A stretch of DNA of 64,000 nt from Turritopsis dohrnii. Its lineage: Eukaryota > Cnidaria > Hydrozoa > Anthoathecata > Oceaniidae. The stretch is from positions 310,001 through 374,000 of the forward strand of contig BQMF02000205.1 of NCBI GenBank assembly GCA_027922465.2. The letters are read 5' to 3'. Every line of letters begins with the position of its first letter. Within the stretch, counting starts at the first letter, position 1. The translations under genes and the position numbers were made by a program. Shown here one piece after another: positions 1 through 64,000 of this stretch. The notes beneath the pieces were generated by a model that ran no database searches, was not told where the DNA came from, and saw only the letters and a list, made by a program, of their open reading frames with translations.

Positions 1-753
1 GAATCATGTTTGTCATCCGAAGAGGACGAAATAATTCTTCTAACACAAAATGCTCGGAAATCTAAGGACCATGGGTTGCTCTCCAGCGAAGGAAACTTAT
101 TCAGCGAAGCACCAATGATATTTTCAGAAATGTCTTACAGGAAAGAATTAATTGTCATCATCGAACTGTCGATTTTTACCGTTGCTATTATCGCTGACTC
201 GAACGTTAGCGGGCCGTATTTATTGCAATCTCCTTTTCGATTGACAGTTCGTGAATACGGTTATTGTATTGCAGCGCAAGGAGTGTCGAAAATAATCGGC
301 TTGCTGCTTCTAAGACTTGCCATCTATTTCTCGCCAATACGCCACAGCTCCGTCATAAGTATTGCAGCATTGAATTATATCGTCTACTACATAGTGTTGG
401 CAGTTATACCATCCGGGAATTACATATACATTTCGTTATTGATTAATATCTTCGGTGGTGCTGCAGTGCCTGCTCTAATATCGTTCATCAAGATAAATTT
501 CACTGAAACTTTGGATACAGTGCTGGAAATTGCGACTATTGGAAGTTTAATCGTCACTGTAGGCTTCAGTTCCATCGAATATTTTGTTTACATGAAAACA
601 CGTAACATATTTCCTGGAATTATATTTTTGATGACTGCTGGGATTATCTTACTTGGTTTTGTTGTCGTCATGGCAACGTTCTTTTCGTCAACGATAAAAA
701 ATAAAAGAAGGACAAAAGATTATGCGGATAGACTGTTGAACGATTATCACTAA
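1..753 (+). CDS. MFS transporter, SLC46-like, C-terminal part (5' partial)
   Basis: The reading frame is open from the first base of the window to a TAA at 751-753, so the gene starts upstream. About 250 residues are visible. A hydrophilic loop of roughly 40 residues is followed by about six hydrophobic segments, starting with one around EIVIIELSIFTVAII-type sequence and ending before a basic tail (KNKRRTK). This matches the second half of a 12-helix major facilitator superfamily carrier, with the large cytoplasmic loop between helices 6 and 7 first. The overall look is that of the SLC46/proton-coupled folate transporter-like group, which is common in invertebrates; the subfamily is an inference. 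The protein would sit in a membrane and move a small solute, but the substrate cannot be read from the sequence. No intron is needed within this part. Confidence 0.7.
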   Translation, partial: ESCLSSEEDEIILLTQNARKSKDHGLLSSEGNLFSEAPMIFSEMSYRKELIVIIELSIFTVAIIADSNVSGPYLLQSPFRLTVREYGYCIAAQGVSKIIGLLLLRLAIYFSPIRHSSVISIAALNYIVYYIVLAVIPSGNYIYISLLINIFGGAAVPALISFIKINFTETLDTVLEIATIGSLIVTVGFSSIEYFVYMKTRNIFPGIIFLMTAGIILLGFVVVMATFFSSTIKNKRRTKDYADRLLNDYH

Positions 754-1340
754 GTTCAAGAAACATGAAACTGTTCAAACAGGATGGTTTCTGTGAGAGT
801 ATCTAACTTGTGATCAAATGTTGAAAGTCGAGTTGAAAGTCGAGTTGAAAGATTTCATCAAGGACGTTATCTGGAATTTCTTGCCTTCCGTCACCATCAC
901 AGCAAAAGCTGTACAAACCATTTTCACACAATCTACTTTTAAAGGAAGATAAAGTAAGGAAAGCAAAATGTATATCAATATATGTCAAGGAAAATGTTGA
1001 TAAACTATACGAAAAGTATACTACAGAAATAAAATGTAGATCATTCATGTCAACAAAAAACTGTGCATCGGTCAAAATATTTCTACCGCAAAGCTTCAAA
1101 TACACGCCCTTTCTTTTAAACGCTCCTTCAAATAAATGGCCCCTAAAGATATTGTTCAATTAACGGCCCCTCTCTGGTAAACGCCTCTCCCAATAGTAGC
1201 GCCCCTAATCTAAAGGGGCGTCTATTCGAAACACATCGTAATATGATTTTTTTCAAGGTCAGTTTGGATGTCATTATCTCGACAAACTCGTATTCCTGCC
1301 TCATTTTCAATAGCGTAGCATATGTACAAATTTGTAGTAA
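754..1340. other. Intergenic, no gene seen
   Basis: 3' flank of the transporter gene. It holds a short direct repeat (gttgaaagtcga twice near 820-850) and T/A-rich sequence. No coding frame with a recognisable product was found. Confidence 0.5.
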
Positions 1341-1929
1341 AGCTTGGTTTCCAATAGCAAAAAATTATCGTGCGATCGTCGTGCAACAAATGTTGTGCGA
1401 CTTGTCGCACGACGTTATGTTTCACGACAGCCTTGTTTCCATTACACTGTGTCGCGTGGTTTGTTTACAAATGATTGGCGAGAAATTCAAAATATTATTT
1501 CAAATTGGACAAGCGTTTGCAGTTAACTTGTCAGCTGTCTTTTTGTGCAACGTTTTTAAGCTTCTTAAAACGTAGAAGAAATATGCAGAGAAAGAGAAAG
1601 CACTCTTCCTGGGTTTGCAGACTGTTTAAAAGTCGTTCAGTAACAGGAGCATTCCACACTTTAGTATCCAAACTCAGATTTCATGATCGTGAGTTTTTTT
1701 TATCAATATCTGCGAATGTCACCCAACAGGTTTGAGCACTTGCTATTGCAACTGTAGCACGACTGTCGTGGAGATAGAATTTTTTCTATCTCTACGACAT
1801 TGTTGTGCGACATCAAAAAATGTTGCACGATCTTCCACATGTTGCACGACAAGTGTTTCCATTACGTCGTGGGAATGCAGTACGACTGTAGTGCGACGAT
1901 CGCACGATAAAATTTCTTGAAACCAAGCT
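1341..1929. mobile_element. Harbinger-type MITE with TAA target duplication
   Basis: The left end begins AGCTTGGTTTCCAATAGC and the right end is its imperfect inverse, ending CTTGAAACCAAGCT. Both sides also share an internal inverted block around TTATCGTGCGATCGTCG. The 589-bp unit is flanked by TAA at 1338-1340 and 1930-1932, the three-base TWA duplication typical of PIF/Harbinger elements. The interior is full of TCGTGCGA/GTCGCACGAC palindromes and encodes nothing recognisable, so it would need a transposase in trans. Confidence 0.75.
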
Positions 1930-2513
1930 TAATGGCCAATAACCATTTGTTTACCGTATTTACGCAACATAATCGAAAACGAGGCGGGAACACGAGTTTG
2001 CCAAGTTATTGACGTTTGAACTGAACTCGGAAAATGTCATTTTAATTGATCAGTAGAACTTATCGGAGGTGGAAAAGTTGAATTTGATCCGACTTTCCGC
2101 TTCCGACGAATCTGTGACGTAACAATAGTCTCTTCAACTTAAACAGAAGTTTCCGCTCGATGAAAAACTTGCTTATATCAATAAATACTCCTACAACTCC
2201 TACTCCTACAATCACACCGCAGCAACCTTTGACTTGTAATGAAGAAATATAAAAAGATAACTAAAGGGAAAAATTACGTTCCAAAATATTTTTTTATCGT
2301 GGTGAATGCTGCAACGAAGTTATTAATGACGGAACGGATTTAAGTATAGCATGTACTATGTGTACCATGTCACGTATGTGTACCATGCCACGTATGATGC
2401 ACTAGAGTGTTCACAACTGTTTACTGTGGAACGGGAATAAACCCTACAATGTTTATTACTGTTCTTCTTGGTTTTACATTACTTCTGACAAATGTTTCCA
2501 CTGATAACTGCTT

Positions 2514-2640
2514 AAGGCCAGTTTCCAGTTCATTCACGTGGTGGTGCATTTGAGCGAACTATTTTTTGATTGGTTAACAGGTGAATTCGTCAGCCAATTG
2601 AAAGTCGGTTCGCTGAATGAACTGGCAACCGATTTTTACT
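2514..2640. mobile_element. Short inverted-repeat element (MITE-like)
   Basis: GGCCAGTTTCCAGTTCATTCA on the left is mirrored by TGAATGAACTGGCAACCG on the right, with TTAA-like bases outside both ends. It is about 125 bp and noncoding. The superfamily is not certain. The 1930-2513 stretch just before it holds no gene. Confidence 0.45.
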
Positions 2641-2710
2641 TAAGAGTACTATCCAACTGTTATAAACGCGTCAAAGTATGTTGACGTCATAGTATGACGA
2701 CAAACTCCTT

Positions 2711-4436
2711 TTATGTCGTGTCTTGCTCGATGGAGCTCATACGAATGAATATGATAAAAATACTGATGATTTGAAAAAAGAAAAACATGTAAAAACAAAA
2801 AAAATCCAAAACGAGGCTGGCACTCTTCCACTCATCCTTCAGTTGTTCTTCATGCTGTGTTTGTTGAATGTAATTTGACATTGCTGCTAAACCTTTGGTG
2901 ACGTCATCCTGCTGCGTTCCAAGCGAATCAACATTTCGATTCGTTCCTTCGTTACGTGTCGCGGGCATTCTCTCCAAGGTTACAGATCTACTGTCCAGAC
3001 ACTGCATTATTTCATCACCTTTCAACTCGCTATTTGACCAATCATTTGCAGTTATACCAACACATGCTTCTCTGTTATAATGATGGTCTTGAATTTTCAT
3101 GAACATTGCCTTTCTGAAGTAATAAATTAACTTACGGAACCATTGAGGCATAGGCGATATTCGTGGATTTTTATAATAACACGCGAGGACAAAACAAGAC
3201 GCAACTAACGCAAGAGAGGTGTTTAACATCAAGCTTATAAAGTATTCACCAAGCAGTGGTATATGAGCTGACGTTGACGGCAAGCTCTCAGCGACAATCA
3301 GCAAAAAAACCGTCATTGCCAACAGTACCGTGACGCCTAAACCAATTTTTTCTCCGGATTCCACGGGCAGAAAAAATTTCATCAGAGTTAAAAGTGATAT
3401 TAAAGCGCATGGTACCATCAAATTGAAGATGTAATAAAGAGGTTTGCGGCGCAAGAAAATATGAAATGTGACGTCATAGAATGGATCCTTACAGCAAGTG
3501 TACTTGACAACATTAAGAGCAGTTGTGACATTCTTCAAATCCCATTCACCGTTCGGTATATATTTGGTTAGATCCACACTTCTTTCGTTTGCCGACATGA
3601 CCAGACGATCACCGGCATAAGTCCACGAACCAAATTTCAGAGAACACGTCTGGTGGTCGAACGGAAACAATCTGACGTTAATCTCACACGTACTTGTAAA
3701 CGAGGCTGGAGAATACCATTTATTTCTTCCAGTATGCTCAAGAATTATTTTGGTTTTGTATTTGTATGTCCCACCGGCATATGTGCCGTCAGCACTAGAA
3801 TGAAAGGTGGAGAAATAAATGATGTGGAAAACGAGTTGAGAAACGAAAGAATTCTGAGATGTTACTTGTTGTAGAGAATAATATCTGGGAACCATATCAT
3901 GCTCGGGTCCATATTCAGAGAGGTGATGTTACCAAATTCGTCTGGTTTCCACGTCAAAAATGGATTGTTCCACTCCTATAGATTAAAAAAAATACAAATT
4001 ACGATAATAATTGTTTGTGCTTGAAAATTCAAGTTTACTTTTTCAGCTTCCATTTAATTTCAACAGTTTTTACCTGTCTCACCCATAAACTCACCGTCAT
4101 CATCTCACTTTTACTGACCTGAAATAATGAGCACATAAACGAGACTAAGAAACTGATGGGTGGTCTTAACTGATGGGTGGTCTTAACTGATGGGTGGTCT
4201 TAACTGATGGGTGGTCTTAACTGATGGGTGGTCTTAACTACATTTAAAATAAACCTCACGATGTTGACGATTTGAATCAAGGCGACATTAAACGACACAT
4301 TCACCACATCGACGTTGCTTTGTAAGACTGGTCTGACGTTGTTGTCGTAATGTTGGAACAAGTATTTTAGTAATCACTCTTCATCCGTTACGTTAAAATT
4401 TTGAGAATCCTCAGAGTCTAAACGAGCACATAAAAG
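2711..4436 (-). pseudogene. Nicotinic acetylcholine receptor alpha-type subunit, with a premature stop (5' incomplete)
   Basis: Pentameric acetylcholine-gated cation channel subunit. Minus-strand exons: 4436-4260 (177 bp), 4118-4074 (45 bp), 3975-3866 (110 bp) and 3794-2711 (last). The 45- and 110-bp exons match the conserved nAChR exon sizes. Seen in order: the N-terminal YLFQHYD..VRPV block; the second exon with a VSLWVRQ-type core; the FPDIILYN|NADG junction; the Cys-loop (Cys, 13 residues, Cys, around FPFD); a vicinal Cys pair in YTCCKDPFYD, which marks an alpha subunit; TM1-TM3 with GEKI before TM2 (cation selectivity); a long cytoplasmic loop; TM4 near the end. The first exon (signal peptide) was not found. 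In the 177-bp exon an in-frame TGA (4374-4376) sits where family members usually have a sense codon, often Arg. The gene is therefore a pseudogene or a null allele unless the base is wrong. All later exons are open. Confidence 0.85.
4151..4235. repeat. 17-bp minisatellite, five copies, in an nAChR intron
   Basis: The unit AACTGATGGGTGGTCTT is repeated five times without visible change in the intron between the 177-bp and 45-bp exons. Identical copies suggest recent expansion and likely length variation. Confidence 0.9.
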
Positions 4437-4690
4437 CTGTTACTATAGTTACTCGATGGTAGGGTAACACTTAAGGTGACCTATAAGATATTAACACGAC
4501 GCGCATTAAGTGAACGCGCTTAGCATATTCGATTCCAGGATATCATTCTATAATAAACAATACGAGTTCTAGAAACATGAGTTAAGAAAGGTCAGCACGT
4601 ACTAGGCTCTAGCCTTCATTATTCTCCCTGTCAGTTTCTAACTTGATATCCAACTTTTCATTTATTTTATTATTATTTATTTATTTATTT

Positions 4691-5008
4691 GGTATTGTTC
4701 TTTATTTGGTATTTACGTGGCTAGCCTCACTCAGTTGCTATTGCATCTGCTTTCCAGGAGGGGTCACGGCTTAAATTGGAGGCTCCAAAGTATTGGACAC
4801 TCTCATGAGTGACACAAACCCATTCCAGGGCCTGTGCTCTTCTGGATGACCTCCTGCAACACCCGATGTATCATCTACCCAACTTCCCTCACATGGCATG
4901 GGTCGACCCAGCGCTATGGCACATTCATGGTAAATCGCCGCCAAGGGGAATTGAACCCCGATCGCTCGCATGAATTATGAGAGTGATAACCACTATACTA
5001 TGGCGCCC
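4691..5008 (-). mobile_element. tRNA-derived SINE, copy 1
   Basis: Read on the minus strand the head is tRNA-like. It begins near 5008, has an A-box-like TAGTATAGTGGTTATC, a CAT-containing anticodon region and a B-box-like GGGGTTCAATTCCCC. A unique body of about 220 bp follows, then a tail rich in AACAATACC/AAATA. A second copy at 57.8-58.1 kb matches along the whole length, which defines the family. It encodes no protein and would move with LINE machinery. Confidence 0.8.
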
Positions 5009-6867
5009 GTCAGGGGGAATTCAGAAGCGTGATCCATAAATACGAAATTTTAAATTTACTTGATATCTTATCTGTAATTCATACTCCCACAGTTAAAAAC
5101 ACTGTGAATCATTCCCTCTGACACGTGCAAGTGAGGGGGAGGGGGGAGGTTATAGAATTTTAACACGAAAAATTAAAACGAAATTGACCAATGAACAATG
5201 AACTCTCAGCATGAACGACCCACGCTGACAAATGTGGGATAATTGAAAACCAGGCTATGTAATAAATAGCCCTGTCCTCTGGGCCAAATAACAGCAAGAA
5301 ATGCTCGTTAAAATTACCATATCAAGGACATTGTTGTACTGCTACATAATCGGTCTTATTTTGTGAAAAACCAGTAAAACAACTTCGTACTTCTTGTACT
5401 TCTATTATGAAACATGCATTAGCTATGAAAAGCTAATTATTTGTTGTCTTGAAATCATGAAACACTGACGGTGTTTTTGTAGGGAATAAATCTCCTTCAA
5501 ATCCCACTCTGCTTCCCTTACTTTATATGCTAGTTAAAAATTGAGACAAATGAAAATATTTCGGACATTTCGGACTAAATCAAAAGATCCATAAAAATCA
5601 AAACCTTTTCCTAAGAAGAGGACAGCCGCACTTGCAACCTGTGGACATAAAGCATTATTTTAATAGGCGGTTGCTACCTATGTATGAAGAGCACAACACC
5701 TATTTTGCAAAACAAGAAAACAAGATGGCTTCATGTTGGGCTTTTGAGAAAGATGCCACGCATCTCAAAGAAAATATCTGGCATTTTTAAGAAACGTGTC
5801 ATGCATTTTGGGAAAATATGTGTTTCCATTCTGTGCCACCAACTGAAATTCTTAAGGACTACCATAGTATTCAAACTGGGGTGACTGAGACAATTAACTT
5901 CTTTTCATATATAATTTCCACTCCGGCTTAAGAGTTGAATTTCACTTGGTATGAAGTGTGAACAAAGGAAGTTCTACACCCGACCAGCATACAGCATACG
6001 CCCCTGAAGTCAAATTAGCGAGTATGGCTTACCAGAGTTTAGTTCTCCCTTGCCTGTTGCCTTGACAATCAAACCGGTACTGAGTAAGATTATAATCCGC
6101 CAAACTGAACTCATCATTTCCATCAATTTTCTTCAATGATTTGCTCTTGTTGAAAGCGTTTTATTTTTATTTTAATGCAACACAGTTTACAAAAACAAAG
6201 TGTGGAATAATATGGGTTTATGCTAACAACGTCACGATTGAGAATTCATGAAAATGAAATATTTTTAAAAACTTTATTCACATGTCTTAAAGTATACATA
6301 TTTGACGCAGTTGGCGCTTCATCATAATCAATGTTTGTTATGACGTATGGTGTCCCACAATTCATTGCTGCTTCAATAGAATGCGAAAGCCTGATATTTC
6401 AAAACGTTTTAAAATTTTGACACTTAGGAGATATATAAAATCCCATTGGGCAAATTTGTTGAGTAATCACTGCGGAGGAGAGTACATACTATATTAATGA
6501 AAATGCTCTTCATATCAGTGATTTTATGGCGATTTCGCCCACTGGGTTATAACAGATTTTTACGTCATCACTGGGAGAGAATTTCTTTGAAACCAATGAA
6601 TTAAACATGTCAATTTTTCCATTCCATTTATCAACTGTTACTTCTTATAACAAATGATTTTTCTGATTCTTTTATTGTCCCCAAAATCCTGTATTGCGAC
6701 CACCTGTCTATTATTTCTGACCACATTTGAGTACGATTACTTTGACAAAGTAGGAATATTTTCTCATCAATTCGAAGGAGATGTTTTGCAAAAATTGCAT
6801 GTAGTCATAGGTACAGCAGAGAAATAGCATCCTCACAAACAGGTCTATTATGAAATGAAATCCAGTA
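5009..6867. other. Intergenic, no gene seen
   Basis: AT-rich sequence without a recognisable coding frame or RNA gene. There is a short G-rich run near 5130-5150. It separates the nAChR and COP1 genes. Confidence 0.5.
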
Positions 6868-7086
6868 CACGCTTTTTTTTTATAAGAACCAGTAAAATCT
6901 GACCTGAGGCTGGCTGTTCTTATTTTTTTTTGCCTTTTTCAGCCTGAATTGTCCTTACTGTGTTCTCAGCTTTAAGAACACAGTTTCAGACTTCAGCTTC
7001 ATTTTGTTCTTATTATGGAACTTCTTATTTTTTGGCCAAATCCGAGGCTCGTGTTCTTATAAAATTGTTCTTATAAAAAAAGCGTG
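6868..7086. mobile_element. Mariner/Tc1-type MITE
   Basis: The ends CACGCTTTTTTTTTATAAGAAC and its inverse GTTCTTATAAAAAAAGCGTG enclose about 219 bp with TA at 6866-6867 and 7087-7088. Further inverted GTTCTTA/TAAGAAC blocks lie inside. It is noncoding and non-autonomous. Confidence 0.7.
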
Positions 7087-7860
7087 TAAATGTGTCCTTG
7101 TTGGTTGGGTTCTAACAATACAACAAGAAGTTACTAATGCTCATTTTATTGAAACAATTCCTGTTTCTCGAAATGTTCCTTCACGATAGAAACACAAATA
7201 TCCAAAACAAAATGGCGGAAATAAAAAAAGTAATGATGGTTGAACTTGTTTGTTTATCTTCTGACGGTTCAACAAACAAAAATTAAACATCCATACTGCA
7301 GTTAACGCAAAAACAAATGACAACGAAGTGTGAGTGGATTGTTTACGGATTTGGTGCACTCCAGCATGAAGCTATATAAAAAGACGTGGTAGAAACGAGT
7401 GCATCCTTCTCTCTCCTTCTTGAAATGTTTCACTCAGGACTTGTTCAAGAAGGGTTGATTAAGTGATTATGAACTAACAGATATTTGGACTATTTGGAAA
7501 ATTACCGGCACCGAAGATTAAACAAACTTTAAAAGAAAAAAGATAACTCAAAGCTTCCCCTTTCCGAGCAATAAATTTACATCGATATGATATCTGGTAA
7601 AAACGTCCTTTCTTGACCATGGTGACGATGGTGATGTTGTTTCCAACATAAATTCATCTAATTCGATAACTATGCATGTATGCGTGTTGCGGAGATTTTC
7701 GCCGATTATTATGCAACCAAGCATACACACAAATAATATTATGTAGATGCAATTTAATTATAATAAAAATAATTTAATATCTACAAAATATACAGGCGAC
7801 AACATCTCATTTAAAATAAAAAATTTTTTTCATTAATTTTCAAATTCTATCTTTATGTCT

Positions 7861-14053
<6,193 letters not shown>

Positions 14054-14528
14054 TTTGTAGTCTCGTTTTGCCTATAAAGAAAGAAACTGATGAAGGAAAT
14101 TCGCACTATTGAAACAGGGATCAAAATTCATGTCAGTATGCAAGCAAAATGCTATCATCACATGAACTTCACTTAATCTTAAAGTATTTTTTTACTCACA
14201 TAAAGTAGATATTTTGGATAAAATACATTCTTCTTTGATATCTTGCAGAAAAAAATGCTATAGCATTTTTCAGAAAATAACATGACAATTTTCAGAGTAT
14301 GATAAATTTGTGTGCCTTATCATTGCAGTTACACTTGAAGAAGAGTATTAATGCTATTGTTTCAATTGATAGGGATATATGGAAGACACTTTTATTATTC
14401 CCTTTCTATTTATAGTGCTTTTCTTTTTAATTTGGAAAGTCAATTCCTTTTTCTTTTGTTCAAATAACAAAAAAACACTTCAGAAGTTAGTCTCAAACCT
14501 ATCAAAACATTATGTCAATCCAATCTGC
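14054..14528. promoter_or_regulatory. COP1 5' flank (presumed promoter region)
   Basis: Sequence directly upstream of the COP1 start codon. A 5' untranslated intron may begin near 14060, since a CCTATAAAG-like border follows the ATG region on the minus strand. No clear TATA box or known operator was identified, so the promoter assignment rests on position only. Confidence 0.3.
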
Positions 14529-14960
14529 TTGTATCTTGTCATCTATATACTAATCCGTGTCAGCATACCACTTTCACTTTAGAGAGTGTTATTTTTTTTT
14601 AAGATTTATGGTCAAAATCTTTTTAATCGTGGTCTTTTTTCGTTAGATCATTGGGGTGTGAAATCAGTTTTTTTACCATATCAAGAGGTAACATTGCATT
14701 CCATCTCCAATTGAACACAATGTTTTTAGGGAAATATCTCGGGAACCAATAGAGGTAACTGACGTTTTTTTGGGTACGCCATACAGGCGATGGGGTGTCC
14801 AAACATTTGGACCCAATTTCTTTTGGGTGATGCAGATAGGATGCCATCACAATCTTTCATCAACGCAACGGTTGATCGTAGCAAAACGGTATACTTTCTG
14901 TTGCCAATTCCTGAACTTTAGTTCGAGTGAACTCTTTGGGTGCGACACAAGGCAGACTGA
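14529..14960 (+). mobile_element. Helitron-family copy, 3' truncated
   Basis: It starts with TACTAATCCGTGT..CACTTTAGAGAGTG, the same 5' block seen at 46.99, 51.61, 54.35 and 58.50 kb. It continues through the shared GGGAAATATCTCGGGAACCAAT and CAACGGTTGATCGTAGC blocks, then loses similarity before the terminal ACCCGGGT..CTAG. It is noncoding. Confidence 0.65.
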
Positions 14961-17028
14961 ACCTGGGCAGTGAGTGGTGCAGCCTTGGTGCCTAGTCATT
15001 TATAATCAATTTATAATCAATTTGAAGAAAGAAACTAATACAGAAAGAAACTAATTCCTTTCTGTAGCTCTCTGCCTAGTAGTGGCTTCAGCCTTGCAGG
15101 GAGCAACCCATTAAAAAAAAAATTGTGGTGTTTCGTGAAGTAACATTATTATTCTGGTAGAATTTGAATTATGCAGGGGGTAATCCAGAAAATTATTTTG
15201 GGCATTGGTAGTAATGTAAGGCGAAAGCTTATAGAACTTGCCAAAGGCGTGTAGATCGCACTTTTATATTTAGAGAGACATTATATACTCACATACACGA
15301 ACAACTCCAACAAACGCGCATGCAATATTTCTTCATTTTCAGTCAATTGTCAATATTCTTTTAATCAAAAAACAGATATTCAGCAGAATCCGTTTCAATT
15401 GTTTTATATTTTACATTAACAGCAGGTTGATACATTTTAAAAAGATTCAACATTTTTTTCTTCCTTTTGTTCCTTTTAAAACACATGGGAATAAAGAAGA
15501 GAATTTCTGTACAAATTATGTCATTCATCTAAGAAAGAAAAATTTACTCACAAAGCAAAATTTACTTTCTCGAAAAACATTTTTAAGGATTGATTTGTAT
15601 TAGAAATTTACGTTACTTATTGACTTGTTACGATCGTGAAAAGAAATTATACTAGAGAAAATGTTGTTAATCTTGTTGTCAAAGAAGTTTAATATTCTTT
15701 CCTTGTTTGAACATTGAAAATATATATTTTTTTTCAAAACCTGTTGCATAATTTGGGCATCCCCAAATTAGGTGTCCCCAAAATCGGTATACAGCCGTCG
15801 AAATTGACCTGTATTACCCCCTGAATAGAACACCCAGAGGAAAACACCTCAGGAGCCCGTAGGAATTAATGTTGTTTTTGGGTGGACAAATCATTGGAAA
15901 TGGGAGAAATTTGGGGATAGGTTTCTGTGACATCATTTAAATATTATCAGTGGCGTATCACATACATCCCAGTGCAGTGGCCCACGAAGCAGGAAAAATT
16001 TGGAAATTTGTAACTCCAGGTGCTCTAAAAATGCACTCTCCAGACATACAATGATATTAAAATTTAGCATATGACATGTCATATTTTATATTTTTAGTCC
16101 TTGTTACAGGAAAACTTCAATATTTCTCCCACGAAAGTTCTAACCCTGGATCACGATGCACACACATGCGACGAACAATTTCTGCCAATGTTTTTAAATA
16201 TGATGTGCATGTGCTACAAAATTTACAGCATCCGAAATCCCGTGTTATTGTTTCATTCGTTTATAATTTTCAGGAAGGCTGTTGAAAGAATTGTTTAGTA
16301 AAATGCTCTAAAATTTCTTTCCTCCTCAGGTGACATTCGACCGAACAAAAGTGTATTTAAAAACCTAATAAAATCCAAATCAAGAGACTTTTCAATTCAA
16401 TTTGAACAACCAGGTGTTATCACAACGCGGGAAATGATGTTTCAAGAAGTCACCTGGTTTCTATATTTAACTTACAGAAAATTATGGCGGAATTTATAAT
16501 GAACACTCAAACCTAAAATTTTTTGAAAGTGTTTCAAGAGGAAGGGAGGAATGCGATATAATAGTAAATATTTTTATTCGCCAGAAAAATTAGTTAAAAC
16601 ATTCTTCTTTGGAATATAAGTACTGTACCCCATTACATTCTTCGCATAGAAACCATGCATTATTATGAATTTTTGTTCTTACATCTACTGAAAAGAGTAA
16701 ACAAAATTTATTTTTTACACACGTGGAAGATGGGGCACGAAGTAATGAACGAAAAACAAAAGTTGATACGTCAATCCAACAGCAAAATGGGACGTAGGGT
16801 TTCCTGCTTTATAGAGTTTTTTTTGAGTAAATCATAGCATAAAATGAATTATATTATATGTGAAGGTTTTTAAGAAGATTAAATAATCGTTAAAAGTATA
16901 AAATAAAATATTCAAAGTTGAAAATTCCCGAAATTTTGTTTTTTGGGCACGAGAGTTTGGGCGCCAATACCAGTCTACCGGTATCAAGGATTTGATACCC
17001 TGGACACGTCCCTGATTATATAATGGAA
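14961..17028. other. Intergenic, no gene seen
   Basis: AT-rich noncoding DNA. Short open frames near 16,076-16,300 and 16,655-16,837 show no domain, no codon pattern and no start context, so they are not called. Confidence 0.5.
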
Positions 17029-17400
17029 AACTAGTAACCTGGGTAAAAACTTTTACAGAGCAGTTTAACTTCGAAAAGGATGTGTCAAATTTGCCTTTCC
17101 CATGTGTGATCCCCGTGATGAAAATTTCAATTTTGGAATTGGAAACAGAAAATGTAACATGTTGTAAAGCTCGAAAAACTGATCAAAAAAATGTATGGGT
17201 CGTTTCGCTATGATCAACTGATCGCTAGTCAAAGATTTTGATGACGTCATAGGCGCACCACTGAAAAATATTTAGGCCCAAAAGTTTCATTACCCTATCG
17301 ACCCCAAAAAACGTCAGTTATCCTCATTGGTTCTAGAGATATTTCCCCCAAAACATAAAGTTTTACGGAGGCGTGGCGTCAATGTGAAAGCATTGCATAG
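17029..17400 (-). mobile_element. Helitron-family copy, minus strand, 5' truncated
   Basis: The 3' terminus reads on the minus strand as GTAAAAGTTTTTACCCAGGTTACTAG-type sequence, ending CTAG near 17,030. It is followed upstream by the family's GATGACGTCATCAAAATC and AACTGACGTTTTTTGGGG blocks. The 5' TC end with the TAGAGAGTG block is absent. Confidence 0.65.
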
Positions 17401-18824
17401 GATGTTTCTGTGAAATAATCTAATATTCTAAGGTTCAATTCATCAATTACCACATTGGCAATAGGTGAAATTGAAAGCTGGCTCTAATAACACAATCATT
17501 TTTATTGGTCTGTTTATTCGAGAAACTGAACAAAAGGCCTCCTATAATGTCTGATTCATGATATATACTGAGTTAGTTGTATATCTTTAGAGTTTGGCCA
17601 TCTGAGATTAGTCCATGCACATTATATAATAATATAAATTGGAAATTCCAAAGTTGGCTACATAGCCGATTAATGCAACACTATTTGATTAAAAACATAC
17701 AACAGGTACAAATGCAATGTCAGATAACAGTTTTCATTTTCATTGAGAGTAGTAAACAAGCAAACAGTTTGAATTTGTACTTACCTTACACCTAATAGTT
17801 GTTAAGAGAAGAAAAGCAAATCTTGAAGAGTTCTTCCTATGAAATATTAAATTAGAAAGATTTCCTTTAGAGAACAAACACGGCACGAGAAGAGAAGGAA
17901 CTCCAAGCTTGCTGTATGAAAGTATAAGAGCTAAGTAATGCTTCTTATTCTTTCAGGATAAAAATATCCTATCTCCTGTGTCTGTGTGTGCATATACTGA
18001 CGCTGCACTGGGCTAGCTAACAATTTAATAAAACTACTTATTACTTACCGATTGTAATTTGCATACCCTAGCTGCTTGTCTACACTTTGTGGACAAAAGC
18101 AATCAGCTAATTTGCTATTCCAGCATTATCATAATCGATCAACATAGGCTTTTAATCTTTCTTTGTTATCAACCGGCTTTTTGTTTGTTGTCTTTTTATT
18201 CAAGACAATACAAAAGTCCATGTTGCAATAATAATAAAAAAATTTTTAAAGCATTAAACTACAGACCAGATAAACGAATAGCAAGCTCTCAGAAAAAAAC
18301 AACTTTGAGTCAACTTTATCACTTTTCGTATCGTGTCCCTCACGCCAGGAGAGGAGGGCATCAGTTTAGACGAATATCTACTCGGCGGAAAATTCCACAA
18401 CGGGTGATTCTTTTCGTGGAAAGTAGAAAATGATTTCTACTTTTCGTTCAATCTACGTTTTCCGCCGCGATATCCATTGTTTCGAAAGCGAACATAGTCG
18501 ACATTCGGTTTATGACAACTATGTGCGTGTTATTGTGCACGTTCCTAATTTTTTTTCTTAACTATATTGTAATTTTCCTTATCTTTTAACCCTTCCATAA
18601 CGCATCTTGGATAATCAAATACAGTTAACATTATGTTCTTGATAGGCTGCTGTGAAATTCCTCCGGCAGATTTAAGACATACTGAAAGCTTGGTACTTCC
18701 CGGACTTCTTTTTCGGCGGCACTGGTAGTAATTGTTTATCACGCAATAGACTCTGAGTCAGTAAAATATAATACAAAGCGTCAATTTACATATACAAAAC
18801 ATTTTGGACACGAAATAAACTCGA
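17401..18824. other. Intergenic, no gene seen
   Basis: AT-rich. An open frame at 18,059-18,433 has no recognisable domain and low-complexity composition. Palindromic sequence around TTTTCCGCCGCG/CGGCGGAAAA (18,370-18,470) may be a repeat remnant. Confidence 0.45.
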
Positions 18825-19391
18825 TTAATTCGATTTGTACTTGAAGCTTCGATTTAGATTCTTGAATATGTATTTCTGTCGGAGATTTCTTTCAATTCTC
18901 CAATCGGAACGTAGTTCGGTCTTGATCGTGAACCACGGATGGCACACAGTAGCGGTTCTTATTAAACTGAACATGATTTTCCGCTTCACCCATGCTGCAG
19001 TGTCACTAAAATTTACGTTATGTTTATCAGCAATTAGCTCAGCTAAACGGCTGAAGAATCGTTTGGTTTCTTTACTCATTCCACCATTGGATGAGAAGAT
19101 CAAGGGGGTAAACGTGCCTAGTTCTTTGTTTTGAACTTTCTCGTTATATAGCTTCTTCTTGAGCTTTTCCATCGATCTGAATAAAGTTTGAAGCGATTGG
19201 TTTCGATAGCTCGGAGCAAAGGGATAGAAAACCCTGACGTCAACAAATGCTCTTGCATGCGTTGCCAAAAGCCTCTTGCACTCACATCGGCCCTGCATTG
19301 CTCATTTTCATCATTCGTTGCTGTTTTGTAGCAACGGTTCTTTCTGCACGTCCTTGCAGACTGTCGAGAGGATGTCAGCAGTGATGTCTCG
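18825..19391 (-). pseudogene. Broken transposon-associated coding domain, copy 1
   Basis: Minus-strand fragments in at least three frames form one protein segment. The DITADILSTVCKDV-type part sits nearest 19,391, then SARGFWQR, then FVDVRVFYPFAPS, then FTPLIFSSNGGM and a C-terminal MFSLIRTATVC. The first shift lies near 19,310 and another near 19,255. A second copy of the same domain is at 51.3-55.7 kb. I recognise the domain as recurrent in transposon-like predicted proteins of cnidarians, often near reverse transcriptase, but cannot assign a superfamily. The Polinton left end abuts it, and the Polinton terminal repeat accidentally supplies an ATG that fuses with this fragment. Confidence 0.6.
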
Positions 19392-19614
19392 AGTAGTAGG
19401 TGAGGGTCAATATAGGCCCACTTTTCGATATTCATAATTTTATCGAGAATTTACTATATTTTTGAACGGTGAAAATAAGGGGGATTTCCCCATGACATTA
19501 TTAACGTGAAACGCGTTAATAAGTGTTATCGTGAATGAATTTCGATTAGTATAGAGGTTTGGTGTGTATCCCATCATCGGCTACGATTCTTTTGTCATAA
19601 TAAGCGCTGAGACC
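19392..19614. repeat. Polinton left terminal inverted repeat
   Basis: 223 bp, the inverse of 35,124-35,346 with one base difference seen (19,544). Its inner part is an orphan antisense copy of the last codons of the polymerase gene. Confidence 0.95.
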
Positions 19615-19627
19615 ACACAAGCACATA

Positions 19628-20224
19628 CTAGTAACCATTTTCGGTTATGGACTTTTTCAGGTTTTGAAGTTCTACCATCAAACTTTTTTGAAATTGATTT
19701 TGGGTTTCAGTCTCCATCTTTCTATCTGTAGAACTGAGTCCTTCTAAAGCTTTGTAATATGTTCCCTGCAAAACCTGGAATTCTTTGTAATTGATCCTTC
19801 CATCAGTCAGCGCCTGACTTATGTTAGTTTCGAAGACAGAAATTGAGGATGTAACAATATCATATAATTTTATCACTTTTTCTACTTTCTTTTGATATCT
19901 TTTGATGACAGCTGTGGTAAGTCCGGTACAGATAGAGCCGGCTAAGGCTACACCACCTAATCCTGCAGAAATAGGTATTCCGATAATCGTAGCCCCTGTT
20001 GCAATTGAACCGATGCCAGAGCCAATGGTTATAGCGCTTGAGCTAGCATTTAGTAGCATCGATCGTTCTATCGCCTTGTTGTATCTCTTGAGCTTGATGC
20101 TAAACTTGTCTTTCAGTCTTATCAACTCGTCAAACTCAGAATTTATTACGCTTGCGTTAAACTTTTCCTGCTCATTCAAATCCTCAGGAGCAGTTGGTAA
20201 CTTTGGATAAATTTTAAAATTCAT
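19628..20224 (-). CDS. Polinton protein with glycine-rich hydrophobic core, 198 aa
   Basis: Function unknown. The N-terminal 60 residues are charged and helical. Residues about 63-107 are a long hydrophobic, Gly/Ala/Ile-rich stretch (GSGIGSIATG..AGLGGVALAG) like a glycine-zipper membrane segment. The rest is amphipathic and ends with NLKKSITENGY. The ATG at 20,222-20,224 lies 60 bp from the divergent gene at 20,285, so the two probably share a promoter region of pure A/T. It sits just inside the left terminal repeat. A membrane-inserted or membrane-remodelling role in the particle is possible but is only an inference from composition. Confidence 0.75.
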   Translation of the reverse strand: MNFKIYPKLPTAPEDLNEQEKFNASVINSEFDELIRLKDKFSIKLKRYNKAIERSMLLNASSSAITIGSGIGSIATGATIIGIPISAGLGGVALAGSICTGLTTAVIKRYQKKVEKVIKLYDIVTSSISVFETNISQALTDGRINYKEFQVLQGTYYKALEGLSSTDRKMETETQNQFQKSLMVELQNLKKSITENGY

Positions 20225-20284
20225 ATTTAGAGAGAGATTATGTTATATAATAATTAATAATAATTTATCCTCTAAATAAATAAA

Positions 20285-21574
20285 ATGACAGACATTGACA
20301 TAGATCCTTTTGGAGAACATGGTATGACGACAGATGAAACAACCGATGAGACGTTTCCTCTCATACCGACCGGTGATCGTACGGGTGCACAGATACATAC
20401 ATCAGGTGATCATGAAACATCATTCGGTGGTCACAGTCTGCATACTAGAGTTTTGAAAGAACTAGTTGAAGGGCTGTATGATAGATTATCCGAAAAATAC
20501 CGGTCAAAACCTGAGGTGTTATATACCGATCAGTTTGAAATTAGAGATGGTGAATTATACTACAAAGACAGTAGCAAACCATTGACAAACAATGGAAGAC
20601 TAAGGGCTATTGATACTATAGAGAAAATACTTGGCAAGAAAAGACTGCGTAATTTAGGGTATGATATACCTAAGAGCAAATTTTCAGCCAGACAGGAAGC
20701 TGTACTTAACAAAATATCAGAAGAGCTTCCTTCGACATCTAAAATCACAAAATCGAGTGATGTAGAGCTTGAGGAAATTACGGGGAACATTGCAAATAGT
20801 ACGGAAGATCTAATTTCATTAATAAGACAACAATCGGTCGATCATGAAACAACTCAGACCGGTGATCTATTTGAATATCCTGTGCGTGAGCTGTTAGGAT
20901 TGGATAAAGCGCTGAGAAACATACGAGGAGGTCTTCAGGAAGAGGCTGCAAAAAAGGTTCGAATAGAACAGCATATCGATAAGGAGAAAAACAAGTTGGA
21001 AGAAATGGAAAATGATGCGACATACACGGACGAACAACGAAAAGAGGTTGAAGATCGAATGGAGGGATTACGTGAAGAGTTGAAAGCTAGGAAAGAGAAC
21101 ATTGATATTCTCAAAGGTAAATTAAACAGTCAAGTTACGAACATCAAAGAAACCATTGCTAAAGTCCTCGACAAAGATACCTCATTAGGTGAAAGGATAC
21201 GAACACTATTCCGCGAACAAGGTATCACAATCATTAGCATTCTGACAGCGTTTGGTATGGCTATCGGTGTCCTTGTGGAAGCTTTGTTACCGAGAGGGTC
21301 AGCAGCTGGAAGCTCTTCACAAAATCCTGACAAAGGTGGTGATAAAAAGGACGGTGGAAAGGAATGGATAAAAAATAAACTAAAAGCGTTAGCATCACTT
21401 CTAGGTAGATTGGCGTCTAAAGCGGCAGAGGCTTTACCTGGAATAATTGGGTCTATCGTATCGTGGATACTCACTAGAGCAAAAGAAGCGGTCGGTTGGT
21501 TAAGTGAAAATTTATGGGCTCTGATTGTAGGGGTTGGATGGATGATCTATACGTACCTCGTGACTAGACGGTAA
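20285..21574 (+). CDS. Polinton coiled-coil membrane protein, 429 aa
   Basis: Function unknown. The N-terminal 55 residues are acidic and Thr-rich. Residues about 60-135 may be globular (LYYKDSSKPL..IEKILGKKRLRNLGYDIP). Residues about 215-290 are a strongly charged coiled coil (KEKNKLEEMENDATYTDEQ and following). A hydrophobic segment lies at about 311-335, a Gly/Ser/Lys linker follows, then amphipathic and hydrophobic helices, the last at about 406-425 before TRR. Stalk plus membrane anchor suggests a structural or attachment protein of the particle, but no family was recognised. The start ATG follows an A/T-only leader. It is the only plus-strand gene in the left 4 kb. Confidence 0.75.
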   Translation: MTDIDIDPFGEHGMTTDETTDETFPLIPTGDRTGAQIHTSGDHETSFGGHSLHTRVLKELVEGLYDRLSEKYRSKPEVLYTDQFEIRDGELYYKDSSKPLTNNGRLRAIDTIEKILGKKRLRNLGYDIPKSKFSARQEAVLNKISEELPSTSKITKSSDVELEEITGNIANSTEDLISLIRQQSVDHETTQTGDLFEYPVRELLGLDKALRNIRGGLQEEAAKKVRIEQHIDKEKNKLEEMENDATYTDEQRKEVEDRMEGLREELKARKENIDILKGKLNSQVTNIKETIAKVLDKDTSLGERIRTLFREQGITIISILTAFGMAIGVLVEALLPRGSAAGSSSQNPDKGGDKKDGGKEWIKNKLKALASLLGRLASKAAEALPGIIGSIVSWILTRAKEAVGWLSENLWALIVGVGWMIYTYLVTRR

Positions 21575-21644
21575 CCATCTGAGTGTGTATATATGTTACA
21601 CGTATCGTGTAACATAATTTTTGTACTCAAATTGAATATACATT

Positions 21645-22067
21645 TTATCTTTCAAAATACCACACAATTCCACCAATACCGAGCATACTCAGAGCTATAA
21701 AAGCCAATTCCCTTTCATGTTGATCATGACTCGGTGTATAAAAGTCGCTCAATACAGGCTCTCGTGGTAGCGGTTCAAGATGATTACTAAATACACTATT
21801 GTACTCTCTCATTGCATCATTTAGTTCTACGAATTTTGAATCAGCCTTCTTTTCGAGCAATAGTTGTTTATTGATGAAATCGATCCTTTCCTGTCGTTTT
21901 TGCTGCCATTCAATCTGTGCTTTTTGTAATTTTTCTATGGCCAAATCATGACGTTTTCTTTCCTTATCGATTCTATCTTTGGATAAACTTGAAAACAGAT
22001 AGCTTGATCCTGTGAAAGCCAAAGCGTTAGCTAAAGCTCCGCCCAACATCATTGCGATAGAAGCCAT
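21645..22067 (-). CDS. Polinton small membrane protein, 140 aa
   Basis: Unknown function. It has an N-terminal hydrophobic Ala/Gly/Met-rich segment (residues 1-27), a coiled coil of about 55 residues rich in Lys/Glu/Gln (RKRHDLAIEKLQKAQIEWQQ), a Pro-containing linker and a C-terminal hydrophobic helix (AFIALSMLGIGGIVWYF). It would bridge two membrane contacts. The stop codon at 21,645 lies about 70 bp from the convergent 429-residue gene. It starts 2 bp after the end of the next upstream gene, so the minus-strand cluster up to 23,255 looks co-transcribed. Confidence 0.75.
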   Translation of the reverse strand: MASIAMMLGGALANALAFTGSSYLFSSLSKDRIDKERKRHDLAIEKLQKAQIEWQQKRQERIDFINKQLLLEKKADSKFVELNDAMREYNSVFSNHLEPLPREPVLSDFYTPSHDQHERELAFIALSMLGIGGIVWYFER

Positions 22068-22069
22068 AT

Positions 22070-22297
22070 TTAGATATTGATATTTTCAGGCAAAATCTTT
22101 TGTTTGATTAAGTAGTCCTTTGTCACTTCACTAGCGGCGATAATGGCAACTAGTTTTCCCGTATCTTCCAAGTCGAACTTTTGAATAGAGGGAGGTGTCA
22201 TTTTTAATACCTTTTTTCCTAGCATAGAGTAGCCGATAGCGAAAACGCAGACGACTGATGCATGATATAAATCGTTGATGATACTTTTCTTGTCCAT
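22070..22297 (-). CDS. Polinton small membrane protein, 75 aa
   Basis: Unknown function. One hydrophobic helix near the N-terminus (ASVVCVFAIGYSMLGKKVL) and a second weaker one (KLVAIIAASEVTKDYLI). ATG at 22,295-22,297, with a 24-bp gap to the upstream gene. Its stop codon lies 2 bp before the next start, which supports reading it as a real gene despite its size. Confidence 0.7.
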   Translation of the reverse strand: MDKKSIINDLYHASVVCVFAIGYSMLGKKVLKMTPPSIQKFDLEDTGKLVAIIAASEVTKDYLIKQKILPENINI

Positions 22298-22321
22298 GTT
22301 ATTATATACATTTTTTTCTTT

Positions 22322-22666
22322 TTATTCCATTTCATGTTTATTGATTTTCACTGGTATTTTAGATTTTTGTGGAAAGGGGGTGGATGGTGACCCACGGGGT
22401 AATATTTGCTCTTTCTTTTTATACACAAAATAAGCAAATCCACCAACTAAACCGATAGCTATTATTCCACCTACACCATAGGTGTAGTTCATAGGTTGTT
22501 CATTTGGTTTGGTGAGAGAGTCATCGGGCTTCTTCACTTCTTTTTGAGGTGACACTTGTTTTAATTCTTCTCGTTTTTTACGGTTGTATTCCGCCAACTT
22601 CTTACCCGCTTCAACCTTTTTAGGGTTCTTCGTTGTCACTTGAATGGGGGTCTGTTCTTCTGACAT
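22322..22666 (-). CDS. Polinton Lys-rich single-pass membrane protein, 114 aa
   Basis: Unknown function. Residues 1-60 are hydrophilic and Lys/Pro/Gln-rich. One transmembrane helix lies at about 67-86 (GVGGIIAIGLVGGFAYFVY), followed by a basic tail. The start overlaps the end of the upstream 211-residue gene by 47 bp in another frame, which is typical of compact virus genomes. Confidence 0.7.
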   Translation of the reverse strand: MSEEQTPIQVTTKNPKKVEAGKKLAEYNRKKREELKQVSPQKEVKKPDDSLTKPNEQPMNYTYGVGGIIAIGLVGGFAYFVYKKKEQILPRGSPSTPFPQKSKIPVKINKHEME

Positions 22667-23255
22667 TTTTATTATCTACTGTATTTATATTATCATCGGA
22701 TTTATTTAAATTCCTTTCATTGATATAATGCCTCCCGGTAATAAGTCCAACACTGAGTGGTGCTAATAATGAGCCGAATTTATAATATAAGTCACATGTA
22801 AATCTTTGAAGGGCAGAGTTTAAGAAGGGGTCATTTTCCAGGTCATTGCTCAACGCATCTTGATTGTTTATTCCTAACGTTGCACAAGCCCCCATGGAAT
22901 AAATACGTATCAGTGATTTCCCCAAGGATTTTACCATTTGACCTGATAGTTTAGCTTCATAGATACTAAAAAGTTTTTCTACCTCTTCATCTTTGAGTTT
23001 GTTAATCTGCTCTTCCGTGTACATTTTCCCTAAGTATAGCTTGCTATTACCGGTTAAGACACACTCGAGTAATTTTTGTCTTTTACCATCTGAAGGTGGA
23101 AATTCACCCGGAACATCATAACTCTGGTTGATTAAATTATCGATCGCTGTTTCCACCATTTTTATTAGAGAGAGGTATTTTTTTAACACAAAATAAAAGT
23201 AAAATAGCGAGATCAGCAGTATGCTTAATAACATGAAGTTGACATATTCTATCAT
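22620..23255 (-). CDS. Polinton signal-anchored protein, 211 aa
   Basis: Unknown function. The first 32 residues are a strong hydrophobic anchor (MLLSILLISLFYFYFVL) followed by Lys. Residues 33-165 look globular, with Cys and Gly residues (GACATLGINNQDAL), then a hydrophobic stretch (GSLLAPLSVGLITG) and an acidic, Asn/Asp-rich tail. I chose ATG 23,253-23,255 because it includes the anchor; an in-frame ATG at 23,157-23,159 would give a soluble form. It is the first gene of the four-gene minus-strand cluster, directly after the 44-bp repeat array. Confidence 0.72.
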   Translation of the reverse strand: MIEYVNFMLLSILLISLFYFYFVLKKYLSLIKMVETAIDNLINQSYDVPGEFPPSDGKRQKLLECVLTGNSKLYLGKMYTEEQINKLKDEEVEKLFSIYEAKLSGQMVKSLGKSLIRIYSMGACATLGINNQDALSNDLENDPFLNSALQRFTCDLYYKFGSLLAPLSVGLITGRHYINERNLNKSDDNINTVDNKNVRRTDPHSSDNEEP

Positions 23256-23288
23256 TTTGTTGTGTTTGTTATAATTTTCTTATACTCT

Positions 23289-23464
23289 CTTATAATTTTG
23301 TTGAAATTTGTTGTGTAAGAGTTTGCTGTCCTCTTATAATTTTGTTGAAATTTGTTGTATAAGAGTTTGCTATCCTCTTATAATTATGTTGAAATTTGTT
23401 GTATAAGAGTTTGCTATCCTCTTATAATTTTGTTGAAATTTGTTGTATAAGAGTTTGCTGTCCT
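23289..23464. repeat. Four 44-bp tandem repeats, each with a CTCTTATA/TATAAGAG dyad
   Basis: Four near-identical 44-bp units (CTTATAATTTTGTTGAAATT..). Each carries an 8-bp inverted pair CTCTTATA..TATAAGAG. The array lies in the gap between the minus-strand membrane-protein cluster and the plus-strand gene at 23,565. Position and dyads suggest a bidirectional promoter or a protein-binding array; function is inferred. Confidence 0.9.
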
Positions 23465-23499
23465 CTTATAATTATGTAAGACAAAATAATTATAAGAGG
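23462..23499. promoter_or_regulatory. Perfect 13-bp inverted repeat (hairpin) closing the array
   Basis: CCTCTTATAATTA at 23,462-23,474 and TAATTATAAGAGG at 23,487-23,499 are exact inverses with a 12-nt loop. It uses the same TATAAGAG half-site as the array and lies 66 bp before the start of the PP1-binding gene. Confidence 0.75.
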
Positions 23500-23564
23500 A
23501 TGATGATGTTTAATAATATATTCTAACATTGTTAAATAAATAAACATTGTTTACTTAAACAATT

Positions 23565-23813
23565 ATGTTCGATGATGAATCCTCAGATGATGATATTATA
23601 TTTTCCCATCAAGATACAAAAAGGGTTACTTTTAATGATAAAGTAATGGTCCATTATATCTATGCTTGTGAATCTCGTAGAAGTAACTGGATAGAGGCTG
23701 CTGCTGACAGAGTACGCTTTGAATCGAGGATTAAACATATTGGCAAAATTCTAGAACCTGTATTGAGACGTAAATTATTCTCTTACAGTAGTCTTACAGT
23801 AGTCTTACAGTAG
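23565..23813 (+). CDS. PPP1R15 (GADD34/CReP)-like PP1-recruiting protein, 82 aa
   Basis: Likely regulatory subunit that brings protein phosphatase 1 to phosphorylated eIF2alpha and restores translation under stress. Residues 1-18 are acidic. Residues 20-23 (RVTF) within KRVTFND are the PP1-docking RVxF motif. V29-H30 sits where the family has its hydrophobic pair. Then W42 and the block ADRVRFESRI (47-56) follow, the W..A.DR.RF..RI pattern of the PPP1R15 C-terminal helix that contacts actin and substrate. This whole order and spacing is seen only in PPP1R15 and in the viral proteins modelled on it (herpesvirus ICP34.5, asfarvirus DP71L). It is minimal: nothing but the C-terminal core is kept. 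The last nine residues run into an 11-bp repeat array. Family assignment by eye is strong; activity is inferred. Confidence 0.85.
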   Translation: MFDDESSDDDIIFSHQDTKRVTFNDKVMVHYIYACESRRSNWIEAAADRVRFESRIKHIGKILEPVLRRKLFSYSSLTVVLQ

Positions 23814-23851
23814 TCTTACAGGAGTCTTACAGTAGTCTTATAGGAGTCTTA
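23786..23851. repeat. 11-bp tandem repeat, six copies
   Basis: Six copies of CAGTAGTCTTA (two with G or T changes) starting inside the 3' end of the PP1-binding gene and ending before the ATPase gene. The array supplies that protein's last residues and stop, so its C-terminus can vary with copy number. Confidence 0.85.
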
Positions 23852-23895
23852 TATTTTTTGTTACAAGAGTCATGTAACAAATAACGTCAACCTGT

Positions 23896-24501
23896 TTAAC
23901 AAATCACGTGCGTTCTCGGATGTTCCATTCTCATGACTAGGCACGCGTGTTTCCCTTCTTTCAGTTTTTCCTTGACATTTTTCAATTCTTCTTGCGTCTC
24001 AATGACATCGTTCTCTTCATGAATGGTGGCTAGATCGTTTCTATCTTTTGGATACCACACATATAACATTTTAGCTTGCCGTCGTAAATTTTTAGGTATA
24101 GCTGTGTATGATTGTGTAAGTAACCATAGCGAATGATTTCGATGTCTACCGCTAATTGCCAACTCGAGCAAAGAGTTTCTCTTTTTGTCCAATTTTTCAT
24201 CAGCTATGATGTCGTCAATGAGGAATAAGGTTTTGTATCCGGCGCAAAAGAAGTCCATTTTCTTAATATATTCATACAAAGATCCTTCCGGTTCAATTAA
24301 AATCACATAGCTGTCATTCCAGAACCACTTCCGATCTCTGTAAGTCTGATTCCATCTTAAGGTGGGACATATAATCACGATGAAATCAAAGTGATCAAAG
24401 TATTCATTTTCTAATAATTTTACAACACGATCCGTTTTACCGCACGATGTTGGTCCAACGAATAATGCTGTGTGAGGTTCTTTCATGTAAAGTGTGTTCA
24501 T
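23896..24501 (-). CDS. DNA-packaging ATPase (FtsK/HerA-like, Polinton ATP)
   Basis: Motor that pumps element DNA into capsids. Walker A is GPTSCGKT at residues 16-23; Walker B is TLFLIDD at 91-97; a sensor-type strand SLWLLTQS lies at 124-131, with an arginine-rich SGRHR just before it. At 201 residues it has the compact size of Polinton and virophage packaging ATPases. It starts 5 bp downstream of the major capsid stop on the same strand, the usual capsid-ATPase pairing. The frame is intact. Confidence 0.92.
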   Translation of the reverse strand: MNTLYMKEPHTALFVGPTSCGKTDRVVKLLENEYFDHFDFIVIICPTLRWNQTYRDRKWFWNDSYVILIEPEGSLYEYIKKMDFFCAGYKTLFLIDDIIADEKLDKKRNSLLELAISGRHRNHSLWLLTQSYTAIPKNLRRQAKMLYVWYPKDRNDLATIHEENDVIETQEELKNVKEKLKEGKHACLVMRMEHPRTHVIC

Positions 24502-24505
24502 TTTA

Positions 24506-25822
24506 CTAATATAATGCAGACATAAATTGACCGTTTTGTATGTTTAATTGAGCATCCATTATTAGATATATATATGCGTTTAAGTTTCCTGCAGTTTCAG
24601 CGGTCTTTTCAATCTGTAAAGTGATGCCTTCACTCGCATTTTCAATCTTTCGACCGGTGCCATGCAAAGCATTCTCATCAATTGTTCTGAAATCTAACCA
24701 TAGAGCATATTTGTTTGTTAAGTAATCAGAGACTTTTACATCATGTAATCCCAAGCGCTTTCGGTTTTCACCGACGCTATTATCTTTTGGTTTTCCTTCA
24801 GCAAAATACTTGCAAATCTCATTGTATTGTTCAAACGGCTGCATCCCTTGAGCAAAAAGTTGGTTAGGCTTACCCTCGACGATGACAGATACCTTTTCGA
24901 TCTTTGGATTATAGAATTTACAGGTTTCTCGTTTGTAGGATTTTTCTTCTTCAAATAGAACTAAAATACCCTTCAAAGATTTGGCTGGTGTGTTGAATGA
25001 CCAATTCCACGTTGTGTCTGACTTGTTTACTCTAATTTGTCTGTGTCGCAAAATCCTATCATAGAGCAAAGCCATGTTTTGATATTCAGAAGCGATTTGT
25101 CTAGCCAACGTGGGTTGTGTCACAAGCTCATATTCAAGTGAGATGTTAGATATTTTGTATTTACCGTCTGGGTTTTTTCTTTGACCTGCGGCAGAAGTTG
25201 GAGGGTCAGAATAGATAACTCGGTTATAGTCGTTAAATGTGATCTCATAGCAAAGCCTATTACCTAAACCCGCTTGATAATATGGGATAGTACTATCTAG
25301 CATCTCAAAGTCGAGTGGAATGACAAACTTGTTTTTATAGGTGTCAGCAATGGCTTTGTCTTCTGCATCAGTGGTGTCTTTATCAGAAGCATCAATCCTC
25401 AATTTCATACAATTCTCTGTACACCCATCGTCGATGATGATACCCTGTCTTATCGCGTTTCTCTTTTCAAACTTGGTTAACCATAAATCTCTGTAACACC
25501 CGAAAAGATCAAAGTCATCGATACTCAATATCTCGTTACCTTCGAACTTGACAGCCAACTTTTTAACGATAGCTCTCCCAATGTTACTGACTAATGTTCT
25601 TTTTGAGTCAGCTTTCGATTCGAGTTCAATATCAAAACTTAGATTAGTTGTTCCTGGGATAATGACATCATCACTTCCTAAATTTGGAAACCTAACCAAT
25701 AATAACTGATTTTGATCGATCTCACTCGGATTGTGTGTGACAATTACTTTTTGACGAGAGCCTTTTACACCGCGGGCAGTTCTAAGTGAACGTTCTGGAT
25801 TTAACCTCTTTCCATACTCCAT
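24506..25822 (-). CDS. Polinton major capsid protein
   Basis: 438 residues, intact. The sequence is beta-rich with a Pro/Gly pattern and has no enzyme motif. I recognise the N-terminal run (PSEIDQNQLLLVRFPNLGSD) and the FDLFGCYRDLWLTK block as a family conserved among cnidarian Polintons. Gene order (minor capsid, major capsid, ATPase on one strand) and length fit the double jelly-roll major capsid of this element class; the fold is inferred, not seen. The ATG at 25,820-25,822 follows an A/T-only leader with TATATAATTAA-like sequence. Confidence 0.8.
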   Translation of the reverse strand: MEYGKRLNPERSLRTARGVKGSRQKVIVTHNPSEIDQNQLLLVRFPNLGSDDVIIPGTTNLSFDIELESKADSKRTLVSNIGRAIVKKLAVKFEGNEILSIDDFDLFGCYRDLWLTKFEKRNAIRQGIIIDDGCTENCMKLRIDASDKDTTDAEDKAIADTYKNKFVIPLDFEMLDSTIPYYQAGLGNRLCYEITFNDYNRVIYSDPPTSAAGQRKNPDGKYKISNISLEYELVTQPTLARQIASEYQNMALLYDRILRHRQIRVNKSDTTWNWSFNTPAKSLKGILVLFEEEKSYKRETCKFYNPKIEKVSVIVEGKPNQLFAQGMQPFEQYNEICKYFAEGKPKDNSVGENRKRLGLHDVKVSDYLTNKYALWLDFRTIDENALHGTGRKIENASEGITLQIEKTAETAGNLNAYIYLIMDAQLNIQNGQFMSALY

Positions 25823-25864
25823 TATTAATTATGATATATAATTAATTATTACTTTTATCTCGTT

Positions 25865-26425
25865 TTAGCGGATATGCAAAACAACGGTTCTTCCTAGGTC
25901 TTCTTTTAGCATATTACCATGTTGATCTGTGATTTTCAACGTGAGAGACTGAAATACACCATTTTTTAATTTTTTTGTACTGAGGGTTTTTAGGCTCAAC
26001 ATATGTGAAGTCACTATATTCAGCCTTGTGATGGGATAGTAAAATATCACTTAGCTTACCATCCTCAAGATTTTGAGTGTTGTCGAGTTCAGAGAGATGC
26101 AAATTAATTTTGATTTTTTAGCGAGCTTATTTGTTCTGATTATTCGAGGGTCTTTGCTTAATGAGGTAAGTTCTGCATCACCCTTTAAAAAGGCACCTGC
26201 TAAAAAGGCATTCAATTCCCTACTCGTGAATGTTCCTTGAGGTACCAACTTTTTAGCTTTCCCATCAGCAGACAGTTTCAGTGTTAGATCTGTGGTTATT
26301 TCATACGTAACATTGTCTGCAAACATATCAACCAATGCAATTTCTTTTGAGCCATCCAAGTTTTGAATGGGGTAAGATAGATATACAGTCTTCTCACCCC
26401 TTACGAGATTTACCGTGATATACAT
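25865..26425 (-). pseudogene. Probable Polinton minor capsid (penton) protein, two frameshifts
   Basis: The frame starts with ATG at 26,423-26,425 and reads a beta-rich sequence (VNLVRGEKTVYLSYPIQNLD). It leaves frame near 26,100-26,120 beside a T6 run and again near 25,960-25,980 beside T6-T7 runs. The three pieces together span about 187 codons, the size of a single jelly-roll minor capsid protein, and end at 25,865. Assignment rests on the place directly upstream of the major capsid gene and on composition. Both breaks at T runs could be sequence errors rather than true mutations. Confidence 0.55.
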
Positions 26426-26464
26426 TTTCTTGTATTAAATAGAAGATAATATTATTAAATAATA

Positions 26465-27493
26465 ATGGAGGATATTTTTAAATATAATCCCAATGCGGCT
26501 TATAAGCCAAATGGAGGACAAGACCTTCAGATATTGAATGCTAAAGATTTATACAAACAAACAATTATCGTCTCTGAGAGCGGTTCTTTCCCCGCAACTT
26601 TTCCAAATATATTTACTAATTACGAAATGGATGAAATGATCAACGTATGAAAATTTGGCAGAAACAACCATTTAAATTATGGCAAACACAAATCAACTTT
26701 GTCACTTGGTGTGCTTCAAGCGCTTGTGGGGTCAGTTCTGAACACCTGAAAGAAGGTCGCTCTACTCCTATGATTAGAGCAGTATATCGTTTTCATGTCT
26801 ATTATCATATTAGACGAATCATTAAGCGTCTGCAGACACCTCTACCTTTTGAAGATAGTTTCAACCAATACTGATAATCCTTATAATAAAGAAGAGTTTT
26901 TAAAAATCTGTAGTGAATATGGTGTCGATTCTGATCCTAAAAAATACACAGGACAATATTTTTATAGCTCGTATCAAAAAAGACGTAGAGACTATCCAAC
27001 GCCAGGTCTGAGTTATTTCACAGACGACTCCATGACACGATGGATTATAGAAAAATCTAAAGGCTTTACAAAAACAGGTCTTGTAAAAATTTCAGAGAGT
27101 GTTAGAGCATATGCTTATCTTCTTCTTAGTTCGCAAGCCTCAGCTCGTTCTTCTATTTTAGGTAATAATTCAAGCGCTTTGACAGCTCAAAGAGTTTTTA
27201 TGAACAACTTTGAAGACATTGTTAACCGCAGAGTTGATATTCAAGATGACATTAAACGTTATCAAGATACTTTAAATTATGCTTCAAGCAAAGTTGATTA
27301 TTCTGTTGGACAAGGTATTTACATGTTACCTAGTGACATGAATCTAAACATCAAGTCGGGAGTGTCTGGTTATAATAATAAAATTCTCATATCTAATGAC
27401 AACTTGAGCCTTGGAAGAAACAAAATGATTAATGTTATGCAAGAGCATCATATTTCGCCCAAAGTGACTAGCTCTCCAACACAACAAAAATAA
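26465..27493 (+). pseudogene. Conserved Polinton protein of unknown function, several frameshifts
   Basis: It starts MEDIFKYNPNAAY at 26,465. The frame is lost near 26,645, changes at least once more before 26,880, and is then open for about 200 codons (DNPYNKEEFLKICSEYG.., SMTRWIIEKSKGFTKTGL, ARSSILGNNSSALTAQRVF). It stops at 27,493 just after a SPKVTSSPT segment. A second copy of the 3' end at 28.1 kb keeps reading into an acidic linker and one hydrophobic helix (IALVLAITTMFSIWYVF), so the intact gene probably ended in a membrane anchor. I recognise the family as common in cnidarian Polintons but know no function. Confidence 0.6.
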
Positions 27494-27611
27494 AAGTTTA
27501 CAAAAGGAAGTTCATAAAAGAGTAGTGAGTCAAACAGATTCACTCCCATCTCACGAAGAAGAGAAAATAGCTTTGGTTTTAGCGATTACCACGATGTTTA
27601 GTATATGGTAT
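27423..27611 (+). repeat. Duplicated 3' gene end, copy 1
   Basis: Near-identical to 28,109-28,277, apart from an 18-bp segment missing from copy 2 and small changes around the stop. Copy 1 has a shift that ends the frame early. Confidence 0.85.
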
Positions 27612-28108
27612 TATTATTATTATTGAAAACAAAACTCCCTTAGGAGAACCCCCTAGGGTTTTTGTTGTTGTTGTTGTTGTTGTGATACCCTAGAGGGTTT
27701 TTAATTCATTGTCTTCGATCTAACCGGCACTCCACCCTGGCTTCTCCAATCCACCAGCTCTGAGCTCTACCCCTAGATCTTAGACTATTTGTGTGACTAC
27801 TTACGAACTCCGACTACTACGCACGCGAATGGCCGTTCATGATCTGTTCGAGTATATTACATCTAGTCACATTGTTTTTCCGACAACTTTTGGCACATTT
27901 TGTGGTGAATACCGGGAGCGGACGGCACCATCCAGTTCCAATCTAGCCGCTCCACTAGACCTTCCCTTTCCGGCAGACTCTGTCGCCTGTTCACCACAAT
28001 TTTCAAATTATTCCGCTCTTGGGTTTTATATCATTCATTTAGACCTTAGTGTCTGCTTGTGGTGTCCCTCGGAACGCTATAATTTTGTTTTTTATTTTGA
28101 TTACATAA
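27612..28108. other. GC-richer segment between the duplicated gene ends
   Basis: About 500 bp, visibly less A/T-rich than the rest of the element. It includes TTG repeats (27,661-27,682) and two CCCTAG(A)GGGTTTT-type blocks. An open frame at 27,793-28,116 has no recognisable domain and is not called. It looks like material not originally part of the Polinton. Confidence 0.5.
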
Positions 28109-28316
28109 CAAAATGATTAGTGTTATGCAAGAGCATCATATTTCACCCAAAGTGACTAGCTCTCCAACAAAAAATAAAAGTTCACAAAAGAAAGTTCAAA
28201 CAGATTCACTCCCATCTCACGAAGAAGAGAAAATAGCTTTGGTTTTAGCGATTACCACGATGTTTAGTATATGGTATGTATTTTCGCTGATCAGCGTATG
28301 TAGTTTGCAATTATAG
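28109..28316 (+). pseudogene. Duplicated 3' gene end, copy 2 (67 codons)
   Basis: It starts at an internal ATG equivalent to the one near 27,425, reads VMQEHHISPKVTSSPT, an acidic Ser-rich linker and a hydrophobic helix, and ends after 67 codons in sequence of the following SINE-like insertion. It is a partial duplication of the gene at 26,465-27,493. Whether it is expressed is unknown. Confidence 0.6.
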
Positions 28317-28633
28317 CCGGCATTGTGGATACATGCTAACACTTCTAAGCCCTGGCGTTTGTTGAATTTCGATCGAAATGACGGTAACCTGAATGTCTCT
28401 ATGGACCAGAGAAACCTGACAGTGATAAATCACCCAGACACAATGCTAACCATTCCGCGATATATTCAACACAACTGCGGGGAAGTGCGCACTCATGCAA
28501 GTTTTACAACCAGAACATGAGAGATCTACAACCGCCGAAGTATATATACTTCCTCTCAGACGAACTGCGTGGGGTTCGAACACACGACCTTGTTGTTACA
28601 AGTTAGCGTTCTTATCCACTAGACTACGCTGAT
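28288..28633 (-). mobile_element. tRNA-derived SINE-like insertion inside the Polinton
   Basis: On the minus strand the head starts near 28,632 with CAGCGTAGTCTAGTGGATAAG (A-box-like) and has TGTTCGAACCCC (B-box-like) about 35 bp later. The body runs toward 28,290. CGCTGATC occurs at both ends and may be the target duplication. The anticodon stem does not pair as in a working tRNA, so this is not called a tRNA gene. Confidence 0.55.
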
Positions 28634-29112
28634 CTGTATGTTATATGTATTGTTAGCTTATTTATGTTATAAAGTTAAACTACTACAAACTGCTTTTTAC
28701 TAGCATTTTTATGAGATATTTAATTGTTTACAATTATGAGTAATTTGTGGTTATAATAACACGTTTCATAACTCGTATCGCGTTATGAAAACAAAGATAT
28801 ATTAGCTATAGTAGGGAAATTCCCGAAATTATATGATTTTGGACCAACATCCGCACTTTCCTATCTCTTCTTCTACCAAATCGGAGCAAAGAAATGTTAT
28901 TGACCAAGAACAACTAAATCTATTCTCTAACATATCTTTTATAATTAAACCGCTATTACAAATAACGTCCTCGTCTTTATAATCCATATCCGTAATTTCG
29001 TATTTATTAATCATACAAAATTATATTTAAAACTGCTTACGTGTTATTTGAGAATTTTGTTATGTAATAGAAACTTACCACGTACACACACAAAAAACTG
29101 ATATAAAAAAAT

Positions 29113-29475
29113 ATGATCACAAGTATATATAGACAATGGAATTCCCAACAGTTGATACATTCGAACGAAAACATGGAACAAATTATTCCGATCATAAAGT
29201 GGAGAGAGCTATCTGAAAACGTGATTTATCATGTTAAATCTGTGGGTGAGATAGACACACCCGCATCTGAATTTGGTTCTGGAACAGCTATGTATGCAGA
29301 GGTGCAAGACAGAAGAGGAAACTTATATAAGACATGGTTACCTGCAAGACTTTGCGTTGAATTGAAGGATTATGGTTGGAATTCTAGAGAAGCCTTTGTC
29401 AGACCGAGGGGGCTCAAACAATCTGAAAAGAATCCTGAAAGACAATTCTTTGATTATGACATTATGTGGCGCTAA
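29113..29475 (+). CDS. Small Polinton protein, possible OB-fold DNA-binding protein
   Basis: 120 codons from 29,113. The more likely start is the in-frame ATG at 29,173 (MEQIIPIIKW), giving 100 residues. The pattern W..L.....Y.V.........A.V.D..GN.Y.TWLP.RL is an alternating beta-strand layout with conserved aromatic residues. A beta-barrel single-strand DNA-binding role would fit beside the replication genes, but this is a guess from strand pattern. A GATATAAAAA box lies just upstream. It is followed by the convergent integrase gene. Confidence 0.65.
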   Translation: MITSIYRQWNSQQLIHSNENMEQIIPIIKWRELSENVIYHVKSVGEIDTPASEFGSGTAMYAEVQDRRGNLYKTWLPARLCVELKDYGWNSREAFVRPRGLKQSEKNPERQFFDYDIMWR

Positions 29476-29533
29476 ACCTCGTCGCTAGACGACTTATCTT
29501 TACTTGTTTCTAGTAAAGATACTTTTGTACGAT

Positions 29534-30533
29534 TCACCAACCTTGCACATAATCAGGAGGTAGCTCTGTATCTTCAGGTATCAACATCAACTCTTCTTTT
29601 ACAAAAGCTCGTTCAGGTCCATCTTGAAGGTAATACATTACACGGTTACCTGGTTGATCTACTACCTCACTCAATCTATATGTCTTCTTTGACCATATCC
29701 TATCTGTTGCTCTTTTTCGATGGTCGTCGTGCTCTTCACCCGGTTGCAATAGATATCTATACAAACCATCTTGAGGTAATTTTTCTTCGGGTGGATAGCT
29801 CTCTCGTTTAGCGAGAAGTACCTCTTTCATTTTAATAGCATCTTTCGGTTTCATATCGATCATCCGAGTCTTCGTATTGTTTAATCTATCTACAAGTTTA
29901 TACAAATATTTGACCCACGTAGATGATACCTTTTCCGAATCGTTTAGTTCTTGAGCATCTTGTATTTTGAATAAATTTTCGGCAAGTATCTTGTTCAACG
30001 CCTCGACAAACGCTGTATGGGTATGCTTATATTTAGTAGTTACTCTTTTAATTTCGACGTTATTCTTCTCCAACAGCTTTGTCACATCCGCTTTGAATTC
30101 TGAACCGTTATCACATTGAAATACTTTTGGATAGTTTAAGGGTGCCAACTCTATAGATATCTCTTATCATATCGGCAACCTCTTTGGCTTTCTTAGTCTT
30201 CAAAGGTCGGGCTACTTTGTAACGTGAAGCAACATCGATACCGGATAAGATGTACTTGTATTTATTACCATATAGCATATCACTAGGCATGTACAATATA
30301 TCAAATTGGTGAATCTCATTCGGTTTAGTCACTTCATAATGTGAACGTTCAACATGTTTCGGTGCTGGTAAATGTACTTGCCACAAAGCTTGTTTTGATA
30401 GCCACTTCTTAATTACCTTCGGTTTGAAGTCGAATCCTCTTAGATTGCGAACAGCCTTTTGTCCTTTCCACAAGTTTTGAGGTTGATAATAAATCTCTTG
30501 AAGTTTAGTGTCTGACATTTTATTTATAAACAA
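29534..30533 (-). pseudogene. Polinton integrase (DD35E), one frameshift
   Basis: Retrovirus-type integrase that inserts the element. The first frame (30,533 to about 30,150) holds the first catalytic Asp in HQFDILYMP. The second frame (about 30,150 to 29,534) holds the second Asp in CDNGSEF and the Glu in AFVEALNK, with exactly 35 residues between them. A C-terminal segment resembles the chromo/SH3-like tail of Polinton integrases. All three catalytic residues are present, so the only visible damage is one frameshift near 30,140-30,150. An N-terminal zinc finger was not seen. It lies between the small DNA-binding protein and the SAP protein. Confidence 0.88.
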
Positions 30534-30628
30534 CGTTTATTTTAGCTCGTTTTTTTTTTAACAAAAATGACACGAGAAAAGTGACTTAAACGTTGTTTAT
30601 TATCTTTATATAAAGCATAAACATAAAC

Positions 30629-30910
30629 ATGACCGACAAAATAGAATCAGATTACAAGTCAATGACTCGTGACGCTTTACGAAAATTATGTGCGTCACGA
30701 AAAATAAAATATGCTAACCTAATGAACAAAGCTAAATTACTCGAGGTGCTTGAGAAAAATGATGAGGATCCATCTTATATTCTCGATCCTGATACGAAAC
30801 AAACGGTTAATAAATACTGTTTAAACTGGATAAAAAATAACAGAGAAAAATATCTCAGCTCTCAAAAACGTTATAACGCTAAGAGAGAGAAGAGAGTTTA
30901 CAAAAAATAA
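30629..30910 (+). CDS. SAP-domain protein, 93 aa
   Basis: Residues about 8-43 form a SAP helix-extended-loop-helix motif (TRDALRKLCASRKIKYANLM..KAKLLEVLEK), a DNA-binding module. The rest is basic and aromatic (KRYNAKREKRVYKK). A TATATAAAG box lies about 20 bp before the ATG. The next gene, the polymerase, begins with another SAP motif, so the two may bind the same DNA region, perhaps the terminal repeats. The frame is intact. Confidence 0.8.
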   Translation: MTDKIESDYKSMTRDALRKLCASRKIKYANLMNKAKLLEVLEKNDEDPSYILDPDTKQTVNKYCLNWIKNNREKYLSSQKRYNAKREKRVYKK

Positions 30911-31061
30911 ATAAATTGACCTCGCTTTTGTTACTTAATCAACGAGTAACAAAAATAGAACACAAAGGTTACGAATCTTTTGGATGAAAAATTGGAAAAT
31001 GATAATTGAAAATTTTAAAAAGTGATTTAAAAAGATATAATCGTGATATATATATTACAAC

Positions 31062-34000
31062 ATGACTACTAGAAAAACTGTTGTTGAATTAAAAGCTCTC
31101 GCTAGAGAACGCGGTTTACATGGCTACTCAAAACTCAGAAAAGCTGAGTTGATCGAATTATTAGCAAACCCACCTATCCGACCTGTTCCACCACCAAGAC
31201 CTACTAGGTTTAACCGACCTGTTCCACCACCAAGACCTGTTCCATTTATTCCTACCCAACAAGATATGGATATCTTTGAACAGCGAGAAATGTCGAAAAA
31301 TAGACCTGTTGTGAAAAGTAAGTTGGATGAATGGAGAGATTGGTTGGTAAATCATGTACCTAAACCTATTAAGGAGAAAACTAGTAAAGCTTTCAAAACT
31401 TTGAAAGATAAGGTTCTCAATCTGTATAAAAAGGTTAGAAAAGAGAGAGATGAGGATGATAATGTTGTTCGAGAATTAGATCAACGACCACAAATCAACT
31501 TGATTGAAAGCCATCCAAGAATGAACAGGTATGAGGTTACCGGTATTTTGAATTCAGACCTATCAAATATGATTTTCAACCGAATCAGAGAAGATATCGA
31601 AATGCGTTCGAGGATTGTTTACAGTTTTACCGCTAAAATTTATCGGGGAAATGGGGAACTTGTAAAGTATGAAAAGACGCTTCCTGGAGAAGGTACTTAT
31701 ACAAGTTTATCCGCAATCGAGGAGTATATCAAACGATGTGAGAGTCGAAGGTTAGATTTGGACGATGATGGTGTTTGGTCTAAGGCGTATCTACCAGCAG
31801 CCGAGGTTTTCGATAGTCCGGGTGTCTATCAGGGGCGGGTTGAGTTTACTCGAATTATCATAAAAGTCATACACAGCAATGAACCGCTCATGGGTTGTGG
31901 TCCTCTGCCTGATTGGCTTCGTGAGAAAAGATGTATCCATGCGATAGATGATAAAAACGACAATCTGTGTGTATGGAGATGTCTTGCTATCTACTTTGGG
32001 TATGCTAAAAACAAACAAAGACCTGCTAAACGCACTACTAGCAAAGCGTTAGAACTAGCTCGAGATTTTTATGATGATCAGAACCTAAAAGTTAAGGATG
32101 TACGAGCTACAAAACTTGTTGATTTTGAAGGTATTGCCAAACAGTTTAATGTCAACATCCGTCTATATGAGCCGAAAAACCAACAGGTTTGGAAATTGGT
32201 GTTTGGTAAAAACCAGTTCAGAAAAAGTTTACCTTGTGTTGATATTGGTCTCTACGAGGGTCATTGCTTCTACATAAAGGATCTTGAAGGTTTGACGAAA
32301 CACTGGGAATGTGCCGGTTGCGAACAAAGGTTTAATAGACATGGTCACTATAATAGACACGTAACAGAAAACCTTTGTTCAGGAGGAAAAACCAAGCTGA
32401 TATGCAAAGGAGAAAAGTTTAAGCATATCATGAACAGTTCTGAGAAGGTATTCTATGGAGGTAACACCCAGTTCAGTTATGCCGGTTGTCGATGGATTGA
32501 AAAACAATCTGAAATCACAGGTAGACATATTCATCACGCTCTTTGTGGTCATGGTGGTGAGAGGTGTGTGAAGATTAACAAGCGAGAGATTCTTGTAGAT
32601 GGGTATGAACCTGAAAGTAATACTGTCTATCAATATTATGGTTGTAAATGGCATGGATGTCCTTGTATAAATGGTGATCCGAAAAAATATCGAGCTACAC
32701 TCGACATGGAGACAAAAATTAGGAGTCTTGGTTATGATGTTGTTTCAGTTTGGGCGTGTGAAATACCGGAGTTGAGTACCGTTGAGCTTGAAAAGAAGTT
32801 TGTTCCATACCCATACTTTATCGTGTTTGATTTCGAAACGATACTCCATAAACTCGACCAACAAGTTACGAGTGATCTGACTTTTGACACTAAACATATC
32901 GCAGTCAGCGTTGCTATTACCGATAACTTTACAAATAAACCCACCTTTCTTGTAAATTCGGATCCGGAAAAGCTCATCAAAGACTTTATTTTAGATTTAG
33001 AAAAACGGTGGGAGGGGGTCTCGAAATGTGTAAGTGAAAAATATTATTTGCCCGACAAAGATTCGCTTCCATCCTCCGTAGTTATGCGACACGAAGCTTG
33101 GTGTAATCAGGTTCCTGTGCTAGGTTTCAATAGCGGTAAATACGATCTCAATATGATCAAGAAGCACTTTGTTAATCATATGACAGAACAGGCCGGTTCA
33201 ATCTCTGTGGCTAAGAAAGAGAATAGCTATATGTTTTTGACGACCGGTCAGTTCAAATTTTTAGATGTGAAATCTTATCTTGCACCGGGTCTTTCTTTTG
33301 ATGGTTGGTGTAAAGCAAACAATTGTGAAGAACAAAAACTCGTCTTTCCTTATGAATGGATGGATAGTTTTGAGAAACTTTCTCACATAGGCACTGTTAA
33401 ATATGAAGACTTTTACTCGAGTCTCAAGAAAAAGATTTTAATCACTACTCAAGAATATGAAGATTTTAAGGTTGAATTTGAGAAACGTGGGTGTGTTACG
33501 ATGTTGGATTGGTTAAAAGAATATAACTTGGCTGATGTTGTACCGTTTGTTGAAGCTTTGGAGAAGACGCGAGAATATTATTATGGAGACGATATCGATA
33601 TGTTGAAGGATGCTGTATCTATTCCTGGAATTTCGATGACTTATGTTTTGAACAAAGCGTTGAAAATGAAAAAGAAAGGAGAGCCCGATTTGTATGCACC
33701 CGGACAACCTTGTACGTGTAAATGTTCGAAGGAATGTTATAAACAAGGTTGCAAAGACTGTTCAAAAATACGGAAAGATTGTGAGGCGTGTCCGAAAAAC
33801 AAAGCTTACGAGTTGTTGAAAACCGGTATGGTTGGTGGTCCGAGTATTGTGTTTTCCAGATACGCCGAAAGAGGTGTGTCAAAGATACGACCTCATAAAT
33901 ATAAAGACGCTAGGGATTGTGAGTCTGTTGTTGGTTTTGATGCGAATAGTTTGTATCTGTTTTGTTCGGGGCAGGAGATGCCCTGTGGAAAAGAGAGTTA

Positions 34001-35192
34001 CATCGAGGTCGAAAATCCTACAGATCCGGAGTATTTGAAAGAGTTTTCCGAGGGTGTATGTGACGGTTCTATTTTTGGTTTTTGTCAGGTAGATATTCAT
34101 GTTCCGGAAGGGTTAAAAGCTAAATTTGAAGAGTTTTCACCTCTGTTTGTTGTCGATAAAATTCCTGAGAGATTAGTACCTCAACATATGAAGGATTATC
34201 AAACAGCTACAAATAGGATGAGTATCAAAGGAACTAAAAAGTTATTGGGGGTTTGTAAGGCAAAGAAGATTTTATTATATACACCGTTGTTGAAGTGGTA
34301 TATAGATCACGGTTTGAAGGTGACTGGCGTATATAAAATTCTGAAATATACAGCGAGCAGGCCGTTCAAATGGTTCCCTAAAGAAGTAACCGATGCGAGA
34401 CGAGATGGTGATTCGAACCCTGCATTAAAACAACTCGGTGACACTCATAAACTGAAAGGTAATTCGTTCTACGGTAAAATGATTGAAGATCTCGAAAAAC
34501 ATACCAATAATACGTACACAAAATCCGAGGAGAATGTCGATAAGGCGTTCAGAAGCCCTTTCTTTGACGATCTTGAAGTCATTAATGAGACGTTTGAGAT
34601 CAAAGAGAGAAAACGTCAAGTCAATATAAATCGACCTTATCAATGCGGTATCGCCGTGTACCAATTTGCTAAATTGAGGATGCTTGAGTTTTACTACGAT
34701 TTTCTCGATAAATATATTGACAGGAGGGATTTTGAATTGATTCAAATGGATACGGATAGTATGTACATGGCTCTTTCGTCTAAGTCGTTGGATGATATCG
34801 TTAAACCCGAACTTAAGGATTATTATTTCAATCAAGGTAAAGCAGAATTTTTAAGTACTAGTAAATACCATGATAGAACACCGGGTTTATTCAAGGCGGA
34901 GTTCAATGGTACGCGAATGATTGCGCTCACCAGTAAATGTTATTTTGCGGAGAATCAAGATTTAGGTAAGTCAAAATTTAGTTGTAAGGGAATTTCAAAA
35001 AGACAAAATGAAATGAGTTGGCAGCGATACAAAGAAGCTTTGGATGGTAGTAAGGACATGGCACAAAATACAGGGTTTAGGGTAAGTAATCATAAGATCG
35101 TCACGTACACACAAAAGAAACTAGGTCTCAGCGCTTATTATGACAAAAGAATCGTAGCCGATGATGGGATACACACCAAACCTCTATACTAA
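31062..35192 (+). CDS. Protein-primed DNA polymerase B with SAP, OTU-like and nuclease-like N-terminal domains
   Basis: Replicates the element from its termini. 1376 residues, intact. Residues 3-37 are a SAP motif, followed by a proline-rich linker. About 300-405 resembles an OTU-like cysteine protease: D300, C303 in NDNLCVWRCLA and H401 in GHCFYIKDL. A C2H2-type finger follows (CAGCEQRF..H..H). About 500-560 looks like a restriction-type nuclease (D513, then GCKWHGCPC at 527-535, then VWACE). Exonuclease motifs are FDFETI (D590/E592), NSGKYD and YNLAD. Polymerase motif A is DANSLY (D960), motif B KLKGNSFYG (K1132), motif C DTDS (D1230/D1232), then SKCYF. The last 23 codons, including the stop, lie in the right terminal repeat. 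A GATATATATATTACA box precedes the ATG. Polymerase call is certain; the OTU and nuclease calls are by motif. Confidence 0.95.
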   Translation: MTTRKTVVELKALARERGLHGYSKLRKAELIELLANPPIRPVPPPRPTRFNRPVPPPRPVPFIPTQQDMDIFEQREMSKNRPVVKSKLDEWRDWLVNHVPKPIKEKTSKAFKTLKDKVLNLYKKVRKERDEDDNVVRELDQRPQINLIESHPRMNRYEVTGILNSDLSNMIFNRIREDIEMRSRIVYSFTAKIYRGNGELVKYEKTLPGEGTYTSLSAIEEYIKRCESRRLDLDDDGVWSKAYLPAAEVFDSPGVYQGRVEFTRIIIKVIHSNEPLMGCGPLPDWLREKRCIHAIDDKNDNLCVWRCLAIYFGYAKNKQRPAKRTTSKALELARDFYDDQNLKVKDVRATKLVDFEGIAKQFNVNIRLYEPKNQQVWKLVFGKNQFRKSLPCVDIGLYEGHCFYIKDLEGLTKHWECAGCEQRFNRHGHYNRHVTENLCSGGKTKLICKGEKFKHIMNSSEKVFYGGNTQFSYAGCRWIEKQSEITGRHIHHALCGHGGERCVKINKREILVDGYEPESNTVYQYYGCKWHGCPCINGDPKKYRATLDMETKIRSLGYDVVSVWACEIPELSTVELEKKFVPYPYFIVFDFETILHKLDQQVTSDLTFDTKHIAVSVAITDNFTNKPTFLVNSDPEKLIKDFILDLEKRWEGVSKCVSEKYYLPDKDSLPSSVVMRHEAWCNQVPVLGFNSGKYDLNMIKKHFVNHMTEQAGSISVAKKENSYMFLTTGQFKFLDVKSYLAPGLSFDGWCKANNCEEQKLVFPYEWMDSFEKLSHIGTVKYEDFYSSLKKKILITTQEYEDFKVEFEKRGCVTMLDWLKEYNLADVVPFVEALEKTREYYYGDDIDMLKDAVSIPGISMTYVLNKALKMKKKGEPDLYAPGQPCTCKCSKECYKQGCKDCSKIRKDCEACPKNKAYELLKTGMVGGPSIVFSRYAERGVSKIRPHKYKDARDCESVVGFDANSLYLFCSGQEMPCGKESYIEVENPTDPEYLKEFSEGVCDGSIFGFCQVDIHVPEGLKAKFEEFSPLFVVDKIPERLVPQHMKDYQTATNRMSIKGTKKLLGVCKAKKILLYTPLLKWYIDHGLKVTGVYKILKYTASRPFKWFPKEVTDARRDGDSNPALKQLGDTHKLKGNSFYGKMIEDLEKHTNNTYTKSEENVDKAFRSPFFDDLEVINETFEIKERKRQVNINRPYQCGIAVYQFAKLRMLEFYYDFLDKYIDRRDFELIQMDTDSMYMALSSKSLDDIVKPELKDYYFNQGKAEFLSTSKYHDRTPGLFKAEFNGTRMIALTSKCYFAENQDLGKSKFSCKGISKRQNEMSWQRYKEALDGSKDMAQNTGFRVSNHKIVTYTQKKLGLSAYYDKRIVADDGIHTKPLY

Positions 35193-35346
35193 TTGAAATT
35201 CATTCACGATAACACTTATTAACGCGTTTCACGTTAATAATGTCATGGGGAAATCCCCCTTATTTTCACCGTTCAAAAATATAGTAAATTCTCGATAAAA
35301 TTATGAATATCGAAAAGTGGGCCTATATTGACCCTCACCTACTACT
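35124..35346. repeat. Polinton right terminal inverted repeat
   Basis: 223 bp, inverse of 19,392-19,614. It contains the final codons and stop of the polymerase gene in its inner 69 bp; the outer part is noncoding. Confidence 0.95.
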
Positions 35347-36427
35347 AATGTCAGTTTCCGATTTTGTTCTTCATCATCTTCATCCTCCAACTTTTCGTGT
35401 TGACGTCACACGGTGGTATAGAATTATTAGCTGACTTTGCTTTTTTTTTCCCGTTTCAAAGCATGGTACTGTAAGTTGAATGTTTTTTCGTATCTCTTTC
35501 CTAATTTATTATTATTTATACTATGTTATTTAGGAAGTTCGTATGATAAAATTGCTAAGACATTTTTCATATTACTTTTGTGTTGTTTTAGTGCAGTGAA
35601 CGACTAGGATTTTGAAGCACAGCTTGAAATCTGAAATTTTGACAACAACATTTTATTTTTGTATAATGTTTTAGCTCTAAATCTTTCGTTCGATAAATTT
35701 TATTCGGTTTTTGGCGGATCTTGCCTTAAAAAGATTTTAATTGGATTTCTGTGTATGCAAGAAAGCCTACAAATTGTCGTTCTTCGTGTTTTCCTTCTTT
35801 TTTCTGTCCTCCAAATCTGGTGTGATCATAATCAATAAAACCTTTTAATATTTTCTTCTTGTTTTTTATGTAAACTTTGGCTATTTCTTGTTTCGAATCA
35901 AAGTTTGAAACCCAGTTTTCTAATGGATTTTTCGCTTTAATTTTTTTTTCTTTCTTTTGGTTCTTACAGAATTTCTTTAACAAATGTTTATCTTATTTTG
36001 ATTATAAAATACGTATCCATGGTTTCAGTTCACACATTTCTTTTGTTTGTAGCCAATACTTTCTGATATTACTTGTTAAGCCTTAATGACACTTTTTGAA
36101 AGGTATAAATTAGCATCAGTGTGAGATAGGACTAAGACATAACAAAAAGTAACAAAGTTTTTCTTTGTTTTTGTTTCCGTGTTGTATAGCTTGCAATGTA
36201 TAGCTTGCTGTGTGTGTACAAATTGGAATGCTTGAGCGCGGGGGCATTTTTAGCTAAAGCTACATGCTAGTTTATTTAGAATGAGTTACTAAATCTGCCA
36301 ACCCGAAGAATTCTAAAACCCGATCCTATTCCAACAATATTTTCACACTCAAACATCGCTAAGAAAAGGTTATCTAGTTGTCATAGAGAAGAGTCTTCTG
36401 TTAAGAGACAGGTGATTTGACCTCGCC
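35347..36427. other. AT-rich flank between Polinton and Kolobok-like gene, no gene seen
   Basis: Probably includes the 5' untranslated or first-exon part of the Kolobok-like element. The element's left end could not be placed. No TTAA-flanked inverted termini were recognised. Confidence 0.4.
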
Positions 36428-36486
36428 TTGATATATAAATCTGAACTGAAAATCAGCGTTATATTGAGATTTCATTTTACATTTCA

Positions 36487-38371
36487 GATTGTTGAAAATG
36501 CGTGTGAAACTCATTCCAAAGAAATTTTCGATGATCAAGTTGTTGAGCCTGTTGAAGTACAAAGTATATCTACTCAAACTGAAACAATAGTAGTAGTCCA
36601 ATGTGACAAAGAAACACAAACTGACTTTGAAATGCTAGATCATAATGTTTCATTTTCAGACACATCCTCGTTGTCAAATGAAGAACAAGATACTAGCTTT
36701 CATATTTCTGATATAGAAACAGATTATAGTGAAAGCGACAACTTAGAATCAAAAACAAGAATATCATCAGCTTTCATTATCTATTGGACATCTTTGCTAC
36801 TTTTATTGAAGCGATGTTTAACTTGTGGACACAACGCTCAAGTTCTAAATGTAGTAACCTGTGGTACAGCAATTACAGTTAATTTACTTTGCATATTTGG
36901 CCATGCAAACGTCTGGAGATCTCAACCAGTTAGTCGATCGCACTTCACTGGAAATGTAGTTGTTTCAGCAGGAGTGCTTTTTAGTTCGAATACGTTTGAG
37001 AAAATACGAAGATTTTTCGAAGTAATTGAACTACCGCTTGTATCAAAATCAACCTTTTACAGGATACAAAGCAAATATCTTTTCGGGGTGGCTAATGAGG
37101 CTTGGTTGCATGAACAGAGTAGCATCATTAGTAAAATGAGTAAGCAAAAATGTCTCCTAGCCGGGGATGGAAGATGTGATAGCCCAGGTCATTGTGCCAA
37201 ATATTTGACATATTCTTTTCTTGACCAAAAAAGCAACAAAATTTCTGCTATGGCCATAACACAGTGTACGGAATCAGGTAATTCAAATCGCATGGAAAAA
37301 TTTGCATTCGAAAAAGTTTTGAATGAACTGAAATCGAAAGGCATCACCATCGACCAGATAACAACTGATCGTCATATCCAAATAAAAAAGTACATGAGGG
37401 AAACTCAACAGGATATTGATCATCAATTTGACATATGGCATGTCTGCAAAAATATAAAGAAAAAACTGGTGGCAGCAGCTAAGAAAAAATCGAATGCAGC
37501 ACTAAACGATTGGATAAAATCTATTTGTAACCACTTCTGGTGGTCGTGTGGAACATGTAACAACGATGAACAGTTGCTAAAAGAAAAGTGGATAGGTATT
37601 CTATTCTACATTCAGAACAAGCATCAATGGACAGGAGGCACTATGTTGCACGCATGTTCCCATGGCGAACTTTCCCAAAACAAAGATTGGTTACCACCTG
37701 ATTCTGATGTCTTCCGTTCTCTTCAAACTATCGTGCTTGATAAGTCTCTTTTGTCCGACACGAAGCATTTTACAAAATTTTCACATACTGGAAATTTGGA
37801 AGTTTACCACGCCCTTTATAATAAGTGGGTGCCAAAAAGCACCCATTTTTCTTATCATGGGATGATTGCCCGTAGTCAATTAGCTGCTATCGATTTTAAT
37901 AGTGGATGTGACTTAAATCAGGCACAGACACAGGAAGGTGAGAAACGATTTAATATAAGTTTTTCAAAAGTGACGCGTAACTGGTCTGCTAAACCGATAA
38001 AAGAACAAAAAGATCGCGCAGTTTTTAAAGATATGGTTGCCCGAACCATAGACGTCGTGGAGAAACAAATTGAATTTCCCCTTCCAATATTGCCTGACCT
38101 TCCCGAACGCATAGCACCTGTAGACAAGCCAGACAAAGTTGATACTATCAAAAACAACAGTCAAGATTTAAAGTCATATAGAACAGCTGATATTGTTTAC
38201 ATCTCTTTCACTTTCTTCATATCCCACGTAAGCACCGTATTTCTCTGGAAATGTCTCTCTTATTTTCGAAATTACACAAGATGGTATCACTCTCCGATTT
38301 CCTATTCCCAAATGTTGGAAAATCCACCATATAAACTGTTTGTAGGCTGCATATCGATAAGATTTATTTGA
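36487..38371 (+). CDS. Kolobok-like transposase
   Basis: DNA transposase of the Kolobok type (TTAA target). The open frame runs from 36,428, but a good splice acceptor (TTTCAG) at 36,480-36,486 suggests the exon begins at about 36,487, with earlier exons not found. Seen: an acidic N-terminus; a membrane-like LTCGHN region; GDGRCDSPGHCAKYLTY; TDRHIQIKKYM; HQFDIWHVCKNIKKKL; a HFWWSCGTC cysteine block; HTGNLEVYHALYNKW; and MIARSQLAAIDFN. These blocks in this order are typical of the family. The frame is uninterrupted through the catalytic core. The last 65 codons overlap, antisense, an exon of the convergent P2X7-like gene, so the true stop may be earlier after splicing. Confidence 0.85.
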
Positions 38372-38903
38372 AGTTTCTTTTTCAAAATAATCGCCTCTTA
38401 TCTCATGAAAACTAACTAGCACATTTCGAAGAACAGTCTTATTTAAGCACAGCGTGATGAATTCCTGTGACATTGCAACACAAGTTTGATCTATGATATA
38501 AAAAAAAAAAATCGGGAAAACGTAAGTGAGTGAACGATGAATGATGAAAGCTGTTTTTCAAAAACAAAAGTTAAAATGAAAAAGATGAAAAATAAAAATT
38601 ATTTATACTTTCAAACTTATCATCATCTATTGCTTGAACTTCTTTACAACATGAACAATCAATTTCCCTGGACTCTACTACACATTTACCACATTCACAC
38701 CAACTCAAGCTCCCAACTCTATTTGGCTTTGTATGAGACACATAGGAAAACGGTGATGATAATGTTGACATTTGTGTTTGTCGCTTTTCCTTGGCTTCTG
38801 GCTCAAACTTATATGGCTCTAAGGCGGCAAAACCTTTCAAGCATTCCTCAACAAGAGATTCATCGCTAGAGATCTCATCATCATTACTACTTGAACTTAA
38901 CAT
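38186..38903 (-). CDS. P2X7 C-terminal-like cysteine-domain protein (two exons)
   Basis: Exon 1 starts at ATG 38,903 and has an acidic Ser/Asp leader, PYKFEPE, then WCECGKCV and CSCCKEV, the zinc-binding cysteine layout of the P2X purinoceptor 7 intracellular domain. A donor lies near 38,625. After an intron, exon 2 begins near 38,496 after an AG and reads SQEFITLCLNKTVL, NKSYRYAAYKQFIWWIFQHLG and RRVIPSCVISKIRETFP, matching the second half of the same domain, and ends near 38,186. No channel part is present, so this is the stand-alone domain that occurs widely in invertebrate and transposon settings. It converges on the transposase and probably belongs to the same element. Confidence 0.75.
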
Positions 38904-39256
38904 ACTCTTGAAGAAAGCGAATTAAACAAGCACTTGTTCAGTAAATGATATTAATGAAACTTCTGCAATGACGTCACACGAATTTCTGACGGGGGTTTAT
39001 AAAAAATTAAAAAATTAAATATCTTTGAAACCACAACTTCAAATTTGAAAATTCCAACGCAGAACTGTTACATATTTTTACAGCTTTAATACTACGTAGC
39101 ATTTGTATTGATGATACCAGTCCTTTAAGTTAAAAGTAGTAAGTAGTTATGTAGTTTTACTAAAAATGCTTAACATTTGGATGTAAGGTACGATTTTATC
39201 GTCGGTAGTTCAACCTTAACGAACTTTTTAATTACATCTAAAGTTTGTCAGCTATC
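38904..39256. other. Intergenic, no gene seen
   Basis: AT-rich gap between the Kolobok-like pair and the Harbinger element, with a TGACGTCACAC motif also found near 35,400 on the other side of the Kolobok-like genes. Confidence 0.4.
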
Positions 39257-39483
39257 TAAAGGCTGGTTCTCACTTATCGTCGTAAGGCTTACGTTACGAC
39301 GATCGTAAGCCTTACGACAGTTTTAAGCCTTACGCTAGTGAGAACTACTAAAACGGGAATTTCTGTCGTAAGCCTTAAGACTGTGTTTTAAGGCTTACGA
39401 CGAATATCAAAAAATATGTAAAAAAAAACAAAGATGCCAACACATTGCAAGCTCAAATCAAAGAGGTGAAGTTGAAGTTAAAA

Positions 39484-40548
39484 ATGGCGACTTTATCTCT
39501 TAGAAAAAAGAAAGCTTGTGCAATGATTATACTGACATTGCTGTTAGAAGAAGAAGATAAAGAGCATACGTCTAAGTCACGAAGGTTTTGGACCCGCAAG
39601 ATGTTCCAAGACAGAAAAAAATATGGGGACTACCACATTTTAACGCAAGAACTGCGTCTGTTCGATACAGAATATTTCTTTAGATTTATTCGTATGTCAC
39701 CACAACGCTTGGAACATTTACTTTCATTGGTTGGACCATCTCTCCAGCGATCAACAACTAGAATGCGAGAGCCAATTTCTCCCGCTGAAAGACTAGTTTT
39801 GACATTGAGGTTTCTTGCATCTGGAGACTCGCAACAATCGCTATGTTTTTCCTTCAGAATAAGCCGATCGGCAATTTGCACTATTTTAAGCGAAACGTGT
39901 GACAAAATATTTGAAATTTTATCGCCCTGTTATGTACGACCACCAAGTACAGTCTCGCAGTGGAAGAAGATCAGTAAAGAATTCTTCGATATCTGGGATA
40001 TGGTACATTGTATTGGCGCAATTGATGGAAAGCACATTGCCATTGAATGCCCTGCAAATAGTGGGTCTCTGTACTATAATTACAAAGGCTTTTTCAGTCT
40101 GGTATTATTGGCAGTTTGTGACGCCAAGTATACATTCACTCTGGTTGATATTGGGAGTTATGGTAGCAACAACGATTGCGGAGTTTTGGCCAATTCGTTA
40201 ATTGGAAATAGATTTGATAGTGATCAAATGTATCTACCAACTGCTGAACCTTTAGTAGGGTGTCCGAACAACCCAGTAAATTATTTTCTGGTTGGGGACG
40301 AGATTTTCCCACTAAAGTCATGGCTTGTTAGACCGTATCCTGGCAACCTCACTGAATCACAGAAAGTTTTTAATTATCGATTGTCCAGAGCACGGCGCAC
40401 GATCGAAAATACATTTGGCATACTTGCATCTCGTTGGAGAATATTCCGTCGGCCAATAAAAGCAAAGGTGGAAAATGCACAAAGGTACAGCCTTGCAGCT
40501 ATTACTTTACATAATTACTTGCAACAAACACATAATGCGTATTATTGA
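39484..40548 (+). CDS. Harbinger DDE transposase, C-terminal frameshift
   Basis: I chose ATG 39,484 (MATLSLRKKK); upstream codons in frame lack an ATG. Catalytic residues: Asp in GAIDGKHI, Asp in TLVDIGSYGSNND, Glu in RARRTIENTFGIL. A helix-turn-helix-like stretch (SFRISRSAICTILSE) precedes the core. The frame stops at 40,546-40,548, but the normal C-terminal tail (DSENSDGSFKAGTWR.. to a W..EH end) continues in another frame to 40,765. One small indel near 40,540 therefore removes about 70 residues. The catalytic domain is whole. Confidence 0.92.
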   Translation: MATLSLRKKKACAMIILTLLLEEEDKEHTSKSRRFWTRKMFQDRKKYGDYHILTQELRLFDTEYFFRFIRMSPQRLEHLLSLVGPSLQRSTTRMREPISPAERLVLTLRFLASGDSQQSLCFSFRISRSAICTILSETCDKIFEILSPCYVRPPSTVSQWKKISKEFFDIWDMVHCIGAIDGKHIAIECPANSGSLYYNYKGFFSLVLLAVCDAKYTFTLVDIGSYGSNNDCGVLANSLIGNRFDSDQMYLPTAEPLVGCPNNPVNYFLVGDEIFPLKSWLVRPYPGNLTESQKVFNYRLSRARRTIENTFGILASRWRIFRRPIKAKVENAQRYSLAAITLHNYLQQTHNAYY

Positions 40549-40837
40549 TTCCGAAAATTCCGATGGTTCTTTTAAGGCAGGTACATGGAGAGATATCATT
40601 CGAAGTGAAGGTGTAGGGGGCTTGACAGAAATTAATAATGTTAGAGGTTCTCGATACCAGCAATGTGCGTTGGCACAACGAGAGGGACTGAAAGAATACT
40701 TCATGAACGAAAACGTACTTTCGTGGCAATTGGAGCATGTGCGCAGCTGTGGGCCAGTTTTATAAAATTAAGATTTAGAACACGAACTTTTATATTCTTA
40801 GGAACACGTACCATATTCTGAAAGTTCAACAGAGATT

Positions 40838-41802
40838 TCATTGATAGTTGTCAAACAACGAAATTTCAATGTCTAATTGTTCCAAGGCAAGACGATTGAG
40901 CAGGCTTGCGATCTCACCCTTGGCGACTCGCTTTTGACGCACGTTTAACGCCTTTATTTCACTTGCCACATACTTTCCAAATATGTCATCTTCATCATCT
41001 ACTTGCTCTTGAGTTGAAAGCACAGTAGTAAGCCTTTCTAAAATTTCTCGGTTTCCCTGGTTAGGATTAGTTCCTTCATTTTTTTTCTGTCGTTTATTTT
41101 TTATCCATTTAACTTGTCCAGTAACTTGCGAAGTGCTCGCAAGATTATTGGAGAAGTTATTGGGTGAATTGTTATTTGTCTCCTCGACAACTGTAGGCGA
41201 AATTGCCTTATTAACCTCAGGATCATTAATATAGCCCGTGGCTTGTAACGTCGTGTCTGCCGATTGTTCGGAAGCAGCTCCTTCCGAAATGTTTCCAATA
41301 AAGTCGCCAACATCCATATCTTCCTCATTAGATAAGTTACATTTTGTGTTGCGTTCATAAACAAAGTTGTCCAACCAACCGAGGAAATTGTACTCTTGCA
41401 TATCCCTTTCAGCCTTCGCCACCTTCTCAGTTCCGGTACCAGACCGTTTCGTATCTTTCAAAGCCTTTTTCCGTCTCACATACTTGGTGCGTAGACTTGT
41501 AAACGCATCTTTTGCAGCCTGGCCTAAAGAAAAATACGGTTTAAAACAAACTTTAGAAAGCATTAAAATTTCTTACATTATGGCCTTGTCAGTCCTGGTC
41601 TTTTTTCTTTGAATCATAGTGACTATGTTTGAATAGAATATAGTTAAAAAATCTTACCAGTTTCTAGATTAAGTTCTTTGGCAACTTCATTCCATGCGTT
41701 CCGCTTCTCGTTCTTATTATGGAAAGCTGGTATGGCTTTGTCATATAAGCATGGGTACTTTTGTACTGCAATTGGCATACGTTCGTCTTCTGCTTTGCCC
41801 AT
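40838..41802 (-). CDS. Harbinger MADF/Myb-like DNA-binding protein (two exons)
   Basis: Exon 1 is 41,802-41,658 (ATG at 41,800-41,802) and exon 2 is 41,523-40,838, with GTAAGA donor and TTTAG acceptor. The N-terminus is an MADF-type trihelix (YPCLYDKAIPAFHNKNEKRNAWNEVAKEL.., then DAFTSLRTKYVRRKK). The middle is acidic and Ser/Asn-rich with a basic patch (KWIKNKRQKKNE). It ends with a helical Leu-rich segment. Such proteins bind the transposon ends and help the transposase enter the nucleus. The frame is intact after splicing. Confidence 0.88.
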
Positions 41803-42400
41803 GATGTACAATGCGTGCAAACTTTTCCGAAGCAATGATTTAAAAAAATAAAATTCGAGCGCTTTGACAAAATCGAATTTCGTAATCGAATGTTTTTTTT
41901 ATATTCGAACGTTTTGTCCATTCAAACTCCTTATGTCGTCGTAAGCCTTACGATAAAATATCAAAACTTTTTGATATTCTGCGTAAGGCTTACGACGGTC
42001 ATCGCCGACGAATTTTGAGTCAAAAAAGTGTTCACACTTATTTTGCATAACGCTTACGATTATAATTTTTTTGATATTCGTCGTAAGGCTTAAAACTGTC
42101 GTAAGGCTTACGATCGTCGTAACGTAAGCCTTACGACGATAAGTGAGAACCAGCCTTAAGCAGACGCGTTTTTTTACACATAAGTTCTTATAATTTTTTT
42201 CTTGAAAAAATTCGACACATGTATGTACATTTCTTTGTCTTGAAAATTATTTGCTGGTGGCGTTTCTTAATAAGACCCCATTTACATTCGATAAGACCTT
42301 TTTACACTAACTATTTTTTTTATGGCAATTTTTGGTCGTGCTTTCGAAAGTATCCTGCTTGCTGCTACCGTTTTGCGCCATCTGGCTCTTGTTAGTATTA

Positions 42401-42534
42401 AAGTCTGTTCAAAAAATATGTGGACTAATTTCAGTTACCATGTGGAAACCAGATTTAGCAAATTACATCAATTTCCTTGAGCCTGGTTTTTATATAAAAG
42501 CTGAAATCAGTCCACATATTTTTTGAACAGACTT
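42401..42534. mobile_element. Short mariner-type MITE
   Basis: AAGTCTGTTCAAAAAATATG and its inverse at the right end, with TA at 42,399-42,400 and 42,535-42,536. 134 bp, noncoding. Confidence 0.7.
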
Positions 42535-42569
42535 TAGTATGAATGAAAGTAGAATCAATTGAACTTGTT

Positions 42570-43300
42570 CCATAAGAACCTATGAGATGGAGAGCAATAG
42601 CAAAATCTCATTCCTGGACGTTCTATTAATAGAAAATAATTGTAGAATTCATGCAACCGTTTATAGGAAACGGACAGATAATAGTATATATCTAAACTGC
42701 AGTTCTTTACCACCATTGAAATGGAAACAAGGAACGCTACGTACACTCCTACTTAGGGCCTATAAAAATTGCTCTAATGAAATGTATCTGGAAAAGGAGT
42801 TAAAGCATCAGAGAAAAGCCTTCATTGAAATCAGTGGTTACCCAACATGGCTTTTTAATAAAGTAGTTAATGCAATCCAAAAGCATCAACTACTACTATT
42901 GCTACTATTGAAGTGCCAGTTGTTGATAGCGAGAAAGTTGAAAGTTCTATCATGGTTCCGTACCAAAGATTAAAAGGTGAAAAAACTTATGAAATCATTA
43001 ATTTAAGCACTGTCGTCAAGCTTCGATTAAAGCAATATCATAAAGGTGATCTACACTGGTAGAAAACTGGGTACTAATTTCACTGTCAAAGACAAAAAAC
43101 ACAATTTGAACACGAAAACAATTTAGTATACAAAGTTACATGTCCTGAACAAGAGTGTGAGGCGACATATATAAGAGAAGTAAGTAGAAGGATTCCCAAA
43201 CGAATAGTGACCATGGTGGTAATAACTGCAATTCCCATGTATTCACACACACACAGTGGAGACCGGACATGATAAAGTAAAGAAAAATTACTATGTTAGA
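42570..43300 (+). pseudogene. Penelope-like element relic (RT end and GIY-YIG remnants)
   Basis: The frame at 42,587-42,973 reads FLDVLLIENN, ATVYRKRTDNSIYLN, LRTLLLRAYKNCS and ISGYPTWLFNKV, the segment following the RT core in Penelope-like elements. Downstream, in shifting frames, come LVYKVTCPEQECEATYI-like and RRIPKRI-like remnants of the GIY-YIG endonuclease. Several stops and shifts make it dead. Only the 3' third is present. Confidence 0.65.
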
Positions 43301-43335
43301 ACAAAAACAGAGGCGTTGTTAATACAACGCCATAA

Positions 43336-43581
43336 CGCCTGGTTCAGACCTGACGATTACGACGATTACGACGTTTAAAATTTAGTGTTATCGTCATAAT
43401 TGTCATAATCGCCTAATATGAAAACTTTTGTAATCGTCGTAATCGTCATAAACGCCTGGCGTTTACGACGACAAAATATCAAAAAATTTGAGATACTTGT
43501 GAGTGTTCAGACCTGCGATTGGCGATTACGGGGATTGATTTTTTTTTTTAATCGTCGTAATCGTCACGTCTGAAGCAGGCT
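43336..43581. mobile_element. Harbinger-type MITE (GATTACGAC-rich)
   Basis: GCCTGGTTCAGACCTGACGA at the left and the inverse TCGTCACGTCTGAAGCAGGC at the right, with TAA at 43,333-43,335 and 43,582-43,584. 246 bp, noncoding, with internal GATTACGACGATTACGACG repeats. Confidence 0.75.
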
Positions 43582-43692
43582 TAAACCCACACTAAATACA
43601 CAAAGGGGGTTCAGTTCCTCTGAAATTGTTCAATTAATGTTGTAGTGAAGTGATTTTTTAATGTTTGTTACTATAATAACGGTTTGTATATA

Positions 43693-44308
43693 CAGTGTGT
43701 ATCAAAATGTCTTATCCACCAACTTTCAAGGCATATATCTCCTTACATGTCTGATAAAATATTGTGAATTTTATATCACAAGAAAGAGCTTTTCACGCTC
43801 TATCCGTTAATATCAAATGTTTGCCAAAATATTTGTTCTTCGAAAAGCTATTGAAGAAAAACTCAACGATTTGGTTCATTAAATTCTTAAAAGTCAATTA
43901 AGTCATTTTACAATGAAGGTCATTTGTAAACACAATAAAAACATTAAAAAATCATCACACAGTAAAAAAAATTTATTTGAAATTTTTAAGATTAGTTGTT
44001 ATGGGAAATTGATACGCAAAGCTATACTTAAAATTTTGTAAAAGTTTCATCAGCACAACAAAAGAAAATTACACCACTAAAAAGTCATTAGCATGTCAGT
44101 TAATTGACTTTTAAGAATTTAATGAGCCAAATCGTTGAGTTTTTCTTCAATATCTTTTCGAAGAACAAATATTTTGGCAAACATTTTACATTAGCGGATG
44201 GAGCATGAAAAGCTCTTTCTTGTGATATAAAATTCACTATATTTTTTCAGACATGTAATGAAATATACGCCTTGAAAGTTGGTGGATAAGACATTTTGAT
44301 ACACACTG
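43693..44308. mobile_element. Mariner-type foldback element with about 215-bp inverted arms
   Basis: CAGTGTGTATCAAAATGTCT at the left matches the inverse at the right. The arms continue nearly unbroken for over 200 bp each, leaving a central 180 bp. TA duplications lie at 43,691-43,692 and 44,309-44,310. No transposase. Confidence 0.85.
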
Positions 44309-44490
44309 TATCTTGCTTTTAACTTGTATGATAATTTTACTCTGATGATGGCTACTGGAATGTGTAGCCGAATATATAGTTTTTAGAAAAATGTTCGTCA
44401 CTTTTTCTATTAAATAATCGTGAAGCTTCTGGTGATACTTTTTATCATTAAACATTGTGTTTTTTTCAAACTTAATTCGAGAAGCACTTA

Positions 44491-44910
44491 AGGCAGGCGC
44501 AAACCGAGCAACATGTTTGCCAACATTTCGACCAAAATCAACGGAGCAACATGTTTGCTAACATGTTGTTCGGTTTGCGTTGGACACCAACATGTTGTGG
44601 AAGAAAAAAAGAAGAAAGAAAGTTGGCCAAATTTTATGTAAAAAACAGGTTAAAATCGCATGTTGTTCGGTTTTTGCGTTGGGCACCAACATGTTGGCCA
44701 ACATTTTCGACCAACTTTGGAATTTCGAATGTCCAATTCGAATGTTTTCTGTTTTGTACTAAAAAAAAAACAACAACAAATGAATGAACATGTGGAATGT
44801 TGGCCTCATATTGTTCGAGAAAAATAATGGCAAAGCAAACCAGCCAACACGTTGGTCCCGATTTGTTGGCCAACATGTTCGCCAACATTTTGCTCAGTTT
44901 GCGCCCGCCT
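44491..44910. mobile_element. Harbinger-type MITE (CCAACATGTTGG-rich)
   Basis: AGGCAGGCGCAAACCGAGCA at the left, inverse GCTCAGTTTGCGCCCGCCT at the right, TTA at 44,488-44,490 and 44,911-44,913. 420 bp. The interior is packed with AACATGTT palindromes; no gene. Confidence 0.75.
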
Positions 44911-44913
44911 TTA

Positions 44914-46990
44914 TAGGTATGATTTTCAGTCATTTTTGATCTACGTGGTAAAAATCTCTTCTTTCACGTTAAGGGCTTCTCCGTTATTTCAAAGTTTTTG
45001 TTCACAGTTCTAGTCTGGATTCCTCGTTGCAGGTTGATTCCACTTAAACACTGACTGGAATAGAGACTATCTGTTGATTGTGACTAAATTTAGAATGCTG
45101 ATTAATTCATAATTCCAACCTTTTCATCAGGGGGAAATAGTGTAGTTTGAAATTAAATCGTGAATTTGCCCAGACAGACACAGATGGAGTTTTTAGAAAC
45201 AAATTCAAAGGAAACAGTTATTGTTTTAACGGAATAACAAAGGAATTCGTAATGTTATGACCGCATATTATAAGTAAACCTGTTATTATATACTGTTAAA
45301 TGTGCTAGCGCTGATTTTGTGTTTTGTGCTTACAGTTATCTCGCTATCTCGACACAGGCCTACCACGACATAATTTCTTCGATCTGGCCAGATTCGACGT
45401 TTTTGAATGGAAATTGACCCTACTATCTCGACATTTTTAACTCGACACCCGCCTATCTTGACATAAATATTTTGTTCCCTTAACAAAAAACACGACATTC
45501 TCAAAATTTCAATTGCTGTTATTTCTTTAATTATCGTTCTGAGCTCATGTTCTGTCACCTCGAACCACAATCCTGTGAATTTAGGAGATTGGGAAAAGAT
45601 GCAGGTGGAATGTACACTTCATTTTGTTGGGAAAAGAGGAAGTATAAATATTTTTAGACAGCAGTATCAGGCAATGAATTAACTTATATCTTGTGATATG
45701 ATAAAAATATCTTCCAAATTAAAAAATATGTTTTGTTATTATTTAATTCTTCTAGGTACTGTCCGAACCTAATATAAGCGAAAGTGGAAGTGGAAAAGTG
45801 GAAGCTATGACTTTCAGGCCTCGTTTTCTTTTGTTTCCTTGTTAATGACGATGTATCAAAATTGATTTTACATTTAAATTTGATGTTACTCTAAACCATC
45901 TGCAAAACATCTGCAAAAATACCTTAATAATAGAAAACTCCAAAATTAGCTAGGGTGTATTACTACTTATCCAAATTGATTCTGAATAATCATTATAGGC
46001 GATTAAAGCATGTGAAAAAAAGACATACCAGAAGGAAGAAATGAATATTGGATTGAAGAAGACAATGTTTTGTGACTGCAAGCTATGCACAATATATTAA
46101 GAAAGCAGTTTTGTTATCCTTCAAAACCTGAATTAACGGATGTGTGCATCACATTTTGAAACGGTTGTGGATGACTTTGGTCTACCTCATGTGAAAAATA
46201 ATGTTGTTGATGTCGACATTCACGTTTTTTGTGAGAGTTTGACACAGGTAATCGTGGTTTATATTAGACTTTCGAAGTTTATTCGTAAGCTTCACTGCTA
46301 GGCGTGCTTTTATTCATAACATGATAGGGAAATTTTGTTCCTACTGGCGCCGTACAATAGCGGAATATATTAAAATGTCCATCCTCATGCGATCCGATGT
46401 TTTCTGACGAACAACTGCAGGCTGTTCAATTGGAGAACATCAGTTTTCGTTGAAATTTGAGTGGCTTCACATATATAGGAGTACCAAGTATTGAATAAAA
46501 ACTGCATTTTAATCCAAAATTACACCAAATTTTAAAAGTGATTTCAAACGTTTTTGAAAATATTTAACATTGATAGGGAAGTTAAGGTAGCTGCTATACC
46601 GTTTTGTGCCATGTGGCGCTTGTTTATTTTAACTTTGTTACTTTATAGAGCTGAAGATGATTTATAAATAAATCGAAATATATTCTCAAAATACAAAATA
46701 GAATAATCATTGTTGGTCCTTTAAATACAAATACAAACATCGAGCATTTCGATGTTTTAATTTTTATTATAATTTTGACGTTTGATTCTTTTATGTCTCC
46801 AGGGGAAAGTTAATTGACTAATCCTTTCTCTCAGTTCAACTCACATTGACTAAAACTGGTAAACATTTTTAACAGTTATATTCAACACTCTACAACATGG
46901 GCAAACTTATCATTGCAAATTCTTCATTTTATTTGTCGTGAACTAGACGCATGCTGAACATGGGCGGCGAGCGACGCTGCATTGGCGGCT
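44914..46990. other. Intergenic, no gene seen
   Basis: AT-rich. Contains a CTATCTCGACA-type motif series near 45,340-45,470 and a GCTGCTATACCGTTTTGTGCCATG block at 46,590 that also occurs near 42,362, where it precedes the Penelope-like relic. This suggests another relic of that element. Confidence 0.4.
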
Positions 46991-47256
46991 AGTCTTATTT
47001 ATAATATTTCGCATTGTGCATACCACTTTTGTTTTAGAGAGTGATATATTTGATTACATTCTACGGTCAAGTTCTTCTTATGACCGCGTAAAACCACGAA
47101 GAGGCGAGAGACACTTTTTTCATGATTATTCCAAGAGCAGGTGGCATTTGACGTCAATTTTTTTTATGATCACGGGGAATCATTGCATTGCATCCCCAAT
47201 CGAACGCGACGTCTTGGGCAAATATCTCGAGAACCAATTGGGATAACTGACGTTTT
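46991..47256 (+). mobile_element. Helitron-family copy, 3' cut at LINE tail
   Basis: Begins after CTAG with TCTTATTTATA and the TTTAGAGAGTGAT block, then the shared ATCTCGAGAACCAATTGGG and AACTGACGTTTTTT blocks. It ends where the LINE 3' A/T run starts. Confidence 0.65.
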
Positions 47257-47643
47257 TTTTTCGTTTTTTTTTTTTTTTTTCCTTTTTTTTTTTAATCGAT
47301 ATATTTCCTGCATCCATCAATATGGTTCTTCTTACAGAGAAAGCGGGATAAGATATATATGCATGGTGTTACGTAAAATGTATAAAAACGTATAATAATA
47401 AATATTACGGACATAACTTATACTAAATTAGATTGAATTAAGAAATAGGCTAACAAGCGTGGTAGAAGGGTTGAGTGGGTGTCGCAGTAAGTTGGATAAT
47501 GAAGCTTGTAATATCAAATAATTGTAACTTGGGTTACAAATGGTACGCATCAGTAGAATAGAGGAAGACTCGATAAAAAAGGTAATGCTAACAGATAAAA
47601 ATAATAGAGGTTAAGTAATAACATTATTAGAATTAAAAATATG

Positions 47644-49280
47644 TTATTGATTTGAGTAAACCGGAGCAACGGCTTTATCAATAAAATAGGAAAAACATTT
47701 TTCCGCGAACGTTTCAAATTTTTCAATGTTTTTCAAGTTGTTCGGAAGGTCATTAAAACAACCACCAGCTTGTTGGGCAAAGGAACCCTCAAAAGCGTCA
47801 GTCATGTCGATGTTATACTTGTGTTGAATTTCCGAGCGAAGTTTCCTTCCAGGTGGACGTGATTTCGTTAACTTAAGATAAGTTGGCCATGAAGTGTTGT
47901 TTAGGGCTTTGTGTGCCATTTTTACCAAGGAAAGTGAGATCATTTCTTTGACTGGTAGCCATCGCAACTTGATAACGTCTATCTCACTGCAATGCCGTCC
48001 ATACACAAAGCCAGCCGCAGCATTTTGGAGTTTCTGCAGTTTCCTTAGGAGGTACTGAGGGGCTCCCGTGAGCAATACGTTTCCGTAGTTAACTCTCGAA
48101 AGGATAAGAGCTTGAGCAAGTGACTTTCGAAGACGAAAGTCGGCAGATCTTTTGAAGATTCTCAAAGACTTCAAGGTAGAGTAACAACATTGCGTTACTG
48201 AGTTGATATGACCTCTCCATGTCAGATGTTGATGGAAACGCACTCCCAAGATTTTAATATCGGTGATGTGATCAAGTTTATGATTTTGGCTGTTGATTTG
48301 CATCACTCCGTTTTGGAGATTGTGTCTTTTATACCTTTGTGAAGTCGAAAAAAGAATCACCTTCGTCTTGTTGCTATTTAAATAAAGGTTCTTATCTTCC
48401 GACCAGGTGTTCACCTCATTCATTTCCTGTTGCATTTTGTTGATGGCCTGGGGCAGGTCGACGACCTTCGAATGTCGTAGCAGGGTCGTATCATCAGCGT
48501 AAACTAGATAGGTGCTTCCAACAATGGATGAGATAGTGTTGACGTAAAGGTTAAAGAGAACTAGTCCTAAAATACTGCCTTGTGGAACCCAAAATTCCAC
48601 CCGAAGAAGACCCAATGACTTGTCGTCGATTTGTACAAATTGTTGCCGATTAGACAGATATTCTTTGAAAAGGAGCAACAGTTTCCGCGAAAAACCTAGA
48701 CGATGGAGCTCCATTAAGAAGGTTCTATAATCCACCGTGTCGAATGCTTTCGAGAAGTCAGCTAAAATGACAAGTGTGACCTCTCCTTTGCGCATTGCAC
48801 TCAGGATGTCTTCTTTCAGTTTCATAAGAATCGTCATCGTTGAGTGACCTTTTCTGAAACCAGATTGTTTTGGGTCATAGAAAGATTCAGTTTCGATTAG
48901 ATCGGTTAACTGTTGTAGGATTACGCGTTCAAACGCTTTAGATAATATTGGCAGAACACTGATGGGTCGGTATTCGGAGAGGGACCTTGGATTATTGACT
49001 TTTGGAACAGGACAAATACGACTAATCTTCCACTCGATTGGCACTGATGAGGTGTTGATGCAGGTATTAATGATGTGTGTCAGAGGTGATGCCAGATGTT
49101 CAGCCACAGGTTTGATGAATCTTGAAGAGATGTTGTCGTAGCCAGTTGAGCAATCTGATCTCAGACCTTTTATCGCTTTCAGGACGTCGTCGAGGGTTAC
49201 GTTTTGCAGGTTGTAGTTATTGGCTTTTTCAGGAAGATTGTAAATGAACTCATTTGTTAAATGTTCAGCTATTTTCCCAG
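47644..49280 (-). pseudogene. LINE reverse transcriptase part
   Basis: Second half of the polyprotein, out of frame with the first. The visible frame opens before 49,107; the ATG there is internal. Motifs in order: RPISVLPILSKAFERV, SGFRKGHST, LADFSKAFDTVD (catalytic Asp), PQGSILG and YADD at residues 203-206 counted from that ATG. A C-terminal region follows with CR1/L2-type LILSRVNYGN and RWLPV blocks. In the motif after QGSILG, Leu replaces the usual Pro. It ends with VAPVYSNQ at 47,644. The RT is otherwise unbroken. Confidence 0.88.
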
Positions 49281-50909
49281 TCTGCGGGTTGCGGTTTGGT
49301 TGAAGAAGTGATTAACTTTCTCAGGATCGACTTTCACGGACGTTGGATTTGGATGGAGAATTTTATTGATGACTTTCCATGTTTCGGTGCAGTTTTTGTT
49401 CAATAGCAGCTTTTTCATGAAAGTTCTTTTTGTTTCCTTGATGTTTTGTTTCAGCTTGTTTCTCACTAACTTCAGTTTCTCATGATTAGTTTCGTTGGGA
49501 TTTTTTCTGTATTCAGTTCTTGCACGATTTCGTTGACGTTGGAGAACAGTGATATTTAGATTTTTCATCCATGGAGATGGAGATCGAGTGATTTTCACTT
49601 TTCGTAGTGGTGCATGTCTTGAAATGCACTCTGTTCTTAGATTGTTAAGGATATTGACCTTGTCCGACACTTCTTCAAATACGTAAACAAGGTTGAGTGG
49701 AAGTGAATTAAAATCTTTTATATACTCAACCATGTCAAGATTTCGTTCATCTCTTATCAGTTTGTACCTTGCTTCGAACTTTGTTTTCGCTGCTTTAAAG
49801 ATGCAGAAGGGGGCGTCATGGTCTGAAATCTCGTCGCAGAAAACCAAACCATGATCTAGAAGCTTCATATATTGGTTGGAGATGATATGGTCAATGACTG
49901 AGCTCGACTGTCTGGTGGGTTGAGTTCCGTGTTGCGTAAGATTGAAAGAGTTGAGGATGTCTTTGTATCTTGCCAATTCTGGAGCTTCTTTCGTAAGGTC
50001 GATGTTGAAATCCCCAGTAATGATGATTGGTTCCTCGTGGAGCAGTGTCACTTGTGAAATAATAGTTTCGAACTTTTCAAGGAATTGGAATTTTTCTTGT
50101 TGCTTGCTGTAAAAATTCCCGATGATAATATTCTTTGATCTTTTTTGTTTGATTTCGATCCACTGGTGTTCGACGGAGACATCCAGGTCGACGAGATCTT
50201 TTCTTTCCTTCGCATTAATGTTGTCTTTGATGTAGTAGCCGACCCCACCACCTTTCACGCGATCACGGTTACGAAAATTATTTGTGTAACCTGAAATTGC
50301 AACTGACTTCAACAGATTTGCATTGTCCTTGAGCCACGTCTCGGATAGTGTTATAATGTCAAATTGGTGGGTGTTTAGCATTGCTTCAAATTGTACAAAC
50401 GTGGACGTAATGGATCGTGTGTTCAGGTGGGCAATGGAGAAGTGTTGACGATATTTATTGAGTGCTGAAACAGTTGGAAGTTCATAAGGTATATTCTCAT
50501 CGAGGAGAGCGTTTTTTTCAGGATTTAATTGCTCCAGATCTGTCGGAAGGTTTGATTTTGAAAATGACAGTTCAGTGTAGAGGCATTTTGCACAAGTATG
50601 GTATCGAGGTATTCTTGCTTGGATCGTTTTGAGTGTATGACCGCCACACTTTGCATGACACACATCCTGACACGCTGAACAAATCTGGCGTTTTTGATTT
50701 ATTTTCACCGTCTTTTCACAGACTGTACACTTTGGTGAGTTAGAACCAGGTCCAGGATTGGTTTCTACATCACCAGATAACAAGATGTTAAAGGTTGCTG
50801 AGGTGTTGGCATAATACAATACGGGTGATTTAGCTCGTTTGCATTTGTAGTTCCATCGGAGTTTATTTGTACTAGATACGTTTTGAGGTAATTGGTCATT
50901 TAGCGCCAT
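49269..50909 (-). CDS. LINE 2A peptide, zinc finger and APE endonuclease part
   Basis: 546 codons from ATG 50,907-50,909. Residues 47-54 are DVETNPGP in a LLSGDVETNPGPG context, a 2A ribosome-skipping peptide that would release the first about 53 residues. Next is a Cys/His finger of PHD type (CTVC..C..C..CH..C..C..C). From about residue 155 an apurinic endonuclease domain follows: AHLNTRSI, LSETWL, GDFNIDL and SDHDAP. The frame ends at a TAG at 49,269, about 30 bp after a one-base shift; the RT continues in another frame. The endonuclease itself looks whole. Confidence 0.88.
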   Translation of the reverse strand: MALNDQLPQNVSSTNKLRWNYKCKRAKSPVLYYANTSATFNILLSGDVETNPGPGSNSPKCTVCEKTVKINQKRQICSACQDVCHAKCGGHTLKTIQARIPRYHTCAKCLYTELSFSKSNLPTDLEQLNPEKNALLDENIPYELPTVSALNKYRQHFSIAHLNTRSITSTFVQFEAMLNTHQFDIITLSETWLKDNANLLKSVAISGYTNNFRNRDRVKGGGVGYYIKDNINAKERKDLVDLDVSVEHQWIEIKQKRSKNIIIGNFYSKQQEKFQFLEKFETIISQVTLLHEEPIIITGDFNIDLTKEAPELARYKDILNSFNLTQHGTQPTRQSSSVIDHIISNQYMKLLDHGLVFCDEISDHDAPFCIFKAAKTKFEARYKLIRDERNLDMVEYIKDFNSLPLNLVYVFEEVSDKVNILNNLRTECISRHAPLRKVKITRSPSPWMKNLNITVLQRQRNRARTEYRKNPNETNHEKLKLVRNKLKQNIKETKRTFMKKLLLNKNCTETWKVINKILHPNPTSVKVDPEKVNHFFNQTATRRLGK

Positions 50910-51289
50910 TGTTGTAATTGATACTTAGATCAGAAGGAATATCAAAAACTGACTACCGGATGGTTTCCACATCGTGTGCAATATAAATCTCAGTCTTTTG
51001 AGTCTTCTTTCTTCTTCTTACGCCTTTAAAATCAATCTCGACAAGGGTCCAATTCACTCCCGCCCCAGTCTCAATTGAAATTGCAGCGATGTGTCGATTT
51101 TAATTGATATATATAACAATTTAATAGGTTTTAAACAAAAAATTTTGTATAAGCTTCAGAAAAGCGTCCGTTGCGAGAAGCCACTCCACTGCTTTTCCTT
51201 GTAAACTTTTTCTTCTTCATTAAATTTTACAAAATAATAAAACTTTTTTTATAAAATATATACATAAATAGTGATTTAACATTGCCTGG
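50910..51289. other. LINE 5' flank, no gene seen
   Basis: Likely LINE 5' untranslated sequence up to about 51,060, then AT-rich DNA before the split coding domain. Confidence 0.4.
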
Positions 51290-51613
51290 TGACTTCAGCA
51301 ATGGTTTCGCCAACCATATGGATCTTCTTTGTAAGACTTCTTGAGCCTCGCAACATCAGCAGCATCGAACGGATGAGTGAAAAGTTTATCACTGTTCTGA
51401 TCCACCCTTTGATACTTTAAGGGCAGAAAGTTTCGCGGGCAGAAAGTTTCTTGAGGATGGAAAATCACGAAATTTCGCGAATTTAACTTTCGCGAATAAC
51501 AATTTTAGAATAAATTTTACTGATAAAACTTTCGCGAATCCTCCAAAAACTTTACTTTCGGGGGAAAAAACTTTCGCGAATGATAATGAATGAAGAAAAT
51601 TTTTTTTGAATTA

Positions 51614-54350
51614 TCTACTTATACTAATTCGCGTGTGTGCATCCCACTTTTAATTTAGAGAGTGTTTGTTTTTTTGTTTTTTAATGGTCAAAATCTTCTT
51701 AATCGTGGTCATATAGCGGCAGTTCGACCACGCAAGACTTGATTTTCCGCGATTAGTATATGCTCCTCCGTTTTGTTATTTTTGGTTTGCGCACTGGAAA
51801 TCAGCCGAAAAACGTCTTTGGAGGAGTGCGAGCAATGCAATGTTAATCGTTCGAAATTTGTCAACGATCATTTCGTGGGCAAGAAACTTCGCGAAGAAGA
51901 CGTGTTTCTTTTTGTATACGAATATTTTAATTTAAATTTCATTGTTTTAGGCAGCAAATCGACGAAAGAACTGACGAAGAAACACAGGTTTGTATGCACG
52001 AAGGTATTGTTATTATTATAAAACGTTTTATTATCGTGTTTATTGCTAAACTTTTACTCTTATAATAAAAGAACACGGGTTAGTTGTTTTTATAAAATGA
52101 AAAATCATATTTAGATATACAGAAGAAGTGCAGTGAAGTTTTTAAAAATTAGCTGCAGAAAGATCGAACGAACAAAAGGTATTATTATAAAACTGTTATT
52201 TTTGATTAATAGAAGAACAAGTTAGTATTTAAATGTATTTAAATGTTTGTTTACGTTTTAGTTATCAATTTATTGTTAAACTTTTATTGTTTTTGTATTT
52301 TAGATTTTATTTTAGATTAATAAAAGAACAGGTATAACCACATGCTTAGGTGAGTTTTTAAACAGATGTTGTTTTTTATATATAGGTTTTTTCAGAGGAA
52401 AACGAAACGAAGAACGAGATGAAGAAAGTCTATTTTTATTTTACGAGCTGTTTACGTATTTCTTTTTATAGTTATCAAATAGTTATGGGAGTGCAGCAGT
52501 AGAGTAGTGTAGATGAAGTTGAAGTTGTTTAAAAATGGCTGCAGAAAGGATGCTGTTTATTTACATTGGTGAAGAAAATGGTTTTACTTCTTTTTTCGGA
52601 GAGAAATTGTTTGGAGAAGATATAAAGTAATATACGTAAGTACATGAGTCAAACGGATTTAGTAAATACAGCGTTAAAAGAGAGTAAAAACAGAGTTAAA
52701 ACGATCAAATCATAAGATGCATTACCCTCGAGCAGTTAATGATTTGTTTTGGTAACGAAGTTGCTGTTCCTTATTTTATTTACTTCAAAATGGCTCCACA
52801 GTTATGAAGTTACGAAGAAAGCATTTTTATGACTTTCACTGTATAAAAATAGTATTGGAATTTCAGTAGAAAGCAAAGAGAAAGTGTATCTTTACAATAG
52901 GAAAGTATGCTGGAAAGTTAATCGAGTGTTATTAATTTGTTTACAGGTATGAAATTTTTACAGAAAGTAAAAGAGTTTAGAAGTGTTTGATGAACATGAT
53001 CAATATTGTTTACTATATCATGATGATGTGAATTGGTATTGAAAGGTAAAGTTAAAATAGTATCTATTTAGTTAAACACAGTTAGTATTATCAACATGAT
53101 CAATATTGTTTACTATCATGATGATGTGAATTGGTATTGAAAGGTAAAGTTAAAATAGTATCTATTTAGTTAAACACTGTTAGTATTAGTGGATACATAA
53201 AGGATAAGAGGGATGTTTACTGTTGTGTTTTGAATTTTCCAGCAGAGAGGAGCTTTGAACTGGAAATAAAAAATGGCTCCACGTATGTTTTCATATGTTA
53301 AAAATTTTTCAGCTACACTAATTCTGTCATCACGTTTGTGTTTGTAATTATTATTTTTAAGGTTAATACATTTTCAAAGTTTCTTTTACTTTGTTTTGTT
53401 TTTCTTTAGATTTCGTCATAGCATGATTAGGTTTTTTGTATATGTTTTTTTAATGTTTTGATCTGTTAAAATAGAAATTAAGCACATGATGGGTTATAAT
53501 GTCGAGAGGGTTACTTAAGATTTACTTACTTAATGACTGTGCAATGAAACTATCTTACAAAAAATATGTGTTGTTGGCTGTATTTTTCTTAAGTTTATAT
53601 TTTATCGCGTTTATGCATATTTTGTGTTATGGTAATCGTTTACGTACTATGCCTAGGTATATAACTTTGAATTTATGATTTTATTTGTGACTTTTTATCT
53701 TTTGTGTAAATTTTTCTTCTTAGTTATTGTTTTTAGGATAAATACGTACTTGAATTTCCTTTTTTTTTTTGTTTCTTTTTTTTTTTCGGTATTACAATTG
53801 AAACATTATTCTTTTAGGCAATAATAAAAAAAGCATAAAGAAACTCATGGTTTTAATCATGATGTTGATGGTTTTGGGAAGAACTAACTATATCATTTCA
53901 AAAATTCATTAATGGTTGCAGTCCAGAAGTAACTTTTGAACAAAAGAAAAAGTTGGAAGGTATCATTTTTGTAATGTTATTCAATGTTTGGTTTTGTATG
54001 TCTTAGTAAACGGTTCTGTGTTATATATTGCATATTTTTACATTAAAGTTACTTCTCTTCTGCGTATGAATATATATTCTGAGCCATGTTGCTATTTGTT
54101 TCTGTTTTAAATTTTCTGAATGTAAGAAATGAATTAAAAAATTAATGCCTGAAAAGAAACTTTTGCAAGAGTTAAATTCTGCGACACAACGCATACTAAA
54201 CATGGGTGGCGAACGACGCCTCCTGGGATGTTTTTGAGTTGCGATTCTATGATTTATTTTTTTGTCACAGGGTTCGTACACGGGAATGGTGGATTTGACC
54301 TAATGTTTTCGAAGTTAAGTTCGGTAAAAAGTTTTTACCCGGGATACTAG
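51614..54350 (+). mobile_element. Helitron, 2.7 kb, non-coding
   Basis: Starts TCTACTTATACTAATTCGCG after an A and ends GTTTTTACCCGGGATACTAG, with TC and CTAG ends as expected. It shares its first 130 bp and last 170 bp with the other copies. The interior (51.77-54.18 kb) has no coding frame. It is related to 58.7-59.8 kb, including repeated TTTTAG, GTAAGT and CTCCACAGTTATG pieces. No Rep/helicase, so non-autonomous. A 125-bp direct duplication lies at 52,990-53,185. Confidence 0.75.
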
Positions 54351-54911
54351 TCTTATTATACTAATCCGCGTAGTGTGTAACACATTTAACTTAGAGAGTG
54401 ATAAATTTTGTTGAATTTTACGGTCAAAATCTTCTTAATCGTGGTCATATTTTTCGTTAGGCCATGCGTTTTTTTACGATTATTATATAGTAGCAAGTGC
54501 CGTGACGTCAGTTTTTTAATCTATCACGGGGAATCATTGCATTGCATCCCTAATCGAACGCGACGTTTTTGGGGAAATATCTCGAGAACCAATAGGGAAA
54601 ACTGACGTTTTTTAGGGTCCGCGATACGGGTGATATGGGGTGACACAAAATTTGGGCCTAAATTTAATTTGGTATTGCGGCTATGACGTCATCAAAATCT
54701 TTAACCGACGATATCTCTGTAACGGTTGGTCGTAGCGAAACGATCCCATACACTTTTTTGATCAGTTCTTCGAGCTCTACAACATAGATACACTTTTGAG
54801 CTGCGATTCTATGATTTATTTTTTCGTCACGGGGTAGGTACACGGGAATGGTGGATTTGACCTATTGTTTTCGAAGTTAAGTTTGGTAAAAATTTTTACC
54901 CGGGTTACTAG
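54351..54911 (+). mobile_element. Helitron, 561 bp, directly after the previous copy
   Basis: Starts TCTTATTATACTAATCCGCG directly after the CTAG of the previous copy and ends ACCCGGGTTACTAG followed by T. It is the cleanest full-length member of the short form in this window. Confidence 0.8.
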
Positions 54912-55659
54912 TTTTAAAAATTCATGTAAAAAAACTTTCTTGTAAAAAAACTATCGAAATGTAAATAGAAATAAAGTAAAGATTGTCTTAGTTCATTTTA
55001 GAGCGGGTCATTCATTTCTTCCCACTCCGAATCTTCATCACTACTATCCTCGATCTCCCTCTCTCTTTTTGTATCTCAGGTCATCCCTAAAAATGAACTA
55101 AAATCACTCTGTTCTTGGATTCCTTGTTATTTGAGAATTTTTTGTTGCTGAAAAAACTTTCGCAATTTTTATAAAAACTTGACTTTTCGCGAAAAAAACT
55201 TTCGCGAATTTCGATTTTACTTTCTTACCTGGCAGAAACTTTCGCGAAAAAAGGCAAAAATCGCGAAAATCGCGAAAGTTTCTGCCCGCGAAAGTTTCTG
55301 CCTTTAAAGTAACTCTTGGCTCAACGATGCGCTTGGGAGCTATCTTCTCGGATATCCTCGCGTAGAAAACTTTCGCCTCGACTGCCATTCCACCAGCTAC
55401 TGAAAAAACCAAAGGAGAAAAGCTGCCTTGATCCACACGTTGGATTCTTTCATTATATTGGCGTTTCTTCTCATTTTCATTAAGCTGGTAACATCGTTTC
55501 AGTGGAAGATTCTGGTGTTTCTTGTCGTTCGGATCGAAGACTCTGACATCCAAATAAGTTCTTTGCCCTTTGACCCAGAAATTCCTTGCAGCAATATCGA
55601 GACGCACTTCGTCGTTTCTCTTTGCGGTGGCGTATTGCATTACTTCACCAGTCTATTTT

Positions 55660-58173
55660 CCCAGTGGGCACAGGTCGTCCAGCGGACGTCCAGCGGACGT
55701 ATTAATTTCGTCCTTACGTCCACGTACGCTTGAAGACGTCCAGCGGACGTCTATTTTAGTCCACGGTCATCAATAGACGTCCTTTCGACGTCTGAGTTTG
55801 TCTTCTATTTTTAATCTAGAACTTAAAATTTAAGTTTAAAACTGGATCGACAGTTGTACTCAAATCACTTGCTACAAACATCATCCTGTACAGTTTACTC
55901 TAATATCTAGACTACACTCTATCTCGAACTTCTCCCTATCTCGAACGAAAATTTTAGTCATTTGTGTACTCTCTAATCTATTTTTTAATTCTTTATCTCG
56001 AACTTTCTCTAACTCGAACAAATTTGCTGGTCTCTTGCGAGTTCGAGGTAGAGAGAGTTCAGTTTTCGTTGGTTCAGTTTGATTATGTAGAATGTCCGTG
56101 CGAACGCTCCACGTATGGCGCGAAAACTAAAATAAAATACGGGGGTCAGAATACTAAATCTGGGCATATAACTTGGTTTTAAACGTGATTAATATCGTGC
56201 TTTATCGTGCACAAATTTTACCTATTTTGTTTATTTGAAATTTTTTCAATTAAATTCAGTAACGAATGGAAACTATTCTGATGAGTAAAATAGCTTTGTA
56301 AATACACCCCCGTCTAGTTTTGACGTTCGATATAAAAAATTCCATTAAGATCAAGATTCTACCATCAAGACTCTACCGTTACATCAGAAGAAAACATTGG
56401 ATAGGCGAACTGATAGACGAACTGCCAACAATTATTACAACATACACCATATAATGTAAGTCAAAATTCTTTTTAATTATGTTTGATCATAGTATTATGT
56501 GCTGTAAGCAAAAGTTCTCCGGTTGCTTTCTTTTTGCACTACAAAAAGTTTACAGAGTATGACAAACTGTGCGATCAAAAGATTTTAAAAGATTTAAACT
56601 TTGCACCTCAGTAAAAGCATATCATAAATATTTTAATTAATAAGCAATATGATTCTGGGCAACACACCTATACACACGCTTTAATATTGAAGTAATCATT
56701 AACCACATGTAACACAAGTCTAACATATTTTCAAATACATCTTTTAGGAAATCGTATGCCAAAGTTATTTCGGATAAGCTTCCTCCAACCGAATGTGTCA
56801 TCCAATACTACTGAATTAAGGAACGGTATACTACTCTCTTAGGTCCAAAGCGAAAATATGAGCTGTTGCAAACTCTCCTGAAAATCGGATCAAAAGACGA
56901 AGCTGAACAGATGATAAATATTTCAACCACGAGGAGGAATCTGGTAAGTTGTCATAAGTGTATGATGAATTACGTAAAGCAAATTTCTAAGGAGCATAGT
57001 TTATGTTTAAATTTCAAAATTTAGGTGCAGAAGACCATGCAGAAATCTTTGAAAAGACTTAGCCCTGTAAAAGATGATGATTCGACAGTTGAAGACAGAA
57101 CACACTTCACACTTCATATATTAAGAATAAGTTTCATCACTAAAAAGACTAGCTCATCTAGCCTCTGAAACACCGGCTCGTGCTGACTTTGGACACAGTG
57201 ACCGTTTATTTTCCTTCCAGAATTCTCTTTCTAGTATATAAAATTTGTATATTGAGTTTCTTTGTTACCTTTACCATCTATGAGATACCAAATCATTAAT
57301 TTCTTTTAATAAAAATGGAGCACGTGTATTATAACTGAATCATAATTTTGTATTCCAGGCGCATTGACTGAATGACATCACAAGAACGAAATCGACACGT
57401 TAATTAGTGAGCTTTTGAAAAGGGAGAAAAGTAAAAGGCACATGTAGAAGATGATGAACACGAACGCGGAAAACAATGTAAATTTTTACGATTTATAATT
57501 ATAATCTGTAAATACAATTTAAAAACATGGAAAGGACATGCTTTTTTTCAATTCTCTATTCAATCCCTATCCTGTGAAGATTTTTCTTATAGGAAACGTC
57601 CTTTCATTGTCCTGTACACAAAGTGAGAGCTTTTTCTTATCCCAATGGACGTCCTCTGGACGGTCAATTTTGTGGAAAACACGACGTCCATACGACGTCC
57701 TCTGCAGACGTGGACGAAAAGCGTTTCATTTGGTACGTCTTTTGGACGTCCTAAGGTCCTAAAAAGACGTCATTTGGACGTCATTTGATGTTTGTTGTTT
57801 GTTTGGTATTGTTTTACGTGGCTAGCCTCACTAATTTGCTACTGCATCTGCTTTCCAGGAGGGGCCACGGCTTAGGTTGGAGGCTCCGAAGTATTTGACA
57901 CTCTCATGAGTGACACAGACCCAATCAAGGGCTTGTGCTCTTCAGGATGACCTCCTGCAACACCCGATGTATCATCTACCCAATTTCCCTCACATGGCAT
58001 GGGTCGACCCGGCGCTATGGTACATTCACTCACGCATGGTGAACCGCCGCCAAGGGGAATTGAACCCCGATCTCCCGCATGAAATACGAGAGTGATAACC
58101 ACTATACTACGGCGCCACATTTGGACGTTTGGACGTCACATTTGGCCATTTGGACGTCCTTGTGCCCACTGGG
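55660..58173. mobile_element. GACGTC-rich inverted-repeat element carrying a SINE
   Basis: Left end CCCAGTGGGCACAGG, right end CCTTGTGCCCACTGGG, and both ends followed inward by repeated GGACGTCC motifs. It interrupts the coding domain at a point where the flanks join in order. The interior holds spliced-looking fragments near 56,840-57,090 (exon-like LQTLLKIGSKDEAEQM with a GTAAGT donor, then AG|VQKTMQKSLKRL) of unknown origin and a pogo-like TCTCGAAC repeat at 55,900-56,060. No transposase was recognised. Confidence 0.65.
57795..58116 (-). mobile_element. tRNA-derived SINE, copy 2
   Basis: Full-length match to the copy at 4.7-5.0 kb, same orientation. The tRNA-like head begins at GGCGCC near 58,116 and has GTAGTATAGTGGTTATC and GGGGTTCAATTCCCC boxes. 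It is inserted inside the GACGTC-rich element. Confidence 0.82.
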
Positions 58174-58191
58174 TTATCAGTTCGGGTTCGA

Positions 58192-58498
58192 CTGACGTTT
58201 TTTAGGTTCCGCGACACAGGTGATCGAGTGACGCAAAATTTAGGCCTAAATTTTATTTATTACTGCGGCGATGACGTCATCAAAATCTTTGATCAACGAT
58301 ATCTCTGCAACGGTGGATCGTAGCGAAACGATCCCATACGCGTTTTTGGTCACTTTTGCAAGCTCTACAGCATGGGTACACTTTCGAGTAGCGATTCTGT
58401 AATTAAAATTTCATCACGGGGTTCGCAGCCAGGAAAGACGAATTTGACACATCTTTTTCGAAATTAAACTTGGTCAAAATTTTTACCCGGGTTATTAG
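58192..58498 (+). mobile_element. Helitron-family copy, 5' truncated
   Basis: Begins inside the family at CTGACGTTTTTTAGG and runs to the 3' end AATTTTTACCCGGGTTATTAG, with TTAG in place of CTAG. It is followed at once by the start of another copy. Confidence 0.7.
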
Positions 58499-59800
58499 TC
58501 TTTATCCTAACACAGACGTGTGTTACACTTTTATTTTAGAGAGTGACATATTTCGGGTTTTTTTAACGGTAATCGTCCTCTTATGTCCGCGTAAAACCAC
58601 TTAGATTCGAGATCGTTTTTTTACGATTATTAAATGGGGAAAACCCGCCGTTGATTTTTCATTGGTTAATGAAGGAAAACTCTTGAAATCCGCTGTTTTG
58701 ATTAGTTGGAAAATTCCAAAAATTTCGGTCCTTAGTAACGGCTTTCATTTCTTCGTTGTGAATTTCACGAAGAAACACAGATATATACGAACGTAATATT
58801 ATCAACCATTTTACCTTAACATTTTATTTTAGATTAATAAAAGAATAGGTGTAGCACACGCGTAAGTGAGTCTTTGAACCAAAGTAAGGTGTTTGTTTAC
58901 AATGTAAGATATGATAGTGAAATGGTTTTCATTTCAGTGGAAAGCCAGCTGAACAAGAAGGAGAAGCCGAGCAAGAAAGAATATTTTTAAGATAGAAATG
59001 TGTGCTAAAAATGGAGGAAGTTTAACCTATTTGTTTTTATAGCTATCAAATGTGGCTATACATACAGATAAAAATGCAGTGAAGTTGCTTAAAATAGCTG
59101 CAAAAGGGATGATGTTTATTTACATTGTTGAGAATGGTTTTATTCTTTTCGGTGGGAAAAGGTTTTAGAAAGATAAAAGTCATATACGTAAGTACATGAG
59201 TCAAACGAATTTAATCATTTAGAATGCATGTGCTCTGCAAAGACGAGCAGTTACTGCTCTGTTTTGGTAACGAAAGTGCTGTTTGTTTAGTATAGAAGAT
59301 GTGATTTATTTATTTACAGATCAATTCAAAATAGCTCCACAGTTATGTGCGTTGTTGGAATAAGAAGGGTGTTTAGCCATTATTTATGTTTGGTTTGGTT
59401 GTGTATGTATCCCAGGTAGGTTAAAAGTAAGTAAAGTTTTATTCAGTACAGCTTCAGTATTGAGTGAACCCGTATTGACTCACCGCATAGGTATGTGTTG
59501 TAAACTTTTCAATCTATCGCTAAACAAGTTCTTTTATTAAATTTGTGCTTTTAATTATTATTACTTTTAGGGGATAATGTGTTCTTGCATTTTCTTTTTG
59601 TTTGCTTTGTATGATTTGATTCAATATTGTCACAGTATGAGTAGGTTTTCTGTTTCATTATACAATTCAAATCATTTTCTTTTAGGTAAGATATATAAAT
59701 AATAAAAGGATATATATATATATATATATATCAATCATTAAGGAAATCTAATTCGTGGTTTTAAATCATGATGTTTGTGTTTTGGGGAATAAGACAGGGG
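58499..59800 (+). mobile_element. Helitron-family long copy, 3' end not found
   Basis: Starts TCTTTATCC..TTTTAGAGAGTGAC right after the previous copy's end. From 58.7 kb it matches the interior of the 51.6-54.35 kb Helitron in pieces. A TA dinucleotide run (59,708-59,730) lies near its end. No coding frame. Confidence 0.6.
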
Positions 59801-60084
59801 TGGATCCAAGGTTTGGCAACTTAGGCAAATGCCTAACCCAAAATCAGTTAAATAATGTTTTTCATAAAATTGTATGAAAAAGGTACTGTATTACAATAAT
59901 GAGAAAAGAATCGAAAATATCAAGAGATTCCCGCATATCATCCGCCATCCGCGCGGCGCGCGCCATGATGTTAAAGGTTAATGTTTTTGATAGCTTGAGT
60001 TTATAGGTATTTATCTCTGCCGGGAAAATGACTTCTCATAGTCACATTGACAACACAGACTAGTGCCTTATGCTCATCTTAGGC

Positions 60085-60245
60085 GAAGGAAATTTGCCTA
60101 AGGAGCCCCGGATTTATACACTTTAATGAATAAACTGGAAGAAAATTTGCCTAAGGAGCCATGGGTTTACACACTTTAATTGAATGAACCAGAAGAAAAT
60201 TTGCCTAAGGAGCCGCCATGGGTTTAAACACTTTATTGAATGAAT
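60085..60245. repeat. Three direct repeats of about 55 bp
   Basis: GAAAATTTGCCTAAGGAGCC is repeated three times, each followed by GGGTTTA-CACTTTA-TGAATGAA-type sequence, next to a GGGGTGGATCCAAGG block at 59,797 that resembles hAT transposon ends. No matching right end was found. Confidence 0.6.
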
Positions 60246-63200
60246 GATCACCAAATCTGCACAAAACGACCGTGGGCCCTTCGAATTAGACATGGATTCC
60301 CTAGAAAACATCGTTGCAGCTTTTGATAGCAATCATGAAGTATTAATTAGGAAACTATTATGAAATTTTGAATTTACTTAATACAACTATTGAAAACTGA
60401 ATTCAAAGTCTAGAAAAAGCATCTTTTTCGAGTCATGTCTCTTCATTTGCTTCTGCAAAATGAAAACATTGTGGCTGCTTTAAAGCAAGTGTTTTATTTT
60501 ATGTAATATAAATGATTAGCACGGATTATTAGCACCATAATTCATTGGCCATAGGTATGACAGCAGTTAATTATCAGCTATGTATATATTAGTTTGTTTG
60601 TGTCAACTGAACCGAAGCCTATTTTTTATTGATTAATGGTGTATAAATATTTTTAGTATTTGTTTCTATTAACCAAAAATACATCTGTAAATGTTATGAA
60701 ATTATGTTAGAGTGACTGAGTTTATAATACACAAAGTCATTGTTATATGTAGTTATCTGGTAACTATTTGTACCGTTCAGCATAATTTTTCTTGGTTCGA
60801 GATGAATATCTGGTTTTGAATTTAAGAACTTTAAAAGAAACATGTGTCCAAAATGATATGAACCAATATGATAGAGCTCAAAAAGCCTGTTGTTAGTATC
60901 ATTTACTTCCAGTTTCTAAGATATGTATTTGGATTTCTGCGTAAGCAAGAAATACTTTACGATCGTCCGTGTTTTTCTGGGTTTTTTTTTTTTTTTTTTC
61001 ATCTTACTGTCCAAACCTACGCATTTTTGTTTCTTAAATTTCATTGGTTCATAAAAAAGCCGTCTCAATCGTGATTGGTGCATAATGCCCGATTTCTACG
61101 AAAGGGTGCTAATATAACTTCAATAGCGACAGTTTATTGGCTTGATTTCCGTCATCTGATCATCCGGGTATTTTTCGACTTTACGTTTGCACGCCGTTTG
61201 CATAATGGCAGAAGAAACCGAAGAAACCCATAGACTTCACACAGACTTCCACATTGATTGATCAGTACTGAATAGATTTTAAAGAAGATTTACACTTTCA
61301 AAACCAAAAGTAAAGGGTAGAAATTTATAATTATCTTACAATGATTCTACTGCGTTCATTCCTTTCTAAAAAACAAGTTCTCAATGTTTTGTAAAAACAG
61401 TGTGTGCAACTTTTATTTTTTGGAAAATGTCTGGGATTCTTTTAAGCCTTTCTAGATTCAAAATACTGTTTGTTTCATGTGTGGGATGTAGTGCTTTTTA
61501 AGCTCTGGATAGATACAGCTCAGCTCAGTTTCCTCTTCAGCTCCAACAACATACAAAGAATGTCTTGTCTACCCTCTGCCTGTGCATCTCATTTTATGTT
61601 TGATGTTTTTCTAGCTATTTCAGCTTATATACTTGTATAGTTCTTGGCTGTATTATCAATGTCCTGAGTTAGGAATGGGGACTTGCTATTTACGATAGCA
61701 AATTGAAACTTACCTTGATTGTCTGTAAATGCTAAATACTGGACATCTTTTAACGCAAATTTCTGTTTTCAGTTATAATTTAGATCATATTTTTCATAAT
61801 CCTAATCTTTGTTTACTTTTTGTGTTTGGGAAGTCTTTTCGTAATTAGGAAGATTCACCGTACATACGTAATCACAGTGATATCTGAAAGCATATAAATT
61901 TGATGTTATTTTGTTCATTAAGTTTATTAGGAGTTAATGTAAGGTTCGTATTGTGTCAGTTGTGCTTTCATGATGCCTTGGCGTGTATACGTAATTAAAA
62001 ATTTATTGTTTTTTAAGTTTTTGAATAAATTTTTATTATAATCTTTTCATGAAATTTAGTTGAGGTAATTTAAAAGCATTTTTAAATTAAAAAGATGGCA
62101 ATGACATATTGTTACTCGAATTAAAGCACAAATTTCTGTTTTCAGTTATGTATGTTGATTTTAAATGTATATAGATGTATTTCGTATCATTAAAATCTAC
62201 GCTTTCCTTTTTTTCCTTGTGAATTAGGAATTCTGTTAGGAAGATTGACAAGACATATTGAATTCATAAATTCATAACATTTACATTGACTTACATGCAC
62301 ACACATTGTATTATCTGAATTGACCACTGAATCTTTGATATCATTTCGTACCAACAAAGTAAAGAACATTATGTCATTAAAATATAATCAAGTTTATTGA
62401 TGTTTATTGGTTAATCAAGTTTTGCATTGTGACAATTATGTTTTTTCCAGATTTTTGGGGAGTACATGATCAGAAATTTAATAAATATATATTGCGGATT
62501 AAACTTTTCTTAAATTTCAAGAATGTCATAGTCTTTCTTTTTTGTAATGACAGCTATGTATTTTTCAGTAATAATCATTCAGTTTGATTGTACAAACAGT
62601 TTTTTATGAAAAGCTAAAGAATGACATAAAGAAAAGCTCATTTTCTTCTTCGATTTTGCGGAAATTCTTCTGCCCGATAGGGCATCTTGTTAATTTTTGA
62701 AATCTTACATTCACTTTATGCAATGCATATTTTATGATGTAATAGGATAATATATAGCTTAAACTTCTCATCACAAGTTATGATTAATACTATGTCTTTT
62801 TAATTTACTATAGAGAGAAAAGCTTTCACTCTGAATGAGTGATAAGAAAATGAAGTTATAATGTATTGAGAGTTTATACACATAAACAAAAAATAAAAAT
62901 CTTATTACATCATAATTCAATTTCCGCGCTTTTAACAGTAGGAAATTGTTTGGTTTACACATTATATCTATCTATCTATCTATCTCTGTAACAGTTTTAT
63001 GCCGTTTTCGGAAAGTCCGTTCGGATTTCGGATTGTTTGTTTATTCAGAATAGTTAATGATAGACCCAAAACTCTATGCAAAATGTAAAACAAAAAGGCC
63101 ACTTTCAATATAAATTCATAAGAATATTAACTTTTTTATACTTTTGGAATACTTTTAGAAGTTATTTTAGCCGTTTTATGTTGAAAACTTCCCAATTCAA

Positions 63201-64000
63201 TTATCTTTAAATTTCCTTAAAAAGTCAGTAAAATATGCACACCGAGCACGTAAAACATTGTCGAACCGATTTGGTTTATGTTTTGAGGAAGTTGTAGATG
63301 TAGAAGAAGCTTTATCTACTATTGCAATCGAAATATAATCATGAGAACATTCCTTGTAGAGGAAATATTGATGTTTAGCTGACTCTGGGGAAAATTCTTG
63401 AAAAAAAAGGTGAAGGTTTGATAGTAAACGAAACTTTGCTGTGAAAAAAACTTTCAATATCACAGCAGAAATGTATGTAGTATCAACATTGCTGGTGAAT
63501 ACGTCTTATCAATAAATGCATGAAACATGTTCATTTCATTTAATAAATATTACACCGAAAGTTGAAGATATTGAAAAAAGCAAACAAATGAAATTGTCTA
63601 CAAATCACTTGTGAATGAATTGACCCAAACATAACATACATACTGAAAGTATAAACATGTGCAAGATATTGGTGAACGATGTGTCTTATAAAACTGTTTT
63701 ACTTCCTCCGAAACGTCATAGTGAATTGAAAAGCAGTAATAAATTAAAGAAGGGTGTAATTTGGGGAATTATTCATCACTGTACAATGCTCGGTCAAGTT
63801 ATCACTGTTTGGAACTGATTAGTTTTAAATTCACATTTAAAAGATTTTGATGACATTGTTCGAAATAATCCTGCAAACCACTCAATGGAGGCACAATGAT
63901 TTAGTTTGGATATATGTCGTCAGGAAAACAAACTTTGGATGATGATTAGAATCCAACCAATTATATACATACAATGAGATCACTAAAGCCTTGTGAAAAT
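60246..64000. other. AT-rich intergenic DNA, no gene seen
   Basis: Contains homopolymer T runs, a TATC microsatellite (62,966-62,986) and T-rich blocks with no coding frame. On plus a 40-codon stretch near 63,215-63,335 (KYAHRARKTLSNRFGLC) has a coding look but is isolated, so it is not called. Confidence 0.5.

Follow-up and report, generated by a model that had tools for sequence, protein, structure and literature searches.

A Polinton of Turritopsis dohrnii contains a small gene for a predicted PPP1R15-type recruiter of protein phosphatase 1

The analysed stretch of 64,000 nt from Turritopsis dohrnii (hereafter the window) contains a Polinton/Maverick element with an open reading frame (ORF) for a protein of 82 amino acids (23565..23813, plus strand), which resembles the core of the PPP1R15 proteins, represented by PPP1R15A/GADD34 and PPP1R15B/CReP. 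The most probable explanation, which we put at about 0.7, is that the Polinton has in this ORF an accessory gene for a stand-alone PPP1R15 core, with the function of recruiting protein phosphatase 1 (PP1) to eIF2alpha to keep translation running. To our knowledge, no PPP1R15 core has been known in Polintons.

Assignment of the 82-residue protein to the PPP1R15 family

Sequence comparisons make a strong case that the protein is a member of the PPP1R15 family. The Pfam-A model PF10488 (PP1c_bdg) matches it with an E value of 2.6e-6 and 27.7 bits (curated cutoff 26.1), residues 13-59 being aligned to positions 164-210 of the 230 in the model. A sequence search of the PDB returned the human PPP1R15B core (E 2.7e-5), the core of DP71L of African swine fever virus (E 1.2e-3) and, weakly, PPP1R15A (E 0.17 and 0.52). 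Identity to human PPP1R15B amounts to 18 of 45 aligned residues (40%).

A profile of ten unnamed proteins that look by eye like vertebrate PPP1R15B exons, not including the 82-residue protein, was run against the 1,513 six-frame segments of at least 25 amino acids in the window. The ORF ranks first (E 1.1e-7), followed by a runner-up at E 0.69. With this profile the protein reaches 28.0 bits and the best of its shuffled versions 12.6 (4,626 scored of 5,000 made); the reversed protein gave no score. A DNA pattern for W-x3-A-x-D-R-x-R-F-x2-R-I is present once in the window and in none of 100 window shuffles. The preliminary description had proposed a PPP1R15-type core here and had named beforehand, as a possible refutation, the lack of a significant match of residues 18-60 to the family; such a match is present, and the proposal is borne out by PF10488 above its cutoff, the PPP1R15B and DP71L matches and the vertebrate-exon profile.

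Close relatives were not recovered. The protein alone, searched against about 5.8 billion proteins, gave no relative at E values up to 1, and only one candidate shared words with it, a word-based search being blunt for a protein this short. A profile combining it with the PPP1R15B stretch yielded 11 matches among 15 candidates, one of them a human PDB chain and the other ten unnamed proteins that by eye resemble exons of vertebrate PPP1R15B and not viral genes. In most of these ten, the similarity to the others has a sharp onset at VTF or slightly ahead of it, in the manner of an exon edge. Outside vertebrate-like PPP1R15 exons, no relative was found in the protein database or in IMG/VR pattern scans; the latter were equally negative for the profile with PPP1R15B and for the capsid, ATPase, polymerase and polymerase alignment of the element, as was a scan of GTDB contigs with the polymerase alignment. 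Two phage records match the 82-residue protein at E 5 only. The sole IMG/VR match to the DNA pattern was dismissed, being located on a contig that looks phage-like by eye and out of frame with a long ORF.

Structure of the gene

The ORF starts with ATG, ends with TAG and is preceded by an in-frame stop immediately upstream of the ATG. It is located in a gap of 640 nt bounded by the ATPase gene (23896-24501, minus strand) and another ORF on the minus strand (22620-23255); on the minus strand beneath it the longest listed stop-to-stop frame is 55 amino acids. Its length alone is weak evidence, because an ATG-initiated ORF of at least 82 amino acids turns up in 31 of 2,000 shuffled versions of the gap. 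The in-frame codon score of 0.120 bits per codon beats 312 of 326 wrong-frame windows and is below 58 of the 66 windows of nine further ORFs in the element. The G+C contents of the three codon positions are 0.44, 0.34 and 0.26, versus 0.39, 0.41 and 0.34 in those nine ORFs. Codon usage thus backs coding only modestly. An 11-nt tandem repeat of 6.5 copies (23781..23851, plus strand) encodes the last 10 residues and the stop codon.

Conservation of functional residues

The motifs singled out in the preliminary description, namely RVTF (residues 20-23), V29-H30, W42 and ADRVRFESRI (residues 47-56), are all found where it had placed them. RVTF (23622..23633, plus strand) is a predicted RVxF-type PP1 docking motif, in which V21 and F23 align with V641 and F643 of PPP1R15B and with V16 and F18 of DP71L. 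V29-H30 (23649..23654, plus strand) is the same pair as V564-H565 of the GADD34 phi-phi motif (PMC10743859). Residues 38-56 (23676..23732, plus strand) comprise R38, the counterpart of the arginine filling the PP1 arginine pocket, W42 and the predicted eIF2alpha/actin-contact stretch (roles from PMC4394352 and PMC8500838). RVTF, the phi-phi pair and R38 together would form a PP1-docking set, and the W...D..RF..RI stretch is complete (W42, D48, R51, F52, R55 and I56). Further downstream, LEPVL (residues 63-67; 23751..23765, plus strand) is in register with the LSAVL motif of DP71L (PMC5346070) in the PDB alignment.

The alignment to PPP1R15B is gap-free over residues 14-58, and the PPP1R15B numbering can therefore be transferred. 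R658, W662, F672 and I676 of PPP1R15B correspond to R38, W42, F52 and I56; D588, R591 and R595 of GADD34 to D48, R51 and R55; L57 and L61 of DP71L, according to the PDB alignment, to L63 and L67. R587 and R594, which contact eIF2alpha in GADD34, are replaced by A47 and S54. The counterpart of GADD34 R612 could not be fixed: counting without gaps from W42 leads to F72, while a gapped alignment leads to R68, at an arginine common to all ten vertebrate-like proteins. Among 16 functional positions, our own selection from the cited papers, 13 are thus kept (V641, F643, V564, H565, R658, W662, F672, I676, D588, R591, R595, L57 and L61), two are changed (R587 and R594) and one (R612) is unplaced. This tally leaves aside I652 and Y650 of PPP1R15B and the RARA motif and R618 of GADD34. 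I652 is kept as I32, the Y650 position is occupied by H30, as in GADD34, and no RARA motif is present in the 82-residue protein. The eIF2alpha-binding consensus Rx[GNL]x(1-2)Wxxx[ARLV]x[DN][RG]xRFxx[RLVK][IVC], attributed to Rojas 2015 in PMC5346070, is a preference pattern and not the definition of PF10488; the protein deviates from it only by S40 at [GNL], the rest fitting from R38 to I56.

The 82-residue protein shares with the cores of PPP1R15B and GADD34 the RVxF motif, the Arg-pocket arginine, the tryptophan and D-x2-RF-x2-RI in the same order. Unlike the mammalian proteins, which exceed 600 amino acids and carry N-terminal extensions, it is a bare core, and it differs from them also in the replacement of Gly-Pro before the tryptophan by Ser-Asn and in the two substituted eIF2alpha-contact arginines. 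In size it is closer to the short form of DP71L, itself a stand-alone core of 70-72 amino acids (PMC5346070). The V and F of RVxF and both leucines of LSAVL are conserved in the alignment with DP71L, and RARA is absent from both proteins; however, DP71L belongs to an asfarvirus and not to a Polinton, and its match to the 82-residue protein is weaker (E 1.2e-3) than that of PPP1R15B. ICP34.5 of herpes simplex virus and coGV-gp036 are likewise viral PPP1R15 cores (Fig. 1B legend in PMC4394352), likened here by published description, and come from other kinds of DNA virus.

Residues 73-82, located where PPP1R15 has its amphipathic actin-binding end, are those encoded by the 11-nt repeat, which makes the actin clamp of the 82-residue protein uncertain. 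Two AlphaFold runs yielded low-confidence helices only (mean pLDDT 68.4 and 55.0). Since PPP1R15 cores are described as natively unstructured (PMC4394352), this prediction speaks neither for nor against such a core.

The Polinton element

The gene was described beforehand as lying inside a Polinton/Maverick, which holds: the terminal inverted repeats with (AGT)2//(ACT)2 ends and the A32-type ATPase agree with it. Its place there is the gap between the packaging-ATPase gene and a small ORF with no Pfam match. The element (19392-35346; 15,955 bp) is bounded by inverted repeats of 223 nt, in which 222 of 223 positions pair. The left repeat (19392..19614, plus strand) starts with AGTAGT, and the right one (35124..35346, minus strand) ends with ACTACT. 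The right repeat includes the 3' end of the polymerase ORF (35124-35192), whose last codons are thus present in reverse at the left end as well. In vertebrate Mavericks (AGT)2//(ACT)2 is the commonest end motif, the elements measure 12.7-24.6 kb and their terminal repeats 46-1,447 bp (PMC8097293), ranges into which the present element and its repeats fit. In contrast to the elements of that paper, in which the word 'phosphatase' occurs 0 times, here a gene for a putative PP1 recruiter adjoins the ATPase gene. A perfect 6-bp target-site duplication was sought at the element ends and not found (GTCTCG versus AATGTC). ATGTC is present on both sides at different distances (19382-19391 and 35347-35356), and the flank may have been rearranged.

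The ATPase (23896..24501, minus strand) is a packaging enzyme of the A32/FtsK type, with matches to Pox_A32 (E 2.9e-8, above the cutoff) and to the terminase family phrog_2666 (E 1.1e-11). The next ORF on the same strand (24506..25822) is probably the major capsid protein, an assignment resting on a weak match to Capsid_N (E 0.045, below the cutoff); no match to it was found in the PDB or PHROG. An ORF of 1376 amino acids (31062..35192, plus strand) has an N-terminal Rho_N/SAP-like stretch (E 3.6e-7). We take it to be a type-B DNA polymerase from the PolB motifs that we recognise in it and from its relatives, Rho_N being the only Pfam domain above the cutoff, with no polymerase domain and no PDB match. 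It has 1,298 relatives at E values up to 1e-10, and the best 120 of these, none of them named, are 62-83% identical over residues 880-1376. A retroviral-type integrase (29534..30536, minus strand) is open in two overlapping frames and has no single open frame; its rve match, on 30111-30518, has an E value of 3.3e-4 and 21.3 bits, below the cutoff of 32.6. Since the integrase is spread over two frames, this copy is probably unable to move by itself now. The small ORF at 22620..23255 (minus strand), divergent from the PP1-recruiter ORF, has no Pfam match.

Although the terminal repeats are nearly identical, two further ORF groups (25865-26434 and 26459-26874), which are short or broken up between frames, point to a degree of decay. 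Direct repeats (27419-27611 and 28107-28277), 666-688 nt apart, with 82 nt identical and 72 nt at 93%, are located at the 3' end of the ORF 26795-27493 and indicate an internal duplication or insertion.

Upstream of the 82-residue ORF is a 44-nt tandem array of 4.3 copies (23287..23477) with TATAAGAG/CTCTTATA hairpins, followed by an inverted copy at 23482-23501. Folded as single-stranded DNA, the region 23287-23510 has a z score of -10.05, and none of 200 shuffles was equally stable. The hairpin-bearing repeat array noted earlier beside the ORF is confirmed by this fold and by the 44-nt array itself; the region may serve as a divergent promoter/operator or in replication.

Published properties of PPP1R15 cores

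In PPP1R15B, R658 fills the arginine pocket of PP1, and actin activated less well in vitro when R658, W662, F672 or I676 was mutated. The GADD34 counterparts of R and W mattered markedly in cells; their mutation caused a loss in vivo that the mutants of F and I, of weaker effect, did not show (PMC4394352). The last residues of the core have been modelled as a helix that binds actin, and when they are removed the acceleration by actin is lost in vitro; binary PPP1R15-PP1 complexes without actin showed no substrate selectivity in vitro (PMC4394352). Structures with GADD34, actin, PP1 and eIF2alpha are the source of the roles of D588, R591, R595, R587 and R594 (PMC8500838), and L57 and L61 are needed for the activity of DP71L (PMC5346070). 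The field is divided on what the core can do: fragments of about 70 residues expressed in cells sufficed to attenuate the stress response (PMC4394352), whereas substrate binding in cells was assigned to the PPP1R15 middle region, actin not being required for it (PMC8633803). The middle region is absent from the 82-residue protein. The N-terminal repeats of GADD34 were shown to help; the core is common to the viral and invertebrate forms, which are not large proteins (PMC10998612).

Proposed function and alternative explanations

By analogy with the known holophosphatase, the protein is likely to recruit PP1 to eIF2alpha. Residues 20-42, with RVTF, the V-H pair, R38 and W42, would lie along host PP1, and the stretch of D48, R51, F52, R55 and I56 would be the binding site for G-actin and bring phosphorylated eIF2alpha to PP1; dephosphorylation of eIF2alpha would keep translation running while the element replicates. 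We infer that the gene is expressed, that its product binds PP1, actin and eIF2alpha and that it acts in antiviral counter-defence. The reading as a PP1-recruiting accessory gene of the Polinton is favoured by the PF10488 match above its cutoff, the PPP1R15B and DP71L matches, the profile and shuffle controls and the absence of the motif from window shuffles; by the key residues of PPP1R15B, GADD34 and DP71L that are kept and the location inside the element; and by the reports that cores of about 70 residues suffice in cells (PMC4394352) and that viral and invertebrate PPP1R15s share just the core (PMC10998612). It is weakened by the changes at A47, S54 and S40, the unplaced R612, the absence of RARA (shared with DP71L) and the repeat-encoded last ten residues, by the lack of the middle region (PMC8633803) and the mild effect of F and I mutants in vivo (PMC4394352), as well as by the lack of relatives beyond vertebrate-like exons, the low-confidence AlphaFold helices and the broken integrase of this copy.

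A rather unlikely alternative is that PP1 is recruited via RVTF for another substrate, or merely sequestered, by a protein that has lost two of the arginines contacting eIF2alpha and perhaps its actin clamp too. The replacement of R587 and R594 by A47 and S54 and the repeat-encoded C-terminus would agree with this, as would the unselective behaviour of actin-free binary complexes in vitro (PMC4394352) and the assignment of substrate binding to a region missing here (PMC8633803); however, R38, W42, D48, R51, F52, R55 and I56 are all kept, the part from D48 to I56 extends beyond generic PP1 docking, and the active DP71L aligns through the same stretch. Somewhat less probable still is that a host PPP1R15 exon was captured by, or inserted into, one copy and is carried passively without function for the element. 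Only a single copy is seen, the protein database holds no close relative, tandem repeats flank the gene on both sides, and similarity in most of the ten vertebrate-like proteins starts near VTF in an exon-edge-like manner. Against passive carriage speak the frame, intact from ATG to stop, the codon score, which exceeds that of most wrong-frame windows though not that of most windows from other ORFs of the element, and the identity of only 40% over 45 residues, measured to human PPP1R15B rather than to the host's own gene. Chance resemblance in a non-coding gap appears very improbable: ORFs of such length do arise in gap shuffles (31 of 2,000), but the PF10488 and PDB matches, the vertebrate-exon profile, the DNA pattern and their shuffle controls strongly disfavour it.

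Implications for Polinton biology

The new element here, judged from sequence, appears to be the presence of a PPP1R15 core in a Polinton, for which we found no report; cores of herpesvirus, asfarvirus and granulovirus origin, to the last of which we assign coGV, were known already. No PPP1R15 core in a Polinton is reported among the open-licence papers searched, which does not in itself establish absence from print; GADD34, PPP1R15, 'protein phosphatase' and eIF2 have 0 occurrences in PMC11071296, and phosphatase and GADD34 have 0 in PMC11071308. Viral PPP1R15 cores have been described in herpes simplex virus, African swine fever virus and the insect virus coGV (PMC4394352, PMC5346070, PMC10807198), and because of the latter, an invertebrate virus with a PPP1R15 module is by itself no novelty.

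According to PMC8097293, particles of animal Polintons have not been observed. A counter-defence gene against antiviral translation arrest would hardly be needed by a pure transposon, and for this reason the question of a viral lifestyle becomes testable with one small protein. If the proposed function is correct, the PPP1R15 viral mimics extend to a further group of elements, and this element may be able to blunt the antiviral translation shut-down of its host. The interpretation offered in the preliminary description stands as regards the PPP1R15 core (PF10488, PDB and profile) and the Polinton location; the host eIF2alpha-kinase defence that it took the gene to imply is plausible and goes beyond the evidence of one copy. 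More broadly, and at somewhat less than even odds, animal Polintons could carry functional eIF2alpha-phosphatase recruiters and so meet translation shut-off as viruses that infect or replicate; their gene may have been exchanged between Polintons and large DNA viruses, or it may derive from a host.

Surroundings of the element

Outside the element the window contains Mutator-like and DDE_4-type transposases, a LINE-type endonuclease ORF and a fragment of a Cys-loop receptor gene (36632-38371, 39484-40548, 49269-50909 and 2711-3895), which point to an animal-type, repeat-rich genome. The LINE-type ORF includes the sequence GDVETNPGP, presumably 2A-like.
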